This document shows positions 1 to 64,000 of a stretch of DNA of 64,000 bases, one piece after another (the stretch's first letter is position 1; the number at the start of each line of letters is the position of its first letter). The translations under genes and the position numbers were made by a program. The notes beneath the pieces were generated by a model, which worked only from the letters and a program-made list of their open reading frames with translations, was not told the origin of the DNA and ran no database searches. Source of the stretch: [Pseudomonas] carboxydohydrogena (lineage in GTDB: Bacteria; Pseudomonadota; Alphaproteobacteria; Rhizobiales; Xanthobacteraceae); contig NZ_CP113162.1 in the NCBI RefSeq assembly GCF_029030725.1, positions 124,001 to 188,000 of the forward strand, given 5' to 3'.

Positions 1-549
<549 letters not shown>

Positions 550-1237
550 AGGTGGTCTTGAGTGGCAGACATAGAGAGCAATGTTATGGCACGCGGAATT
601 CCAAGTATTGGATATCAACGTGGCGTCTTGAAGTTCACGCCAATGCCATTTTCCTTTTTGTAGGCATCAGCCCATTTCGCAAGAATTGGGTTACACGAAG
701 GTCGAACTGGGCCCCGAGATGTCGGTCGCGAATGCTGGGACCGCCGAAGCAACGGCGAAACCGACAGCACTAGAACCTTTGTGAATTTCACTGGCCCTCT
801 CCTGTTTGAGCGAGGCGCAGGTGACACCATCGGGCATCCCTTCGGGATTGGCCAATTGCGCTTCTATGCCGTTAGAAATACCGACATATTATGTCATAAG
901 GTCGAATTGCGCATTTAAATCGGTTAGTCTCGACTTATTGAAGTTCGCCTCGGAGGCGGGGCGAACCGACAAATCAGGATGAACCACAGATGGGAGATTT
1001 TGGACCGAGATGAACCGTGGTGAACCAAATGGTCTTAGAATCCAGCCGCAGACATACTGGAAATGACGCATCGTCAGTATTCTGAAAATAAAAAATCATA
1101 AATTATGAAAACTGACGTGCTTAATTCTCAGGGCAGAATGATGATTTGGCGCTTCGATGTCTAATTAGGTATATGATTTAACATTTCTTTTATCGACGAC
1201 AGAGCCTCTGTACCCCTTGGGCCTTTTAAAATCCATA
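550..1237. other. Gene-free stretch between RND pump and clamp-loader gene
   Basis: I see no convincing gene here. The open frames are short, lack ribosome binding sites and do not look like protein. The stretch becomes AT-rich after about 1070. Around 974-1026 a short word, GATGAACC or TGAACC, occurs three times within about 50 bases. This may be eroded sequence left from earlier insertion or deletion events, but nothing identifiable is present. Confidence 0.5.
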
Positions 1238-3253
1238 TTATGAAAATAACGGCCTTCCTGCTTCTCGGAGCTTTTCCCCTTTGGCCCATTGTTCACGGAG
1301 AGCCCTAAGACGCAATTCGTGATCTGCGTGTTGCATAGCCACCTTTTCAAGGCCGTTACGTTCATCGATCAGCATTTTTCGATATTCGTACTGCTCTAAT
1401 TCCCACCCCGAACAGGCATCCACATCGCGCTTTTCTATTGCGAAAATTACTTTCAGGTCGTTTCCGGCTTTCCTCTGAGCATCTACGTCGATAAGCCGCG
1501 AAACACCTTTTCTCTGAGACGTAATTTTATCACCTGGCACCCAACCTAAGCGATGATCGATCTGCGTACGGTTGAAAAAGGCTAGATTGGCTCGATCGGA
1601 TGGGGCCAAACCAGCACATAATTGTCTTATGAGATTCAGATGGACAGCCAACGGCTGACTCTTCGGGAACAACTCGATTTGAACCGGAGTTTCTGGATTC
1701 ATCGCTAAAGCGCGCCGTCTGAAGAATTTATTCAGAATCCAGTTTGAAACGTCCGTCGCACAAGGAGGGAAATGGGCAGCTATTCGAGTAATAAGCCCAT
1801 CCTTCGGATCGTTCTGGTGAACATAAAGCCAATGAAGATGATCGTCTGCCGATAACTTCGCTCGGTTGACGAAATCACGAAGCTCCCTGCCAAAATCAGT
1901 CAGATGCTGCTCGGACCCGCCCTTCTTATGCGGCCGAAGATGCTCGTGGCGGATCAAAATGCGGGTATTGAGGAGCGCACCATAGGCTTGGACCATGAAG
2001 GAGGCGGAATGCCAAAGCTCCTTTGCCTCGTCCAAATTCAAGAATTTGGTTTCCGGCGTCTCCACGCTCTGCACTGAGCTTACTTTTGCTTCCCGTTTTG
2101 TCTCACGGCTATACCTTTGTCGTCGCTCTGCAGTGACTTGCCAACGATCGACAATATCGCTCGCACGCTCGTGGTCTCCGATGGATACACCACTCACCAG
2201 GTCCTCAAATTCACTGGCTTTGCGAAGGAGCGTCGTTGGCCCCATCGCGGGCTCTGGATCCCATATTTGCAGCAATTTGCGAGCAAACAGAGTGGGCTGC
2301 TCCTTTAGGCTAGACAGGCATCTGTTCAGATCCGTCGCGAACTCGGCGCGCTGCTCCAAGCTTATGCGATCTGCCCTGCTACCGATGTGCGTCCTGAAAA
2401 CCGTACTCAGATAGTCTCCCACCTGCCGCACCTTGTCTGGCGCAGGCGCCGACCATTCGTCCAAAAATGCAACTTGTTGAGCAAATGGCTTTCGTTCGAA
2501 GACGAGGCTAACATATCGAGAAGGCAACTTTCGGCCAAAGAGCCTTTCTACCGATTGGAGGGTAATGCTCCCCTCGTTCATCAGGACTTCCAAATCGCGT
2601 GCTAAGTCCCGAAATGAGCCTCCGGTGTACTCAGACAGCAATTCGAGTGCTCCTGAGTCAAAAGACACTTTTTCCTCGCGGCACAAAAACGATAGGTAAT
2701 CCGATTGCGCTTTGGCGGTTCGTGCGTGCAGAGGGAGCGGATAAAATAGAGCGCGTGCCTTGGCAGGAACCTGATCTTGGTCCTCGCAACAAAGGATGAA
2801 GGTCACACCTAGATAAGGTCTGGCCATCTCTTCATGCAGGATATCGAAGGCCCGCATCGACATCAGCTGTGCTTGCTCGACTAAAACGACAAGCCGTCCA
2901 CTCCCGAACGATTCTAGCCGAACACTGCGATCGACGCGCTTGGCAAATTCGACATCATCTATATGGCCGTGTCTCAGCCTTTTCAGATTCGGGTGATTGC
3001 CCGTCCGCAGATATTGGCAGGATTCACATTCAGACGACCCGCATGGTCGATTATTCAACGCCGGACACAGAAGAGCAGCCGCATACGCTTCGGCCAACGA
3101 TGTTTTGCCAGACCCCGCAGGTCCAAACAGAAGCACGCTTCTACCTGCATCGGCTTGCACCTGGTCGAGAAGATAAGACGAAGCTGCCTCTTGTCCAAAA
3201 ACGTCACCGAACGTTTCCGGTCGGTATTTTTCCGCCAAACTCAGGGTTTTCAT
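1238..3253 (-). CDS. DnaX-like clamp-loader AAA+ ATPase with unusual C-terminal region
   Basis: Predicted 671 aa. The N-terminal 250 residues follow DNA polymerase III gamma/tau: a YRPETFGDVFGQ opening, Walker A GPAGSGKT at 44-51, and four cysteines (63, 71, 76, 79) placed like the DnaX zinc module. The Walker B acidic motif is altered, with VVLVEQAQ (122-129) where DnaX has a DE-type box, and the usual SRC arginine-finger motif is not recognisable. Around residues 430-500 the text resembles rolling-circle replication proteins (LNTRILI, then W.YVHQND, G..TRI) but lacks the HxH metal site. Residues 525-529 read QIELF, matching the bacterial clamp-binding pentapeptide. The gene is divergent from two clamp-like genes, so a role in loading those clamps is likely but inferred. 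The start was chosen at the methionine before the conserved opening; longer in-frame starts run into the divergent gene. Confidence 0.8.
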   Translation of the reverse strand: MKTLSLAEKYRPETFGDVFGQEAASSYLLDQVQADAGRSVLLFGPAGSGKTSLAEAYAAALLCPALNNRPCGSSECESCQYLRTGNHPNLKRLRHGHIDDVEFAKRVDRSVRLESFGSGRLVVLVEQAQLMSMRAFDILHEEMARPYLGVTFILCCEDQDQVPAKARALFYPLPLHARTAKAQSDYLSFLCREEKVSFDSGALELLSEYTGGSFRDLARDLEVLMNEGSITLQSVERLFGRKLPSRYVSLVFERKPFAQQVAFLDEWSAPAPDKVRQVGDYLSTVFRTHIGSRADRISLEQRAEFATDLNRCLSSLKEQPTLFARKLLQIWDPEPAMGPTTLLRKASEFEDLVSGVSIGDHERASDIVDRWQVTAERRQRYSRETKREAKVSSVQSVETPETKFLNLDEAKELWHSASFMVQAYGALLNTRILIRHEHLRPHKKGGSEQHLTDFGRELRDFVNRAKLSADDHLHWLYVHQNDPKDGLITRIAAHFPPCATDVSNWILNKFFRRRALAMNPETPVQIELFPKSQPLAVHLNLIRQLCAGLAPSDRANLAFFNRTQIDHRLGWVPGDKITSQRKGVSRLIDVDAQRKAGNDLKVIFAIEKRDVDACSGWELEQYEYRKMLIDERNGLEKVAMQHADHELRLRALREQWAKGEKLREAGRPLFS

Positions 3254-3353
3254 GATGCTTTGCTGAGGCGTGAAGAAAGGTCGCTGTTTTCCAAACGAAT
3301 CAAGAGAATGACCTATATATCGCTGACTTCCACTCAGAGATTGCTGAAAACAC

Positions 3354-4760
3354 ATGACGGAAAATGCTTCAACTGAAATGCCTTCGGCTGAAGGTGAAAA
3401 TACCGGGCCAGATCTCTTCCAGGACGCTCAGTCGCATATAGATCTTGGGCCCCGACTTGATCCCAGTGAGATTTTTGACTTTGAATCGATCGATTTGGTC
3501 GACCTAGAAGACCGCGCCGAAGCAAACAATTTTGGACAGTTATCGACCGATTTCATCCCGCAAGCCTCAACCGGTGTCCAACGCCCCGAATTGACTGCTC
3601 CACTAGAGGAGTCCGAAATTGCCTTCGCGCTTCCCGAGACAGAGCTCCATCAAATTGTTGCGACCTTAGATGTTTTGTTTCGCCATTTGTCCAATCAAAG
3701 CCGACGTTGCCGTCTGACGATTGGTAATCAAAAGCTTGTTTGGCATGCGAACTATGGCAATGCCTTCATCGAATATATCTCGCACGACTTCGATGGGAAC
3801 ATTACGCCTAGACAAGAGGCCCCTCATGTCGTTGCATTTGACTTCGCTGATTTCGTCGCAGCTGCAGCGGCAACAAAAGGTCTCGGCACGTTTCGAATTA
3901 CCGGAAAAGAGAAAGATCGGTCGATCGAATTCACGTCTGAGGGTTTTAGTCGTCCCTTGGCTCTCGCCAAAGATCCGCATGACCGAAAGTTTTCATTCCC
4001 GACCGATAAGCGGCTCGCTCTGCTCGATGATGTAAAATCATCTGAGTTTGTACCCTCGGACACGCTACATTCCGCTTTAACGTTCGTGGGGAAATTAGCA
4101 ACTAATCATCCTGCGGAGCAACGCTTCGAGGTCGTCGAACTGAAAAACGGTGTCTGTCGATCAATATCGTCGGCGGGTGCAGCAACCGCAGCGTCAAAAT
4201 TATTTCAAGATCTCGATTTTAGCTTTCGCCCGTATTTTCTAAGGCTGATCTTGCCTGCCCTGAAGCTTAGTCCGGGCTATCGCTTCACTCATGCGAGTAA
4301 TTTTTGCGTTGCTCTCTCCGATCACAAAGTTTTCGGCTTTGAGGTCATCGAAGCTGCCCTTCCTGAAACACCTAAAATGAAGGCAGATGGCATCGTGCTG
4401 CTGCCACGACAGCCATTGATAAAATGTCTTTTAGCGGCGGCGCGGACATTCGGTGAAGAAGACACTTTAATTGAGCTCGACTACGAGAAGGTTGGCTCCC
4501 GAAGACTCCATCTGCGCTGTTACGAGCGCGAAAAGCCCCAGCGCTTGATGTTGTTCGACGCCGTTTGCGCCTTTGAGGGTGAAATCAAATCTTCTTTTAA
4601 GTCTAGACTCGATTTCAAACATCTCTTCCATGCACTCAGACAATTCGAGTCGCCCAACGTGGTAATGGAAATCGTTGAAAAAAACGGGATTGGGGTGCGT
4701 TTCACAGAGAAGCTGGAGGAGATCGAATACCTCTTTCTTTGCGCTGGAGTTAAACAATGA
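3354..4760 (+). CDS. Divergent DNA sliding clamp (DnaN-like), first paralogue
   Basis: Predicted 468 aa, longer than the usual clamp of about 370. The first 85 or so residues are acidic and low in complexity, probably disordered. The rest resembles three consecutive clamp domains. The best match is the last: FKSRLDFKHLFHALRQF followed by VVMEIV lines up with the DnaN domain-3 pattern of a FN-x-LLDAL helix and a VRLEL strand. The middle domain has the AALTFVGKLAT helix and strand pattern of domain 2. It overlaps the next clamp-like gene by 4 bases (ATGA), so the two products are probably made together. The chromosome's own dnaN is expected elsewhere. The function is inferred from fold resemblance and from the loader next door. 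Confidence 0.65.
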   Translation: MTENASTEMPSAEGENTGPDLFQDAQSHIDLGPRLDPSEIFDFESIDLVDLEDRAEANNFGQLSTDFIPQASTGVQRPELTAPLEESEIAFALPETELHQIVATLDVLFRHLSNQSRRCRLTIGNQKLVWHANYGNAFIEYISHDFDGNITPRQEAPHVVAFDFADFVAAAAATKGLGTFRITGKEKDRSIEFTSEGFSRPLALAKDPHDRKFSFPTDKRLALLDDVKSSEFVPSDTLHSALTFVGKLATNHPAEQRFEVVELKNGVCRSISSAGAATAASKLFQDLDFSFRPYFLRLILPALKLSPGYRFTHASNFCVALSDHKVFGFEVIEAALPETPKMKADGIVLLPRQPLIKCLLAAARTFGEEDTLIELDYEKVGSRRLHLRCYEREKPQRLMLFDAVCAFEGEIKSSFKSRLDFKHLFHALRQFESPNVVMEIVEKNGIGVRFTEKLEEIEYLFLCAGVKQ

Positions 4761-6079
4761 GCACACATACAAGCGCCGATGAAACTAACGCCGAAGTTAT
4801 CCTGCCGATGGAGAGCTCCTCAAACGCAGAGAGCGCGGTGTTAAGCAGTGAGAGCGTCACAGACGTAGATACATTGAGCGTGAAGGCCCTCCCGACTTCG
4901 TTTTCGAACGTGGGGTTTACTTTGCCAGCTAAACAAGCTCGAGATGCTTGGCGTGCTGTCGCAGCGGTCAAAGATCGCGACGACTTTTGTTTGTTCGTCT
5001 CAGAGGACTGCATACGGTTCAGCGCAGCAGCAAACGGAGAAAGCCTCGATGTAGAATATAAGCTTGATCCCTCTCTGAAGCCGCGTCTTGGCGCCACCCA
5101 GCTTAGTTTTGATATCGAAACGAAGGGTCTGGCGGCACTCGGGGTCATCGACACCGAGGGAGATGTAACTTTCAAATTTCCGGAAATCGATCTGGCTGTG
5201 GGCTCGACTGGCGCCTTCATCATCACGGTCGCGGATGCCTTCACCGTCAACTGGGATTACGTTCTGACAGCTGCGACGCCCGTAGGTCAGCCGCCTGATG
5301 AACGGCCTTCCGATGTTTCAGAGGAGGGGCGTCCGATTGATCCTCGTGTCCTTCGAAAAGTCATCAGCCGACTTCGTGATTTTACGGCGGAAGAAAACGT
5401 GATGGGAAGTGATTATACCGCAGTGCAGGTGGGTGGTGGAGCTGCCAGGGCAGGCATCCATGGTGCGGGATGCGAAATAATCTCCACCGAGATCAAGGAC
5501 ATCTCATTTTCCGTCGAACGAAAACTCGCAGGGTCAATCAATACGCTGTTGGGCATTCTAGCGCCGGAACGCACAACCCTTTGCTCAAATGAAGAAAGAC
5601 AAAAGCTGACTGACGGTCAGATGACTATCAGTGTTAAGCAAGGCGAATATGTGCCGGCGTTGCCAAAACTACAGAACCCGGTTGCGCAAATTCGTTCGGA
5701 CGGTTTTGTATTCGACGAAGCGCTCACGCGGATACGCGCCCAAATCAAAAATCAAAAACGGACTGATGATGTCGTTGTCGAAATGGTACTGTCGCCAGAC
5801 GACCAGACACTGACGTTTGCAACCGAAGTCAATGGCGGTGTGGCCCGCGTCGCAGCGAACGTCACTGCTGGGACGGGTGATCTTACGCCCACGTCGCTTA
5901 AATTTTTCAACTACCTCTTTGAAAAACTTGACGTCGAGATTCAGACAGTTGTCGAAATTGCCGTTTTCAAAAATGCTGTTTCGTTTATCCAAGATCACGA
6001 CAAAGAAAGCTATCGGACGCTCATTGCACCGCGGCGCGAAAAGCAGCCGGAGGCCCAATTCGTTCAAGTTGACGGATAA
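4757..6079 (+). CDS. Divergent DNA sliding clamp (DnaN-like), second paralogue
   Basis: Predicted 440 aa. A Ser/Glu-rich leader of about 45 residues comes before a domain resembling clamp domain 1 (FTLPAKQARDAWRAVAAVK, then strands). The C-terminus carries the clamp domain-3 ending: TPTSLKFFNYLFEKL, VVEIAVF, then YRTLIAPRR, which corresponds to the YVVMPMRL-type ending of DnaN. It is clearly different in sequence from the upstream clamp-like protein, so this is not a fresh duplication. Start and stop overlap the upstream gene in ATGA. The pair could form a heteromeric ring or two alternative rings. No polymerase or helicase lies nearby, so the client is unknown. Confidence 0.65.
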   Translation: MSTHTSADETNAEVILPMESSSNAESAVLSSESVTDVDTLSVKALPTSFSNVGFTLPAKQARDAWRAVAAVKDRDDFCLFVSEDCIRFSAAANGESLDVEYKLDPSLKPRLGATQLSFDIETKGLAALGVIDTEGDVTFKFPEIDLAVGSTGAFIITVADAFTVNWDYVLTAATPVGQPPDERPSDVSEEGRPIDPRVLRKVISRLRDFTAEENVMGSDYTAVQVGGGAARAGIHGAGCEIISTEIKDISFSVERKLAGSINTLLGILAPERTTLCSNEERQKLTDGQMTISVKQGEYVPALPKLQNPVAQIRSDGFVFDEALTRIRAQIKNQKRTDDVVVEMVLSPDDQTLTFATEVNGGVARVAANVTAGTGDLTPTSLKFFNYLFEKLDVEIQTVVEIAVFKNAVSFIQDHDKESYRTLIAPRREKQPEAQFVQVDG

Positions 6080-6201
6080 ATAAAGAGCGCCTTTCTTCAG
6101 CGCGAATCATCAATCAGCGGGACCCATATATTTCGCGCCTGACATTCGCTCGGATTCGCTACTTTCCTAAGTGACACCTTGGATACAGATTCTTGGCGAG
6201 G

Positions 6202-6229
6202 TTTCAGAGCAATGAAAGTTGCTCTGAAA
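6202..6229 (+). other. Perfect 11-bp hairpin downstream of the clamp genes
   Basis: TTTCAGAGCAA and TTGCTCTGAAA form a perfect stem around the loop TGAAAG, about 120 bases after the second clamp gene. No T-run follows, so it is not a simple terminator. It is part of a 474-base gap (6080-6553) that has no convincing gene but several inverted repeats. Confidence 0.6.
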
Positions 6230-6419
6230 TAGCCAGCCCCCGATGGGCTCCGTTTCTTCAGGCTAGCCAGGCTATGAAGAGACTGCGGATCGCAAGCCGA
6301 AGGGCATCGGCAAAAGCGTTGAGATAAACTCATTTCAACGCAGGAGTGGGCTCCGGTGTCTCCCGACCCACAGCAGTCGCGCGGTTGATGGATGTGCCGC
6401 GTGATAGCCCCGCCATAAG

Positions 6420-6476
6420 AAGCGGCGCGTAAAGGCCGACCGGATGACCCCGGCCTACCCGTAATAGGGTGCGCTT
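6420..6476 (+). ncRNA. Possible structured RNA with three-way-junction pairing
   Basis: Complementary segments are nested: AAGCG (6420-6424) with CGCTT (6472-6476) closes two inner hairpins, AGGCCG (6433-6438) with CGGCCT (6451-6456), and ACCC (6457-6460) with GGGT (6467-6470). This gives a compact junction. It lies between the clamp genes and the 205-aa gene, in a stretch without a recognisable gene. I cannot name an RNA family. It could be a leader element of the next gene or a separate small RNA. GC-rich sequence makes chance pairing easy, so confidence is low. Confidence 0.3.
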
Positions 6477-6529
6477 ATCCAAATCCCGACCGACGGCGTG
6501 GCTCCACAGTTTCGGCCCCCTTAGGAAAG

Positions 6530-6554
6530 CAGCTTCGCCTCGCAGGCGAAGCTG
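6530..6554 (+). promoter_or_regulatory. Hairpin covering the start of the 205-aa gene
   Basis: CAGCTTCGCCT (6530-6540) pairs perfectly with AGGCGAAGCTG (6544-6554) around a 3-base loop. Its right arm covers the only purine-rich site before the GTG start at 6554 and includes the first G of that codon. If transcribed it would hide the start, which suggests translational control. There is no T-run as expected for a terminator. Confidence 0.5.
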
Positions 6555-7171
6555 TGCCTTCGGACACAGACCCCTTCCTCAAACGTCCACCAAGTTTCGG
6601 TTCAAAGAAAAACAAGCCTTGGGTTATCCGAAACCTCCACGCTGACCGCTATATCTTTCAACTGAACGAGATGAGGCTTATGCACGTCGGATCTAATTAT
6701 TCACGTCTGGAGAAGCGGATCACCCAATCCCTTGAAAGTCCCGGGCTAAATCTCCGTGAGGCATCATTTCTTCAGGAGCTTTCGGAAAAGATCGGCATAT
6801 ACCGCGCCGACACTTTGATTTCAGACTCTGCGGCCAAATGGCTTTTTAATATTCTTAATCGAGGCGAGACATTCGCCCAAAAGAACAAACGGGCGGGGGC
6901 CCGGCCAGTTGCAGGTCGCTCTCCACGGAAGATCCCGCCGGCAGGTCTTGCTCCTATCGACCTAAAAAGTGTCGGATCGGCGGAAACTAGGCCCGAGCCA
7001 TCTCCGCAAAAGCCCGTAACCTCTTCGCCACCCGATCGTGCCACTTCAACTCCACGGCCATTGCCGGACGCCGCCACCGTTATTCTCCGAAGTCTCGAGA
7101 ACTCTCAAAAAAGAAGACAACGGGATTTTCGTCTGCAGGAGGAATTTAAGCGCGGCATGCGACGCTCTTAA
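6554..7171 (+). CDS. Hypothetical protein following the clamp cassette
   Basis: Predicted 205 aa with a GTG start; I do not recognise the family. Residues 20-125 look folded and mixed alpha/beta (for example KPWVIRNLHADRYIFQLNEMR and LREASFLQELSEKIGIYRADTLI). Residues 125-180 are rich in Pro, Ser and Arg and are probably disordered. The last 25 are basic (KRRQRDF, FKRGMRRS). The frame stays open upstream to 6419 without an ATG, so GTG at 6554 or an internal ATG at 6671 or 6680 is the start. It lies on the same strand as the clamp genes, 474 bases away, and could belong to the same system. Confidence 0.5.
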   Translation: MPSDTDPFLKRPPSFGSKKNKPWVIRNLHADRYIFQLNEMRLMHVGSNYSRLEKRITQSLESPGLNLREASFLQELSEKIGIYRADTLISDSAAKWLFNILNRGETFAQKNKRAGARPVAGRSPRKIPPAGLAPIDLKSVGSAETRPEPSPQKPVTSSPPDRATSTPRPLPDAATVILRSLENSQKRRQRDFRLQEEFKRGMRRS

Positions 7172-7260
7172 ATCCCGAGTGTCCTCGCTTATTTAAGAAC
7201 TCCCTAGATTCTAATCTTAGGATTATTTACCTATTCTGGTGAATACTTGAATTTTCCAGC

Positions 7261-7282
7261 TTTGGAGTTATTATACTCCAAA
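7261..7282 (+). promoter_or_regulatory. Palindromic operator/promoter of the Xre-RES pair
   Basis: TTTGGAGT and ACTCCAAA form a perfect inverted repeat with a 6-base AT spacer. A -10-like TTATAC lies inside it and a TTGAAT -35-like box lies about 18 bases upstream. An operator overlapping the promoter just before an antitoxin gene suggests autorepression, as is usual for toxin-antitoxin operons. Confidence 0.5.
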
Positions 7283-7295
7283 TATGGAGAGAGCT

Positions 7296-7733
7296 ATGGG
7301 TGCTTTGCCCCACTATCCGGCTTCCCGGTACGCGCCGTCCGCCCTCGTGAACTTCTCAGAGAAATCCGAGCGCGAGAAATTGAGCCCGGCCGCGGTCAAG
7401 GCGTTCTTCAACATCATGGACAAATGGTCCGTTCGTGACGAGGACGCGCGCGCCCTTATGGGCGGCGTGTCCAACGGCCAGTTCTATGGAATGAAAAAGG
7501 ATCCGGAGCGCACGCTTGACGCGGATACCCTCACGCGCGTGTCCTTTCTCATCGGCATTTTTAAAGCGCTCAACATCCTGTACTCGGAAAAACTCGCAGA
7601 CGTCTGGATTCAGCGGCCGAACACCAATCCGATCTTTGGCGGCCGGACGGCTCTCAGCTACATGGTTGAAGGCGGTCTGCCGGCCATGCAAACCGTTCGT
7701 CGCCTGCTCGACGCACGACGAGGCGCCGCGTGA
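7296..7733 (+). CDS. Xre/MbcA/ParS-type antitoxin
   Basis: Predicted 145 aa. The protein has the layout of antitoxins paired with RES toxins: an N-terminal helical DNA-binding part (LSPAAVKAFFNIMDKW, then ALMGGVSNGQFYGMK as the helix-turn-helix) and a C-terminal toxin-binding domain (W..RPN.NPIFGGRTALSYMVEGG, the MbcA/ParS signature). The start at 7296 has a GGAGAGAG site ahead; the alternative ATG at 7284 would sit almost on the promoter. The stop overlaps the GTG start of the RES gene by 4 bases, so the two are translated together. By family it should neutralise the downstream toxin and repress the operon. Confidence 0.85.
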   Translation: MGALPHYPASRYAPSALVNFSEKSEREKLSPAAVKAFFNIMDKWSVRDEDARALMGGVSNGQFYGMKKDPERTLDADTLTRVSFLIGIFKALNILYSEKLADVWIQRPNTNPIFGGRTALSYMVEGGLPAMQTVRRLLDARRGAA

Positions 7734-8407
7734 CACCAAGGGTACAGCTTGTCCGCCAAAACGACACCCACCGCCTGATCCCGTCCAAATACAGCGCTAA
7801 CGGCGACAGCGTTCTGGTCCGAATCGCGGATGACGATGATCACTTGGAAGCCATCTTCGAGCTCGACAACGCGACCAACGACCGGCTTCTTGCCGAGAAC
7901 AACCGGCTTCCTGGAATAGGCATCGACGAGCTCGTCTTCGGCATTCCCTACTTCCGGATTGTGAATGCCGCTTTCTGCCATGCGCATCCGAGCGGAAGCC
8001 GATTCAACAGCCCCGACCGCGGCGCGTGGTATGCCGGCTTTGACCTTGAGACTTCCCAAGCCGAAGTCGCATTTCATAAGTCGGTGGAGCTCGCGGAGGT
8101 CGATTGGCTCACCGAAGAGATCACCTACGACGATTACCTCGCGGACTTCAGCTCCAACTTTCACGACATTCGTGGCGACGCCAAATATGTCGACTGCCTC
8201 AATCCCGACAGCTATCTCGCATCACAAGACCTTGCCGAGACACTCCTCAAAAATGAAGCCCTTGGCATTATCTACCCAAGCGTTCGGCACACTGGCGGGA
8301 CTTGCCTCGCATGCTTCCGGCCCGCTTTGGTCGGAAATGTTCGAAAAGCCAAGACTTATCTCTTCGCCTGGAATGGGACTACGTCTCCGGTGATCGTAGA
8401 AATATAG
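7730..8407 (+). CDS. RES-domain toxin
   Basis: Predicted 225 aa, GTG start inside the antitoxin stop region. RES toxins are ADP-ribosyltransferase-like enzymes that deplete or use NAD+. Visible motifs are GSRFN at about residues 85-89, RGAWYAG just after, an E in the TSQAEVAFH segment, and a late GTCLACF region. Conserved Arg, Tyr and Glu residues of the family are therefore present. The pairing with a MbcA/ParS antitoxin is standard. The gene is convergent with the PIN gene, with only 37 bases between. An active toxin is likely because the frame is intact. Confidence 0.85.
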   Translation: MTPRVQLVRQNDTHRLIPSKYSANGDSVLVRIADDDDHLEAIFELDNATNDRLLAENNRLPGIGIDELVFGIPYFRIVNAAFCHAHPSGSRFNSPDRGAWYAGFDLETSQAEVAFHKSVELAEVDWLTEEITYDDYLADFSSNFHDIRGDAKYVDCLNPDSYLASQDLAETLLKNEALGIIYPSVRHTGGTCLACFRPALVGNVRKAKTYLFAWNGTTSPVIVEI

Positions 8408-8444
8408 AGGACTACTCCCGTTCCATCGACGACCGCCCAATCGG

Positions 8445-9104
8445 CTATTCTGAAGTCGTTGTAAGACTTCGCTCAAGAAGTGTGACTGCCTGCCATTCCT
8501 GTTGTCGAAACTTGTATCCCGGCAGGCTATTGCACTCGAGTGCGCGTTGCACGCCAATAAGACCAACGACGTGGTCGCAATGATCTTCATGAACGCGCAT
8601 ACGCCCCTTGCGAAGGGCGAGATAGAGAGCTTCGGTCGAGTCTGGCACACCGAGGATTTCTATGACCTGCGGATGTTGAAAAATGTCTAGTGACCAGCAC
8701 GGCAAGTTGCCATCGCAATTTGCTGGCACCCGTGACCGTCCTTTCCGCTCATCCAGGACCGGAAGATAGTTGCGGCAAGCGGCAACAGCGATCGTCGCTG
8801 CCTCGCCATCGTCTAGTGACGGCGTGGTTGACGTTAGCGTTTGGAAAACCTCGAACTCCGTCTCCGTCAAACTGACGAGCGTTACGATTCCATTCGTGAT
8901 GAGAGAATTTAGAAAACTGTACTCTCCATCCCTGCGACTCGCCTCGAGCTCTAGTTCTCCGGCTACGACGTCCGAAATGACGATGTGATTGGGGAGGGCC
9001 GAGAGAATCCGTTCGCCATACATACAAGCGTGAAGATTAATCAAAACGCTCGTGTCGAGAACCAGTGAATCTGCAACATCAATCAGGGAGCTTGAGTAAC
9101 TCAT
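8445..9104 (-). CDS. PIN-domain protein, last gene of the QueC-like operon
   Basis: Predicted 219 aa. The N-terminal part has PIN ribonuclease features: VLDTSVLINL with the first catalytic Asp at about residue 17, a GELELE acidic segment near 50, and DDGEAATIAVA near 97. A further Asp at LDERKGR fits the fourth acidic position. The last 60 residues extend past a minimal PIN domain. PIN proteins are metal-dependent RNases, often toxins. Here no small antitoxin is adjacent; instead the gene overlaps the 3' end of an XRE-ImmA gene by 26 bases, so it may be controlled by that protein. The ATG at 9104 has an AGGGAG site in front and is preferred to the TTG at 9107. Confidence 0.7.
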   Translation of the reverse strand: MSYSSSLIDVADSLVLDTSVLINLHACMYGERILSALPNHIVISDVVAGELELEASRRDGEYSFLNSLITNGIVTLVSLTETEFEVFQTLTSTTPSLDDGEAATIAVAACRNYLPVLDERKGRSRVPANCDGNLPCWSLDIFQHPQVIEILGVPDSTEALYLALRKGRMRVHEDHCDHVVGLIGVQRALECNSLPGYKFRQQEWQAVTLLERSLTTTSE

Positions 9105-10269
9105 CAATCTCCCTTTCTTCCAACTCTATTTGATCGATGATGCCGCGAAGCTCTACTCGGCCAACCTTGAGCAATTCCGCCAGTTGTCCTTCTGACATAA
9201 GCCCCCGCTTCCAGGCGGCATGTGCCATCAAACTTAAGCGATGAGAGATTGCTCGGTTCGCATCATTCTTCCCCAGATCGAGATTATCGGGCATTTCACC
9301 GAGAACCTCCCGAACATGCTCCTCGGTAATCCCGCCGTTGTTCTCGAACCATGCCCACGTGCCTTTTTTCGCGAGCCCTAACTCCTCCAGCCGAAGTCCG
9401 CATGCTTGGCGCGAAATATTATATTGCCGAGCTAGGAGAATGATAAGCCGTCGGGTGATTCTGCCGGTGATTTCCTTTAGCTGGCGGAAGCTTTCCGAAA
9501 AGCTCTCAGCCGGCGTTAAGAATGCCCGGCCGAAAGCGTTGGCATAGCGCTCATCCCGTGACAGAAATTTCTCATCCACTTCCAATACTTCAGGAGTCTG
9601 GCGAGTGCCGTAGAAATGCCCAACTTCGTGAGCCGCGGATTGGATACGCCTCGGCAGTGGGTGATTGGCATTAAGCAGAATGCACGCTCCCACGCTTTCA
9701 TCGTAAGTGAATAGACCTGCGACCTTTGAACCCGAAGAAAGGCGCCGCTGGTACAGCCGGATGCCGAGACCAAGTTCAATGATCGAGAAAATGTCTGGGA
9801 TCGGTCCTGATCCAAGACCCAGCCAATCCCGTAATTCCTTGGCGTGCCTTTCGGCGAGAGCCACAACGTCACCCTCATTGATCCCACGTTCGGGAGGGTA
9901 ATTTCGCCGACGTTGAACCCCAAGAACGTTCTCCATTTCAACGTCGGCTTTGATCAAATCGTTGAATAATTGAACGGCTTCGGCGGCATGAACGCCCTCG
10001 GCTTCTCGCAACTTACGGAAGCGAGGCATAAGATCGGTATGCACTGCTTCCCGGCGGAGAATTGAATTCACCGATACGCCGTAGTGGCGCGCGAGCATCT
10101 GGATTTCCTGGATGCGCACACGACGGACGCCCTTCTCGATGGACACCAGCGTGGGACGCGACATCCCAATGACTTGAGCTGCGTCATCCTGGCGAATCTC
10201 TGCATTTTCCCGTGCTATTCGGAGGCGGCGTCCTATTTCATGTGAGCTGAGCTCATTTAGATTGGACAT
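9079..10269 (-). CDS. XRE regulator fused to ImmA/IrrE-type metallopeptidase
   Basis: Predicted 396 aa. Residues 8-70 form an XRE helix-turn-helix (IGRRLRIARENAEIRQ, then IGMSRPTLVSIEKG). A metallopeptidase domain follows, with AAHEVGHFYG giving the HExxH zinc site at 214-218 and a second acidic region near ERYANAFGRAFLTP. Such proteins, like ImmA and PezT/IrrE relatives, cleave or inactivate repressors on a signal and can act as antitoxin-like switches. The start at 10269 has a strong GGAGG site 5 bases ahead. It overlaps the upstream QueC-like gene by 17 bases and the downstream PIN gene by 26, so all are translationally coupled. A role as the sensor or controller of the operon is inferred. 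Confidence 0.85.
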   Translation of the reverse strand: MSNLNELSSHEIGRRLRIARENAEIRQDDAAQVIGMSRPTLVSIEKGVRRVRIQEIQMLARHYGVSVNSILRREAVHTDLMPRFRKLREAEGVHAAEAVQLFNDLIKADVEMENVLGVQRRRNYPPERGINEGDVVALAERHAKELRDWLGLGSGPIPDIFSIIELGLGIRLYQRRLSSGSKVAGLFTYDESVGACILLNANHPLPRRIQSAAHEVGHFYGTRQTPEVLEVDEKFLSRDERYANAFGRAFLTPAESFSESFRQLKEITGRITRRLIILLARQYNISRQACGLRLEELGLAKKGTWAWFENNGGITEEHVREVLGEMPDNLDLGKNDANRAISHRLSLMAHAAWKRGLMSEGQLAELLKVGRVELRGIIDQIELEEREIDELLKLPD

Positions 10270-11638
10270 AGCGTCCTCCATCCATCCAGCTTTTCAAAAA
10301 GCCTTGTTCTCCTTGTGCAGACAAAAAAGTCTGCCATTCCTGAGCATGGGTTACCAACATCGTCCTTAGTTTCTTCAGAGTGTCCTCGTAGCTTTCACCT
10401 ATCGCCCGCGCGATTTGCGAGGCGTGAGCGCGAAGATCGTCATCGGGCCAATCGCTCATGTCCGCGAGATGCTGCAGGTGACGAGCACCAACGCTCCCGT
10501 ACTCCACCATGATGTCTCGATCAGCCTTTTGAGGTATGACCGACAGGGCATCGCTCCCTGTGGAGACGGTAAGGTCGGATACGACATACGCGCCTGGCAC
10601 CTCGTCAACGCCAGCGGCGTGCAGGCTGAGGCGTCTCAGCAAACAGGCAGCGCACAGACCGCAGTGCTTCCTATCGCCTACATTGACAACCCGGCGGCTC
10701 TGCCAACAGGAGCGAGTATCCGTTAAATGCGCTTTGGATTTCCCGTCTACACCCAGAAATGCTCGTAATGTCTGACCTTTCGTCGACCACAGGCGCGGTT
10801 GTTCAAATCGAAGCTGATAGCCCTGCAGCGACTTAATAAAGCGCTCCATCTTCCGGAAGAAAGTCGGATGGTTACGATAGTCGGCATAAATGTTATGCAG
10901 CGGCAGGAGCACTGGCCCGAGCGCACCCTGACCGCTTTCCGGAACGATGATACGTGACACGTTGGAGAGCTGTGCAGCAATTGCCGTCAGTGCAGCAAAC
11001 TGAAATCCGCGCGAACGAAAACTACTCTCGTTACTGGGGCACCTCTTAACTTTGAATGGAATTTGCGTGAAGAACCTGTCGCCATTCCTTCGATTCTGGT
11101 GACTGCCAGCCACTCGAATGCATAGTGCTTCGCTCTCGTTACCACTCAGAGCGGACACCGCCCGCGAGTCCAGCCCCTCGCTGTAGGCAATGGCGAAGGT
11201 CTTAGTCTTGCCGAAGTCCAACAGCATCTGCCGCGAGCCGATTGGCGATAGGTTCTTCGCCTTTATAAAGGTAAATCGCCACGTATCCCCGGTCAGGTAG
11301 TTCAAGACGCCATGAAGGCTCTTCAATACCTCCGGCTTTTGCCAAGTTTTAAGATCTACAACAGGCAGCGTTACATTCAAGTTGCGGCGCCAACCTAGCG
11401 GACGCTTCCAGCGACGGTCAGCGAATTCAACGGCGGCACTCAGAACCAGCATATCGTAATGCAGCGACTCACATCCCTTCACGTCAAAGGTATCTAGAAC
11501 CGCCGGGTCGAAGTAAATATGCTCCCCGATCTCCGCGGTCGCGGAATACTTCGAAGAGATACGAGCCGACTTCTGCCCCTTTTCGATGACGTGTAGATTT
11601 TTGTTGGACATTGATGGTTTTTTCGGGTTAGCGCTCAC
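10253..11638 (-). CDS. QueC-like PP-loop protein
   Basis: Predicted 461 aa, about twice the length of housekeeping QueC. AYSEGLDSRA at 151-160 is a variant of the PP-loop motif SGGLDS, which binds ATP. Four cysteines (311, 326, 329, 332) reproduce the QueC zinc site, in the order C then CGLCAAC. The first 125 residues and the last 110 have no recognised match. QueC makes the deazaguanine preQ0, and QueC-like proteins also occur in anti-phage systems (QatC in Qat, Cap9 in type IV CBASS). None of the other queuosine genes is nearby, so a defence-type role is more likely than tRNA modification. The GTG start at 11638 touches the upstream stop (TAGTG). Confidence 0.75.
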   Translation of the reverse strand: MSANPKKPSMSNKNLHVIEKGQKSARISSKYSATAEIGEHIYFDPAVLDTFDVKGCESLHYDMLVLSAAVEFADRRWKRPLGWRRNLNVTLPVVDLKTWQKPEVLKSLHGVLNYLTGDTWRFTFIKAKNLSPIGSRQMLLDFGKTKTFAIAYSEGLDSRAVSALSGNESEALCIRVAGSHQNRRNGDRFFTQIPFKVKRCPSNESSFRSRGFQFAALTAIAAQLSNVSRIIVPESGQGALGPVLLPLHNIYADYRNHPTFFRKMERFIKSLQGYQLRFEQPRLWSTKGQTLRAFLGVDGKSKAHLTDTRSCWQSRRVVNVGDRKHCGLCAACLLRRLSLHAAGVDEVPGAYVVSDLTVSTGSDALSVIPQKADRDIMVEYGSVGARHLQHLADMSDWPDDDLRAHASQIARAIGESYEDTLKKLRTMLVTHAQEWQTFLSAQGEQGFLKSWMDGGRYVQSK

Positions 11639-12210
11639 TATTCAGGCCCTTCATCCACGCCGTCTTTTTTCTGAACAGCTTGCTTAAAAGCTCGCTTATT
11701 ACCGGTGACCAAAGCGTCGCACAGATCGCTGGACTTGATGGCACTGAACGTCTCTCGATTGCGGTCGATTCCCGTCTGGTAATCTTCGCGGCTCATATCG
11801 CCGAGTTCGCGAGCGCGTATGCATTCCTCATCGATTCGGTTCTTAGTGGTGCCGATCCACTCTCTTGCCGTGCTCTCGAGCGCTTTATCGAGCGCGTTCT
11901 CAGGAGAGACTTGATCTCCGAAGTTGGCAATCAAATGCCGTTGCAAAGCGTCAGCTAAAGTCGCCGTCGAATGATTTTCAAAAATCGTTTCGAGCGCCGG
12001 GATGGGATCAAGATCCATTTGGCGACGCTCAAGGTGCGCCTTGAGCTCTCTCAGAAGAGGATTGAACGTCTCCATCTCCGCATCGCCAATCATGCTAAGG
12101 CATGCTTGCGCTACGCGCTCTTCCTGGCTCGCAGCGTCGCTAACCAGTTGCTGGCCATAGCGCTTCCAGCAGCTAGGTAGCTTCGCGTTTCTGAACGGTC
12201 CATCGGTCAT
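11638..12210 (-). CDS. Hypothetical protein, first gene of the QueC-like operon
   Basis: Predicted 190 aa, mostly helical and charged, with no family I recognise. It has a strong GGAGGGG site before the ATG and its stop touches the GTG of the QueC-like gene. By position it corresponds to the small unknown gene that precedes QatC in Qat systems, but I cannot show homology. There are no signal peptide, membrane segment or catalytic motif visible. Confidence 0.6.
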   Translation of the reverse strand: MTDGPFRNAKLPSCWKRYGQQLVSDAASQEERVAQACLSMIGDAEMETFNPLLRELKAHLERRQMDLDPIPALETIFENHSTATLADALQRHLIANFGDQVSPENALDKALESTAREWIGTTKNRIDEECIRARELGDMSREDYQTGIDRNRETFSAIKSSDLCDALVTGNKRAFKQAVQKKDGVDEGPE

Positions 12211-12243
12211 GACGCCCCTCCAATGTCTGGAGATAAATATATA

Positions 12244-12282
12244 AATCTGACAAAGTCAATATCTAATATAAATAATCTGACA
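12244..12282 (-). promoter_or_regulatory. Direct-repeat operator and promoter of the QueC-like operon
   Basis: AATCTGACA occurs twice (12244-12252 and 12274-12282), 30 bases apart, close to three helical turns. On the minus strand a TTGACT -35-like box (12254-12259) lies between them, with a TTATCT -10-like box about 17 bases downstream. This AT-rich block sits just upstream of the four-gene operon, whose third gene encodes an XRE protein, a natural candidate to bind the repeats. Confidence 0.4.
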
Positions 12283-12471
12283 TTAACTGCGAAGCCAGAA
12301 CCTGGCGCCTACATCGACCGGATCCGTTTAGGGTGGCTTTGGCAATACCTCGGCCCAAAGGCGATGGAGCCTATCGAGCAACTTATTCGGCTGCAGGATA
12401 CTCGTTAACGCACACTGTCTATTTCGATCGGTCTTCGCTGAATCTCCGGCGTCAATAACCCGGAGACCAAA

Positions 12472-13644
12472 ATGTCGACCAAGACTTCATCCTCTGAACG
12501 ATCATCTCGCAAAGGGGCGCCACCGCCTCTTCTTCGCACGCCCTTCGTCAGCGACACCGTGGCCAAACACTACGACTCGCATTGCATGATCGATTCGCGC
12601 TTCCGTCGGGCAGCGCGCCTTCTCCAGATCCTCTGGATGCGCGATCAAAGCATTCCTAACGCGGCAGAAGAAGAACGTGGCGCCCACCTCGGCTCTTATC
12701 TGCGCGCCGATGCCGCCGAGGATGGCCTTAACTTCATCTCACCTCAGGTTCATCTGCTCGCGCTTCGTGAGCTTCTGCTTCGTGAGGAAGATGCCGCGAT
12801 CGACGAAGACCGCCTGATCACCAACACCCTGAGTTCGATGCCGCTGGTATTCAACGCGTTCGGCCCACTCGCACTCGACACGAAGCTTGCGACGTCCGTG
12901 TTCCGCCAGTTGCTGCCCGACTTCGTTCATTCGGTCGAGGGGATCGCCTTCGAACATTCTCCTGGCCGCCGTGACGAGCGCTTTCTAGCCGACCGCTCCG
13001 CGTTCGACGTTGCCATTTACGTCGTAACGCCCGAAGGCGAGCTCGGGATCGTGTACTGCGAGGTCAAGTATAGCGAGGATATGGCTGGGCCATGCGCTCG
13101 TTGGCGAGATCGCTACGACGAAGCTCTGCAAGAAGTCGCGCTCTATAAAAATCCCGACAGCGCGATGCTTCGTACACCGCCGATCGAACAGTTGATGCGC
13201 GAGCACATGCTCGCTCAACTTGCGGTCGACCACCGTATCACACCTCGCGCCATGTTCATCGCGATCGGGCCGCGCTTGAATCGTCGTGCACAGGCGGCGT
13301 TCCGCGTCTACGAAAAGGAACTGCTGCCCGTCGACGACAGTGACTCAACCCGGGTTCGTTTCCAGCATTTTACGTTGGAAGCTTTCATCGACGCCATCGA
13401 TGTTGCCGGCGATCAAGAGATCGCTGACAAGCTCTGGACGCGTTACTGCGACTTCCGGCGAGTTTACGATGCCGCGATGGCTGTCATCGCTCCCAGAGCG
13501 GATGACTCTTCAAATTCGATCTCAGCCAGTGAAAACATTCCGGCCGAAAGCGGAAGGCAAAAGGCTTCTCCTCGGGGCAAGCGCTCGACGCGCCGGACTC
13601 CCACGGCCCAGAATTCGGAGCCGATGGAGGCTGCCCATGGCTGA
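12472..13644 (+). CDS. PD-(D/E)XK nuclease-like protein (PGN_0703-type)
   Basis: Predicted 390 aa. The early MIDSRFRRAARLLQILW and GAHLGSYL blocks, then AFDVAIYV (D179) and YCEVKYS (E197, K199), give the D...ExK core of the PD-(D/E)XK nuclease fold, resembling the PGN_0703 family of putative restriction-type endonucleases. The last 50 residues are Ser/Lys/Arg-rich and look disordered. The gene starts at an ATG with a CGGAGA site and overlaps the following DUF2958 gene by 8 bases. No methylase or helicase partner is present. The substrate is unknown; a restriction or repair role is inferred only from the fold. Confidence 0.65.
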   Translation: MSTKTSSSERSSRKGAPPPLLRTPFVSDTVAKHYDSHCMIDSRFRRAARLLQILWMRDQSIPNAAEEERGAHLGSYLRADAAEDGLNFISPQVHLLALRELLLREEDAAIDEDRLITNTLSSMPLVFNAFGPLALDTKLATSVFRQLLPDFVHSVEGIAFEHSPGRRDERFLADRSAFDVAIYVVTPEGELGIVYCEVKYSEDMAGPCARWRDRYDEALQEVALYKNPDSAMLRTPPIEQLMREHMLAQLAVDHRITPRAMFIAIGPRLNRRAQAAFRVYEKELLPVDDSDSTRVRFQHFTLEAFIDAIDVAGDQEIADKLWTRYCDFRRVYDAAMAVIAPRADDSSNSISASENIPAESGRQKASPRGKRSTRRTPTAQNSEPMEAAHG

Positions 13645-13978
13645 GAGGGACCTTCTTTCAGTGGAAGATCGCGTTCGCCTTCTGGTGAACGCGCTGGCCG
13701 ACGAAAAAGACCACGAGCCGGTTCTGAAACTCTTTACGCCGGATGGCAAGGCGACTTGGCTTCTCACCGAGTCCGACCCTGACGATCCCGATCGTTTATT
13801 CGGGTTGTGCGACCTTGGTCTTGGCTCGCCAGAGATCGGTTACGTTTCTCTGGCCGAGCTCACCGCTCTTCGCGGGTTGCTCGGGCTACCGATCGAACGT
13901 GATCTGCACTTCATCGCCGACAAACCGCTTTCCGCTTACGCTGAAGAGGCAAGGCTTAAGGGTCGGATCAGCGCCTAA
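13637..13978 (+). CDS. DUF2958 protein
   Basis: Predicted 113 aa, starting at the ATG that overlaps the nuclease-like gene's end. The pattern KLFTPDGKATWLLTESDPDD, then FGLCDLGLGSPEIGYVSLAEL, and ERDLHFIADKPLSAY is typical of DUF2958, a small domain of unknown function found on plasmids and integrative elements of Proteobacteria, often beside DNA-processing genes. No catalytic motif is apparent. Overlap with the nuclease-like gene suggests co-production. Confidence 0.85.
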   Translation: MAERDLLSVEDRVRLLVNALADEKDHEPVLKLFTPDGKATWLLTESDPDDPDRLFGLCDLGLGSPEIGYVSLAELTALRGLLGLPIERDLHFIADKPLSAYAEEARLKGRISA

Positions 13979-14038
13979 AGACAAATCGGCGGTGGCCTTC
14001 CAAGGCTGCCGCCATTTTCTCTGATTCGGGAGTGACCA

Positions 14039-14197
14039 ATGCCGTTGTTTCGGAATTTCTACACCTGCTACCGGTGCGACTACGACTGGCAGGATACCTG
14101 GTCGGCGACCTGTGACGACGACTGTCCGCATTGCGGAGCTCGGCACGTGTCGCCGACAAAGAGTGAGAATGCTCAGCCTAACCTCGAAGTGGAATAA
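14039..14197 (+). CDS. Small zinc-ribbon-like protein
   Basis: Predicted 52 aa. It contains YTCYRC, then a W-rich spacer, CDDDCPHCG: two CxxC pairs with an extra Cys, the layout of a small zinc ribbon. The family is common on alphaproteobacterial plasmids and islands next to DUF2958 genes and has no assigned function. It ends one base before the end of the convergent XRE gene, leaving no intergenic DNA. A frame this short is often missed, but the cysteine pattern supports it. Confidence 0.7.
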   Translation: MPLFRNFYTCYRCDYDWQDTWSATCDDDCPHCGARHVSPTKSENAQPNLEVE

Positions 14198-14458
14198 TCA
14201 CTTCTTTTTCCGGCCTTTCCGAAGAGTGGACGGCGGCTTTTCTCCTTGCTTAGGCACGGTAAGCATCTCGGAGACGGCAACGTCCAGCGCGCCAGCTAGT
14301 CGATCCAATGTCTCAACCGTGGGATTTTCTACGCCGCGCTCAATCCGCCCGACGTAAGAGCGGTCCACGCCGGCGTCTACCGCCAATGCCTCTTGAGAGA
14401 TGGCACATTTCACGCGGAGACGTCTGAGATTCCAAGCCACGAGAGCCGTTGCCTTCAT
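14198..14458 (-). CDS. Small XRE-family transcriptional regulator
   Basis: Predicted 86 aa from the ATG at 14458; a longer in-frame start at 14494 is less likely. It is almost entirely one Cro/CI helix-turn-helix domain: VAWNLRRLRVKCAISQEALA, VDRSYVGRIERGVENPTVETLDRLAGALDV. A lysine-rich tail closes it. It resembles stand-alone regulators on plasmids and islands. Its targets may include the operon starting at 14611, whose promoter lies just upstream of this gene on the other strand. Confidence 0.8.
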   Translation of the reverse strand: MKATALVAWNLRRLRVKCAISQEALAVDAGVDRSYVGRIERGVENPTVETLDRLAGALDVAVSEMLTVPKQGEKPPSTLRKGRKKK

Positions 14459-14474
14459 GGACCCAACAAACGGC

Positions 14475-14504
14475 TTGGCGGTCCATAAAAACACGCACTA
14501 TAAT
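14475..14504 (+). promoter_or_regulatory. Putative promoter of the GYF/PP2C operon
   Basis: TTGGCG (14475-14480) and TATAAT (14499-14504) are spaced by 18 bases, a good housekeeping-type promoter, about 107 bases before the GTG start at 14611. It lies in the gap upstream of the small XRE regulator gene. Confidence 0.4.
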
Positions 14505-14610
14505 GTCCCTATTTCTTGATTTCTGGTCCGAGGCCGCAATATCGGCCCCGCTCCAGTGAATTCCCGTCGCGGACATCCGCGTCGATCCATTAGAAAATTT
14601 GGGGGTTAAA

Positions 14611-15192
14611 GTGAGCGATACGATGCAGGGGGCCGGAACGGCTGTCGGAGAATGGTTTTTCACGGAGAACGGCCAGCGGAAGGGCCCGGTTTCAGCGTCG
14701 GCCCTAGTCGAGTTGCTAGGGGCCGAAAAGATCAATGGCGATACGCCGGTTTGGCGAAGAGGGATGTCGGAGTGGAGTCTTTTGAGGGCCACCGATCTCG
14801 CCATTCATCTTCAAGACGCTCCCCCGCCGGTGGCATCGTCCGAGATCAACAACGGCTTGGTCTGGACGATCGCGCTGGCACCGATCCCATACACGTTTCT
14901 GGCCGCCTATCGCGACCTTCAACTCGTCCAATTCCCTTATGAAGACCACACCTTCATTAAACTGGCGACATTCCTCGTCCCGGCAGTCATCAATGCCGTG
15001 CTCTGTTTACTGGATGAACGGCAGCTAAAACGGGCCGGGTATGCCAACAATTGGCTAACCGTGTCCGGCATCCTGCTTGCGCCCGCGTATTTGTTTCTGC
15101 GGGCCAAGCGGCTGAAGCAGACGCCGTACTATGGCTTTGTATGGATCGCCCTTTTCGTGATCGGTACCATCCTGATCGGGACCGACCGGTAG
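14611..15192 (+). CDS. GYF_2 (DUF4339)-domain membrane protein
   Basis: Predicted 193 aa with a GTG start preceded by GGGGG; a TTG at 14599 is the alternative. Residues 10-65 are a GYF_2 domain (GEWFFTENGQRKGPVSASALVELL, then PVWRRGMSEWS), thought to bind peptides. Three or four hydrophobic segments follow: LVWTIALAPIPYTFLAAY, FLVPAVINAVLCLL, LTVSGILLAPAYLFL and FVWIALFVIGTILI. It is probably an inner-membrane protein with the GYF domain in the cytoplasm. It stands 10 bases before the PP2C gene, so the phosphatase may be its partner. Confidence 0.75.
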   Translation: MSDTMQGAGTAVGEWFFTENGQRKGPVSASALVELLGAEKINGDTPVWRRGMSEWSLLRATDLAIHLQDAPPPVASSEINNGLVWTIALAPIPYTFLAAYRDLQLVQFPYEDHTFIKLATFLVPAVINAVLCLLDERQLKRAGYANNWLTVSGILLAPAYLFLRAKRLKQTPYYGFVWIALFVIGTILIGTDR

Positions 15193-15202
15193 CAGCGTCC
15201 CA

Positions 15203-15982
15203 ATGTCCTGGTCTGTTGCGGCCTTCACTCATCGCGGTCTTGTTCGATCCTCCAATGAGGATGCGATGGCCATCGCCGGTCAGCTCCTGACCGGCGATAT
15301 GGACCATGTTCATCATCGTCATGTCGATGGAGGCAATTGCCTTCTGATGGTCGCGGACGGGATGGGTGGCCACACCCATGGGGCGCTGGCCAGCAGGACC
15401 GTGCTCGATCATCTGATTGCGAACGCTGATGAACTACTCGAACCTGAGGGTGCCGCTGCCGCAGTCGATGCAGCCAACGCACGGCTCTATACCGTGATGG
15501 CAGAGCGCCCTGAGAGTGAGGAGATGGGAACCACCTTGGTGGGGGCCGTGCTCTTCGCCGGATCACTGCTTGTCTTCAATGTTGGCGACAGTCGCTGCTA
15601 TCGGGGCCGTGAAGGTGCGCTCTGTCAACTCAGCCTGGATGATGTTGCAAACACCGCGAAGGATGCATCTGGGCATCGGCAATCGCATGCCATCACCCAA
15701 TGCCTGGGTGGCGTTCCGTTCCAGTTACCGCTGAGCCCGCACATCGCGGTTCATCCGCCGTTAGCAGTCGGTGAGACCCTGCTGCTCTGCAGCGACGGCT
15801 TGGCCGACATGGTCGACGACGAAGCCATCTCTCATCTTCTGACCGACGCCGCCGGTGGCGTTACTGAAGTTGTTCGCAAGCTAGCACGAGCTGCGATGAA
15901 AGCAGGCGGTGCCGACAATCTCTCGATCATCGCGATGAGGTCCGATCTGTACTCCTCTCCGATTGCACAAAAGGACCTATGA
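15203..15982 (+). CDS. PP2C-type serine/threonine phosphatase
   Basis: Predicted 259 aa. All main PPM/PP2C metal-site motifs are visible: RSSNEDA near residue 17, VADGMGGH near 52, GTTLVGAV, NVGDSRCYR, LLLCSDGLADMV and AGGADNLSII near the end. It should be an active Mn/Mg-dependent protein phosphatase in the cytoplasm. No Ser/Thr kinase gene is next to it, which is unusual since such phosphatases often pair with one. Its neighbours are a GYF membrane protein and two exported proteins, so it may regulate a membrane or export process. Confidence 0.9.
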   Translation: MSWSVAAFTHRGLVRSSNEDAMAIAGQLLTGDMDHVHHRHVDGGNCLLMVADGMGGHTHGALASRTVLDHLIANADELLEPEGAAAAVDAANARLYTVMAERPESEEMGTTLVGAVLFAGSLLVFNVGDSRCYRGREGALCQLSLDDVANTAKDASGHRQSHAITQCLGGVPFQLPLSPHIAVHPPLAVGETLLLCSDGLADMVDDEAISHLLTDAAGGVTEVVRKLARAAMKAGGADNLSIIAMRSDLYSSPIAQKDL

Positions 15983-15983
15983 A

Positions 15984-16613
15984 ATGATGCTCGTTATTCG
16001 AGGGTTGCTGCCGATCGTTTTGTTACTCATGGGATGCCATCAAACTGTCCAAGCCGCACCTGCAATGAACGTTCCGGCTGCCATTCAGGTTGGCTACTAT
16101 GTCCAGGTCGGCTCGCGTTCTACGTTACCGGCCCGACCACCCGTGGCCGGCGGGATGCAAGATGCCAACGCGGTTAAAGCCGTCCTGCCACTTCCCGACT
16201 ACGCGCAGCGCCTTAAATCCGGCGATCTCGACCTCAATGACATCGCTCAGGCCGAACTTTACGCCTTCAATCCCGAAACGCGGAAAGAAGACAAGGTCGG
16301 CATCGAGGTCCGGATCTTGGCTGTGCTGTGCGTCTACGGTCGCGGTCAATCTAAATGGTATCACGTCAGCGATCGCGAAGCGGTCCTGCGCTGCAAGATG
16401 GCTCCTGATCGGGATGGCCAAGTCGACGTGTTGAGCTACCGGTTCGTACCGACCCACGCCTTCCCCAACAACTATTCCAGGTTTCTGTTGGGCGGGATCA
16501 GCGTGAACGGACGACCGGTCGAGGACGTAGGCGCTATCTATCGCACCGCCTTCCGCACCCTCGCCGTGATGCCAGAGCTGAAAAAGTTCATGAGCCAGGA
16601 TGACGATCAATGA
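15984..16613 (+). CDS. Putative lipoprotein of the PP2C operon
   Basis: Predicted 209 aa. The N-terminus VIRGLLPIVLLLMGCHQ is a signal peptide with a lipobox (LLMGC), so the protein should be anchored in the envelope. The mature part has no family I recognise; it contains several Tyr- and Asp-rich strands and two or three cysteines. An AAGGA site lies 8 bases before the ATG, one base after the PP2C stop. It overlaps the next gene by 4 bases (ATGA). Confidence 0.6.
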   Translation: MMLVIRGLLPIVLLLMGCHQTVQAAPAMNVPAAIQVGYYVQVGSRSTLPARPPVAGGMQDANAVKAVLPLPDYAQRLKSGDLDLNDIAQAELYAFNPETRKEDKVGIEVRILAVLCVYGRGQSKWYHVSDREAVLRCKMAPDRDGQVDVLSYRFVPTHAFPNNYSRFLLGGISVNGRPVEDVGAIYRTAFRTLAVMPELKKFMSQDDDQ

Positions 16614-16996
16614 TCCTCAGACATTTCCTGATTGGATGCGCGGCTGCGGTTGCCATTAGCTCATCGGCTCTGGCTCAAACACCTTCCGAATCCTTCCTCA
16701 AGAGCCCGATCGTGCTGTCTTATCCCTCGGGCTTTGGCGGCATGGGCTACGATGTCCAGCATCTGGCGGACGTCTGCACGCGAGCCAACGGCACGGTGAG
16801 CTGGGAAGCCGTCAACACCGACACCATCCTAACCTGCAATCGGCTGGACCCGCTCACCAACGGCCGACTTATTATCCGCTGGTTGCTACGCACAGTTCAT
16901 CAAGGCGAAGAAACCGGCACAGCTGTGGTCGAAATCTCGGCCAACCAAATCGTTCTCGACCGCACTGCAATGGAGCAACTGATGTCGCGGCTCTGA
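16610..16996 (+). CDS. Small exported protein of the PP2C operon
   Basis: Predicted 128 aa with a clear Sec signal peptide ending in SSALA-Q. The mature part of about 105 residues contains two cysteines (VCTRANG and ILTCNRLD) that could form a disulfide. I do not recognise a family. It is the last gene of the operon and is coupled to the lipoprotein gene by an ATGA overlap, so the two probably work together in the periplasm. Confidence 0.6.
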   Translation: MILRHFLIGCAAAVAISSSALAQTPSESFLKSPIVLSYPSGFGGMGYDVQHLADVCTRANGTVSWEAVNTDTILTCNRLDPLTNGRLIIRWLLRTVHQGEETGTAVVEISANQIVLDRTAMEQLMSRL

Positions 16997-17205
16997 CCAA
17001 ATCTAAATTCGCCGGGAAAGCGAACGCCTTGCGCGACTCGTCTGATAGACCCTGACCGGCGCGCGGGACCGCGGCCGGACCGCCAGTTTTGGAGAAAAGA
17101 GAAGAGGGTAAGGGCTTGCTCTTTAAATGATCCACGGCTTCACATAGATGGCCAATTCATTGAAATAAATATACTATTGATAATATTGACATTTCCATTG
17201 ATTGT

Positions 17206-17241
17206 TGTCAGGTTTTTGTTATATTGAATGTCAGGTTTTTG
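17206..17241 (+). repeat. Direct repeat upstream of the AbiE-type operon
   Basis: TGTCAGGTTTTTG occurs exactly twice (17206-17218 and 17229-17241), 23 bases apart, just before the ribosome binding site AAAGGAGG. A TTGACA box lies upstream near 17187 and TTATAT lies between the copies. AbiEi-type antitoxins repress their own operon by binding repeats, so these are likely operator sites. Confidence 0.55.
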
Positions 17242-17255
17242 CAAAGGAGGCAGCT

Positions 17256-17696
17256 ATGGCCGCCCATACGGCAAGAAAGTCTGCACCGAAGAAAACACTG
17301 CGCGGCAAGATCGAACACCACATCGCCCGCAAGGTGAATGATGAAGTGTTTTTGACCCGCGAGTTCAAGAAGCTTGGCGGGGAGAGCCAAGTGCTGCGCG
17401 CGTTGCGCGAGATGGTGCACGAAGGCCGCCTCGTGCGGCTCGGCTACGGCATCTATGGCCGCGCGCGCCCGTCCAGCTTGAGTGGCAAGACCGTCTTGAG
17501 CAGCCGTGAGGGTTTCTTGGGTGTCGCCCAGCAGGCGCTTGATAAACTCGGCGTGGAGTGGGAGCCAACGGAGGCGCAGAGCGCCTACAATGAAGGCCGT
17601 TCCACGCAAGTCCCGGTCAACCCGGTCGTGCGCGTCAAAGGCCGTTTCTCCCGGCATTTAAGTTACCGCAACGCGGAGTTGGTTCTTGAACGGTAA
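17256..17696 (+). CDS. AbiEi-type antitoxin / DUF6088 regulator
   Basis: Predicted 146 aa from the ATG at 17256, which has a near-perfect AAAGGAGG site. The winged-helix part (VFLTREFKKLGGESQVLRALREMVHEGRLVRLGYGIYGRA) is typical of DUF6088/AbiEi-like antitoxins of type IV systems. By family it represses the operon and counteracts the nucleotidyltransferase toxin. The toxin gene begins 11 bases before its stop. Longer frames from 17202 include the operator repeats and are unlikely. Confidence 0.85.
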   Translation: MAAHTARKSAPKKTLRGKIEHHIARKVNDEVFLTREFKKLGGESQVLRALREMVHEGRLVRLGYGIYGRARPSSLSGKTVLSSREGFLGVAQQALDKLGVEWEPTEAQSAYNEGRSTQVPVNPVVRVKGRFSRHLSYRNAELVLER

Positions 17697-18609
17697 ACCG
17701 TCGCTCGACGACTTCGTCGACGTGCAGGATCACTTTGGCTTGCCGAGCGCAGGCCTTGTTGAGAAGGACTGGCACGTGGCGCGGGCGCTAGCCGCCATTG
17801 CCGCTGTCGACACGGGCGATCTTCGCCTTGTGTTCGGCGGCGGCACGGCCTTGAGCCGAGCGTACAAACTGACTAACCGCATGTCGGAAGACATCGATCT
17901 CAAGATTGTCAGCGACAATAAGCCCTCATCCAACACACTTCGCAAGTTCCGGCAAAGCATCACCAATGCCCTGCTTGGGGTGGGCTTCGTGTTCGATCCC
18001 GCTAACGAAGCCCATCGCCGCGTGATGTATGGCGGCGAATACACGAAATATATGTTGCCCTATGAAGCGGTAGCGCAAGGCGCTGGGTTGCGCCCCGGCG
18101 TGCAGATCGAGTTTTCCGTCTGGCCCCTGCGCCGGCCTGCGATCGATAAGCCGATTGCGTCTTTCTATGCCGAGGCGAAGGGGCTTGACCCCGAGGTCGC
18201 CTCGATTCCGTGCTCGTCCGTACTGGAGACGGCTGCGGAAAAGCTCACGGGCCTCACATGGCGTGCGGGCTCGGAGCTTGCTGGATTGCGCAAGGATCGC
18301 GATCCGACCTTGGTGCGGCACATCTATGATTTGCACATGACGCGCGAGGCCTATGACGCCAAGGAAGTCGCCACGCTCGCACGCGAGGTGATGAAGGACG
18401 ACGCCGCAACGCGCGGCAAGAGTTTTCCGGCCTATCGGAAAGACCCGTTGGCCGAGACGCTCCGCGCCATCGAAGGCATCCCGAAAGATAAGGTTTTTAT
18501 CGACGGCTACGCCACCTTCCAGCGCGACATGGTCTATGGCGACAAACCGGACTTCGCCACAGCAATGATATCGCTCGACGCACTCGCGGATCATCTCAAG
18601 AAGCTATAG
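17686..18609 (+). CDS. AbiEii/AbiGii-type nucleotidyltransferase toxin
   Basis: Predicted 307 aa with a TTG start and a GGAG site, overlapping the antitoxin. The nucleotidyltransferase signature is clear: LVFGGGTALSRAYKL, then RMSEDIDLKI, giving the GG...S and DxD motifs near residues 48-70. AbiEii-family enzymes add nucleotides, in known cases to tRNA 3' ends, and stop growth, acting in abortive phage defence or plasmid stability. The catalytic residues look intact. Confidence 0.9.
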   Translation: MNGKPSLDDFVDVQDHFGLPSAGLVEKDWHVARALAAIAAVDTGDLRLVFGGGTALSRAYKLTNRMSEDIDLKIVSDNKPSSNTLRKFRQSITNALLGVGFVFDPANEAHRRVMYGGEYTKYMLPYEAVAQGAGLRPGVQIEFSVWPLRRPAIDKPIASFYAEAKGLDPEVASIPCSSVLETAAEKLTGLTWRAGSELAGLRKDRDPTLVRHIYDLHMTREAYDAKEVATLAREVMKDDAATRGKSFPAYRKDPLAETLRAIEGIPKDKVFIDGYATFQRDMVYGDKPDFATAMISLDALADHLKKL

Positions 18610-18615
18610 CCCGCG

Positions 18616-19428
18616 ATGAGCACTGTTCCTTTCACACGTCCAACCATCGTCGCCGCGGTCGCGCTTCTCGGGAAGTCGGGACAAGCGCATTTCAATGACC
18701 TCGCCCTCCGGCTAGGCCTCGAAAATGAAATCCCCTTCGACATGGGATTGGCCGTGGCCAAGAAGGCAAACCTTCTCGGGCGGGAAGTATTGCAGCGGTC
18801 TCACGATACGATCGATACACTGGAGGGCAGCATGTCTCTGGCGGAGGCTGTTGTCCGGGAGGCCGTCAAACAAATACGACGGGAGCTAGCGCAAGAATCC
18901 GAGATCGCACTTGCTCGGGGATTGGCTAGAGATGGCTATGTGGTTTCGTTTGACGAAGATAATCATCCCCACTTGCGTGCCGCTCTCCCCGACGAACTCG
19001 GCCTGCCAGCGGTGGATGACGAGCTGCATACGCTTTTGAGGCATTTCGGTTTCGTTAAGCCGCTTGGCCATCTCGATCAGGGGATCGAAGCCCATGCGCG
19101 GGGCGATTGGGCGGCGGCGAACGCACAGTTCCGTACCTTTCTCGAAGGCCTGCTCGACGATATCGCGCGGCACATCGAAGGGCCGCAAAAAACTGTAGCG
19201 CTGACCTCGGAGAACCGCCGCCAGTTACTTCGGCAGATCGGCTTTCTGGCCGAGGACCGCAACGAAATAAACGCGGACGGAAGGGGTTACATCAACGGCC
19301 TGTTCAAGATGCTGCACACGGATGGCTCGCACCCAGGCCTTTCGGATGAGGATCACAGCACTTTCCGCCTTCATTTGGTGCTGGTGACGGGTCGCACTTT
19401 TTTGCGCCGCCTTTACTATCAGAAATAA
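18616..19428 (+). CDS. Hypothetical third gene of the AbiE operon
   Basis: Predicted 270 aa, 6 bases after the toxin gene. No family can be named with certainty. The N-terminal 100 residues are helical. Residues 170-268 (ANAQFRTFLEGLLDDIA, GYINGLFKMLHTDGSHPGLS, then FRLHLVLVTGRTFLRRL) resemble C-terminal abortive-infection/HEPN-like helical domains, which are often RNases or RNA-binding. This is a resemblance in pattern only. Its place behind a complete toxin-antitoxin pair and before a strong terminator suggests it belongs to the operon. Confidence 0.6.
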   Translation: MSTVPFTRPTIVAAVALLGKSGQAHFNDLALRLGLENEIPFDMGLAVAKKANLLGREVLQRSHDTIDTLEGSMSLAEAVVREAVKQIRRELAQESEIALARGLARDGYVVSFDEDNHPHLRAALPDELGLPAVDDELHTLLRHFGFVKPLGHLDQGIEAHARGDWAAANAQFRTFLEGLLDDIARHIEGPQKTVALTSENRRQLLRQIGFLAEDRNEINADGRGYINGLFKMLHTDGSHPGLSDEDHSTFRLHLVLVTGRTFLRRLYYQK

Positions 19429-19469
19429 GGAGCGGCGACGGAGCGGTGCCCCGTCGCCGCTCCGATTTT
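19429..19469 (+). terminator. Strong terminator after the AbiE operon
   Basis: GGAGCGGCGACGG (19429-19441) and CCGTCGCCGCTCC (19451-19463) form a perfect 13-bp stem with a 9-base loop, followed by GATTTT. It begins right after the stop of the 270-aa gene. In the other direction it is followed by a weaker TTATTT and stands just after the ParB remnant, so it may act both ways. Confidence 0.85.
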
Positions 19470-19703
19470 AAGCCGCTTCCTGTTGCGTCCCACCCTCGTC
19501 AGGTATCGCGGGCGCCCGCAGGACATTGGCAGCCAGCCTTTGCCCTTGAGCCGCTGGACGGCGGCTTCCGCTGTTGCCTGCTTCTTAAGCCCTGCGATGT
19601 TGCCGGCAACTTCAGGGGATGCGCCCTCTCGCACGGCTTCAAGGATACGATCTTTGGAGACACGCGCGAGGGGGCCGCCCAGAGCTTGGCCGAGAAGCTC
19701 AAG
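19468..19703 (-). pseudogene. Frameshifted C-terminal remnant of a ParB-like protein
   Basis: On the minus strand the frame reads ARVSKDRILEAVREGAS, then a ...NIAGLKKQATAEAA...GWL block, which matches the C-terminal region of ParB/Spo0J-like partition proteins on plasmids and islands. After GWL the similarity continues in another frame as ANVLRAPAIPDEGGTQQEAA with a stop at 19468, so a frameshift separates the two. The first frame is closed upstream by TGA (19704-19706). No ParB DNA-binding or CTPase part remains. It is probably debris of a lost plasmid-type partition gene. Confidence 0.5.
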
Positions 19704-19996
19704 TCACTCCCCGTCATTAATGGACAGCCGGACATAGCCGCGCTTGGCGATCCTGCGTTAGTCGCGAAGCAATGGGCGGTAGAGTTGCATCTGAAACCGG
19801 AAGATGACCTAAAGCAATTCCTCGACTATCTGGAAGATATGCAAGCTAGCGCGCAACCGCAAAGCTAGTGAGCGAATGCCCCCGGTAACAAGCAGGCCAC
19901 GATCGCAGGCACACCTCGCTGGCTATTATGTAAGCGCTTCAAACGCTGATCGTCACGAACTTGCTGAGGCTCTTTCCTCGCCAATCAATCCCCATG

Positions 19997-20035
19997 TAAA
20001 AACTGATAATCTTTCGCATGAAAGCTTATCAGTTT
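19997..20035 (-). terminator. Terminator of the integrase gene
   Basis: AAACTGATAA (20000-20009) and TTATCAGTTT (20026-20035) pair perfectly, with an inner CTTTC/GAAAG stem, giving about 15 bp. On the minus strand the hairpin ends in TTTTT. It lies some 80 bases after the integrase stop. The rest of the gap 19869-20116 has nothing else I can support. Confidence 0.7.
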
Positions 20036-20116
20036 GGGCATATTGGATAGCCTTGCAGCCAAATCTTACCAGCTAAGTGATGGTCACGTCCGATCTAGCC
20101 CGAAAGCACACGTCAT

Positions 20117-21655
20117 TTATTTGGCCACGACAGATGATTTCAAATCAATCTCCGGAATTTTACAGAGTTCGCGGTAGAGAGCTTCGATCGGGTATTCGCC
20201 GTAGTTGTCGGCAACACTCTTTTGTCCGTGACCCGTAATGGCCTCCAGGATGTCTTTTGCCAATCCATGTTTGCGACCGAGCGTCTTAATCCTGTGACGC
20301 CACGAGTGACTTGGGGAAAGGCGAGTATCAGTGATGCCAAGTGCCCTCACCCAGCGGCCAATGACTTTGGTGCCATTACCGCCTCGCTTTCCAAACTTGT
20401 CGGGCTTTAGATGGGGAAAGATCGGGCCGGGTTTAGCCTCCTCAACAAACTTTAGGAAACCGCTCTCAATCAGAGCTGGATGCAGCGGCACTGCACGTTC
20501 GGAGTTTGAATTTTTTAGAGGACCAGCCTCAGGATCGAATTTCATGCACCAAACACCATCGATTCGGATGATGTCACTTGTTCGTAACTGACAAAGCTCA
20601 GAGACACGAGCGCCAGAGTATGCGCCCAGCCAGGGTACCCATCGCCGAACAGAATCCTTCTCGCTGAGAGCATTTGAAAGAATGAGCCGCGCCTCTTCAT
20701 CAGTGAAGCTACGCTTACGTTCGGTGGCAATCACTTTGATTTCGACAGAAACCTTTTCCGCCGGGTTATGCGCGAGCTTCCGGTTCTCGTAGCCCCACTG
20801 GAAAATGGCTCTGACCGGCGCAAGCTTTGCGTTCTGCACCGTACGCGTTCGAAGACCGCCTGAGATCATCGCCTCTTTCCAACGAACAACATCGTCGGCT
20901 GTAACGCGACCGGCGTCGTCGTGACCCAGAAACTTTTCGAATGCTCGCAGAACCCGCGTCCATTCATAGAGTGTCTTCTTCGCTGGCAAACGCTCGTTAG
21001 ACCAGCCGCGAAGCAATTCATCGAATTTGACGCCGACCTTAGCTCCTAAGATAGGCCTCGGCACAATATCACTGCTCAATCCTGCCCCGAAATCACCTTT
21101 CGCATATCGAGCAAGTGTAATGCTGGCTCGCTGAACTGCATGACCGATCGCTCGAGCGACCAACCTTATGTTTTCCGGACTCTCAGCGAGGCCGCGCCAT
21201 TGCAATGTTTCCTTCGCGCAGTCGCGGCAGGCCGCCTCCATATCCATGATGGCTCGAACATCAGGATGCAGTGGCGCAAAAATGTCGATGTCGAGTTTGT
21301 TTGTCCTGGGCGGCGGCATAAACAATCGATCGGCAAGGTCAACACGCCACGATGTCTGTGACGACGGACTGTCCTTGTATAGTTCGAGCCAGCGGTCGTG
21401 CCACGTAACTGCGAGTTCGTGCGCTTCCCGCTCGGTTAGCTTGGAAGAGCCTGCGCGTAAATTTGCCCAACGCTCTTCGACTTCCGCTAGTACCTTTGCG
21501 TGGCGTTGACGCGCCACTGCGGGGTCTTTCGTTTTGAGGCTCTGCTTCTCTTCTAGTTTGCCGACAAGCGCACGCAAATCCGCAGGGACGCCCCTGCGAA
21601 ACCAATACACACCACTATTTGGATGTTGCCACGGACGAGACATTGATAAGGGCAT
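20117..21655 (-). CDS. Tyrosine site-specific recombinase (island integrase)
   Basis: Predicted 512 aa. The N-terminal part (GVYWFRRGVPADLRALVGK, then KTKDPAVARQRHAKVLAEVE) is the DUF6538-type arm-binding region of alphaproteobacterial integrases. A core-binding domain follows (ERLPAKKTLYEWTRVLRAFEKFLG). The catalytic domain has GARVSELCQLR with the first Arg, a Lys in the beta region, SHSWRHRIKT with HxxR, and VADNYGEYP with the nucleophilic Tyr. The gene stands about 90 bases from the 3' end of tRNA-Leu, the usual target of such enzymes. It should catalyse insertion and excision of the element to its left. Confidence 0.93.
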   Translation of the reverse strand: MPLSMSRPWQHPNSGVYWFRRGVPADLRALVGKLEEKQSLKTKDPAVARQRHAKVLAEVEERWANLRAGSSKLTEREAHELAVTWHDRWLELYKDSPSSQTSWRVDLADRLFMPPPRTNKLDIDIFAPLHPDVRAIMDMEAACRDCAKETLQWRGLAESPENIRLVARAIGHAVQRASITLARYAKGDFGAGLSSDIVPRPILGAKVGVKFDELLRGWSNERLPAKKTLYEWTRVLRAFEKFLGHDDAGRVTADDVVRWKEAMISGGLRTRTVQNAKLAPVRAIFQWGYENRKLAHNPAEKVSVEIKVIATERKRSFTDEEARLILSNALSEKDSVRRWVPWLGAYSGARVSELCQLRTSDIIRIDGVWCMKFDPEAGPLKNSNSERAVPLHPALIESGFLKFVEEAKPGPIFPHLKPDKFGKRGGNGTKVIGRWVRALGITDTRLSPSHSWRHRIKTLGRKHGLAKDILEAITGHGQKSVADNYGEYPIEALYRELCKIPEIDLKSSVVAK

Positions 21656-21741
21656 TTGTACCAGCCTATTGTACCAAGCCGGAAGCCCTAAGTGTCTGAT
21701 TTTGCGGATATGCTCTGCGTTTCAAGCGCTTAGCAAGCTAA

Positions 21742-21826
21742 TGGTGCCCAGGAAAGGACTCGAACCTTCACGCCTTGCAGCACAGGTACCTGAAACCTGC
21801 GTGTCTACCAATTCCACCACCTGGGC
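21742..21826 (-). tRNA. tRNA-Leu (anticodon CAG)
   Basis: The minus strand folds as a complete class II tRNA: acceptor stem GCCCAGG with CCTGGGC, D arm, anticodon stem CAGGT/ACCTG with loop TTCAGGT giving CAG, a short variable arm, the T-loop TTCGAGT, and an encoded CCA end. It remains intact although it is the likely integration target, as is normal when the element carries a copy of the 3' end. Confidence 0.95.
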
Positions 21827-21986
21827 GTGAGGCGGTTAGTAAGGATCGGCCGCACGCTTGTCAAATTCCGGGGAAATTTCCCCGGGCGGGTGGCACCATG
21901 GCCCCTGTACAGCCAATGACCGATGGCGTATCGCAAAATCCGCAAATACCCGCGCGGCTTACCCTTATCGAGGCAGGAATTCGACC

Positions 21987-22952
21987 ATGACAGCCCCCAT
22001 CGATACCCTCGTCACCGTCTTCGGCGGATCGGGCTTCCTCGGCCGTCATGTGGTCCGGGCGCTGGCGCAGCGGGATTACCGGCTGCGCGTCGGCGTGCGC
22101 CGGCCTGAACTCGCCGGTCACCTCCAGCCGCTCGGCAAGGTCGGCCAGATCAACCCTGTGCAGGCCAATATCCGCTACCCGGCCTCGATCGAGGCGGCGA
22201 TGCGCGGCGCACATGTCGTGGTCAATCTGGTCGGCATTCTCTCGGAAAGCGGCGCCCAGCGCTTCAACGCGGTGCATGCCCACGGCGCGCACGCCATCGC
22301 GGAAGCCGCCGCGAAAATCGGCGCCCGGATGGTGCATGTCTCGGCGATCGGCGCCGACGTCAATTCCACCTCGCGTTACGCCGTCTCGAAGGGGTTCGGC
22401 GAACAGGCGGTGCTGGATGCCGTCCCCGGCGCGACCATCATCCGTCCCTCCGTCGTGTTCGGATCCGGGGATCATTTCGCCAACCGCTTCGCCGCGCTGG
22501 CGCGGTTGCTCCCGGTGCTGCCGCTGATCGGCGCGGAGACGAAGCTGCAACCGGTCTATGTCGGCGACGTCGCCACCGCGATCGCCGATGCCGTCGATGG
22601 CAAAACCCGGCCGGGCGCGGCGTACGAGCTTGGCGGGCCGGAAGTGGTGACGATGCGTCAGGCGATCGAGTACATCCTGCAAGTCGCCGACCGTCATCCG
22701 GCGCTGATGCCGCTGCCGTTCGGGCTCGCGAAGTTCAAGGCCGCGTTCCTGCAATTCGCGCCGGGCGATCTCAAGCTGACGCCCGATCAGGTCGAACTGC
22801 TCAAGTTCGACAATGTGGTGTCGGATGCGGCGAAGGCCTCTGGCCTGACGCTGGAAGGGCTCGGCATCGCGCCTGACTCGATGACGGCGGTGCTGCCGTC
22901 TTACCTGTGGCGCTACCGCAAAACCGGCCAGTTCGCCCACAAGAACGCCTGA
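21987..22952 (+). CDS. Complex I NDUFA9-type NAD(P)-binding protein
   Basis: Predicted 321 aa. The Rossmann motif VFGGSGFLGRHVVRAL is at the N-terminus, followed by VVNLVGIL, HVSAIGAD and RPSVVFGSGDHF, the pattern of atypical short-chain dehydrogenases related to the mitochondrial complex I accessory subunit NDUFA9. In alphaproteobacteria it is thought to assist complex I, but its activity is not established. The ATG at 21987 lies directly before the conserved start of the fold; longer frames begin in non-conserved sequence. It is the first core gene right of the island and convergent with uppP. Confidence 0.88.
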   Translation: MTAPIDTLVTVFGGSGFLGRHVVRALAQRDYRLRVGVRRPELAGHLQPLGKVGQINPVQANIRYPASIEAAMRGAHVVVNLVGILSESGAQRFNAVHAHGAHAIAEAAAKIGARMVHVSAIGADVNSTSRYAVSKGFGEQAVLDAVPGATIIRPSVVFGSGDHFANRFAALARLLPVLPLIGAETKLQPVYVGDVATAIADAVDGKTRPGAAYELGGPEVVTMRQAIEYILQVADRHPALMPLPFGLAKFKAAFLQFAPGDLKLTPDQVELLKFDNVVSDAAKASGLTLEGLGIAPDSMTAVLPSYLWRYRKTGQFAHKNA

Positions 22953-22956
22953 AGTC

Positions 22957-23763
22957 TCACGCGCCCAACGCCAGCGCGATCAGGCCGAGCGTGCCGACGA
23001 TCACGCGCCACCAGGCGAAGAACGTGAAGCCGTTGCGCGTGACGAAATCGAGGAACGTCTTCACCACGATGATCGCGGTGATGAACGACACCACGAAACC
23101 GACCACGATGATCAGCGCGTGATCCATCGTCATGTCGGCGCGATCCTTGTAGACATCGTAGACGAACGCGCCGATCATGGTCGGGATCGCGAGAAAAAAC
23201 GAGAACTCCGCCGCCGAGCGCTTGTCGGCGCCGAACAGCATCGCCGCCACGATCGAGGCGCCGGAGCGCGACACGCCCGGAACCATCGCCGCACATTGCG
23301 CGATACCGATGCCGAGATACATCGGCAGCGGGAACGTCATGGCGTTGTGATGGCGCGGATTGACGTCCTGCTGATCGACCCACAGCAGCACCGCGCCGCC
23401 CGCGATCAGCGAGAAGCACACCACCCACGGGTTGAACAGCACCGCCTTGATGAAATGGCCGAAGATCAGGCCGAGCACCACGGCAGGCAAAAACGCGACC
23501 AGCACGCCGATCACGAACCGCCGCGCGGCGGGATCGGTGAACATGTGGGTCGCGACATGCCACAGCCGCTGGAAGTAGATCACCAGAATGGCCAGAATCG
23601 CGCCGAGCTGAATCAGCACCGCGAACGTCTTCCAGAAATTTTCCTGGTCGAGATTGAAGATGCGCTCCGCCAGCAGCAGGTGACCGGTGGATGAGACCGG
23701 CAGGAACTCGGTGACGCCCTCCACGATGCCGAGGAACAGCGCCTTCAGAAGATCAGCCAACAT
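22957..23763 (-). CDS. uppP: Undecaprenyl-diphosphatase UppP (BacA)
   Basis: Predicted 268 aa, the usual length. The two conserved motifs are present: EGVTEFLPVSSTGHLLL near residue 15 and PGVSRSGASIVAAMLFG near 170, with seven or eight membrane helices between and after. The enzyme removes a phosphate from undecaprenyl diphosphate on the periplasmic side, recycling the lipid carrier for peptidoglycan and other polymers; extra copies give bacitracin resistance. Confidence 0.96.
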   Translation of the reverse strand: MLADLLKALFLGIVEGVTEFLPVSSTGHLLLAERIFNLDQENFWKTFAVLIQLGAILAILVIYFQRLWHVATHMFTDPAARRFVIGVLVAFLPAVVLGLIFGHFIKAVLFNPWVVCFSLIAGGAVLLWVDQQDVNPRHHNAMTFPLPMYLGIGIAQCAAMVPGVSRSGASIVAAMLFGADKRSAAEFSFFLAIPTMIGAFVYDVYKDRADMTMDHALIIVVGFVVSFITAIIVVKTFLDFVTRNGFTFFAWWRVIVGTLGLIALALGA

Positions 23764-23966
23764 TGGGAAAATCCATCGTGCCGGGAGGGCCCGCGCGTTT
23801 GTGACTTATTCGCCGACCCCCCGCAATGCGGAAAACACGCAAAGATGCCTTGCCCCCGGCTCACGCTCGGTTAGGTTCGATACCTTGCTCGCGGGCCGCC
23901 ACCAAGCGAGAGCAGAAAGCCTTTTTTAAGGCTCTCTTTAAGAATCTTCCGGCTAACACGGTGCCT

Positions 23967-24659
23967 ATGATTACCCTTTTCCATCACGCCTTCTGCCCCC
24001 ATTCACGTTTCATCCGTCTCGCGCTCGGCGAATACGGGCTGGAATCCGAACTCGTCGAAGAGCGGATATGGGATCGCGACGAGGCGTTTCTGGCGATGAA
24101 TCCCGCGGGCACCACGCCGGTGATGATGCTCGACGGCCAACCGCCAATTCCGGGCGCCGCGATCATCGCCGAATATCTGGACGAGACGCATGGCGAACGG
24201 CTCGGCGAGCGCCGCCTGATGCCGGCCACCTCAGCCGGCCGCGTCGAAGTCCGGAGGCTGATGTCGTGGTTCAACGACAAATTCTATGATGAGGTATCCG
24301 GCCCGCTCGTCACCGAGCGCGTCTACAAGCGCTTCATGACCGCCGAACAGGGCGGCGGCGCACCCTCGACCGAGGTGATGCGCGCGGCACGCTCCAACCT
24401 GCGCTATCATCTGGCCTATATCGGCTGGCTGGCGCGGACGCGGAATTTTCTCGCTGGCGACCGGCCGACCTATGCCGACCTCGCCGCCGCCGCGCATCTG
24501 TCGGCGATCGATTATCTCGGCGACGTTCCGTGGACCGAGGACGATGCCGCGAAGGCGTGGTATGTGCGGATCAAGTCGCGGCCCTCGTTCCGTCCGCTCC
24601 TGAACGAATGGCTCGCGGGCCTGCCCGCGCCCGCGCACTACATCGATCTGGATTTTTGA
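23967..24659 (+). CDS. Glutathione S-transferase family protein
   Basis: Predicted 230 aa. The thioredoxin-like N-terminal domain has FHHAFCPHSRFIRLAL and the cis-proline motif GTTPVMM, then IIAEYLDE; the C-terminal helical domain has FLAGDRPTYADLAAAAHL. A Cys/Ser near residue 10 is the likely catalytic position. The substrate is not predictable. The ATG at 23967 begins directly with the first beta strand; longer frames add about 47 residues without family similarity. Confidence 0.9.
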   Translation: MITLFHHAFCPHSRFIRLALGEYGLESELVEERIWDRDEAFLAMNPAGTTPVMMLDGQPPIPGAAIIAEYLDETHGERLGERRLMPATSAGRVEVRRLMSWFNDKFYDEVSGPLVTERVYKRFMTAEQGGGAPSTEVMRAARSNLRYHLAYIGWLARTRNFLAGDRPTYADLAAAAHLSAIDYLGDVPWTEDDAAKAWYVRIKSRPSFRPLLNEWLAGLPAPAHYIDLDF

Positions 24660-24666
24660 CGTCCTT

Positions 24667-24711
24667 CGTCATTCCGGATCGGCTCGCAGACGCTCGCGCC
24701 CCGGAATGACG
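24667..24711. repeat. CGTCATTCCGG inverted repeat between convergent genes
   Basis: CGTCATTCCGG (24667-24677) and CCGGAATGACG (24701-24711) are perfectly inverted. Palindromes with the GTCATTCCGG core are a frequent intergenic repeat in Bradyrhizobium-type genomes, as far as I recall. Placed between the convergent GST and hydrolase genes it could act as a two-way terminator. Confidence 0.6.
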
Positions 24712-24717
24712 CGAACC

Positions 24718-25509
24718 TTACCCCTCCGCCAATTCCGTCACCGCCGCGAGAATGCGCGCGATGTCCTGCGGCCGCGACAGGCGGTGATCGCCGTCCTGCA
24801 CCAGCGTCAGCACCACATCGTCGCTCGGCAGAATGTGGGTGAGCTTGAAAGCGTGCTGCCATGGCACATCCTCGTCCTGCACGCCTTGCAGGATGCGGAT
24901 CGGGCAACCGAGTTCGAGCAGGCTGCCGAGCAGGAGATGATCGCGCCCCTCCTCGATCAATCGTTTCGTGATCGGATAGGGATCACCGTAATCGGAGGGG
25001 CGATACCACACGCCGTTGCGCTCGATCTCCTCGCGCATCTGCGGCGTGAACCGCTCCCACATCAGGTCTTCGGTGAAGTCCGGCGCGGGCGCGATCAGCA
25101 CGAGGCCCTTGAGCTTCGCGCGTGATTTGGCTTTTTGCGCCGTCATCGCGCGCGCGGCCAAAAGCGCCATCCATCCACCCATCGAGGAGCCGATCAGGAT
25201 TTGCTCGCCCTCGCAGCAGGCCCCGATCACGGCAAGGCTCTCTTCCAGCCACGCGCCGATGGTGCCGTCCTTGAAGTCGCCGCTGGATTCGCCGTGGCCG
25301 GAATAATCGAAACGCAGACAGGAGCGGCCACGAGCCTGCGCATAGGCGTCCAGTTCGCGCGCCTTGGTCCCCAGCATGTCCGACTTGAATCCGCCGAGCC
25401 AGACGAGGCCGGGCCCGCGCCCCTCGCGGCGACGCACCGCGATCCGGCGTTCGCCATGCGGCGTTCTGACATCGATAAAATCAGGCGGAGAATCGACAGA
25501 AAGTGTCAT
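24718..25509 (-). CDS. Alpha/beta hydrolase
   Basis: Predicted 263 aa. The nucleophile elbow GSSMGGWMAL has the catalytic Ser near residue 108; the oxyanion region is LGGFKSDM, an Asp occurs in GVQDEDVPW and a His in DGDHRLS near 250, completing the triad. It resembles the small serine esterases/BD-FAE and prolyl-oligopeptidase-like hydrolases. The substrate is unknown. Confidence 0.88.
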   Translation of the reverse strand: MTLSVDSPPDFIDVRTPHGERRIAVRRREGRGPGLVWLGGFKSDMLGTKARELDAYAQARGRSCLRFDYSGHGESSGDFKDGTIGAWLEESLAVIGACCEGEQILIGSSMGGWMALLAARAMTAQKAKSRAKLKGLVLIAPAPDFTEDLMWERFTPQMREEIERNGVWYRPSDYGDPYPITKRLIEEGRDHLLLGSLLELGCPIRILQGVQDEDVPWQHAFKLTHILPSDDVVLTLVQDGDHRLSRPQDIARILAAVTELAEG

Positions 25510-25698
25510 CTGGAGGCCGTCATGAAAATTTTGCGGTTGGTTTCTATCGTGCCATCATGATCGACCGTGTTATTGATGGTGCGATCATGTTCGTCAACGC
25601 CCCGGTCATATCCCCTTCACATTGCTGCAATCCACCGCTGGCCGCGCTGTGCGCCCGTCCCGCGCCGATCGCATTGGCCTGAACGAGACACGCCTCCG

Positions 25699-26973
25699 AT
25701 GCCGGACCCTTCCACGGCCAGACACCAGTTTTTGTCCAGTTCACCTGACGAGGCGGTGGATCGGAACGAAACGGTTCTGCATCCCGGAGACAATACGCCT
25801 CCTCGCACGCTCACCGTCCTGATCGCCGTACCGACGCTGGAATCCGGCGCGTCCGATCTCAACGCGCTGACACTCACGCAATATCTCGCCAGCCACGGCC
25901 ATCATCCGATCGTGGTGTCGCAAGGCGGCCGCCTCGTCCCCGAGATCGTTGCCGCGGGCGGCGAGTTCATCGAGATGGATGTCGCGAGCCGCAACCCATA
26001 TCGCATGCTGCGCTGCATGCGGCGATTGTCCTTGCTGATCGCGAACCGGCAATGCGACGTGGTTCATGCACTTGGCCGCGCCCCGGGATGGAGCGCCTAT
26101 CTCGCCGCGCGCGCGCAGCGGCGTCCGTTCGTCACCACATGGTTCAAGGGCTTCCGCGAGCAGAACCGGCTCAAGCGATTCTACAACAGCGTCATGGTGC
26201 GCGGCGACCGCATCATCGCCGCGAGCGACGATCTCGCCGACCTCATCCGCGACCGTTACCCGGCCGCGCGCGGCCGGGTCGCCACGCTGCCGCTCGGCTT
26301 CGATGCGACCACCTTCGACCCCGACCGCGTCACGGCGGAGCGCATCGCCCGCATCCGCCACGCCTTCGGCGCCGGGCCGGACACCCGCATTATTCTCGCG
26401 CCGGGGCGCATGGTCCGCCGCAAGGGCCATCACCACATCGTGCAGGCCGCCGCATGGATGAAGGCCGCCGGGATGAAGAATTTCCTGATCGCCTTCACCG
26501 GCGAGGATCAGGGCCGCACCCATTTCACCGGGCAATTGTGGGATCTTGTGCTCTCGACCGGGACCACCGACGTGGTGCGCTTCGCCGGGCTCAGCGACGA
26601 TCTTCCGGCGGCGCTTGCGGTCTCCGCGGCGGCGGTATTCGCCTCGACCCAGCCGGAAGGCGCGTTGCGCACCATCCTCGCGGCGCAGGCGATGGGCGTC
26701 CCGGTCGCCGCCTCCGATCTCGCCGCCGGTTCCAGTCTGATGCTGTCGCCGCCGGCCGTCGGCGAGGACCGCATGACAGGCCTGCGCTTCCCCTCCGGCG
26801 ACATCGAGGCCATGGCAACAGCGTTAACGCGCCTTCTGAACCTGTCGGAGCCGGAACGGCAGGCCATGGGCGCGCGCGGCCGGGCATGGGTTTCCGACTT
26901 GCAGGAGCCTGCGGCAGTTGCCGAACAGACCCTTCGCCTCTACATGGAACTGACACAGGCGCGCGCACCGTGA
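25699..26973 (+). CDS. GT4-type glycosyltransferase
   Basis: Predicted 424 aa, GT-B fold. After a short leader, LTVLIAVPTLESGASDLNAL begins the first Rossmann half, with SQGGRLVPEIVAAGGEF as the usual acceptor-side helix. The second half holds ILAPGRMVRRKGHH, the donor-site RxxxKG, and later FASTQPEGALRTILAAQAMGVPVAAS with the E..x7..E motif (EG.LRTILAAQ). It probably transfers a sugar to lipopolysaccharide or another cell-surface glycan. The neighbours do not give a pathway. The start at 25699 was chosen because sequence before it is not conserved in character. Confidence 0.88.
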   Translation: MPDPSTARHQFLSSSPDEAVDRNETVLHPGDNTPPRTLTVLIAVPTLESGASDLNALTLTQYLASHGHHPIVVSQGGRLVPEIVAAGGEFIEMDVASRNPYRMLRCMRRLSLLIANRQCDVVHALGRAPGWSAYLAARAQRRPFVTTWFKGFREQNRLKRFYNSVMVRGDRIIAASDDLADLIRDRYPAARGRVATLPLGFDATTFDPDRVTAERIARIRHAFGAGPDTRIILAPGRMVRRKGHHHIVQAAAWMKAAGMKNFLIAFTGEDQGRTHFTGQLWDLVLSTGTTDVVRFAGLSDDLPAALAVSAAAVFASTQPEGALRTILAAQAMGVPVAASDLAAGSSLMLSPPAVGEDRMTGLRFPSGDIEAMATALTRLLNLSEPERQAMGARGRAWVSDLQEPAAVAEQTLRLYMELTQARAP

Positions 26974-27084
26974 CTGGAATGCGGCTCTCCGGGTTTTTCG
27001 CCCGAGCCGCCCTTCGTCGCCTTGCCCACGCCCGGGAATTCCTTCAAAATCACCGCTTCTTTCAACAATCGTGGAGACCTTCCC

Positions 27085-27624
27085 ATTCGCCGTCCCAACA
27101 GAGCCCCGCCCACAGTCGCCAAAGACGGGCCCCGCACCAATGATGAGATCCGCAATCTCGAAGTCCAGTTGATCGACCAGCACGGCGTCAATGTCGGCGT
27201 CACCGAAACTTCGGCCGCCGTGAAGATGGCGATGGAAGCCGGCATGGATCTCGTGGAGATTTCGCCGAACAACAGCCCGCCGGTCTGCAAGATTATGGAC
27301 TACGGGAAGTACAAGTTTCAGGCCCAGAAGAAAGCGGCCGAAGCGCGCAAGAAGCAGAAGATCGTCGAGATCAAGGAGATCAAGCTCCGCCCGATGATCG
27401 ACGACCACGATTACGACGTGAAAATGCGCGCGATGCTTCGCTTCTTCGAGGAAGGCGACAAGGTCAAGATCACGCTGCGTTATCGCGGCCGTGAAATGGC
27501 TCACCAGGAGATCGGCACCAAGCTGCTCGACAAGGTGAAGGCCGCCGTCGCCGATATCGCCAAGGTGGAGCAGGACGCGAAGTTCGAGGGCCGTCAGGTC
27601 GTGATGGTGCTCGCGCCACGCTGA
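27085..27624 (+). CDS. infC: Translation initiation factor IF-3
   Basis: Predicted 179 aa with an apparent ATT start, read RRPNRAPP after the initiator. A GGAGA site lies 8 bases before it. No ATG, GTG or TTG occurs at the right place; an in-frame ATG at 27022 would add 21 residues without family character. The rare AUU start is known in E. coli infC, where IF-3 rejects its own start and so limits its synthesis. The N-domain ([13 protein letters not shown]) and C-domain ([33 protein letters not shown]) are complete. IF-3 binds the 30S subunit and checks start codons. A terminator follows at 27652. Confidence 0.93.
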
Positions 27625-27651
27625 GCACCGGACTTCAAGCCGACGAGACAC

Positions 27652-27679
27652 AAAAAGGCGCCCATCGGGGCGCCTTTTT
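27652..27679 (+). terminator. Terminator after infC
   Basis: AAAAAGGCGCC and GGCGCCTTTTT pair around CCATCGG, giving a GC-rich stem and a T-run 28 bases after the infC stop. It separates infC from rpmI-rplT, which therefore need their own promoter. It is symmetrical and may also stop transcription from the small minus-strand gene. Confidence 0.9.
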
Positions 27680-27706
27680 CAGTCTCGGAAACTCAAAACG
27701 GCTCGC

Positions 27707-27832
27707 TCAGAAGCCCCGCGCGATCAGCGCCCCGATCACCAGCGCGCCAGCGCCGAGCCATACGGCCAGACGGGTGGTATCGGCTTGAATTGCGGCAGCC
27801 CTGGCCCTGGCACGGCTCTTTGTCTTCGGCAT
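27707..27832 (-). CDS. Small one-helix membrane protein
   Basis: Predicted 41 aa. A basic N-terminal half (PKTKSRARARAAAIQ) is followed by one hydrophobic segment, LAVWLGAGALVIGALIA. GGAAGGA-like sequence (AAGGATTTGAA) lies at good distance before the ATG at 27832. Too short to judge by length alone; the ribosome site and the helix support it. Function unknown. Confidence 0.45.
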   Translation of the reverse strand: MPKTKSRARARAAAIQADTTRLAVWLGAGALVIGALIARGF

Positions 27833-28134
27833 TTCAAATCCTTCCGTCTCGGTGTCACCGAAATATGGGGTTTCGGGGCGATTCTCCAATGCGGCATAAC
27901 ATGCGCGGGCCTCATGGCAGGATGGCGGCAGACGCCGTTTAACGTTGCAAACCGGGCCTTCCTCTGCCATAAGCCCCATCTCATCGCCCGGCTGATCAAG
28001 GGCTGCCGTGGCGATGTTTTTTGCTGGCTTTGCCATACGGGCAAATACCCCAAGCAATTCAACGCTCTAGCGAGCATTTAGCCGCCCCGGCGAGCCGTTT
28101 CGGCGCGCGGGAAGCGGCTTTTAAGGAGAGCCAA
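27833..28134. other. Gap between the small membrane protein gene and rpmI
   Basis: No gene is supported here. The stretch should hold the rpmI-rplT promoter and leader. A short hairpin TTTGCC/GGCAAA occurs near 28028-28044. I see no clear copy of the L20-binding structures known from other bacteria. Confidence 0.4.
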
Positions 28135-28335
28135 ATGCCCAAGCTGAAGACCAAGTCGGGCGCCAAAAAGCGCTTCAAAGTGACCGGAACAGGCAAGGTG
28201 GTGTCCGCCCATGCGGGCAAGCGCCACGGCATGATCAAGCGGACCAAGAAACAGATCCGCCAGTTGCGCGGCACGCGCACCCTGTTCAAGACCGACGGCG
28301 ACAACATCAAGCAGTACTTCCTGCCGAACGCCTGA
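28135..28335 (+). CDS. rpmI: 50S ribosomal protein L35
   Basis: Predicted 66 aa, standard length. The basic sequence [20 protein letters not shown] and the later [17 protein letters not shown] are the family signature. An AAGGAGAG site lies 7 bases before the ATG. It is followed 66 bases later by rplT, the usual pair. A 7-bp GC hairpin (28344-28361) lies in the gap and may influence readthrough. Confidence 0.97.
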
Positions 28336-28401
28336 TCCACTTGCGCCGCGTCCGCGCGGCGGTCTGTCACCACTCACATTTTCAGATTTAGGAGATCAGT
28401 C

Positions 28402-28761
28402 ATGGCACGCGTCAAACGCGGTGTGACGGCTCACGCCAAGCACAAGAAAGTCTACAAGGCCGCCGAAGGTTTTCGTGGCCGCCGCAAGAACACCATCCGC
28501 GCCGCAAAGGCCGCCGTCGACAAGGCCGGCCAGTACGCCTTCGTCGGCCGCAAGCTGAAGAAGCGCAATTTCCGCGCGCTCTGGATCCAGCGCATCAACG
28601 CGGCGGTTCGTCCGTTCGGCCTGACCTACAGCCGATTTATCAACGGCCTCGCCAAGTCGGGCGTCGTTGTCGATCGCAAGGTGCTGTCGGATCTCGCCAT
28701 CCACGAGCCGGCGGCGTTCCAGGCGATTGCCGAAAAGGCCAAGGCCGCTCTCGCGGCTTAA
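28402..28761 (+). CDS. rplT: 50S ribosomal protein L20
   Basis: Predicted 119 aa. The opening [18 protein letters not shown], the [13 protein letters not shown] segment and [17 protein letters not shown] are diagnostic. L20 is needed early in 50S assembly and in other bacteria represses its own operon. It stands between rpmI and pheS as in many Proteobacteria. Confidence 0.98.
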
Positions 28762-28920
28762 GGCAGCCTCGGCCGTGCGCGGCCAAGGTCAGCCTGAAGG
28801 CTTGCCCCTCTTGCACGAGGCCGGGATGACCGGGATGCCCTGAGGCGTCCCGCTTCGTTCGGCTGGGCCGATTGTACCCCGCCGGGCGGTTTCAAATGAA
28901 CCGTTCTGCTGGGGCTACGC

Positions 28921-30003
28921 ATGTCCGATCTCGCCGCACTCGAATCCGAAATCCTGAACCAGATCGCAGCCGCTTCCGACGAAGCCGCTCTTGAAGCCGT
29001 GCGCGTCGCCGCGCTCGGCAAGAAAGGCTCGATCTCCGCGCTCTTGTCCACGCTCGGCAAGATGACGCCGGAGCAGCGCAAGACCGAGGGTGCCGCGATC
29101 AACGCCGCCAAGGACAAGGTGACGGCGGCGCTTACCGCGCGGCGCGACGTTCTGAAAAACGCGGCGCTCGATGCGCGGCTTGCCTCCGAGACCATCGACG
29201 TCACGCTGCCGGTGCGTGAGACGCCCGCCGAACAGGGCCGCATCCATCCCATCTCGCAGGTGATGGACGAACTCACCGCGATCTTCGCCGACATGGGTTT
29301 CTCGATCGCCGAAGGGCCGGACATCGAGACCGACGATTACAACTTCACCCGGCTGAACTTCCCCGAAGGCCATCCGGCGCGGGAGATGCACGACACCTTC
29401 TTCTTCAACGCCAAGGAAGACGGCTCGCGGCCGCTGTTGCGCACGCACACCTCGCCGGTGCAGGTGCGCACGATGCTCTCGCAGAAACCGCCGATCCGCG
29501 TGATCTGCCCCGGCCGCACCTATCGCTGCGATTCTGACCAGACCCACACGCCGATGTTTCATCAGGTCGAGGGCCTCGTGATCGACAAGGGCTCGCACCT
29601 TGGGCACCTGAAATGGATCCTTGCGGAATTCTGCAAGGCGTTCTTCGAGGTCGATAACGTCAACATGCGCTTCCGCCCCTCCTTCTTCCCCTTCACCGAA
29701 CCGTCGATGGAAGTCGATATCCAGTGCCGGCGCGGCAAGAACGACATTCGTTTCGGCGAGGGCGAGGATTGGCTGGAAATTCTCGGCTGCGGCATGGTGC
29801 ATCCGAACGTGCTGCGTAATTGCGGCATCGATCCCGATGTCTATCAGGGCTTCGCCTGGGGCATGGGCATCGACCGCATCGCGATGCTGAAATACGGCAT
29901 CAGCGATCTGCGTCAGATGTTCGAGGGCGACGTGCGCTGGCTCAACCATTACGGCTTCAAGCCGCTCGACGTGCCCACGCTGGCCGGAGGGCTGTCGTCA
30001 TGA
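28921..30003 (+). CDS. pheS: Phenylalanine--tRNA ligase alpha subunit
   Basis: Predicted 360 aa. The N-terminal coiled coil (residues 1-90) binds tRNA. The class II catalytic core has motif 1 ([10 protein letters not shown]), [12 protein letters not shown], motif 2 ([16 protein letters not shown]) and motif 3 ([14 protein letters not shown]). With PheT it forms an alpha2-beta2 enzyme that charges tRNA-Phe. The stop overlaps the pheT start (ATGA). The 159-base gap upstream of pheS has GC-rich inverted repeats but no leader peptide that I can recognise. Confidence 0.98.
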
Positions 30004-32420
30004 AGTTCACCCTCTCCTGGCTGAAGGAACATCTCGACACCGATGAACCGGTCGAGAAGATCGCCGAGACGCTGACGATGATCGGCCTCGAGGTCGAACA
30101 TCTCGAGGACAAGGCGAAGGCGCTGGCGCCTTACGTCATCGCCAAGATCATCACCGCCGAACAGCATCCCAATGCCGACCGTCTGCGCGTGTGCATGGTC
30201 AACACCGGCAACGGGAAGCCTATTCAGGTCGTGTGCGGCGCGCCGAACGCGCGCGCGGGGCTGGTGAGCGTGTTCGCGCCGCCCGGCACCTACATTCCGG
30301 GCAAGGACATCACCCTCAGCGTCGGCAACATTCGCGGCGTCGAAAGCCACGGCATGCTGTGCTCGGCGGCCGAGCTTGAACTGTCGGAAGATCATGACGG
30401 CATCATCGAACTGCCAAACGATGCACCGGTCGGCAAGGCTTACGCGGAATGGGCCAGGCTCGGCGATGCGGTAATCGAGATCAACCTCACGCCGAACCGC
30501 GCGGACGCGACCGGCGTGCACGGTATCGCGCGCGATCTCGGCGCGGCCGACATGGGCAAGTTTCACAATGATGCACCGAAGCCGATCAAGGGCGCGTTCG
30601 CCGCACCCGCGGCGGTGACGGTCGAAGACGCAACGCTATGCCCCGGCTTCGCGTTGCGCCTTGTGCGCGGCGTCAAGAACGGCCCGTCGCCGGACTGGCT
30701 GCAACGCCGCCTGACGTCCATCGGACTGCGCCCGATCAACGCGCTGGTCGACATCACCAACTTCATGACCTTCGACCGTGACCGCCCATTGCATGTGTTC
30801 GACGCCGCCAAGGTGAAGGGCAATCTCGTCGTGCGCCGCGCCAAGGCAGGCGAGAGCCTTGTTGCGCTCGACGGCAAGACCTACGCGCTCGACGACACCA
30901 TGTGCGTGATCGCGGATGACACCGGCGTGCAATCGCTCGCGGGCATCATGGGTGGCGAGGCGACCGGCTGCGACGAGAATACGACCGACGTGCTGATCGA
31001 ATCGGCGTTGTGGAACGAGATCAACATCGCCCAGACCGGCCGCAAGCTCGGCATCAATTCCGACGCGCGCTATCGTTTCGAGCGCGGTGTCGATCCGGCC
31101 TTCATGGTGCCGGGGTTGGAGCTTGCCACAAAGCTCGTGCTCGATATCTGCGGCGGCGAGCCGTCCGAGATCGCCCTCACCGGCAAGCCTTACGGCGACG
31201 ACCGCATGATCGAATTCCCGATCGACGAGGTGAAACGCCTCGCCGGGATCGACGTGCCGCTCACCGATATCAAGCGCCACCTGACCCATCTCGGCTTCAT
31301 GGTCGCAGGTGCCGGGCCCGTGGTGAAGGTCGCTGTGCCGTCATGGCGCGCGGACGTGCACGGCAAGGCCGACATCGTGGAGGAAATCGTCCGCATCATC
31401 GGCGTCGATCGCGTGCCGCTGACGCCATTCGACCGCGGCGATGCGCCGCGCAAGCCCGTTCTGACCGCGCTGCAATTGCGCACCCGCCGCGCCAAACGCG
31501 CGCTGGCGGCGCGCGGCATGGTCGAGGCTGTGACGTGGTCGTTCCTCTCAAAGGCGCAGGCCGAATTGTTCGGCGGCGGCAAGCCTGAGTTGGCGCTCGC
31601 CAACCCGATTGCTTCGGATCTGTCCGACATGCGGCCCTCGCTGGTGCCGGGCCTGATCGCGGCGGCGCAGGCCAATGCCGATCGCGGCTTTGGCGACGTC
31701 GCGTTGTTCGAAGTCGGGCAGGTGTTTCTCGGCGACCAGCCCGAACAGCAGCTCACCGCCGCGACCGGCGTGCGCCGCGCGATGGCGTCCTCGAAGGGCT
31801 TTGGCCGCGCGTGGTCCGGCTCATGGACGGTCGATGCGTTCGACGCCAAGGCCGATGCGCTGGCCGTGCTCGCCGCCTGTGGCGCGCCGATGCAGGCGTT
31901 GCAGATCCTCCCCTTGAATGAGGCGAAGAATGCGCCCGCATGGCTGCATCCGGGCCGCGCGGCGGCGATCCAGATCGGACCGCAGAACGTGCTCGGCCAT
32001 TTCGGCGAACTCCATCCGCGCACGCTCGATGCGCTGAAGGCCGACGGCCCGCTGGTCGCGTTCGAAGTGCTGCTCGACCGCCTTCCCGAACCGAAGGCGC
32101 GCGCGACGCGCGCCAAGCCGCCGGTCGAACTGGCCGCCTTCCAGCCGGTGTCGCGCGACTTCGCCTTCCTCGCGGATCGTTCCGTGAAGGCCGCCGACAT
32201 CATCCGCGCCGCGCAGGGCGTCGACAAGAAGCTCATCACCGAGGTGACGCTGTTCGACGTCTATGACGGCAAGGGCATTCCCGAAGGCAAGAAGTCGGTC
32301 GCCATCGCGGTGACCTTGCAGCCGCGCGAGAAGACCCTGACCGATCAGGACATCGAGGCGGTGGCGGCGAAGATCGTCGCGGACGTGGCGAAGAAAACCG
32401 GCAGCACGCTGCGGGAGTAA
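30000..32420 (+). CDS. pheT: Phenylalanine--tRNA ligase beta subunit
   Basis: Predicted 806 aa, standard length, starting at the ATG that overlaps the pheS stop by 4 bases. The order of domains is as expected: B1 ([12 protein letters not shown]), tRNA-binding OB fold ([23 protein letters not shown]), B3/B4 editing region ([12 protein letters not shown], then [22 protein letters not shown]), B5, the inactive class II core, and the C-terminal anticodon-binding domain ([21 protein letters not shown]). The editing domain hydrolyses Tyr-tRNA-Phe. Confidence 0.98.
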
Positions 32421-32488
32421 GGCTTTTCGCGCCGGTTAGACGCTATCAATCATCAAGGCCGGGCGTGACGGAAAGTAGCGCCTGAAGC

Positions 32489-33427
32489 TCAGCGCCGCTC
32501 CATCAGGGCTTCGGCGGCCGGGGGCGCCATGTCCTCATCCTCGTGTCCCGCGCCGGGGACTTCACGGAGGTGCCAGGCGAATTTCGCGCCGATGCGCCTG
32601 GCGTCCGCAGCCGCACGGTTGAAGTAGAAGTGGCCGCGCGCAAAACGGGTCGCGCCCTGCACGCTGGTTTCCCTGTTGTTGCGGATGATGCCGCCGGTCT
32701 GCACGTCGCCCTGCCCGAGCAGCAGCACGAAGTCGGTGGCGAACGCGCCGCGCAGCGTCGCCGGGGTGATCGACGTGCCCTTGATGCCATAGGGATAGGT
32801 GAACTCGTCATCCGGCAGCATGTACCAGCCGGGATTCGCGGCCACCGCGCGCTCGATATAGCGGCCGCCGCTATGAAGCACGTAACGCTGCACCCATTGC
32901 GCGCCGCCGCCATGCCCGAAAATCGAAAAGCGCTGGCGATGGCTGCCGGTCATCGCGACCGCGCGCTGGAACGCCATCTCGACCACGGCGAAACCTGAAT
33001 CCTGCCACGGCACCGGCTTCAGCGATTTCGTCATGACGTTGCCGAACTGGAATTGCCACGAGGTCGGCCACGACTGTTCGACGAATTCCGGCACCAGCAG
33101 CAGCGCACCGGCCTTCTCCGCCAGCGGCGCCCAGACATCGTAATAATCGAACGCGCTGTGCTCGGCGACGTTGCGCTTCTGGCCGTGGATCACCACCCAG
33201 ATCGGGCTGTTCGGCGTGAAGGATTTCGGGCGATAGGTGAAGACATTCACCGGCCCGCGTTTGACGATGAGCCTGAACTCGCCCTCGCCGACCGGAATGG
33301 TCTTGTTCTCCTGCGCGAAGGCATCGTTTGTCTGCGCGCTCGCGCTGCGCACCTGCGCCATACCGCCGATGCATGACGCCAGCACGGCGGCGCAGAAGAC
33401 GGAAACCAACTTCTTTGTCTTGATCAT
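32489..33427 (-). CDS. Exported alpha/beta hydrolase (PHB-depolymerase/esterase-like)
   Basis: Predicted 312 aa. A signal peptide (KLVSVFCAAVLASCIGG, ending near SASA) sends it to the periplasm. The fold is seen in SPIWVVIHGQKRN, a nucleophile region FGHGGGAQWVQRY, where the expected Gly-x-Ser-x-Gly serine is replaced by Gly, and AGHEDED with a His near the end. The missing nucleophile Ser suggests it binds rather than cleaves, or uses another residue. It lies 45 bases downstream of the barrel-protein gene on the same strand, so the two are probably one operon. Confidence 0.7.
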   Translation of the reverse strand: MIKTKKLVSVFCAAVLASCIGGMAQVRSASAQTNDAFAQENKTIPVGEGEFRLIVKRGPVNVFTYRPKSFTPNSPIWVVIHGQKRNVAEHSAFDYYDVWAPLAEKAGALLLVPEFVEQSWPTSWQFQFGNVMTKSLKPVPWQDSGFAVVEMAFQRAVAMTGSHRQRFSIFGHGGGAQWVQRYVLHSGGRYIERAVAANPGWYMLPDDEFTYPYGIKGTSITPATLRGAFATDFVLLLGQGDVQTGGIIRNNRETSVQGATRFARGHFYFNRAAADARRIGAKFAWHLREVPGAGHEDEDMAPPAAEALMERR

Positions 33428-33472
33428 GTCTCTGCCCTGACTCGAACGGTGCCGCTGCCGGAGATTGTCCAA

Positions 33473-35914
33473 TTAGAATTTGATCCGAATGCCGGAGAAC
33501 ACAAGATTGATGTCCTTGATCGGTGCCGGCGATGCAATCGATCCGCCCGGCGCGCTGCTGCTGTCGCGCAGGCCCTCGATATTGAAGGAATAGTGGCGAT
33601 AGCCGAGATAGACCTGCGTGTTGTAGGCGTCGATATCCTGCATCACGCCCGCGCCGACCATATTCAACTGGCTCGCGGTGACGACCTTGGGCCCGCCCTC
33701 GCGCAGGCCGGTGAGGCCGTTCTTGGCGAGCGCCGTCTCCGCATAGAACTTGGTGTCGCCGAGCGCATTGAACTGCCGCCGCAGACCCGTCTTGAGATAG
33801 CCGTAGCGCATGTCGGGGCGATGGGTGCCGGGAATGACGTTGCCGAGCACATCGACCATGTTCTCGCCGAACACCGCCTGATTCGATGAGTCAAACCCGC
33901 GGAACTGGCGATTGACGAAAGCCGTGGTCACGAACAGGCCGGTCGGGTTGTGAAGAAGGCTGGCGCTGCCTTTCCACTCGCGGCGATCCTTCCTGAAGCC
34001 GAGATCTTCGCGCGTTCCCTCGGTATCGCGCACATAGCCGACGCCGGCGCGGAAGCGCCAGTTCGGCAGATCGGCCCGATAGCTCAGCGCCGCGTCCCAG
34101 AATTTCTCGCGCGCGGCGACATCGAACTGGAAGCCGTTGATGACCGGCGTCTCGTAATGCGCCACGTTGCGGCGAAGCGTGTCGATGGTCGCACCGCCGA
34201 CGAAATCGCCGATCGAGGTGCGGGTGATGAGGCTGCCCGAGCCGGTATCGAGCGCATCGGCCGCGCGCAGCATCAGGTCGCCGCCGATCATGGCGATATT
34301 CGCCGAAGCGGCGGCATTGGTGCCGCTGAAATCATTTAGGACAATTCCGTCCGTCGCGGTCGAGGTATGACCGACCGTGAGCGTGCCGTAGCGATTGCTG
34401 CGGATGAACCAGTCGAGGTAGCGCAGATCGGGTGCCCAACCGGTTTCGCCGCCGGGCAGATCTTGGCTGACGGCAATGGAGCGGGCCTGAAGAAAGCCCA
34501 TCTCGGCGTGACCGCCGGTGGTCCAGCCGCGCGCGATCTCGGCGGCGACACGGGCACCGAAGATGGACGGAGCCGAATAATTGTCGACGGCACGGGTCCT
34601 GCTCTGAACGCCGTCGTCCCACGACAGCGCCATGCGGTTGATTTCACCGTAGACCATGAAGGGCAGCGGCGTCGCGCCCTGGCTCTCCAGCATCTTCGCT
34701 TCCAGATAGCGCCTGCTCATCGGCGGCGGCGAGAATTTCGCCAGCGTATCGAGATCGACGCTCACGCCCGCCTGCACACCGTAATAGAAAATACGATCCT
34801 TGGCGCGCACATTGCGGTCACTGACATCCGTCACGGTCGCATATTGCGGGAACGCGGTGCTGACATTGTTCAGCCAGAGGAAGGTGCCGCCCGCAGTGAG
34901 CTTCACGCCCTGCATCAGCGGGACTTCGATGCGCGGATTGAGTTCGTAGCCTTGCGCGAACGTGGTGTCATTGGTGAAATTCTGCAAGGCGCGCGACTGT
35001 GTCTGGTTGCGCGAAATGTAGGAGCGTTCGCGCTCGACCATGTTGGCGAAAAGCCCGACCTTGGCGCTGCCGCCGATCCTGATGCCGCCGCCGATATCGA
35101 ACATGCCCTCAAACCCGATCTGCGGGCCGAGCAGGAAGTTGCGGCTCTGCACGGAGACGGCGTCGATGGCGGTCGTGGAATTGAATTTCGTGGCGACCGA
35201 GCTGAGTTCGTCGCCGAAATAGATCGACCGCACGCCAAGCATCAGGCCGGGAATGCCGAACACGGATTTCGCGTTCGCCTCGGCGCCGAACAACTGGCTG
35301 CTGTGGTTGAGATAGAGACTGTTGATCGTCTGCGAGTTGGTATAGTTGAACGGCGCACCGCCGGGATTGAGGCTGGAATCGGCGTAAGTCGTGTTGGTGC
35401 GGATCGCTGAGGTGCCGCTGCCGGTGCTGAGTCCGCTCAACGTCACCTCGTTCCGGAACGGCGCGGTGTAGAACCCGGAGAACTCGACCGGCGCATCGAA
35501 AAGCTCGGCGTCGATCGTCGCTCTAAATCCGGGCGTCGTCTTGCTTCCGCTGTCGACGATGGACGAGGACACCGGCACGAAGCGCGAAGGGCCGTTCGCC
35601 ACCGTCAGCGCGGTCCCTCCCGGCCCCTTGCGCTGAAGCATCAGATATTCGATCCGCAGCCTGGTGGACGGATTCTCGGTCCAGAACGATTTGGGGGTTT
35701 TATAGGCGACATCGACTCCGGGGCGAGCCGCGGCGTCGAATGTCAGCGTCGGAAGCGTGAACCAGGACGGCGGCAGAAACGCACCATCTTCCGCGTTCGC
35801 GGCACTCACCGAATTCAGCAGACCGAGCACGGCCACCAGACTGCCGGCGGCGACGCCACACAGATAATTTGCGCGAAATCCGGCGAACTTTGCCCTGGTA
35901 CGCATGCCCCTCAT
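33473..35914 (-). CDS. Large outer-membrane beta-barrel-like protein
   Basis: Predicted 813 aa. The N-terminus has a basic stretch and a hydrophobic segment (LCGVAAGSLVAVLGLL) ending in ANA, a signal peptide. The rest is rich in alternating short hydrophobic strands with aromatic ends, Asn/Thr-rich turns, no cysteine-rich parts, and ends in SGIRIKF with a terminal Phe, the BamA recognition feature of outer-membrane proteins. It lacks a TonB plug signature. The second half (about 420-813) reads as a second barrel-like block, so it may be two barrels or one large one. Family unknown. Confidence 0.65.
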   Translation of the reverse strand: MRGMRTRAKFAGFRANYLCGVAAGSLVAVLGLLNSVSAANAEDGAFLPPSWFTLPTLTFDAAARPGVDVAYKTPKSFWTENPSTRLRIEYLMLQRKGPGGTALTVANGPSRFVPVSSSIVDSGSKTTPGFRATIDAELFDAPVEFSGFYTAPFRNEVTLSGLSTGSGTSAIRTNTTYADSSLNPGGAPFNYTNSQTINSLYLNHSSQLFGAEANAKSVFGIPGLMLGVRSIYFGDELSSVATKFNSTTAIDAVSVQSRNFLLGPQIGFEGMFDIGGGIRIGGSAKVGLFANMVERERSYISRNQTQSRALQNFTNDTTFAQGYELNPRIEVPLMQGVKLTAGGTFLWLNNVSTAFPQYATVTDVSDRNVRAKDRIFYYGVQAGVSVDLDTLAKFSPPPMSRRYLEAKMLESQGATPLPFMVYGEINRMALSWDDGVQSRTRAVDNYSAPSIFGARVAAEIARGWTTGGHAEMGFLQARSIAVSQDLPGGETGWAPDLRYLDWFIRSNRYGTLTVGHTSTATDGIVLNDFSGTNAAASANIAMIGGDLMLRAADALDTGSGSLITRTSIGDFVGGATIDTLRRNVAHYETPVINGFQFDVAAREKFWDAALSYRADLPNWRFRAGVGYVRDTEGTREDLGFRKDRREWKGSASLLHNPTGLFVTTAFVNRQFRGFDSSNQAVFGENMVDVLGNVIPGTHRPDMRYGYLKTGLRRQFNALGDTKFYAETALAKNGLTGLREGGPKVVTASQLNMVGAGVMQDIDAYNTQVYLGYRHYSFNIEGLRDSSSAPGGSIASPAPIKDINLVFSGIRIKF

Positions 35915-36149
35915 CCCCGCCCTGGATGCCTGTTAAAACGGCACCCGCTTCCCCCGAAGCGTTCTTTTGTTGGGGTCATCTTCCGTGACGGGTTTTCAAA
36001 AGAAAATTTGAAATAAGACAAGACTTGCTGCGAAAAGCGGAATAGTTGCAATAATATATAATAATATCAATGATTTGATTGGAGCGATAAATATTGCCGA
36101 ACTGTAAATGGCGGCCTCGGGCTGTCACAAATCGGCATCCACCCGGGCC

Positions 36150-37085
36150 TCAATCGAGCGCCTCGATGGAATTGGCGTAGTCCGGACCGCGCGCGCGCAA
36201 TTGCGCGACGATCCGCTTCAGGCAATCGAGAAAATGCAGCGCATGCGGCGAGAGCGTCGCGCCGCGCTGATAGATGCAGCCGAACGAAATCCAGCGCGCG
36301 GGCTCGATCGGCCGCAGCGTGAGGCCTTTCAGATCGATCGCCTGCGCGCAGACACGATCCAGCACCGCGATGCCCGCGCCGTCGCGCACCATCTGGCACG
36401 CCATCAGCGACGAGCGTGTCTCCACCGTGTAGCTCGGCACCGCGCCGCCGGAGCGGAAGAAATCATCGACCTGCTGGCGCCAGATCTGGTTCGGCCACAG
36501 CCCGAGCATTGGGTAGGGCGCGAGATCGGAAGCGGTGAGCTGTTCTTTTTCAGCGAGCGGATGGTCTTCCGGCAGCAGCGCTTCGGCGCGCACGCGCATC
36601 AGGGGCTTGTTGTCGATTTCGATCAGCGAATGCGACACGGGGAGCGAGACGATGCCGAGATCATAGCGCCGCGTGCCAATGCGGTTTTCCAGATCGAAGC
36701 GCGACTGGATATCGACGATGCAGCGGACGCCGGGCGTTTCCTTCTGCATCAAGGCGAGCGCGGGCGAGACGAGTCCTTGACCGATGCGCGGCGCGGTGAC
36801 GAGACGGAAATTGCCGCCGGTCTTGGCCTTGATGTCTTCAATGATGCGCGGAATTTCATCGAACCCCGCGAGCAGATGTTCGGCCTGCCGGTAGAAAGCC
36901 TCGCCTTCCGGCGTCAATGTCAAGCGACGCCGCGTGCGATAAAACAGTTGCAGCTTGGCTTCATGCTCCAGAAGCGAGACCAGACGGCTGACCGCGGGCT
37001 GGCTGAGATGCATGGATTGCGCGGCGGCCGCGAGCGAACCGTTCACGACAATCAGCCGGAAAGCCTTCAACGACTTGATATTCAT
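36150..37085 (-). CDS. LysR-family transcriptional regulator
   Basis: Predicted 311 aa. The N-terminal winged helix (MNIKSLKAFRLIVVNGSLAAAAQ, MHLSQPAVSRLVSLLEHE) and the ligand-binding domain (FRLVTAPRIGQGLVSPAL, IVSLPVSHSLIEIDNKPL) are typical. It is divergent from a peptide/nickel-type ABC transporter operon and probably controls it. A palindrome of the LysR type lies in the shared gap. The ligand is unknown. The 235-base AT-rich gap between this gene and the barrel gene holds nothing I can name. Confidence 0.92.
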   Translation of the reverse strand: MNIKSLKAFRLIVVNGSLAAAAQSMHLSQPAVSRLVSLLEHEAKLQLFYRTRRRLTLTPEGEAFYRQAEHLLAGFDEIPRIIEDIKAKTGGNFRLVTAPRIGQGLVSPALALMQKETPGVRCIVDIQSRFDLENRIGTRRYDLGIVSLPVSHSLIEIDNKPLMRVRAEALLPEDHPLAEKEQLTASDLAPYPMLGLWPNQIWRQQVDDFFRSGGAVPSYTVETRSSLMACQMVRDGAGIAVLDRVCAQAIDLKGLTLRPIEPARWISFGCIYQRGATLSPHALHFLDCLKRIVAQLRARGPDYANSIEALD

Positions 37086-37099
37086 GCCGCCTCAACACC

Positions 37100-37123
37100 A
37101 TCAAGATATTGATATTACTTGAT
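37100..37123. promoter_or_regulatory. LysR-type operator
   Basis: ATCAAG (37100-37105) and CTTGAT (37118-37123) are perfectly inverted with a 12-base AT-rich spacer, 15 bases before the LysR gene's start and 107 bases before the transporter operon. Position and form fit the recognition site at which LysR proteins repress themselves and activate the divergent operon. Confidence 0.55.
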
Positions 37124-37230
37124 AAGCATTCGAATCATCATAAACACGAAACCGTTCATTCGTTATTTCACATTTTGTTTCTTATCCGGCCCGCTAACAT
37201 GGAGGAAGCCCGACAACAAGAGCGGACACC

Positions 37231-38814
37231 ATGCGGAGAGGCAAAACCAGGGAGCGCTTGCGCGCGGCGATTGTCGCTGCGTGCCTGACGATCATCGGCG
37301 TGCAGGCCGCTTATGCCGGCCGCGCGGACGATACGCTCGTCGTCGCCATCGAAGGCGAGATCCCGACTCTCGATCATCTCTACACCACCGCGCGCGACAC
37401 CATCGTCGTCTCCGAACTGACGGATGACGGGCTGTTCTATGTCGACCCCGACACGCTGGCCTATGTGCCGCTCGTCGCGGAATCGTACGTGCAGGTCGAC
37501 GACACCACCATCGACGTCACGATCCGGCCCGGCGTGCGCTTTCACGACGGCTCGCCGCTGACCGCCGACGACGTCGTCTACACCTACAACTGGGTGATCG
37601 ATCCCGCGACCAACACCAATCGCGGCCGCCTGATCGCGAACTGGCTCGGCAGCGTGGAGCGTACCGGTCCGATGACCGTGCGCTTTCATTTAAAGCACCC
37701 CTATCCGCTGGCGATCCGCGACATGGCCTTCAGCGTCCAGTTGCGCAAAGTCGGCGCTTATCAAGGCGCAGACGGCAAACCCGACCCCAACGCGGAATCC
37801 CTGAAGCTCAACGGTGTCGGCCCCTACAGAGTGGCCGATTTCCAGCCCGGCAAGAGCGTCACGCTCGAGCGGTTCGACGGCTATTACGCCGGAAGTCCCA
37901 AGGGCCGCCCGGCGATCAAAACCGTGGTCTTCCGCACCATTCCGGATCTCTCCACGCAGCAGGCCGAGCTTGTCAGCGGCGCGGTGGACTGGATGTACAA
38001 CGTGCCCGCCGATGTCGCGGCCAATATCGGCGCGACCGGCTACGCGGTTCATCTCACCGGGCCGACGCTGCGGGTGAATTTCATTCCGCTCGATGCCGCG
38101 GGCCTCACCGGCGCCGACAATCCGCTGACCAAACTCGACGTGCGCCGCGCCATGATCCACGCCATCAACCGGCAGGACATCGTCAAATATCTGGTGCAGG
38201 GCGACGCCGAGGTGATCGATTCCGCCTGCCACCCGCTGCAATTCGGCTGCGAGCAGGATGTGCGCAAATATCCCTACGATCCCGCCGAAGCCCGCCGCCT
38301 GCTCACCAAGGCCGGTTATCCCGACGGATTCGAGTTCGAGTTGTGGGCCTATCGCGAGCGTCAGGTGGCGGAAGCGATCGCCGCCGATCTCGCCAAGGTC
38401 GGCATCCGCGCGAAGCTGCGGTTCGTGACGCTGACGACGCTCAATCAGGCGCGCAAGAAACACCGCGTGCCGGCGTTCTTCGCAAGCTGGGAATCCGGCA
38501 GCACCGCCGACACCGCGACCATCGCCGAGACGCACTGGTCGCTGAAGTCGGACCGCAATTTCTCGAACGATGCCGCCGTGGCGCGCAACATGGAAGCCGC
38601 CGCCAGAACCATCGATCCGAATGAACGCAAGCGGCTCTACAGCGAGGCGCTGCGCCGGATCGCCGATCAGGCCTACTGGATTCCGCTCTACACCTATTCG
38701 CAGAATTATCTCGTCTCGAAGGACCTCGCTTATCCGGTGCCGAAGGACGGACTGCCACGGCTGTTCCGCGCGCACTGGCGCCCAGCCAAAACTTCACCAG
38801 CCAAAGCCTCGTAA
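37231..38814 (+). CDS. ABC transporter substrate-binding protein (SBP_bac_5)
   Basis: Predicted 527 aa with a signal peptide (IVAACLTIIGVQAAYA). The family-5 pattern is visible: LVVAIEGEIPTLDHLYT, a PLVAESYVQVDDTTIDVTI block with FHDGSPLTADDVVYTY, GVGPYRVADFQPGKSVTLERFDGYY, and near the end IADQAYWIPLYTY. These periplasmic proteins capture peptides, opines, nickel complexes or similar solutes. The signature FHDGSPLTADDVV is well preserved. It starts the four-gene transporter operon, 107 bases after the LysR-type operator. Confidence 0.93.
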   Translation: MRRGKTRERLRAAIVAACLTIIGVQAAYAGRADDTLVVAIEGEIPTLDHLYTTARDTIVVSELTDDGLFYVDPDTLAYVPLVAESYVQVDDTTIDVTIRPGVRFHDGSPLTADDVVYTYNWVIDPATNTNRGRLIANWLGSVERTGPMTVRFHLKHPYPLAIRDMAFSVQLRKVGAYQGADGKPDPNAESLKLNGVGPYRVADFQPGKSVTLERFDGYYAGSPKGRPAIKTVVFRTIPDLSTQQAELVSGAVDWMYNVPADVAANIGATGYAVHLTGPTLRVNFIPLDAAGLTGADNPLTKLDVRRAMIHAINRQDIVKYLVQGDAEVIDSACHPLQFGCEQDVRKYPYDPAEARRLLTKAGYPDGFEFELWAYRERQVAEAIAADLAKVGIRAKLRFVTLTTLNQARKKHRVPAFFASWESGSTADTATIAETHWSLKSDRNFSNDAAVARNMEAAARTIDPNERKRLYSEALRRIADQAYWIPLYTYSQNYLVSKDLAYPVPKDGLPRLFRAHWRPAKTSPAKAS

Positions 38815-38825
38815 GGGACCATTCG

Positions 38826-39743
38826 ATGCTTCGCTACGCATCCAAGCGCGTCGTCCTCGCCATCCTCGTGGCGCTCGCGGTCTCGTTCGCGGCGTTCCTG
38901 CTGTTGAGCGTCGCGACCGATCCCGCCTCCGCCATCGCGGGCGAAGGCGCGGAGCCCGAGGTGATCGAGCACATCCGCGAGCAGTTGGGGCTCAATCGCC
39001 CGCTGCTCGTGCAATATGGAAGCTGGCTGCTGCATGTCTTCCACGGCGATTTCGGCACCAGCTATTACTGGCACCAGCCGGTCGGCACGCTGATCCTGCA
39101 TCATCTGCCGGTGACGCTGACGCTGGCGCTGTCCGCGATCTTCGTCACGCTGATCGTCGCGATCCCGCTCGGCACCATCGCGGCCCTTTATCCGAATTCG
39201 CTGATCGACCGCCTCTCGCTCGGCATCGCGGTGTCGGCGCAGGCGATGCCATCATTCTGGCTGGCGCTGGTGCTCATCATCCTGTTCGGCGTGATGCTTC
39301 CGATTTTTCCGATCTCCGGCGACGCCCATGCCTGGAATTACGTGCTGCCCGCCATCGTGCTCGGCGCGCATTCCGTGCCCGCGGTGATGCGGCTGACGCG
39401 CGTCGGCGTGATGGACGTGATGGCGTCCGACTACATCCGCACCGCGCGCGCGAAAGGCTTCTACGGCTATCGGCTGTTGTCGCGGCAGGTGATGCGCAAC
39501 GCGCTGCTGCCGGTCGTCAGCGTGCTCTCCGTGCAGCTCGGCTACAAGCTCGGCGGCTCGGTCGTCACCGAAACTGTGTTCGCGATGAACGGGCTCGGCC
39601 GCTTCGCGCTGCAATCCATCGTCGGCGGCGACATCCCGACCGTGCAGATGCTGGTCGTGCTGTTCGCGATGACATTCATCGGACTGACGCTGCTCGCGGA
39701 TCTCCTCAATGCGTGGCTCGATCCGCGCATCCGGCTGGCGTGA
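38826..39743 (+). CDS. ABC transporter permease, DppB/OppB type
   Basis: Predicted 305 aa with six membrane helices. The first loop contains EHIREQLGLNRPLLVQYGSWL, characteristic of DppB-type permeases; the EAA loop is DYIRTARAKGFYGYRLLSRQVMRNALLP. It pairs with the next permease to form the channel for the solute bound by the upstream SBP. It starts 11 bases after the SBP stop. Confidence 0.95.
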   Translation: MLRYASKRVVLAILVALAVSFAAFLLLSVATDPASAIAGEGAEPEVIEHIREQLGLNRPLLVQYGSWLLHVFHGDFGTSYYWHQPVGTLILHHLPVTLTLALSAIFVTLIVAIPLGTIAALYPNSLIDRLSLGIAVSAQAMPSFWLALVLIILFGVMLPIFPISGDAHAWNYVLPAIVLGAHSVPAVMRLTRVGVMDVMASDYIRTARAKGFYGYRLLSRQVMRNALLPVVSVLSVQLGYKLGGSVVTETVFAMNGLGRFALQSIVGGDIPTVQMLVVLFAMTFIGLTLLADLLNAWLDPRIRLA

Positions 39744-39750
39744 GGCCGCG

Positions 39751-40677
39751 ATGACCGAGATGGACCTTCAGTTCAAGGCGGCAGTCGGCGCGGAGCCGGG
39801 CAGCGAGTTGCTCGATGCCGCGCCCGCGAGAAAAGCGCTGTGGCGGAATATCCCGCGCCATCCCGGCCTCGTGATCGGGCTTGCGGTGCTCGCGAGCCTG
39901 ATGATCGTCGCCGTGTTCGCGCCGTGGATTTCGCCCTACAACCCTTACGACCAGCATCTGGCGCAGCGGCTGATGCCGCCGGTCTGGGTTCATGGCGGCA
40001 GCGCCGCGCACCTACTCGGCACCGACCATCTCGGCCGCGATTATCTGAGCCGCCTGCTGTTCGGCGCGCGCGTCTCGCTGCTGATCGGCTTCGGCGCGGC
40101 CAGCATCGGCTGCGTGATCGGCGTGACGCTCGGCATGTGCGCGGGCTTCTTCGGCGGCGTGATCGACCGCATCGTCTCCTTCATCCTGACCTGCCAGCTT
40201 GCGCTGCCCGGCCTGTTGCTGGCGATGGCGCTGGTGTTCCTGATCGGCCCGTCGGTCGGCGTGGTGATCTGCGTGATCGGCTTCCTGCACTGGAGCTACT
40301 ATCTGGTGGTGACGCGCGCCGCGACGCAGAAGATCCGCGACCTCGAATACATCACCGCCGCCCGCGCGATCGGCTCCAGCCGGTTGCAGATCATGGTCAC
40401 GGAAATCCTGCCGAATCTGTTCAGCGAAATCATCGTGATCTTCTCGCTGGAAGTCGGCGTCGCGGTGCTGGCGGAAGCGGCGTTGTCGTTCCTCGGCGTC
40501 GGCATCCAGCCGCCAACCTCCTCGTGGGGCCTGATGATCGCGGAGGGCAAGATTTCGGTGTTCCTGCGGCCCTGGCTTGTGATCCTGCCCGGCATGTTCA
40601 TTTTCCTGCTGGTGCTCGCGGCCAATCTCGTCGGCGACGGGCTGCGTGACCTGTTGAGCGCCGAGAGCCGGAGATAG
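39751..40677 (+). CDS. ABC transporter permease, DppC/OppC type
   Basis: Predicted 308 aa. The pattern HLLGTDHLGRDYLSRLLFGARVSL and the EAA loop EYITAARAIGSSRLQIMVTEILPN identify a DppC-type permease with an N-terminal soluble segment and six membrane helices. The ATG at 39751 is 8 bases after the DppB stop; a longer frame from 39709 would overlap that gene by 35 bases. Its stop is directly followed by the ATPase gene's ATG. Confidence 0.95.
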   Translation: MTEMDLQFKAAVGAEPGSELLDAAPARKALWRNIPRHPGLVIGLAVLASLMIVAVFAPWISPYNPYDQHLAQRLMPPVWVHGGSAAHLLGTDHLGRDYLSRLLFGARVSLLIGFGAASIGCVIGVTLGMCAGFFGGVIDRIVSFILTCQLALPGLLLAMALVFLIGPSVGVVICVIGFLHWSYYLVVTRAATQKIRDLEYITAARAIGSSRLQIMVTEILPNLFSEIIVIFSLEVGVAVLAEAALSFLGVGIQPPTSSWGLMIAEGKISVFLRPWLVILPGMFIFLLVLAANLVGDGLRDLLSAESRR

Positions 40678-42558
40678 ATGATGACCCCGGATCGTCCGCT
40701 TCTCGAAGTCCGTAATCTCTGCGTCACGCTGCCGGTCGGCGAGCGCAAGCTCTACGCCGTGCGCGATATCAGCTTCACGCTGGAGCGCGGCGAGGCGCTT
40801 GGCGTCGTCGGCGAATCCGGCTCGGGCAAGTCGATGACCTCGCTGGCGCTGATGAATCTGTTGCCGCGCAATGCGATCCGCGAGGCAGACGTGCTGCGGC
40901 TCGGCGAGCAAGACCTTCTCGCCATGGACAGGCAGGAGTTCTCCCGCTCGCTCGCCGGCAAGCGCATGGCGATGATTTTTCAGGAGCCGATGACATCGCT
41001 GAACCCGGTCTACACCATCGGCCAGCAGATCATGGAAATGACGGCGCCTAGCCTTGCGAAAACCGCGAAGGACATTCGCGACCGAGCCGTCTATCTGCTG
41101 GAGCGGATCGGCATTCCCGATGCGGCGGGCCGCCTCAAGCAGTACCCGCATGAATTGTCCGGCGGCCTGCGCCAGCGCGTGATGATCGCGATGATGCTGA
41201 TGAACGAGCCGGATCTGTTGATCGCGGACGAGCCGACCACCGCGCTCGACGTCACCGTGCAGGCGAGCATCCTCAAGCTTCTGATGGAGCTGCGCAAGGA
41301 ACTCGGCATGGCGCTCATTCTGGTGAGCCACGATCTCGGCGTCGTGTCGCAGAGCATGGACAAGATCGCGGTGATGTATGCGGGCGAACTCGTGGAGACC
41401 GGGCCGGTCGCGGACGTGCTCGGCGCGCCGCAACATCCTTACACGCAAGGACTGCTCGCCTCGATCCCGGCCGCCCGTGATGGCGGCGCGCGGCTGCCGA
41501 GCATTCCCGGCACCGTGCCCGCATTGTTCGCCGAGCCGAAGGGCTGCGTGTTCGCGCAACGCTGCATCCATGTGCAGGCCGAGTGCCGCACCTCGCGTCC
41601 GCCGGAACAATCTCTGGGCGAGACTCATCTTTATCGCTGCGTGATGACGCCGGACTCGCACCGCCTCTCTCTCGCAACTCCACCATCCGCGCACGCCATC
41701 GCATCGAAAGCGGCATCCGGCGCGCTGCTCTCCGCGCGCCATGTCGGCTGCACCTTCACGATCCGGACAGGACTTCTTGCCAAGAGCCGTACGCTCACCG
41801 CCGTCGATGACGTTTCGCTCGACATCGCCGAGGGCGAGATCGTGGCGCTGGTCGGTGAATCGGGCAGCGGCAAGAGCACGCTGGCGCGGATTCTGCTCGG
41901 CCTGCAAGCGCCCGACAAAGGTGAAGTGCTGATCGCGGGCACTCCGGTGCAGTCGGTGCCGCCGTTCGAGCGCGCGAAACTCGTTCAGCCGGTGTTTCAG
42001 GACCCGTATTCGTCGCTCAATCCACGCAAGACCATCGGCCAGAGCATCGGCCGCCCGCTCGAACTGCACGGGCAGGATTCGCCCGCCGAACGTGAGAAAA
42101 TCGTTGAGCGGACGATGGAGCTGGTCGGCCTGCCGAAACGCCTGTTCAACAATTATCCGTCGCAACTCTCCGGCGGCCAGCGCCAGCGCGTCGCCATCGC
42201 GCGCGCGATCATCCTCAAGCCCAAACTCCTGATCTGCGACGAGCCGACCTCGGCGCTCGACGTTTCCGTGCAGGCGCAGATTCTCAATCTGCTGCTCGAC
42301 CTGCGCGACGAGCTGGGGCTGTCGTATCTGCTCATCACTCACGATCTCGCGGTCGTGGACTGCGTGGCGACGCGGATCGCGGTGATGCATCGCGGCCGCA
42401 TCGTCGAAACGGGCAGCAAGAACGATGTTCTTTCGACGCCGCGCGATCCCTATACGCGGACGCTGCTCGGCTCCGTTCTGAAAATCGATATGCCTGCCCT
42501 GAAGGCGCGCGCCGGTCATGCGCCGGGCTTGCAGGATCACAATGGTTTGTTGCGTTAA
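40678..42558 (+). CDS. ABC transporter ATPase with two fused nucleotide-binding domains (DppD-DppF)
   Basis: Predicted 626 aa holding two complete ATPases in tandem. First: Walker A GESGSGKS near residue 41, signature LSGGLRQR, Walker B LLIADEPT; it ends in an oligopeptide-type C-terminal domain with cysteines (CVFAQRCIHVQAEC). Second: GESGSGKST near 397, LSGGQRQR, LLICDEPT. In most bacteria these are two genes. The fusion fixes a 1:1 ratio. Together with the two permeases it makes a full importer of the peptide/nickel/opine group. Confidence 0.95.
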   Translation: MMTPDRPLLEVRNLCVTLPVGERKLYAVRDISFTLERGEALGVVGESGSGKSMTSLALMNLLPRNAIREADVLRLGEQDLLAMDRQEFSRSLAGKRMAMIFQEPMTSLNPVYTIGQQIMEMTAPSLAKTAKDIRDRAVYLLERIGIPDAAGRLKQYPHELSGGLRQRVMIAMMLMNEPDLLIADEPTTALDVTVQASILKLLMELRKELGMALILVSHDLGVVSQSMDKIAVMYAGELVETGPVADVLGAPQHPYTQGLLASIPAARDGGARLPSIPGTVPALFAEPKGCVFAQRCIHVQAECRTSRPPEQSLGETHLYRCVMTPDSHRLSLATPPSAHAIASKAASGALLSARHVGCTFTIRTGLLAKSRTLTAVDDVSLDIAEGEIVALVGESGSGKSTLARILLGLQAPDKGEVLIAGTPVQSVPPFERAKLVQPVFQDPYSSLNPRKTIGQSIGRPLELHGQDSPAEREKIVERTMELVGLPKRLFNNYPSQLSGGQRQRVAIARAIILKPKLLICDEPTSALDVSVQAQILNLLLDLRDELGLSYLLITHDLAVVDCVATRIAVMHRGRIVETGSKNDVLSTPRDPYTRTLLGSVLKIDMPALKARAGHAPGLQDHNGLLR

Positions 42559-42572
42559 TTTTGAGGGATGAC

Positions 42573-43409
42573 ATGAATCAGGTCACGATGGGCGTTGTCG
42601 AGCAGCCGCTTCCGGAGCGGAAGACGGTTCAGACGCCGGGCGGCGCCGTCAGCTATCGCGAGGCCGGGCGCGGGCCGGCGCTGTTTCTGCTGCACGGGAT
42701 GAACGGCAATTCCCGAAGCTGGGCGCCGCAGCTTCGAGGGTTTTCGGATTCCTATCGGGTCATCGCGTGGGATGCGCCGGGCTACGGCCTGTCCGATCCG
42801 GTCGCGCCCGATGCCGACGCCTATGCGGCGCAGGCCGCGCATCTGCTCGATCACCTCAAGGTCGAACGGGCGCATGTCGTCGGCCATTCGATGGGCGGGG
42901 TGATCGCCGAGCGGTTCTGCGCCCGTCATCTCGATCGCGCGACATCGCTCGTGCTGTCCGGCACGCATTGGGGCAACGCAGCACCCGAAGGCGCGCCGCT
43001 CGCCGCCAAATATGCGCGGCGGCTGCAAGAGCTTGAGGACATGCCAGCGGAGGAATACGGCAAGGTCCGCGCCGGAAAGATGCTGCCGTCCTCGCCACAG
43101 CCTGACGTGTTCGATCAGGTCGCCTGTGTCGCCTCGGAGATGCGCCGCGAGGGGCTGCTCAACGGCGGACAGATGGTCGAGAGGACCGACAACCGCCCGT
43201 TCCTTCCCGCGCTCAAGCTGCCGGTGCTGATCATCACCGGCGACCGCGACCCCGTGGTGAAGCCGCAACGCTCCGAAGCGATGATGGATTATCTGCCGTC
43301 CGCGCGCGCCGTCAGCCTGCCGGGCGTCGGCCATGCCGCCTATCTGGAAGCGCCGGATGTCTTCAATCAGGCGGTGCGGGAGTTCTTCACATCAATTGAA
43401 CGGACCTAG
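42573..43409 (+). CDS. Alpha/beta hydrolase, last gene of the ABC operon
   Basis: Predicted 278 aa, starting at the ATG preceded by GAGGG; a TTG at 42561 is the alternative. LFLLHGMNGNSRSW has the oxyanion segment, VVGHSMGGVIAERF holds the nucleophile Ser near residue 105, ITGDRDPVV gives the Asp and GVGHAAYLE the His. It resembles carboxylesterase or amidase members of the fold. Placed 14 bases after the transporter ATPase, it may process the imported solute. Its stop codon overlaps that of the convergent amine oxidase. Confidence 0.88.
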   Translation: MNQVTMGVVEQPLPERKTVQTPGGAVSYREAGRGPALFLLHGMNGNSRSWAPQLRGFSDSYRVIAWDAPGYGLSDPVAPDADAYAAQAAHLLDHLKVERAHVVGHSMGGVIAERFCARHLDRATSLVLSGTHWGNAAPEGAPLAAKYARRLQELEDMPAEEYGKVRAGKMLPSSPQPDVFDQVACVASEMRREGLLNGGQMVERTDNRPFLPALKLPVLIITGDRDPVVKPQRSEAMMDYLPSARAVSLPGVGHAAYLEAPDVFNQAVREFFTSIERT

Positions 43410-44860
43410 CGGCCAAAGCCCGGCCAGCGCATGCCGCCGGATGGCGCGGGATGCGCGGGCGCCGACTGATGCCTCGGACTCGATGAACGCTTCTTCGCAG
43501 GCTTTGCGGCCGCGGGCCGCTCCGCCTTGCCGCTCGTGACCTTGCGCAATGCGGCCTCCGCCGCCCGCTCGCCCGAGATCCATGCACCGCCGACGGTGCC
43601 GCCAAGCTGCTCGTGCAGCGCCTCGCCGGCGAAGAACAAGGGCCCCAGCGGCTCGGCGAGAATCCGCCGTGCCGGTTGCCCGCCGGGCGACGCCACCGAC
43701 ATCGCGCCCATCACATAAGGTTCGGCGTTCCAGCGCGTCGCGCTGGAGCGCGTCACCGCTTTCTGGATATCGCCGCCGAACAGATCGCGCAGCCAGCCTT
43801 GCGCGAAGTCCACCATCGCGGCCTCGCCCTGCGCCGACAATTCGCGGCCGAACGCGCCGCCGACATCGACCTGACACAAGGATGAGCCGCCGGTGTTGGC
43901 GAGCAAAAGCCCCGTGCGCGGCCCGCTACTCTGCTCGATGAACACCTCGTCACGGCCAAGCCCGAGCGGATTGCCGGGCAGATCGAGCGCGATGCGGTCG
44001 CAACTGCCGAGCGACAGATGCGACAGCGCGTCCGCCTGCCGCTTCGGCAAATCGGGCGTGAATTTGATCGTGCCTGCGTTGAGCACATTCACCGACGCGG
44101 TAACGATCACCGCGCGGGCGGTGAGCGTGCCGGATTGCGTTCCGAGTTCCGCATCGCGACCGTTCCAGCGCACGCTCGTCACCGGCGTCTGGAGCGCAAC
44201 CGGCAATTGTCCCGCGAGGTGCGTCATGAACGTGCCGAGCCCCTGACGGCAGACCATCGCCGGATCGCGCGGCGCGAAACTTAATGTATCCGCGGTCGAT
44301 ATGCGGTCGAGTTGACCGCCATTGGCCAGCGGACCGAACTGAAATTCGACGGTGCCGCGCCATTCGCGCAGATCCTGCGGCAGCGCTTGCGCGACCGCGA
44401 GGTCCCCCTTGCCGCGCACAGCGTCGCTCATCGCGCGATTGACGCGCACCATCAGCGCCAGAAAATCTTCCGTCTCGCCCGCGCGCGCATTCCGGCGACC
44501 GACACGGATGCGTTGCCCGCGCGCCGCCTGCGCGACCTCGATGCGTTCGAGGCGCGCGAGCCCGGCGAGCGGATTGGAGGAACTGCCGTAAAGCCACCGC
44601 GCGCCACGGTCGAACGGCACACCGAAGGTCGTTGCATCGGTGACGCAGCGACCACCGAGCCGGGATGCCGCTTCCAGCACCAGAACCGAACGGCCCGCGG
44701 CCGCGACCTTTCGCGCGGCGGCGATTCCGGCGGCTCCCGCGCCGATAATGGCGACATCGACCTCGCGCGGCAGACCGGCGGCAAATGCACGGCGTGGCGC
44801 TGTCACCGCCAGCAAGGCCGCCGCGGCCATCAGCTCGCGGCGCGTCAATTTCATTGTCAT
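43406..44860 (-). CDS. Flavin-dependent monoamine-oxidase-like protein, Tat-exported
   Basis: Predicted 484 aa. The N-terminus KLTRRELMAAAALLAV is a twin-arginine-type signal. The FAD-binding motif VAIIGAGAAGIAAARKVAAAG is followed by the GG motif (RLGGRCVTDATTF) and a closing GEALHEQLGGTVGGAWISGE, all as in amine oxidases and related oxidoreductases. Tat export suggests a folded, FAD-loaded periplasmic enzyme. The tail from about residue 455 is Lys/Pro-rich. Natural substrates may be amines or amino acids; unknown here. Start chosen at the Met pair before the RR motif; a longer frame runs to 45034. Confidence 0.85.
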   Translation of the reverse strand: MTMKLTRRELMAAAALLAVTAPRRAFAAGLPREVDVAIIGAGAAGIAAARKVAAAGRSVLVLEAASRLGGRCVTDATTFGVPFDRGARWLYGSSSNPLAGLARLERIEVAQAARGQRIRVGRRNARAGETEDFLALMVRVNRAMSDAVRGKGDLAVAQALPQDLREWRGTVEFQFGPLANGGQLDRISTADTLSFAPRDPAMVCRQGLGTFMTHLAGQLPVALQTPVTSVRWNGRDAELGTQSGTLTARAVIVTASVNVLNAGTIKFTPDLPKRQADALSHLSLGSCDRIALDLPGNPLGLGRDEVFIEQSSGPRTGLLLANTGGSSLCQVDVGGAFGRELSAQGEAAMVDFAQGWLRDLFGGDIQKAVTRSSATRWNAEPYVMGAMSVASPGGQPARRILAEPLGPLFFAGEALHEQLGGTVGGAWISGERAAEAALRKVTSGKAERPAAAKPAKKRSSSPRHQSAPAHPAPSGGMRWPGFGR

Positions 44861-45051
44861 GGTTTCCGAAACTTCAATCGCGCGGGGAAGTCTGGCGGCA
44901 ACTTGCCGCAATGACACGGCTTTCGCAACGGTCATGGTGAATTGTGCGTGAACCCCGGGCCCTGTGCCATCAACGAAGTTGCAATCGCTTTCCGCAACAC
45001 TTAGGACCGAAACTGGCTGGCATGCGCACACCATGCCCGGGGGAGACCAGA

Positions 45052-45957
45052 ATGGGCTTCGTGCTCGATACCGTCGGCAAGATGCTCGCGGGCTACCTGA
45101 TGAAGGAAGCGCCCGACTACGAGCCGTTCACGTCGAGCGATCCGGAGCGCCTGCGCAATCTCCTTCAGGAAGGCGACGTGTTGCTGATCGAGGGCAACAA
45201 TCGCATCGCAGGCATCATCAAGTATCTCACGCAATCGACCTGGTCGCACTCGGCGCTGTATGTCGGGCCGATCGAAGGCGCCTCCGAGCCGGATGGCGAG
45301 CCGCACGTTCTGATCGAGGCCTATGTCGGCGAAGGCGTCATCAGCGCGCCGCTGTCGAAATATTTCACCCATCACACCCGGATCTGCCGCCCGATCGGGC
45401 TGTCGTTCGAGGACCGCAACACGGTGTGCCGCTACGCGATCAATCGCATCGGTTTCGGTTACGACACCAAGAACATCGTCGACCTGCTGCGCTATCTGTT
45501 TCCGCTGCCGGTTCCGGCGCGCTGGCGGCGGCGGATGCTGGCGCTCGGCTCCGGCGATCCGACCAAGATCATCTGCTCGGCGCTGATCGCGCAGGCGTTC
45601 GGCGCGGTGCGCTATCCGATCCTGCCGCGCATCACCCGCGCGGGCAGCCGTCAGGCCCGGCGCGAGATTCTCTATATCCGCGATTCCTCGCTCTATACGC
45701 CGCGCGACTTCGACATCTCGCCCTATTTCGAGATCATCAAGCCGACCATCGAATACGGTTTCGACTACACCAGGCTGCATTGGGCGGACACGCCAAAACC
45801 GCCCCGGGAGGTGGCGGCTGAAGACGATCCCTTTCCAGAGGGAGTCTTCGAGGGCACCGAGGGCGCACTCGCCCTACGGCTTGCCGTAGATGGCCATCTC
45901 GCCACGCTGGTCCCGGCGAACGAGAACGGGACCGTGCCCGCCGAGGCGGCCGAGTAA
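45052..45957 (+). CDS. YiiX/YebB-like NlpC/P60-type cysteine hydrolase
   Basis: Predicted 301 aa. GDVLLIEGNNRIAGIIKYLTQSTWSHSALYV contains the permuted NlpC/P60 histidine site WSH near residue 65, and TKIICSALIAQAF contains the Cys near 180. This arrangement is that of YiiX-like hydrolases, which act on lipids or peptides. No signal peptide is seen. A GGGGGAGA site precedes the ATG at 45052. The last 60 residues are acidic and probably disordered. Confidence 0.8.
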   Translation: MGFVLDTVGKMLAGYLMKEAPDYEPFTSSDPERLRNLLQEGDVLLIEGNNRIAGIIKYLTQSTWSHSALYVGPIEGASEPDGEPHVLIEAYVGEGVISAPLSKYFTHHTRICRPIGLSFEDRNTVCRYAINRIGFGYDTKNIVDLLRYLFPLPVPARWRRRMLALGSGDPTKIICSALIAQAFGAVRYPILPRITRAGSRQARREILYIRDSSLYTPRDFDISPYFEIIKPTIEYGFDYTRLHWADTPKPPREVAAEDDPFPEGVFEGTEGALALRLAVDGHLATLVPANENGTVPAEAAE

Positions 45958-46072
45958 CGTCGCCTCCACATCTTCGCAAGAATTCCATCGTGCAGAATAC
46001 CGCAAGCCCGCCTGAAGGCTTGCCCTCGCGCATGCGCGTCGCCATCTTGTTCCGCGAGGAGAGGAGACAGCC

Positions 46073-46831
46073 ATGCTCGATGCCGCCGTCCGCGCGCTCG
46101 CGGAGATTTTCTCAAAGCCGATGCGCGCGATCCTGTGGAAGTCCATCGGACTGGCCCTGATCCTGATCGTGGTCGGTGCGATTGCGCTTCAGCGCGTGCT
46201 GAACTGGCTCGCGGGTACGGGCGAAGCCTGGGCCGAGCAGATGGCGGGCGGAAGTTTTCACGGGCTGCTGGAAACGCTGTCGTGGGTCGTGTCGATTGCG
46301 GCAGGTCTTGGCGTGGTGTTCGGCGCGGTGTTCCTGATGCCGGCGGTGACCTCGCTGGTCGCCAGCGTGTTCGTCGATGACGTCGCCGATCATGTCGAGC
46401 GCAAGGACTATCCCGCCGAGATGCCGGGCAAGGCGCTGCCGATCGTGCGCGCGCTGATCGAGGGCGGCAAGACCGCCGGATTGACGGTGCTGGTCTATCT
46501 GGTGGCGCTGCCGTTTTTGTTCTTCGCGGGCATCGGCCTCGTGGTGTTCTTCCTCGCCACCGCATGGCTGCTCGGCCGCGAATATTTCGAATTGGCCGCG
46601 ATGCGTTTCCGCTCGCCCGCCGAGGCCAAGGCGATGCGCAAGCATCACGGCACGCAGGTGTTTATCGCGGGACTGTTCATCGCCGCGTTCGTGTCGATCC
46701 CGATCGTGAACCTCGCGACGCCCTTGTTCGGCATGGCCTTCATGGTTCACATCCACAAGCGGCTGTCCGGGCCGCGCCCGGAATTGCTGGAGCCGGAACG
46801 CAAGGCGCGACTGCAAACCTTCACCGAATAG
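46073..46831 (+). CDS. EI24/CysZ-like integral membrane protein
   Basis: Predicted 252 aa with about five membrane helices: SIGLALILIVVGAIAL, a long one near VVSIAAGLGVVFGAVFLMPAVTSLVA, LTVLVYLVALPFLFF, IGLVVFFLATAWLL and FIAGLFIAAFVSIPIVNL. The loop REYFELAAMRF followed by VNLATPLFGMAFMVH is the EI24/CysZ pattern. CysZ transports sulfate; for this group the function is not certain. An AGGAGAGGAGACAG site lies before the ATG. Confidence 0.85.
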   Translation: MLDAAVRALAEIFSKPMRAILWKSIGLALILIVVGAIALQRVLNWLAGTGEAWAEQMAGGSFHGLLETLSWVVSIAAGLGVVFGAVFLMPAVTSLVASVFVDDVADHVERKDYPAEMPGKALPIVRALIEGGKTAGLTVLVYLVALPFLFFAGIGLVVFFLATAWLLGREYFELAAMRFRSPAEAKAMRKHHGTQVFIAGLFIAAFVSIPIVNLATPLFGMAFMVHIHKRLSGPRPELLEPERKARLQTFTE

Positions 46832-46834
46832 GAC

Positions 46835-47620
46835 CTAGACGCTTTCTGCGGCTTCCATGAACGTGGTCTTCTCCGGCCAGCGGCACAGATCGTTGATGAT
46901 GCAGACCTCGCAGCGCGGCTTGCGCGCGATGCAGGTGTAGCGCCCGTGCAGGATCAGCCAGTGATGGGCGTGGCGCATGAATTCGTCCGGCACCACGCGC
47001 AGCAATTCCAGTTCCACCTCCAGCGGCGTCTTGCCCGGCGCGAGATACGTACGGTTGCCGACGCGGAACAGATGCGTGTCCACCGCGATGGTCTTCTCGC
47101 CGAATGCGATGTTGAGCACGACGTTCGCGGTCTTGCGGCCGACGCCGGGCAGCGCCTCAAGCTCCTCTCGCGTGCGCGGCACCTGCCCGCCATGCATCGC
47201 GATCAATTGCTCCGACAGCGCGATGACGTTCTTGGCTTTCGCCCGGTACAGCCCGATGGTCTTGATGTGTTCGCGCAGGCCCGCCTCGCCGAGCGCCAGC
47301 ATCTTCTCCGGCGTGTCGGCGACCGGAAACAGATTTCGGGTCGCCTTGTTGACACCGGCATCGGTCGCCTGCGCCGACAGCACCACCGCGACCAGCAGCG
47401 TGAAATGGTTGAGGTGTTCGAGTTCGCCCCTGGGATCGGGATTGGCGGCGCGAAATCGCGCGAAGGCGGTGTGAACCTCGGCTTCGCTCCAGCGTTTGAG
47501 CTTTTGAGCGGGTTTTTTCGTAACCTTACCGGCAGGTTTCGGTTTGGTCTGGGATACGGACTTTGCAGTCCCTGTCCCTGATTTACGAATCTGTGAGGCT
47601 CGCGCCGTTTTTTTTGCCAT
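46835..47620 (-). CDS. nth: Endonuclease III
   Basis: Predicted 261 aa. The catalytic helix-hairpin-helix EALPGVGRKTANVVL with its Lys, the downstream catalytic Asp in AVDTHLFRV, and the four-cysteine cluster loop (C-6-C-2-C-5-C: CIARKPRCEVCIINDLC) are complete. It removes oxidised pyrimidines and cuts at abasic sites. The first 45 residues are Lys/Ala-rich and extra to the E. coli enzyme. Three bases separate its stop from the convergent membrane protein gene. Confidence 0.96.
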   Translation of the reverse strand: MAKKTARASQIRKSGTGTAKSVSQTKPKPAGKVTKKPAQKLKRWSEAEVHTAFARFRAANPDPRGELEHLNHFTLLVAVVLSAQATDAGVNKATRNLFPVADTPEKMLALGEAGLREHIKTIGLYRAKAKNVIALSEQLIAMHGGQVPRTREELEALPGVGRKTANVVLNIAFGEKTIAVDTHLFRVGNRTYLAPGKTPLEVELELLRVVPDEFMRHAHHWLILHGRYTCIARKPRCEVCIINDLCRWPEKTTFMEAAESV

Positions 47621-47643
47621 GAAGATGGATATACTGAACGGCC

Positions 47644-48162
47644 ATGAGAGACGGCAACGATTTTCAGGACGCCTTCGAGCAGCCGATTTTCACGGCGGAG
47701 CTGACGCCGCATCGCTCGCTCGGGCGCAGCGGCTTTCTCGCGCTGATGCTGTTTCTGAGCATCGTCAGCTTCATTGCTGGCATCGCCTTCCTGCGCATGG
47801 GCGCATGGCCGGTGTTCGGCTTTTTCGGCCTCGACGTGTTGCTGATCTACTGGGCGTTCCGCGTGAACTATGCCCACGCGCGGGCCTCCGAACATCTGGT
47901 GCTGACGCCGCACGAACTGCGGCTGCGCCGTATCAGCCATCGCGGGGATGTGATGGAATGGACCTTCAATCCGCACTGGGTCCGGCTCGATCAGGAGGAA
48001 CACGAGGAATTCGGTATCCAGCGGCTTTACCTGCGTTCGCGCGGGCACAGCGTCGCGGTCGGCAGATTTCTAGGGCCTGACGAAAAAGCGAGCTTCGCCA
48101 AAGCCTTGCGCCTCGCCTTGCAGGATGCCCGGCGCGGCGCGGTGTACAATCCGCTGAATTGA
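47644..48162 (+). CDS. DUF2244 membrane protein
   Basis: Predicted 172 aa. Two membrane helices (GFLALMLFLSIVSFIAGIAFL and FGFFGLDVLLIYWAFRV) precede a cytoplasmic domain with HELRLRRISHRGDVMEWTFNPHWVRL, the DUF2244 signature. It is divergent from nth with 23 bases between, an arrangement frequent in this group. Function unknown. Confidence 0.9.
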   Translation: MRDGNDFQDAFEQPIFTAELTPHRSLGRSGFLALMLFLSIVSFIAGIAFLRMGAWPVFGFFGLDVLLIYWAFRVNYAHARASEHLVLTPHELRLRRISHRGDVMEWTFNPHWVRLDQEEHEEFGIQRLYLRSRGHSVAVGRFLGPDEKASFAKALRLALQDARRGAVYNPLN

Positions 48163-48215
48163 GCGTTATCGGGAATCGGGTGGAGGCGCGGCGATAGCGC
48201 GCCTAGCTTTGCCCG

Positions 48216-49148
48216 ATGATGATACAAAACCCCATGACCTCGTTCGAGCCCGCCCCCGCAAAATCGCTGCGTGCCCAGATCGCGCAGACGCCGGCTGCAA
48301 GCGATGCGTTGCGCGATTACGAGACCGTGCATCGCGCCATCGCCTTCATCTCGGAGCATTGGCGCGGCCAGCCAACCATCGAGGAGATGGCGGAAGCCGT
48401 CAGCGTGACGCCGGACGAGCTGCACCATCTGTTCCGCCGCTGGGCCGGGCTGACGCCGAAGGCTTTCATGCAGGCGGTGACGCTCGACAACGCCAAGCGG
48501 CTGTTGCGCGATTCCGGCAACATCCTCGATGTCGCCTATGATTCCGGGCTGTCGGGCCCAAGCCGCCTGCACGATCTGTTCGTGACGCATGAAGCGATGT
48601 CGCCGGGCGAATGGAAGAAAGGCGCGGCGGGGCTGACGCTGCGTTACGGCTTCCATCCTTCTCCGTTCGGGACCGCCGTCATCATCGCCACCGAGCGCGG
48701 ACTGGCGGGTCTGGCCTTCGCCGACGCCGGCGAGGAAATCGCGGCGCTGCGCGACATGCAGCAGCGCTGGACACTCGCCACCTATATCGAGGATCACGCG
48801 GGCACCGCCGCGCTCGCAAAGCGCATCTTCGAATCATCGGAGTGGCATGCGGAGCGGCCGTTGCGCGTGGTGCTGATCGGAACGGACTTCGAGATCCGGG
48901 TGTGGGAGACGCTGCTGCGCATCCCGATGGGCAAGGCCACCACCTACTCCGACGTCGCGCGCACCATCAACGCGCCGAAGGCGTCGCGCGCGGTTGGTTC
49001 CGCGGTGGGGCGCAATCCGATTTCGTTCGTGGTGCCGTGCCATCGCGTGCTCGGCAAGGGCGGCGCCATTACCGGTTATCACTGGGGCCTGACGCGCAAG
49101 CGCGCGATGCTGGGCTGGGAAACCGCGCGCACCAACGGCTGCGATTAA
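48216..49148 (+). CDS. AraC-type regulator fused to O6-methylguanine-DNA methyltransferase
   Basis: Predicted 310 aa. Residues 35-130 are an AraC helix-turn-helix pair ([43 protein letters not shown]). Residues 145-305 are the Ogt/AGT domain with [22 protein letters not shown] and the acceptor Cys in [11 protein letters not shown]. This is the Ada plan without the N-terminal methyl-phosphotriester zinc domain, so it should repair O6-methylguanine, but activation by phosphotriester repair is not expected. The stop overlaps the convergent gpmA stop by 4 bases. Confidence 0.94.
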
Positions 49149-49768
49149 CCAGCAAGATCCATTTTCGATTCCATCGTCGCATCGGCCCTGAGCCGGTAGA
49201 TGATCGGAACGCCGGTGCCGACCTCGCGCTTGAGGATTGCCTCCGGCGAGAGCTTTTCCAGCACCATGATCAGCGCGCGCAGCGAATTGCCATGCGCGGT
49301 AATCAGCGTGCGCTCTCCGCGCAGCACGCAGGGGAGAATCTCCTGCACATAATAAGGCAGCGTCCGCGCCAGCGTATCCTTCAGGCTTTCGCCGCCCGGC
49401 GGCGCGACATCGTAGGAGCGGCGCCAGATATGCACCTGCTCATCGCCCCATTTCTTGCGCGCCTCGTCCTTGTTGAGGCCGGAGAGATCGCCATAGTCGC
49501 GCTCGTTCAGCGCGATGTTTTTCGTCACGGGAATGCCGGCCTGCCCAAGCTCGTCGAGCATCAGCGACAACGTGCGCTGGGCGCGCGTCAGTTCCGAGGT
49601 GAAGGCGACATCGAAGGCGAAGCCCTTCTCCTTGAGAAGCCTGCCCGCGCGCATGGCTTCCTCGACGCCCTGCGCGGTGATGTCGGGGTCCTTCCAGCCG
49701 GTGAAAAGATTCTTCAGATTCCACTCGCTCTGACCGTGACGGACGAGCACGAGAAGGCGGTCATTCAT
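49145..49768 (-). CDS. gpmA: 2,3-bisphosphoglycerate-dependent phosphoglycerate mutase
   Basis: Predicted 207 aa. [26 protein letters not shown] has the phospho-accepting His, and [14 protein letters not shown] the second His; [13 protein letters not shown] and [13 protein letters not shown] are family marks. It interconverts 3- and 2-phosphoglycerate in glycolysis. Slightly shorter than the E. coli enzyme, as usual in alphaproteobacteria. It follows dapB by 28 bases on the same strand. Confidence 0.96.
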
Positions 49769-49796
49769 CGTTTCTTACTCTGTCTCAATAACTGGA

Positions 49797-50609
49797 TTAG
49801 CCGCCGATGCCAAGCACGTCGGCCATCGAGTAATGGCCGGGCTTGCGGCCGCGCGCCCAGCACGCGGCCTTGATCGCACCGCGCGCGAAGATCATGCGGT
49901 CCTCGGCGCGATGGGTGAGTTCGATGCGCTCATAGGGGCCCGAGAAGATCACGCTATGCTCGCCGGTGACGGTGCCGCCGCGCAGCGTCGCGAAACCGAT
50001 ATCGCCACGGTTGCGTGCGCCGGTGTAGCCATCGCGCGAGCGCACCGATTTGCCTTCGAGCGCGATGCCGCGCCCTTCCGCCGCAGCCTGGCCGAGCAGA
50101 TAGGCCGTGCCGGACGGCGCGTCGATCTTGGCGCGGTGATGCATTTCCAGAATCTCGATGTCGAAATCGTCGTCGAGCGATTTCGCGACCTGCTTCACCA
50201 GCGCGGCAAGCAGATTGACGCCGAGGCTCATATTGCCGGACTGCACCACGATGGCGCGCGAAGTGACGCTCTTGATCACCGCATTGTCGGAAGCCGACAG
50301 GCCGGTGGTCCCGATGACGTGCACGAGGCCGCGCTCGGCCGCGATCGCGACATTGGCGATGGTCGCCGCGGGCACGGTAAAATCCAGAATACCGTCGGCG
50401 TCTTTCGACAGGGTCCACAGGTCGGCCGACAGCGGAATGCCGTTCGGCGCGAGCCCTGCCAGCACGCCGGAATCCTCGCCGAGCAGTTCGGAATCCGGCG
50501 CTTCCAGCGCGCCGACGACCGTCGCGCCCTCGGTTTCGTGCAGCGCACGGAGCAGCGTCCGGCCCATCCGGCCACCCGCACCCGCAACGATCAAACGCAT
50601 ATCCGACAT
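49797..50609 (-). CDS. dapB: 4-hydroxy-tetrahydrodipicolinate reductase
   Basis: Predicted 270 aa. The NAD(P) site [29 protein letters not shown], and the active-site block [20 protein letters not shown] with its His-His and Lys are all present. It makes tetrahydrodipicolinate in lysine and diaminopimelate synthesis. Starts at the ATG 50609. Confidence 0.97.
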
Positions 50610-50696
50610 ATCCCGGCCTCACATGTCTTTCGGGTATAGCGGGGGCGGGTTGCGGCGGCAATCCGCTATCCGGCGCAGATATTTCGGGGAAGCGGC

Positions 50697-51404
50697 TCAG
50701 GACGCCGCAGCGATCTCCGCGACGATGGCCTGCGCCGCCGCTTTCGGGTCGGCGGCCGCAACGACCGGGCGGCCGACCACGAGGTAATCCGACCCGGCGG
50801 CGATGGCGCGGGCGGGCGTCATCACCCGCTTCTGGTCGCCGACCGCGCTTCCGGCGGGGCGGATGCCGGGTGTCACCAGCGCGATGTCGCGCCCCAGAAT
50901 GGCGCGAAGATTGGCCGACTCCTCGGCCGAGCAGACGATGCCGTCGATGCCGATCGCCCGCGCCTGCCGCGCGCGTTGCGCCACCATATCGGCCACGCCC
51001 AGCGTATAGCCCGCTTCCTTGAGGTCATCGTTGTTGTAGGAGGTCAGCACCGTAACCGCGAGGATCTGAAGACCCGAGCCCCGGCTCGCCTCGACCGCCG
51101 CCTTCATGGTCTGCGGATAGGCGTGCACCGTGAGGAATGCCGCGCCGAGTTTTGCGATACCCGCGACACCGTTCGCCACCGTGTTGCCGATGTCGTGCAA
51201 TTTGAGGTCGATGAACACCTTCTTTCCGGCGCGGATCAGATCGTGCGCCATCGGCAGCCCGCCCGCATAAGCGAGCTGGTAGCCGATCTTGTAGAACGTC
51301 GCGCTGTCGCCCAAGGTGGCGACGAGCTTCTCCGCCTCCGCCACGCCCGGCACGTCGAGAGCCACGATCATCCGGTCGCGCGGATCGGTCGGTGTTATGG
51401 TCAC
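50697..51404 (-). CDS. pyrF: Orotidine 5'-phosphate decarboxylase
   Basis: Predicted 235 aa. [20 protein letters not shown] opens the barrel; the catalytic [15 protein letters not shown] with Asp-Lys-x-x-Asp and [11 protein letters not shown] near residue 180 complete the active site. It forms UMP in pyrimidine synthesis. An FMN-reductase-like gene ends 9 bases upstream of its start, so the two are probably cotranscribed. Confidence 0.97.
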
Positions 51405-51413
51405 GTCATCTCC

Positions 51414-51986
51414 TCACATCATGCGTTGCGCGGCGTCGATCAACGCCCGCACCAGATTCTGCATCGCGGCGAATTCGTTTTCGTCCTGCAAACGATCCAT
51501 CCGGTCGAAGGCGTCATTCCCGCGCGCCACGATCAATTGCGGCGCGATCACATCCGCATTGAAACCCGCGGTCAACATCTGGCGCAGCGTCAGCGCGGCG
51601 TAGATGCCGTCATTGCGGTCCGATACGGACGCGATGGCGAACGGCCTGCCGCGAACCACCTGCAACGCAGGCTCGCTGCGCTCACGCACCGAGGCAAGCC
51701 AGCTCATCGCGTTGAGCAACAGCGGCGGCGGCAGCGCATGGCGCTCCGGCGTCACCAGCATCACGGCGTGATGCGCGCCGACCATGCGCTTGAGATCGAG
51801 CGCGGCAGGCGGCGTCTCGCCGCCGTGAGAATCATCATGCAATGGCAGCATAAAGTCCGCGAGCGAAATTCGCGTCGCCTCGTGATCGGCAAGCGCGATC
51901 TCCTTGACGATGGCGGCGGCGAGACGCACATCCGCCGCGCTTTCGCGAACCGATCCCGGAATCACGAGAATTTTGACGGCTGCCAT
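51414..51986 (-). CDS. NADPH-dependent FMN reductase-like flavodoxin-fold protein
   Basis: Predicted 190 aa. KILVIPGSVRESAADVRLAAAI has the flavin-phosphate loop (GS.R), and the middle part has the typical HAVMLVTPERHALPPPLLLNAMSWL pattern, although the usual P-E-Y-N/H motif is altered to PERHA. Start chosen at the ATG before the first beta strand. It may be a quinone or chromate reductase; substrate uncertain. It is followed by pyrF. Confidence 0.85.
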   Translation of the reverse strand: MAAVKILVIPGSVRESAADVRLAAAIVKEIALADHEATRISLADFMLPLHDDSHGGETPPAALDLKRMVGAHHAVMLVTPERHALPPPLLLNAMSWLASVRERSEPALQVVRGRPFAIASVSDRNDGIYAALTLRQMLTAGFNADVIAPQLIVARGNDAFDRMDRLQDENEFAAMQNLVRALIDAAQRMM

Positions 51987-52053
51987 GGCGACAGGAGTAG
52001 AGCGTTTTCCCGGGCAAGGAAAGAAGGATATCCCGCCTCGCGCCCGTGCCGCG

Positions 52054-52833
52054 TCAGTGAGGCGGCCGCGACGGCGCATGAAGCGCCTGCCTGATCCACA
52101 ACGACAGGGCTTTCATCCAGGTAAGATTCTTACGAGGCAGCGTCCCTCCAAGACTTTGATAGAATCTTTTGATGGCCGCGCGCTGCGCCTTCGACGCATT
52201 GAAAAGCGCCTTCAGGGAAGGCGGCAGATTTTTTCCCACGCCCAGCACACCAAGACCGTGTTCGTGAGTGAACTCAAAATTCGGATAGGCCGCCGTGATT
52301 TCAGGCCAGTAGCGAAACACGCCAAAGTCGTCTTTTTCGACTTGCGTGTCGTGAAACAAAACAACCGCGCGATCGGACAGTTTCGGGAGCCATGTTTCAA
52401 AATCCTCCTTCACGTCCTCGTAGCGGTGGCGCCCATCGATATGAAGCAGATCAATCGATCCGTCTTCAAAACTCCCGGCTGCCTCCACGAAGGTCGAACG
52501 CATCAGCCGGGAGAACGCGCCATAGTTCTGGTCGTTGATCCGCTTGACGGTATTGAATATTTCTTCGCCATAGAATCCGGAATGCTCGTCGCCGCCCCAT
52601 AGATCAATCGCAGTGCATTGAGTGGCGAGACCTTGCTTCGCAACCTGCTGGCAAAAGCAGAAATAGGAATAGCCGAGATAGGTGCCCAGTTCGACCAGGA
52701 CCGAAGGCTTCAGGTTTTCGACAAGCCAGAACGCGAATGGGCCATGTCCGATCCAGGCGCTTGCCGGAATATATCGTGGCTCTTCGAAAGATGCGCTCGA
52801 TACAAATCCGCCGCGGACAGTTTCGGGCAACAT
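52054..52833 (-). CDS. Class I SAM-dependent methyltransferase (Methyltransf_24 type)
   Basis: Predicted 259 aa from the ATG at 52833. VLVELGTYLGYSYFCFCQQV is the SAM-binding loop, CTAIDLWGGDEHSG follows, and IDLLHIDGRHRYEDVKEDFETW gives the acidic motif. This pattern is typical of methyltransferases linked to surface polysaccharide or rhamnosyl modification. Substrate unknown. The gene has lower GC than its neighbours, so horizontal acquisition is possible. Confidence 0.82.
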   Translation of the reverse strand: MLPETVRGGFVSSASFEEPRYIPASAWIGHGPFAFWLVENLKPSVLVELGTYLGYSYFCFCQQVAKQGLATQCTAIDLWGGDEHSGFYGEEIFNTVKRINDQNYGAFSRLMRSTFVEAAGSFEDGSIDLLHIDGRHRYEDVKEDFETWLPKLSDRAVVLFHDTQVEKDDFGVFRYWPEITAAYPNFEFTHEHGLGVLGVGKNLPPSLKALFNASKAQRAAIKRFYQSLGGTLPRKNLTWMKALSLWIRQALHAPSRPPH

Positions 52834-52968
52834 CAAGACATCCCTTCCTCGCGCAATCCCGGATTCAGGATAACGATAAGTCCGCGCATTTTTTCTTTTG
52901 ATATAAGGGAGCCGCCAGCAATGACCGCCCGCCTTTCGCTGACATGAAGCCAGGTCGCGGCTGCGGCC

Positions 52969-53565
52969 TCATGCCTTGCGATAGACCCACACGCGGGCCG
53001 GCGGCACGTTCATCCAGATCCGTTCGGAAGCCTGCGTCAGCACGCCCGGCAGCGATTTCGGAATCGGCGGCGCGACGGAATAGGTGAACTGCACGAAGGG
53101 CGCGCCGGGAATCAATTTCATGAAGGCTTCGCGCATCAGCCGCAGCCGCATCAGCATCGGCTTGGTGACGAGCGGCAGGCCCGACACTACAGCGCTCGCG
53201 GGCTGCGCGATCGCCGCGAGCGTCTTGTCGAGCTGATAGGCATCGCCCTGCACGACGGTCGCCTGCGGATAGCGCTCGCGCAACAGCGCGCAGAAGCCGG
53301 GGTTGAACTCGACGAGGACGAGGCGTTTCTGCTCGACGCCATGCGCCACCAGCGCGTCGGTGATCGCGCCGGTGCCGGGCCCGAGTTCGATGACGGGCGC
53401 CTCGGAATGTTTGTCGACATAGCCCGCCATCGTGCGCGCGAGCATCTTGCCCGATGGCATCACCGCGCCCATGTGCAGCGGCTTTTCGATCCACGAGCGA
53501 AGAAAACGGACCTCATCGTCGAGACGGAGAGGTTTTTTGAGGACGCGCGCGGACTCTAGAGTCAT
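52969..53565 (-). CDS. Phospholipid N-methyltransferase-like (PmtA-type) methyltransferase
   Basis: Predicted 198 aa from the ATG at 53565. VIELGPGTGAITDALVAHG is the SAM site, with LVLVEFNPGFCALLRERYP and VVSGLPLV following, as in PmtA enzymes and KsgA relatives. Alphaproteobacterial PmtA methylates phosphatidylethanolamine to phosphatidylcholine. Length fits PmtA. The frame extends to 53739 but the extra part reads through low-similarity sequence. Confidence 0.85.
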   Translation of the reverse strand: MTLESARVLKKPLRLDDEVRFLRSWIEKPLHMGAVMPSGKMLARTMAGYVDKHSEAPVIELGPGTGAITDALVAHGVEQKRLVLVEFNPGFCALLRERYPQATVVQGDAYQLDKTLAAIAQPASAVVSGLPLVTKPMLMRLRLMREAFMKLIPGAPFVQFTYSVAPPIPKSLPGVLTQASERIWMNVPPARVWVYRKA

Positions 53566-53662
53566 GGCGGGGGTACCAGCGGGGAGCCCGACGAGCACGG
53601 GCTTTTTCAAATTTTCTTCATAAAGACGTACAGGAGACAGACCGGAACGGTCAAGTTCCGGC

Positions 53663-54793
53663 TCAGGCGGTATCCGCCCGGTTGCCGAAGAAGTCCTTGA
53701 CCATTTTGAAGAAACCCGCAGCCTCGGGTTGGGTTTCACCGGACGACAGTTTTTCGAACTCCGCCAGCAATTCCTTCTGTTTTTTGGTCAGATTCTGGGG
53801 CGTTTCGACCACAACCTGGACGTACATGTCACCCGTCTGGCGCGAGCGCAGCACCGGCATCCCCTTGCCGGTGATGCGGAACCGGCGGCCCGACTGGGTG
53901 CCGGAGGGAACCTTGATCCGGGCCTTGGTGCTGTCGATCGCGGGAACCTCGAACTCGCCGCCAATGGCCGCCGTCACCATCGAAATCGGCACCCGGCAAT
54001 GCAGATCGGCGCCGTCGCGCTGGAATAGCTGATGCGAGCCAACCGACAGGAAAATATAGAGGTCGCCCGCCGGACCGCCCTGCACCCCGGCCTCGCCCTC
54101 TCCGGAGAGGCGGATGCGGGTCCCGTCCTCGACGCCGGCGGGAATGTTCACCGACAGCGAGCGGTCTTTCTGGACCCGGCCCTGACCCGAACAGGACGGG
54201 CATGGCGTATCGATGGTCTGGCCACGGCCATGGCAGCTCGGGCAGGTCCGTTCCAGCGTGAAGAAGCCCTGCGCCTGCCGCACGCGGCCGGCACCGCCGC
54301 AGGTCGTGCAGACCTTTGGCTTGGTGCCGGGCTTGGCGCCCGAACCGGAACAGGCCTCGCAGGCGACCGCGACCGGAATATTGATCTGCGCGGTCTTGCC
54401 GGTAAAGGCTTCCTCGAGCGTGATGTCCATATTGTAGCGCAGGTCGGCGCCGCGCTCGCGGCCGCCGCCGCCCCGGCCGCGCCCGGCCATGCCGAACAAA
54501 TCCTCGAAAATATCTGAGAAGGAGGAGGCAAAGCCCGCGCCGAAACCGTGGCCGCCACCGCCGCCCTGCTCGAACGCGGCATGGCCGTAGCGGTCATAGG
54601 CGGCGCGCTTGTTGCCGTCCTTGAGGACCTCGTAGGCTTCGGAGATTTCCTTGAACTTGTGTTCGCAGGACGGATCGCCCGGATTCTTGTCCGGATGCCA
54701 TTTCATCGCGAGCTTGCGGAAGGCCGACTTCAGTCCGGCTTCATCGACGGTGCGCTCGACTTCCAGCGTTTCGTAATAGCAAGTCTTAGTCAT
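53663..54793 (-). CDS. dnaJ: Chaperone DnaJ
   Basis: Predicted 376 aa. The J domain with HPD ([12 protein letters not shown]) is at residues 5-70, a Gly/Phe-rich region follows, then four CxxCxGxG zinc repeats ([32 protein letters not shown]) and the two C-terminal substrate domains. It delivers substrates to DnaK and stimulates its ATPase. It stands after dnaK, with a hairpin terminator in the gap. Confidence 0.98.
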
Positions 54794-54855
54794 GAGCGAT
54801 CAGGTGCATGGGTATCTGAGCCTGAGAAATCTTAAGAACAGGAACTCGCCCTGCA

Positions 54856-54883
54856 AAAACCTCCCCTGCGAAGGGGAGGTTTT
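54856..54883 (-). terminator. Hairpin terminator between dnaK and dnaJ
   Basis: AAAACCTCCCCT and AGGGGAGGTTTT form a near-symmetrical stem with a GCGA-like loop; each side ends in a T-run. Read on the minus strand it follows the dnaK stop by about 12 bases. Partial termination here would make less dnaJ than dnaK message. Confidence 0.85.
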
Positions 54884-54894
54884 CAGTGAAGCGC

Positions 54895-56808
<1,914 letters not shown>

Positions 56809-56909
56809 TGTCTCTCTATCCTTCTTTTTTCGGCGGATTGGCCGGGCCCTGACGGCGCACCGCACCCAACCCCCTGAGAATCCAAGCGCGCCGCTCTGCG
56901 ACGCTCCGC

Positions 56910-56940
56910 CTCATATAGGAGGGGCGGTAGGGGCCGCAAG
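56910..56940 (-). promoter_or_regulatory. RpoH (sigma-32) heat-shock promoter of dnaK
   Basis: On the minus strand CTTG (56940-56937) is followed after 17 bases by CCTATATGAG (56919-56910), a full match to the alphaproteobacterial RpoH consensus CTTG-N17/18-CYTATNTNNG. It lies about 100 bases before the dnaK start. No CIRCE-type inverted repeat is seen here, so dnaK should be controlled by RpoH rather than by HrcA. Confidence 0.8.
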
Positions 56941-57108
56941 GACCGAGGGACGAGAAAGCCGTTATTCGGCGGCATTTGTTTTCACCGGTTAACATTCCGG
57001 AGAGGCCGTTTCGGGAACGGCGCGCCGGGCCTGTCGGCGTATCCCGGAAGCTGCTATCGAACCCCCCATCCATCGATCCGCCTCAATCGCGCGTCAGGGA
57101 GCCTAGCG

Positions 57109-58074
57109 ATGACAAAGATGCCCCTTACTCTCCGCCGCGTGGCCGCCGCGACCGCGCTCCTGCTGGCGATGCTCCTCGCCCCGGCCACACGGGCGCGCGC
57201 CGCCGACGCCGTTTTCCCGGCGGGCGTCCGCGTCGGCCTCGTGCCGCTGGAAGGGCTGACAGCCTCGCCCCAGTTTTCCGGCTTCATCAGTTCCGACCAG
57301 AAGGTTCGGGTCGGCCTGTCGGAAATCCCGGAGGCCGCGTTCACGGCCGTCGAGACGGCGGTGAAGAACAATTCCACGCCGGCGGGCTCGCCGAAGCCGC
57401 AAGTCTTCCCCACCACCGCGCGGCAGGGCTATCTGCTGACCGAAACCGGCAAGGACGGCGACGACGAGGTATCGAACTACACGCTGCTGCTGCCCGGCAA
57501 CAAGTTCACCGGCTACGTCATCGTGCAGGTGCGCGGCGACGCGGGCGACGCCTATTCCGAGGCCAATATCCGCAAGATGCTCGCGAGCGCGGTGACGCGC
57601 GCCGAAATTCCGGTCGAGGAGCAGCTTGCCCAACTCGGCTTTAAGCTCGGCGATCTCGCGGGCTTCAAGCATGTGCGCACCATCGCGCCGCGCTCGGCGG
57701 TGCTGCTCAGTGACGGCGATGACGACGCCAGGCTCGACAGCTCCGCCTACATCATGGTCGGGATCATGCAGGGCGCCCCCACCCAGCCGGAGGATCGCGG
57801 CCGCTTCGCGCGCGATCTCGCCGCCAACATCGCGGGCCTGCGCGATGTGAAGATGACCAACAACGAGCCGCTGCGGATCGACAGCACGGCGGGCTACGAA
57901 ACCCGCCTTGAGGGAGTCACTGGAAAAGACAACACCCCGGTGCGGGTGGTGCAGTGGCTGCGCTTCGGCTCAGGCTCCGCGACGCTGCGTATTGTCGCGA
58001 GCGCCCCGCAGTCCGAATGGTCCGACGCCTTCACCCGCTTCCGCGCCGTGCGCGACGGCATCAGCGCGAAGTAA
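57109..58074 (+). CDS. Exported protein of unknown function
   Basis: Predicted 321 aa with a signal peptide (VAAATALLLAMLLAPATRARA). The mature protein begins DAVFPAGVRVGLVPLEGL and has regular mixed alpha/beta sequence with no named domain. It is probably periplasmic. It lies between the divergent dnaK and the convergent grpE, with 12 bases to grpE's end. I do not recognise a function. Confidence 0.75.
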   Translation: MTKMPLTLRRVAAATALLLAMLLAPATRARAADAVFPAGVRVGLVPLEGLTASPQFSGFISSDQKVRVGLSEIPEAAFTAVETAVKNNSTPAGSPKPQVFPTTARQGYLLTETGKDGDDEVSNYTLLLPGNKFTGYVIVQVRGDAGDAYSEANIRKMLASAVTRAEIPVEEQLAQLGFKLGDLAGFKHVRTIAPRSAVLLSDGDDDARLDSSAYIMVGIMQGAPTQPEDRGRFARDLAANIAGLRDVKMTNNEPLRIDSTAGYETRLEGVTGKDNTPVRVVQWLRFGSGSATLRIVASAPQSEWSDAFTRFRAVRDGISAK

Positions 58075-58086
58075 GACCGGGACGTC

Positions 58087-58686
58087 TCAGGCCGCAGGCT
58101 TGGGCTCGTTCTTGGAGACGCCGACCATCGCCGGGCGCAGCATCCGCTCGCCGATCATGTAACCGGTCTGGATCACCTGCACGACGGTGCCGGGTGCAAC
58201 CGAGTTATCCGGAACCTCGTACATCGCCTGATGCAGGTTCGGATCGAACTTCTCGCCCATCGGATCGAATTTCTTCACGCCGTTCTTCTCGAGCGAACGG
58301 TGCAGCGAACGCTCGGTCAGCTCGACGCCCTCGATCAGCGCGGTGAGGCCCGCATCGGCCCCGGCGCGTGCTTCCGCGGGCACAGCGTCGAGCGCGCGTT
58401 GCAGATTGTCGGCGATTTCCAGAATGTCGCGCGCGAAACCGGCGATGCCGTAGGCGCGCGCATCCGCGACCTCGCGCTGGGTGCGCTTGCGCAGGTTTTC
58501 CATCTCCGCCAGCGTGCGGAGCATCTTGTCCTTGGCTTCAGCGGCTTCCTTGACGAGTGCCTCGGAGGGCGTCTCCTCCGGATCGTCGGGCATGATGTAC
58601 GGCTTGGAGACGCGCGGTTCGGCGGGCTTGGTCCCTGCGTTCTCCGCCGCTTCCGAATATTCCTTCTGGCCGTCGTTATCGGTCAT
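58087..58686 (-). CDS. grpE: Nucleotide exchange factor GrpE
   Basis: Predicted 199 aa, ATG at 58686 after a GGAAG site. A disordered acidic N-terminus is followed by the long helix ([27 protein letters not shown]) and the C-terminal beta domain with [16 protein letters not shown] and [21 protein letters not shown]. It releases ADP from DnaK. It stands downstream of hrcA on the same strand. Confidence 0.97.
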
Positions 58687-58774
58687 CACGCTTCCACTGT
58701 CTGATTAAAGGTGTACGGCTGGCATATCGTCGTTTGGCGGCCAAAAATCAAGCGCGGCCACGCGCCCAAAATAC

Positions 58775-59866
58775 CTATTTGCCGAGCATCTGGCTGACGA
58801 TGCGCGCGGCATAATCCACCATCGGGATGACGCGCGCGTAGTTCAGCCGCGTCGGGCCGATCACGCCGAGCACGCCGACGATGCGGCCGGAGCCGTCGCG
58901 GTAGGGCGCGGTGATGGTCGAGGAGCCCGACAGCGAGAACAACTTGTTTTCCGAGCCGATGAATATCCGCACGCCGTCGCCGCGTTCCGCGAGGCCCAGC
59001 AAATCGGCAACGCCCTTCTTGGTCTCCAGATCGTCGAACAACAGGCGCACCCGTTCCAGATCCTCCATGGCGTGGAGGTCTTCGAGCAGATTGGCGTGGC
59101 CGCGCACGATCAGGCGGCGCTCGTCGCTGGAGCCGCCCGACCATGAGGCGACGCCGGCCGAGATGATCTTCTGCGTCAACTGATCGAGTTCATTGCGGCT
59201 TTGCGCCAATGCGGCTTCGAGATCGGCGCGCGCCTCGCTCAATGTGCGGCCGCGAATGCGCGCATTGAGGAAGTTCGAGGCTTCCACCAGCGCCGAGGAC
59301 GGCACGCCGGGCGGCAGCGCGAGGATTCGGTTTTCGATCTGGCCGTCTTCGGCGACCAGAACAACGAGCGCCTGTTCAGGCTCCAGCCGCACGAACTCGA
59401 TATGCTTGAGCCGCGTGTTGGATTTGCCCGTCAACACCACGGCGGCGGCGCGGGTGAGACCCGACAGCCGCGTCATCGCATCGCTCAGCGTGGCCTCGAT
59501 CGACTGCGGCTTGCCGATCGCCGCCAACTGCGCCTGGATCGATTGCCGCTCGTCTTCCGTGAGGTCGCCGACCTGCATCAGCGCATCGACGAAGAAACGC
59601 AGGCCGAGTTCGGTCGGCAGCCGTCCCGCCGAGGTGTGCGGCGCATAGATCAGGCCGAGATGTTCGAGGTCCGCCATCACGTTGCGCACCGAGGCGGGCG
59701 ACAGCGGCACCGAGATCATCCGCGAGATGTTGCGCGAGCCGACCGGCTCGCCGGTGGCGAGATAATTCTCGACAATTTGCCGGAAAATATCGCGGGACCG
59801 CTCGTTGAGCTGGGACAGCGCCGCGCCCGGCGTAATCAGCGAATCTTTCGGGTCGTGATGCGACAA
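58775..59866 (-). CDS. hrcA: Heat-inducible transcription repressor HrcA
   Basis: Predicted 363 aa with a TTG start after AAAGGAG. The winged helix ([32 protein letters not shown], quoted in part) and the GAF-like domain with [21 protein letters not shown] at the end are characteristic. HrcA binds CIRCE sites, mostly before groESL; none is visible near hrcA, grpE or dnaK in this window. It is divergent from rph. Confidence 0.97.
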
Positions 59867-60033
59867 CCGTTGCTCCTTTGGAGGTCTCGATCCATTTTAG
59901 GACTTATCTGTTCGCGGCTTCAATGTGTTCCCGCCGCGCACGGCTGACAAGGCCGAATGCCTGTTCGGCCTTGCCGCGCCCGGCGCGGGCCCCTAAAAGC
60001 AGCCCAACATCCTTTCCTGCTTTGGAGAAACAT

Positions 60034-60750
60034 ATGCGTCCCAGCGGCCGCGCGCCCGACGAACTGCGTCCCGTCTCGCTCGAACGCGGCGTGGTGAAAT
60101 ACGCCGAAGGTTCCTGCATGGTGAAATTCGGCGACACCCATGTGCTCGTTACCGCTACGCTTGAAGAGCGGCTGCCGCCGTGGCTCAAGGGCCAAGGGCG
60201 CGGCTGGGTCACCGCTGAATACGGCATGCTGCCGCGCGCCACGCATGACCGCGTCCGCCGCGAGGCTTCCGCCGGCAAGCAGAGCGGCCGTACCGTGGAA
60301 ATCCAGCGCCTGATCGGCCGCTCGCTGCGCACCACCGTCGATCTCGTCGCACTTGGCGAGCGTCAGATCACCGTCGATTGCGACGTGATCCAGGCCGACG
60401 GCGGCACCCGCACCGCTTCGATCACCGGCGCATGGGTCGCGCTCGCGGACTGCCTGCAATGGATGAAGGCGCGCAACATGCTCAAGACCGAGAATGTGCT
60501 GCGCGACAACGTCGCCGCGATCTCGTGCGGCATCCACAACGGCACGCCGGTACTCGACCTCGATTATTCTGAGGATTCCGAAGCCGAGACGGATGCGAAT
60601 TTCGTCATGACCGGCGACGGCCGCATCGTCGAGGTGCAGGGCACCGCCGAGCGCACGCCGTTCTCGCAGGACGAATTCCTGAAACTGATGGCGCTGGCGC
60701 AAAGCGGCATCGGCCGTCTCGTGGAATTGCAGAAGATCGCGATGGCGTAA
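60034..60750 (+). CDS. rph: Ribonuclease PH
   Basis: Predicted 238 aa. [19 protein letters not shown] opens as in the family; the catalytic region has [18 protein letters not shown] and the phosphate site [15 protein letters not shown]. It trims tRNA 3' ends using phosphate. The ATG at 60034 follows a GGAGAAA site; longer frames include non-family sequence. It shares one base with rdgB (TAATG). Confidence 0.98.
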
Positions 60751-61388
60751 TGCCCAATCACCGCCCCATCACCGGACGCCTCGTCATCGCCACCCACAAT
60801 TCCGGCAAGCTCGCCGAGATGCGCGAGCTGCTCGCGCCTTACGGCATCGAGGCGGTGTCGGCGGGCGAGTTGAACCTGCCGGAGCCGGACGAAACCGGTA
60901 CCACGTTTGCCGCCAATGCGCGCATCAAGGCGGCGGCCGCGGCGAACGCCACGGGACTGCCCGCATTCGCCGACGATTCGGGTCTTTGCGTCGATGCGCT
61001 CGACGGCCAGCCGGGGATCTATTCGGCGCGCTGGGCTGGGCCCTCGAAAGACTTCATGGCGGCGATGGCGCAGATCGAGCGGCTGTTGCAGGAGCGCGGC
61101 GCGACAGAGCCCGCGCAACGCAAGGCGCATTTCGTCTCCGCGCTGTGCGTGGCTTGGCCCGATGGCCACATCGAGGAAGTCGAGGAGCGCGTCAACGGCA
61201 CGATGGTGTGGCCGCCGCGCGGCGACGCGGGCTTCGGCTACGATCCGGCATTTCTGCCTGATGGTCATACGCGCACCTTCGGCGAGATGACCAGCGTCGA
61301 GAAGCACGGACTGCCGCCGCTGGGCCTCGGTCTGTCGCATCGGGCGAAGGCCTTCGTAAAGCTCGCGGAGATCTGTCTTGGGCGCTGA
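60750..61388 (+). CDS. rdgB: Non-canonical purine NTP pyrophosphatase (RdgB/HAM1)
   Basis: Predicted 212 aa. [23 protein letters not shown] is the N-terminal nucleotide site; [27 protein letters not shown] and [15 protein letters not shown] complete the ITPase pattern. It hydrolyses dITP, ITP and XTP to keep them out of DNA. It overlaps hemW by 11 bases. Confidence 0.97.
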
Positions 61389-62535
61389 CGCACAAAATGC
61401 CTTCGGCGTTTACGTGCACTGGCCGTTCTGCCTGTCGAAATGCCCGTATTGCGATTTCAACAGCCATGTCCGCCACACCGCGATCGACGAGGAGCGCTTC
61501 GCCCGCGCCTTCGCGCGCGAGATCGCAACCACCGCCGCGCGCACGCCGGGCCGCACGGTGACCTCGATCTTCTTCGGCGGCGGCACGCCGTCATTGATGA
61601 AGCCACAGACGGTCGGCGCCATCCTCGACGCTATCGGACAACACTGGAATGTCGACAGCGGTGTCGAGGTCTCGCTCGAAGCCAACCCCACCAGCGTCGA
61701 GGCGACGCGCTTTGCAGGCTATCGCGCAGCGGGCGTCAACCGCGTCTCGCTCGGCGTGCAGGCGCTCGATGATGCCTCGCTGAAATCACTGGGCCGCATG
61801 CACAGCGCGCAGGAGGCGCTCGATGCGGTGGCGATCGCGCGCCGTTCGTTCGACCGCTATTCGTTCGACCTGATCTACGCGCGGCCGGGCCAGAGCGCGG
61901 AAGCATGGACGCAAGAACTTGAAGTGGCGATCTCGGAAGCCGCCGAGCATCTGTCGCTCTATCAATTGACCATCGAGGAAGGCACGCCGTTCTTCGGTCT
62001 GCACCGCGCGGGAAAACTGAAAACGCCCGACGAGGATCTCGCGCGCCAGCTTTATGACGTGACGCAGGAGGTCTGCGCCGCGCACGGCCTGCCGTCCTAC
62101 GAGATTTCCAACCACGCGCGCCCCGGCGCGGAGTGCCGCCACAACCTCGTCTACTGGCGTGGACAGGAATATGCGGGCATCGGTCCCGGCGCGCATGGCC
62201 GTCTCGACATCGGCGGCCGCCGTCACGCCACCGCAACCGACAAACGCCCGGAAGCGTGGCTGTTGCGCGTCGAGGACAACGGCCACGGCATCGCGACAGA
62301 AGATTTGCTCGACAGCGAACAGCGCGCCGATGAATTTTTGCTGATGGGCCTGCGGCTTGCGGAAGGCATCGATCCGCATCGCTATGCGGCGCTCGCCGGA
62401 CGCCCGCTCGATCCGCATCGCATCGCCGCGCTGAAGAACGACGGCGCCATCGTGATGGACGACAACGGGCGGCTGCGCGTGACGCAGGATGGCTTTCCAC
62501 TGCTCGATGCCGTCGTCGCCGATCTCGCGGCGTAA
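61378..62535 (+). CDS. hemW: HemW-like radical SAM protein
   Basis: Predicted 385 aa with a TTG start inside the end of rdg[21 protein letters not shown] holds the CxxxCxxC [4Fe-4S] site near residues 19-26; [23 protein letters not shown] and the [11 protein letters not shown] end region follow HemN/HemW. HemW lacks coproporphyrinogen oxidase activity and is thought to insert heme; the site CPYCDF fits HemW. Its stop lies in a hairpin shared with the convergent lipoprotein gene. Confidence 0.94.
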
Positions 62536-62551
62536 TCGTAAAAATTACGCC
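62529..62551. terminator. Hairpin over the stop codons of two convergent genes
   Basis: GGCGTAAT (62529-62536) and ATTACGCC (62544-62551) pair perfectly around CGTAAAA. The arms contain the stop codon of hemW and that of the convergent lipoprotein gene. T-runs are short, so it may be a weak two-way terminator. Confidence 0.45.
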
Positions 62552-63753
62552 CCGAAACTTTTCGGCGAGGCCGACGCGATCTGTCCGCCGCCCGCCGCCA
62601 CGCGCAGCACGGCGAGACCGCGCTCGTTGGTGCCGTTGGGACGAAAGCGAAACAGCCCGTCGATGCCGGTGAAGCCCGACACGTTGGTCAATACATCCGG
62701 CGAGAAGCGCGGGCCGCCGGAATTCACGCGCGACAAAGCCGCCACCAGCGCCACCGCGTCATAGGCCAGCGTCGCGGTGCGCACCGGGTCCTGTCCGTAT
62801 TTGCCGCGATAGCGCTTGGCAAAGGCGCGATACCCGGACGGATCGGGTGCCGCGTAATAACCGCCCTGCAAATGCGGATCGGCGAATACCTTCGGATTGT
62901 CCCACAGCCCGGTGCCGAGCAGTTGCACGCGCTTGAGGTCCGCGCCCGCCGCCGCCAGTTGCGATGACAATTGCACCAGCACGTCGCCGTCATCGGCGAG
63001 CAGCAGCGCATCGGCGCTCCCCAGCGCCTGCGCGATGTTGCGCACGGCGGTCTGCACCTGGTTCGGATCGGTGGTGTACTTCTCGAAGGCCACCATGCGC
63101 GCGCCCTTGCGCGGCACGGCCTGCTTGAAGGTGGCCTCGACGACATTGCCGTAAGCGTTTTCCGGCAGCAGCGCCGCAAAGGAGCGCTTACCCGTGCCCG
63201 TGGAATAATCGATGATGCGGCTGACGTCGGTTTCCGGCAGGAAGCTCAACAGATAGACGCCCTGTCCGGCGACGCTGGCGTCGGTGGAAAACGCGATCAC
63301 AGGAATGTTGCGCGGCCGCGCCTGCTGCGCGACGCCCGCCACCGAAAGCCCGAACAGCGGGCCGAGAATGATCTCCGCGCCTTCGCCGAGCGCCTGTTGC
63401 GCGGCGGTCTGCGCGCCCTGCGGCGTGCCGGCATCGTCCTTGATGAGAAGCTGAATGTCGGGATTCTGGAATTCCGCCAACGCCATCTCGGCGGCGTTCT
63501 TCATCGAATTACCGGCGATGCCCGCATTGCCCGCGCCCGACAAAGGCAGGATCAGCCCGACCTTCACCTGCCCCTTGCCGACGGCAATCGCTTCCTGCTG
63601 CGGGCCGGAAGGACCCGGCGGCGGCTGGTCGGTGCCTGTCAGCCCGGACATGCCGGCGCATCCGGCCAGAAGCGGCGCGCCGAGAATGAGCCCGACGGCG
63701 CTGCGGCGGGTGGTCAACAGGCTGGGTTTTGAAGGATGGGTCGGGACCGTCAT
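62545..63753 (-). CDS. Penicillin-binding-protein-activator-like lipoprotein
   Basis: Predicted 402 aa from the ATG at 63753. The signal peptide ends in a lipobox (LLAGC), then a Pro-rich linker. The rest is a periplasmic type-I binding fold (VKVGLILPLSGAGNAGIAGNSMKNAAEMAL, quoted in part; GAEIILGPLFG; ALAYDAVALVAAL). In alphaproteobacteria such proteins are annotated LpoA-like activators of penicillin-binding proteins, though the fold is also that of amino-acid-binding proteins; without ABC partners the first is more likely. Confidence 0.8.
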   Translation of the reverse strand: MTVPTHPSKPSLLTTRRSAVGLILGAPLLAGCAGMSGLTGTDQPPPGPSGPQQEAIAVGKGQVKVGLILPLSGAGNAGIAGNSMKNAAEMALAEFQNPDIQLLIKDDAGTPQGAQTAAQQALGEGAEIILGPLFGLSVAGVAQQARPRNIPVIAFSTDASVAGQGVYLLSFLPETDVSRIIDYSTGTGKRSFAALLPENAYGNVVEATFKQAVPRKGARMVAFEKYTTDPNQVQTAVRNIAQALGSADALLLADDGDVLVQLSSQLAAAGADLKRVQLLGTGLWDNPKVFADPHLQGGYYAAPDPSGYRAFAKRYRGKYGQDPVRTATLAYDAVALVAALSRVNSGGPRFSPDVLTNVSGFTGIDGLFRFRPNGTNERGLAVLRVAAGGGQIASASPKSFGA

Positions 63754-63872
63754 CAACTCTCTTTCAGACCGGCTCCCTGATCGGCCCGGACACCATGACG
63801 GACCGATCTGGAGCCAAATTCAGACTTCTTGGCGGCCACCATACGGGAAAACGAAGAATTTGTGACCCCTGC

Positions 63873-63954
63873 GAATTTCCAAGCCCTTGAAATTTCCAAG
63901 TCCCTGGACTTCTCAAGCCTTTGAACTCTGAAGTTTTGGAATTCTGAAGTCCGG
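63873..63954. repeat. Imperfect tandem repeat of about 16 bases, five units
   Basis: Five successive units share the pattern GAATTTC-CAAGCCCTT with changes (lengths 16, 18, 16, 16 and 16). They fill most of the gap upstream of the lipoprotein gene. No gene is present in 63757-63972 apart from this. The start of another gene may lie at 63973. Confidence 0.5.
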
Positions 63955-63972
63955 ATCGTTCATTCCTTGCCC

Positions 63973-64000
63973 ATGCAGCAAGACGATCGCGCGCGGACAG
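63973..64000 (+). CDS. Possible start of a gene running off the right edge
   Basis: An ATG at 63973 opens a frame (MQQDDRART) to the window end. In related genomes rsmI commonly stands divergent from this lipoprotein gene, so it may be its beginning, but nine residues cannot prove this. Confidence 0.25.

Follow-up and report, generated by a model that had tools for sequence, protein, structure and literature searches.

What does a clamp-loader-like gene, accompanied by two genes for clamp-like proteins, do on a low-GC genomic island? The locus that raises this question lies within a window of 64,000 nt (the whole stretch of DNA that was analysed, bases 124001-188000 of a single 3.27-Mb contig). 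The initial annotation had described a DnaX-like AAA+ gene that is divergent from a clamp pair across a gap of 100 bases, and this arrangement is real when the loader is started at base 3253. The loader frame is open from 3355; we prefer methionine 35 of the frame (base 3253) as the start, because relatives start near this residue; this start yields the 100-base gap. All three genes are open, over 671-705, 468 and 440 residues for the loader, clamp 1 and clamp 2, respectively. The trio comprises the following features:

1238..3253, minus strand: clamp-loader-like protein with a DnaX-type AAA+ half and a C-terminal degenerate HUH Rep domain
3254..3353, no strand: divergent intergenic gap of 100 bases between the loader and clamp 1 genes
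3354..4760, plus strand: clamp 1, 468 aa, an N-terminal tail of ~85 aa followed by a sliding-clamp-like fold
4757..6079, plus strand: clamp 2, 440 aa, a probable sliding clamp

No repeats of at least 11 nt were found in the region of the divergent gap (3240-3370). The repeats near the trio are two-copy direct families and single inverted pairs.

On one side, the island is bounded by a gene that ends at 549 and looks by eye like an RND efflux gene, and on the other by a tRNA-Leu gene. Third-position GC is 0.49-0.53 in the trio versus 0.84-0.88 in three host genes. The tRNA gene is the likely integration site, since an integrase gene lies beside it; a search for an attachment repeat of at least 12 bp between the tRNA-Leu region and the other island side found none. 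Defence-like cargo adjoins the trio, namely RES/Xre, PIN, ImmA/IrrE (RmrA-like), QatC-like and AbiEii genes. The host genome itself contains one DnaN gene, as judged from a PF02767 search, and searching it with the window loader gave one other match, which we took as the host dnaX. Further landmarks of the island are:

6226..6570, plus strand: conserved structured noncoding element of 345 nt, either an RNA or an origin-type DNA
12472..13644, plus strand: PDDEXK_13 nuclease-superfamily gene, a backbone gene of the island family
13637..13978, plus strand: DUF2958 gene, overlapping the PDDEXK_13 gene
20117..21655, minus strand: phage-type integrase of the island, adjoining tRNA-Leu
21742..21826, minus strand: tRNA-Leu(cag)

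The loader consists of two parts, for which we delineated the following features:

2297..3253, minus strand: AAA+ / DnaX-like part with Walker A, the cysteines and the DnaX matches
1241..2038, minus strand: C-terminal domain, a homologue of rolling-circle Rep (HUH) proteins that lacks HxH and catalytic Tyr at the aligned places
1766..1798, minus strand: HUH strand remnant GLITRIAAHFP, which reads GLHTHVLAHMP in the stand-alone Rep of genome G1012

Residues 39-353 of the loader match DnaX, which was the best match in both NCBIfam and the PDB, with a TIGR02397 score of 106 bits that stays far below the equivalog cut-off of 250. Residues 35-262 also match the PHROG 5846 clamp loader (E 5.2e-24). 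The protein resembles DnaX (gamma/tau; TIGR02397 / PF13177) in its AAA+ fold, its intact Walker A motif (GPAGSGKT) and four intact zinc-type cysteines, which are present in all 14 loaders compared, window included. It differs from DnaX by the loss of the Walker B glutamate (D-E replaced by E-Q) and of the SRC-type arginine (replaced by Leu), and by a Rep-derived C-terminal half. In DnaX, the C-terminal part is formed by tau domains IV-V. The description of the trio as self-contained is thus not supported: the window loader has lost part of its ATPase motifs, and neither a delta nor a delta-prime gene was seen next to it. A self-contained loader is unlikely because Walker B Glu and SRC-type Arg are both missing in the window. 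Given these losses, and with neither gene seen nearby, the loader would bind ATP and, alongside loader subunits of the host, serve as a subunit or tether that does not hydrolyse it.

The Rep-derived second half of the loader had gone unnoticed in the initial annotation. A Pfam search with the C-terminal 276 residues gave no match up to E 1. A profile built from the C-terminal domains of the window loader and of its relative in G522, another genome of the genus, retrieved the stand-alone G1012 protein among 397 order genomes (E 4.6e-17). This Rep carries FHWIYVHERSDERGLHTHVLAHMP and the window loader LHWLYVHQNDPKDGLITRIAAHFP, so that the surroundings of the motif are kept and the HxH pair is absent. 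BLASTP connects the G1012 Rep to the loaders of the window (E 1.5e-10), G522 (4.3e-16) and G448 (3.0e-18). Matches of the window loader to other Reps are weak (L085, E 4.6e-5; G590, E 1.2e-4) or, for the L086 Rep from the nearest sister island, absent at E 1; the loader-domain profile A8 found neither of the two host Reps (L085, L086) at E 1e-4. The homology link between loader and Rep runs mainly through G1012. Judged against PF23343 (REP_ORF2-G2P, cut-off 27.8 bits), the L086 Rep scores above the cut-off (32.1 bits), and G1012 (25.5), G590 (18.8) and L085 (11.4 bits) score below it. HxH and the catalytic Tyr occur at the aligned places in 4/4 stand-alone Reps and in 0/15 loader domains. These 15 come from 14 loaders and the G562 remnant, with the nearly identical pair G540/G493 counted and the G563 remnant excluded; the G591 domain retains one His. 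By these comparisons, the C-terminal half of the loader is a homologue of HUH Reps that lacks the nicking residues. It resembles the stand-alone Reps found near PDDEXK_13 genes, differs from them in lacking HxH and Tyr and in being fused behind a loader ATPase, and should not nick DNA as they do.

The identity of the two clamp-like proteins is supported to different degrees. Both had been assigned a DnaN pattern, and for clamp 1 a fold search with a low-confidence model (pLDDT 40.6) points to a clamp fold. Clamps and processivity factors made up 46 of the 50 Foldseek matches and 48 of the 50 VIA titles listed, among them DnaN, PCNA and the 9-1-1 clamps, with good alignment mainly at residues 346-467. 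Clamp 1 thus looks like a sliding clamp. Structure prediction failed for clamp 2; a fold search from the failed model gave PCNA in 47 of the 50 matches listed (E 0.02-0.08), and clamp 2 is only a probable sliding clamp. Neither protein matched the DnaN sequence profiles, and comparing three sets of clamps with 22 DnaN sequences by hhalign gave no significant match. The trio clamps resemble DnaN in the fold-search list of clamp 1, and differ from it in this absence of a sequence match, in the long tail of clamp 1 and in being encoded by two different clamp-like genes in tandem. The window clamps 1 and 2 showed no significant match to each other by BLASTP; G522 clamp 1 weakly matched the first piece of G522 clamp 2 (phmmer E ~5e-4 in a set of eight sequences). 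G448 encodes one clamp-like protein, to which clamp 2 is weakly related; a PDB sequence search with this protein and with that of G670 returned nothing relevant.

The P0003 clamp search gave matches in three of 385 class genomes, namely itself and two weak ones, which we discarded as they look like methyl-accepting-type proteins by eye. Among 296 family genomes it matched three, and judged from the context only the G522 match is real; the P0002 search of the same number of family genomes returned itself, G522 and two weak matches. None of 40 stretches was confirmed in a P0003 scan of genome contigs, four scans of viral contigs found none, and plasmid and phage collections gave no match with the clamps, the loader domains or the G1012 Rep as queries. 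Second clamps resembling DnaN in G632 and G489 were set aside, as they lie in prophage-like regions (by eye) without a trio-type loader. Like the trio, these second clamps and the clamp and loader genes of phages (PHROG 5846) are extra genes outside the host replisome. The G632 and G489 clamps differ in being recognisable DnaN proteins, and the two genomes gave no loader-domain match. To our knowledge, no phage loader with a Rep domain has been described.

We then asked where the loader recurs. The loader domain A3 matched in 3/397 order and 4/29 genus genomes, and the profile A8 in 14/296 family and 3/264 order genomes, in sets that overlap and include the host; one of 54 stretches in an A3 scan of genome contigs was confirmed (G522 contig 2). 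Among 18 matched places, two (G1012 and G590) hold a Rep without a loader and 16 a loader or its remnant. The latter divide into four loci with clamp-like genes (window, G522 contig 2, G448 and G670, where the clamp is assigned by eye and place only), ten clamp-less loci and two remnants. G522 contig 2 has the same divergent trio layout, with clamp 2 frameshifted, and G448 a loader divergent from one clamp-like gene. A dedicated loader with its clamp or clamps on a mobile element, as originally proposed, thus occurs again, and the three genes are found together outside the window, the full trio being seen only in the window and in G522. The clamp-less loci carry a HolB-like gene downstream of the loader in 10/10 cases and a VapE-like gene upstream in 8/10, and share the latter with VapE-like helicase replication modules; no VapE-like gene lies beside the window trio. 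A gene of ~400 aa before the HolB-like gene had looked like HolA by eye; this label was dropped after three of these proteins failed to match the Pfam loader families.

The window and G522 loaders group with a support of 100/100. In the domain tree, clamp-bearing and clamp-less loaders split at 84/90, with the two Reps used on the clamp-bearing side. A single clade of clamp-bearing loaders is unsupported, as host DnaX groups with the clamp-less loaders in the full-length tree (87/87). Both trees have long branches and moderate support, and their root is for drawing only.

The ATPase motifs vary across this family. All ten clamp-less loaders possess the Walker A lysine, the Walker B Asp-Glu and the SRC-type arginine, as does G448; G670 keeps the lysine and the arginine with Glu-Glu instead. 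In G522 contig 2, Walker A Lys is replaced by Ile, Walker B reads Asp-Gln and the arginine is Gln. Such losses could indicate a relic, i.e. a module that once served replication and whose function is fading in this lineage, with a non-hydrolysing loader and with clamps that match no DnaN model because they are drifting. The motif changes of the window loader, those of G522 contig 2 with its frameshifted clamp 2, the truncation of the G562 loader next to a frame that looks by eye like a transposase, the mere fragment in G563 and the G670 loader split into two frames all fit this explanation. It has to accommodate, however, that the three window genes are open over their full lengths and that the window and G522 loaders have retained the cysteines at 40% identity. 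Moreover, the Walker B Glu and the SRC-type Arg are lost in both, which would fit a changed role besides decay. We regard decay as unlikely.

The gene order loader, clamp(s), PDDEXK_13, DUF2958, on the same relative strands, is common to the window, L006 and L027; the window clamps are separated from PDDEXK_13 by 6.4 kb of other DNA, which contains the noncoding element and cargo. The nuclease gene was present in the fetched stretch of 13/16 loader or remnant loci (the exceptions being L019, on a 13.6-kb contig, L026 and L075) and at both Rep places. Clamps commonly recruit partner proteins, and those of the trio might accordingly act as a mobile tether to which the PDDEXK_13 nuclease or other island proteins attach, for example to exclude rival elements, and not serve copying. 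PDDEXK_13 does not track the clamps, though, since it also stands beside clamp-less loaders (9/10) and stand-alone Reps. Furthermore, of the island proteins scanned for a clamp-binding pattern, the loader alone carries one (QIELF), and G522 has not retained it. Such a tether is very improbable.

The host carries three copies of PDDEXK_13, and 14 control genomes none. Its two other PDDEXK_13 places harbour Reps with intact motifs (L085, 312 aa; L086, 288 aa), and L086 shares blocks with the window island that are 87.5% (2440 bases), 81.7% (1630 bases) and 74.9% (358 bases) identical. The L086 Rep and the L071 loader module are each flanked by PDDEXK_13 on one side and the noncoding element on the other. 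For the window, L069 and L070, it is the element that sits in the middle, with PDDEXK_13 and the module on either side of it. The position of the module is thus similar, not identical, across these loci.

The element itself (6229-6599) matches L071, L086, L069 and L070 among the loci longer than 7 kb. An alignment of four sequences, omitting L070, shows strong covariation: it supports 79 pairs with 97.3% of cells paired and 20 pairs with two-sided changes. None of 500 shuffles reached any of five measures, and slid versions had at most six two-sided-change pairs, a comparison in which the structure is favoured as it was derived from the same alignment. The single-strand z-score for 6226-6565 is -4.17, and an Rfam search of 6080-6700 gave no match up to E 1. 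A plasmid of Bradyrhizobium elkanii also carries the element, at 77.7% across 345 bases, and a Methylobacterium plasmid carries a 43-base piece of it; because of these occurrences it is not tied to the trio. The Bradyrhizobium elkanii copy lies among insertion sequences and metabolic genes.

The homologies, the motif losses, the recurring gene order and the kin loci with Rep or VapE-type modules are observed, and we lean slightly towards the trio being the replication module of an integrative island and not a fork-trapping defence. Of the two functions proposed initially, action on the element's own DNA is favoured by the Rep-derived domain and by kin loci that hold a Rep, or VapE-like, loader and HolB-like genes, in the vicinity of the PDDEXK_13 gene. 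For a defence, in which the trio would seize invading forks or block foreign replication by loading an inert clamp, the only pointers are the neighbouring cargo and patatin-like and CD-NTase-like genes (by eye) at the kin locus L080. Defence cargo is common on islands. No PADLOC model matched either clamp, and the loader only weakly hits IetA and mad8 around the ATPase motif. A VapE-like gene of the replication type is present in most clamp-less kin, and Reps are found in other kin loci. We consider a defence role quite unlikely.

As a replication module, the loader would have arisen by fusion of a DnaX-type AAA+ loader with a rolling-circle Rep, whose half, having lost its nicking residues, may have been retained for binding a putative island origin. 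On the excised island, the loader would deliver the element's dedicated clamp, probably in the form of a ring made of clamps 1 and 2, to this putative origin, and host DNA polymerase III could thereby be seated there. Counting against this reading, the order of module and element differs among loci, the origin is putative only, and the ATPase motifs are partly lost in the window and more so in G522 contig 2, which decay would also explain. The same holds for the loader-Rep link that depends mainly on G1012, the low-confidence model behind clamp 1, the merely probable clamp 2, the by-eye assignment in G670 and the occurrence of the full trio at two loci only. It is conceivable, if rather doubtful, that the family represents a new class of initiator, in which a loader captured a Rep, disarmed its nicking site and starts replication not by cutting DNA but by seating a dedicated clamp, encoded by two genes, at the putative origin. 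Its steps would begin with an intact Rep, pass through a loader-Rep fusion that is active and is partnered by a helicase and a HolB-like protein, and end in a loader that has acquired clamps while its ATPase fades.

A literature search, covering titles and abstract openings in a library with few subscription papers, revealed no DnaX-HUH fusion and no island loader-clamp module, in line with the initial annotation, which knew of no described system of this make-up. Taken together, the trio is a real and rare replication-type module, for which we infer the mechanism above. In replication, rolling-circle initiators are normally distinct from clamp loaders; in this case, one protein combines a Rep-derived domain that has lost its cutting site with a clamp loader, alongside clamp-like proteins too diverged for detection by sequence searches. 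If the module works, targeted clamp loading could start the replication of a mobile element, and this family would supply natural intermediates from an active Rep to a disarmed Rep-loader.

The loader of the window contains QIELF at residue 559 of its 705-aa frame, inside the degenerate HUH domain. This pentapeptide resembles a clamp-binding motif, and it is not kept in the counterpart from G522, another genome of the genus with the same divergent trio.

Ten related loci lack clamp-like genes (L019, L028, L068-L074 and L080). Their DnaX-like loader likewise carries a degenerate HUH domain, has intact ATPase motifs and is followed by a ~400-aa protein and a HolB-like protein, which are fused in some loci; a VapE-like gene is present in 8/10. 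At L080 (12257-14657), patatin-like and CD-NTase-like genes, labelled by eye, lie directly after the loader module.

A noncoding element of about 345 nt is conserved between the window, two of these clamp-less loci and L086, another place in the host genome:

Window 6226-6600, conserved noncoding element
L071 12944-13317, minus strand, conserved noncoding element
L086 11632-11975, minus strand, conserved noncoding element
L069 about 4700-4990, minus strand, conserved noncoding element

Covariation is strong, with both sides changed in 20/79 pairs, and the element has no Rfam match. It is also carried by Bradyrhizobium elkanii plasmid pK03D-1.

Second DnaN genes of two other genomes are recognisable as DnaN, in regions that look prophage-like:

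L051 6927-7976, second DnaN gene of G632
L052 7254-8417, second DnaN gene of G489

The window's island also holds defence-like cargo at 7284-12210, and a further gene pair:

Within 7284-12210, Xre/RES pair
Within 7284-12210, PIN gene
Within 7284-12210, ImmA/IrrE gene with an RmrA-like score
Within 7284-12210, QatC-like QueC protein
17202-18609, DUF6088 and AbiEii nucleotidyltransferase genes, probably a type IV toxin-antitoxin pair

PDDEXK_13, a backbone gene of the island family, marks two further places in the host genome, both with an intact HUH Rep:

Host contig 3110000-3127000, L085
Host contig 3192500-3209500, L086

The latter has its backbone genes in common with the window's island.
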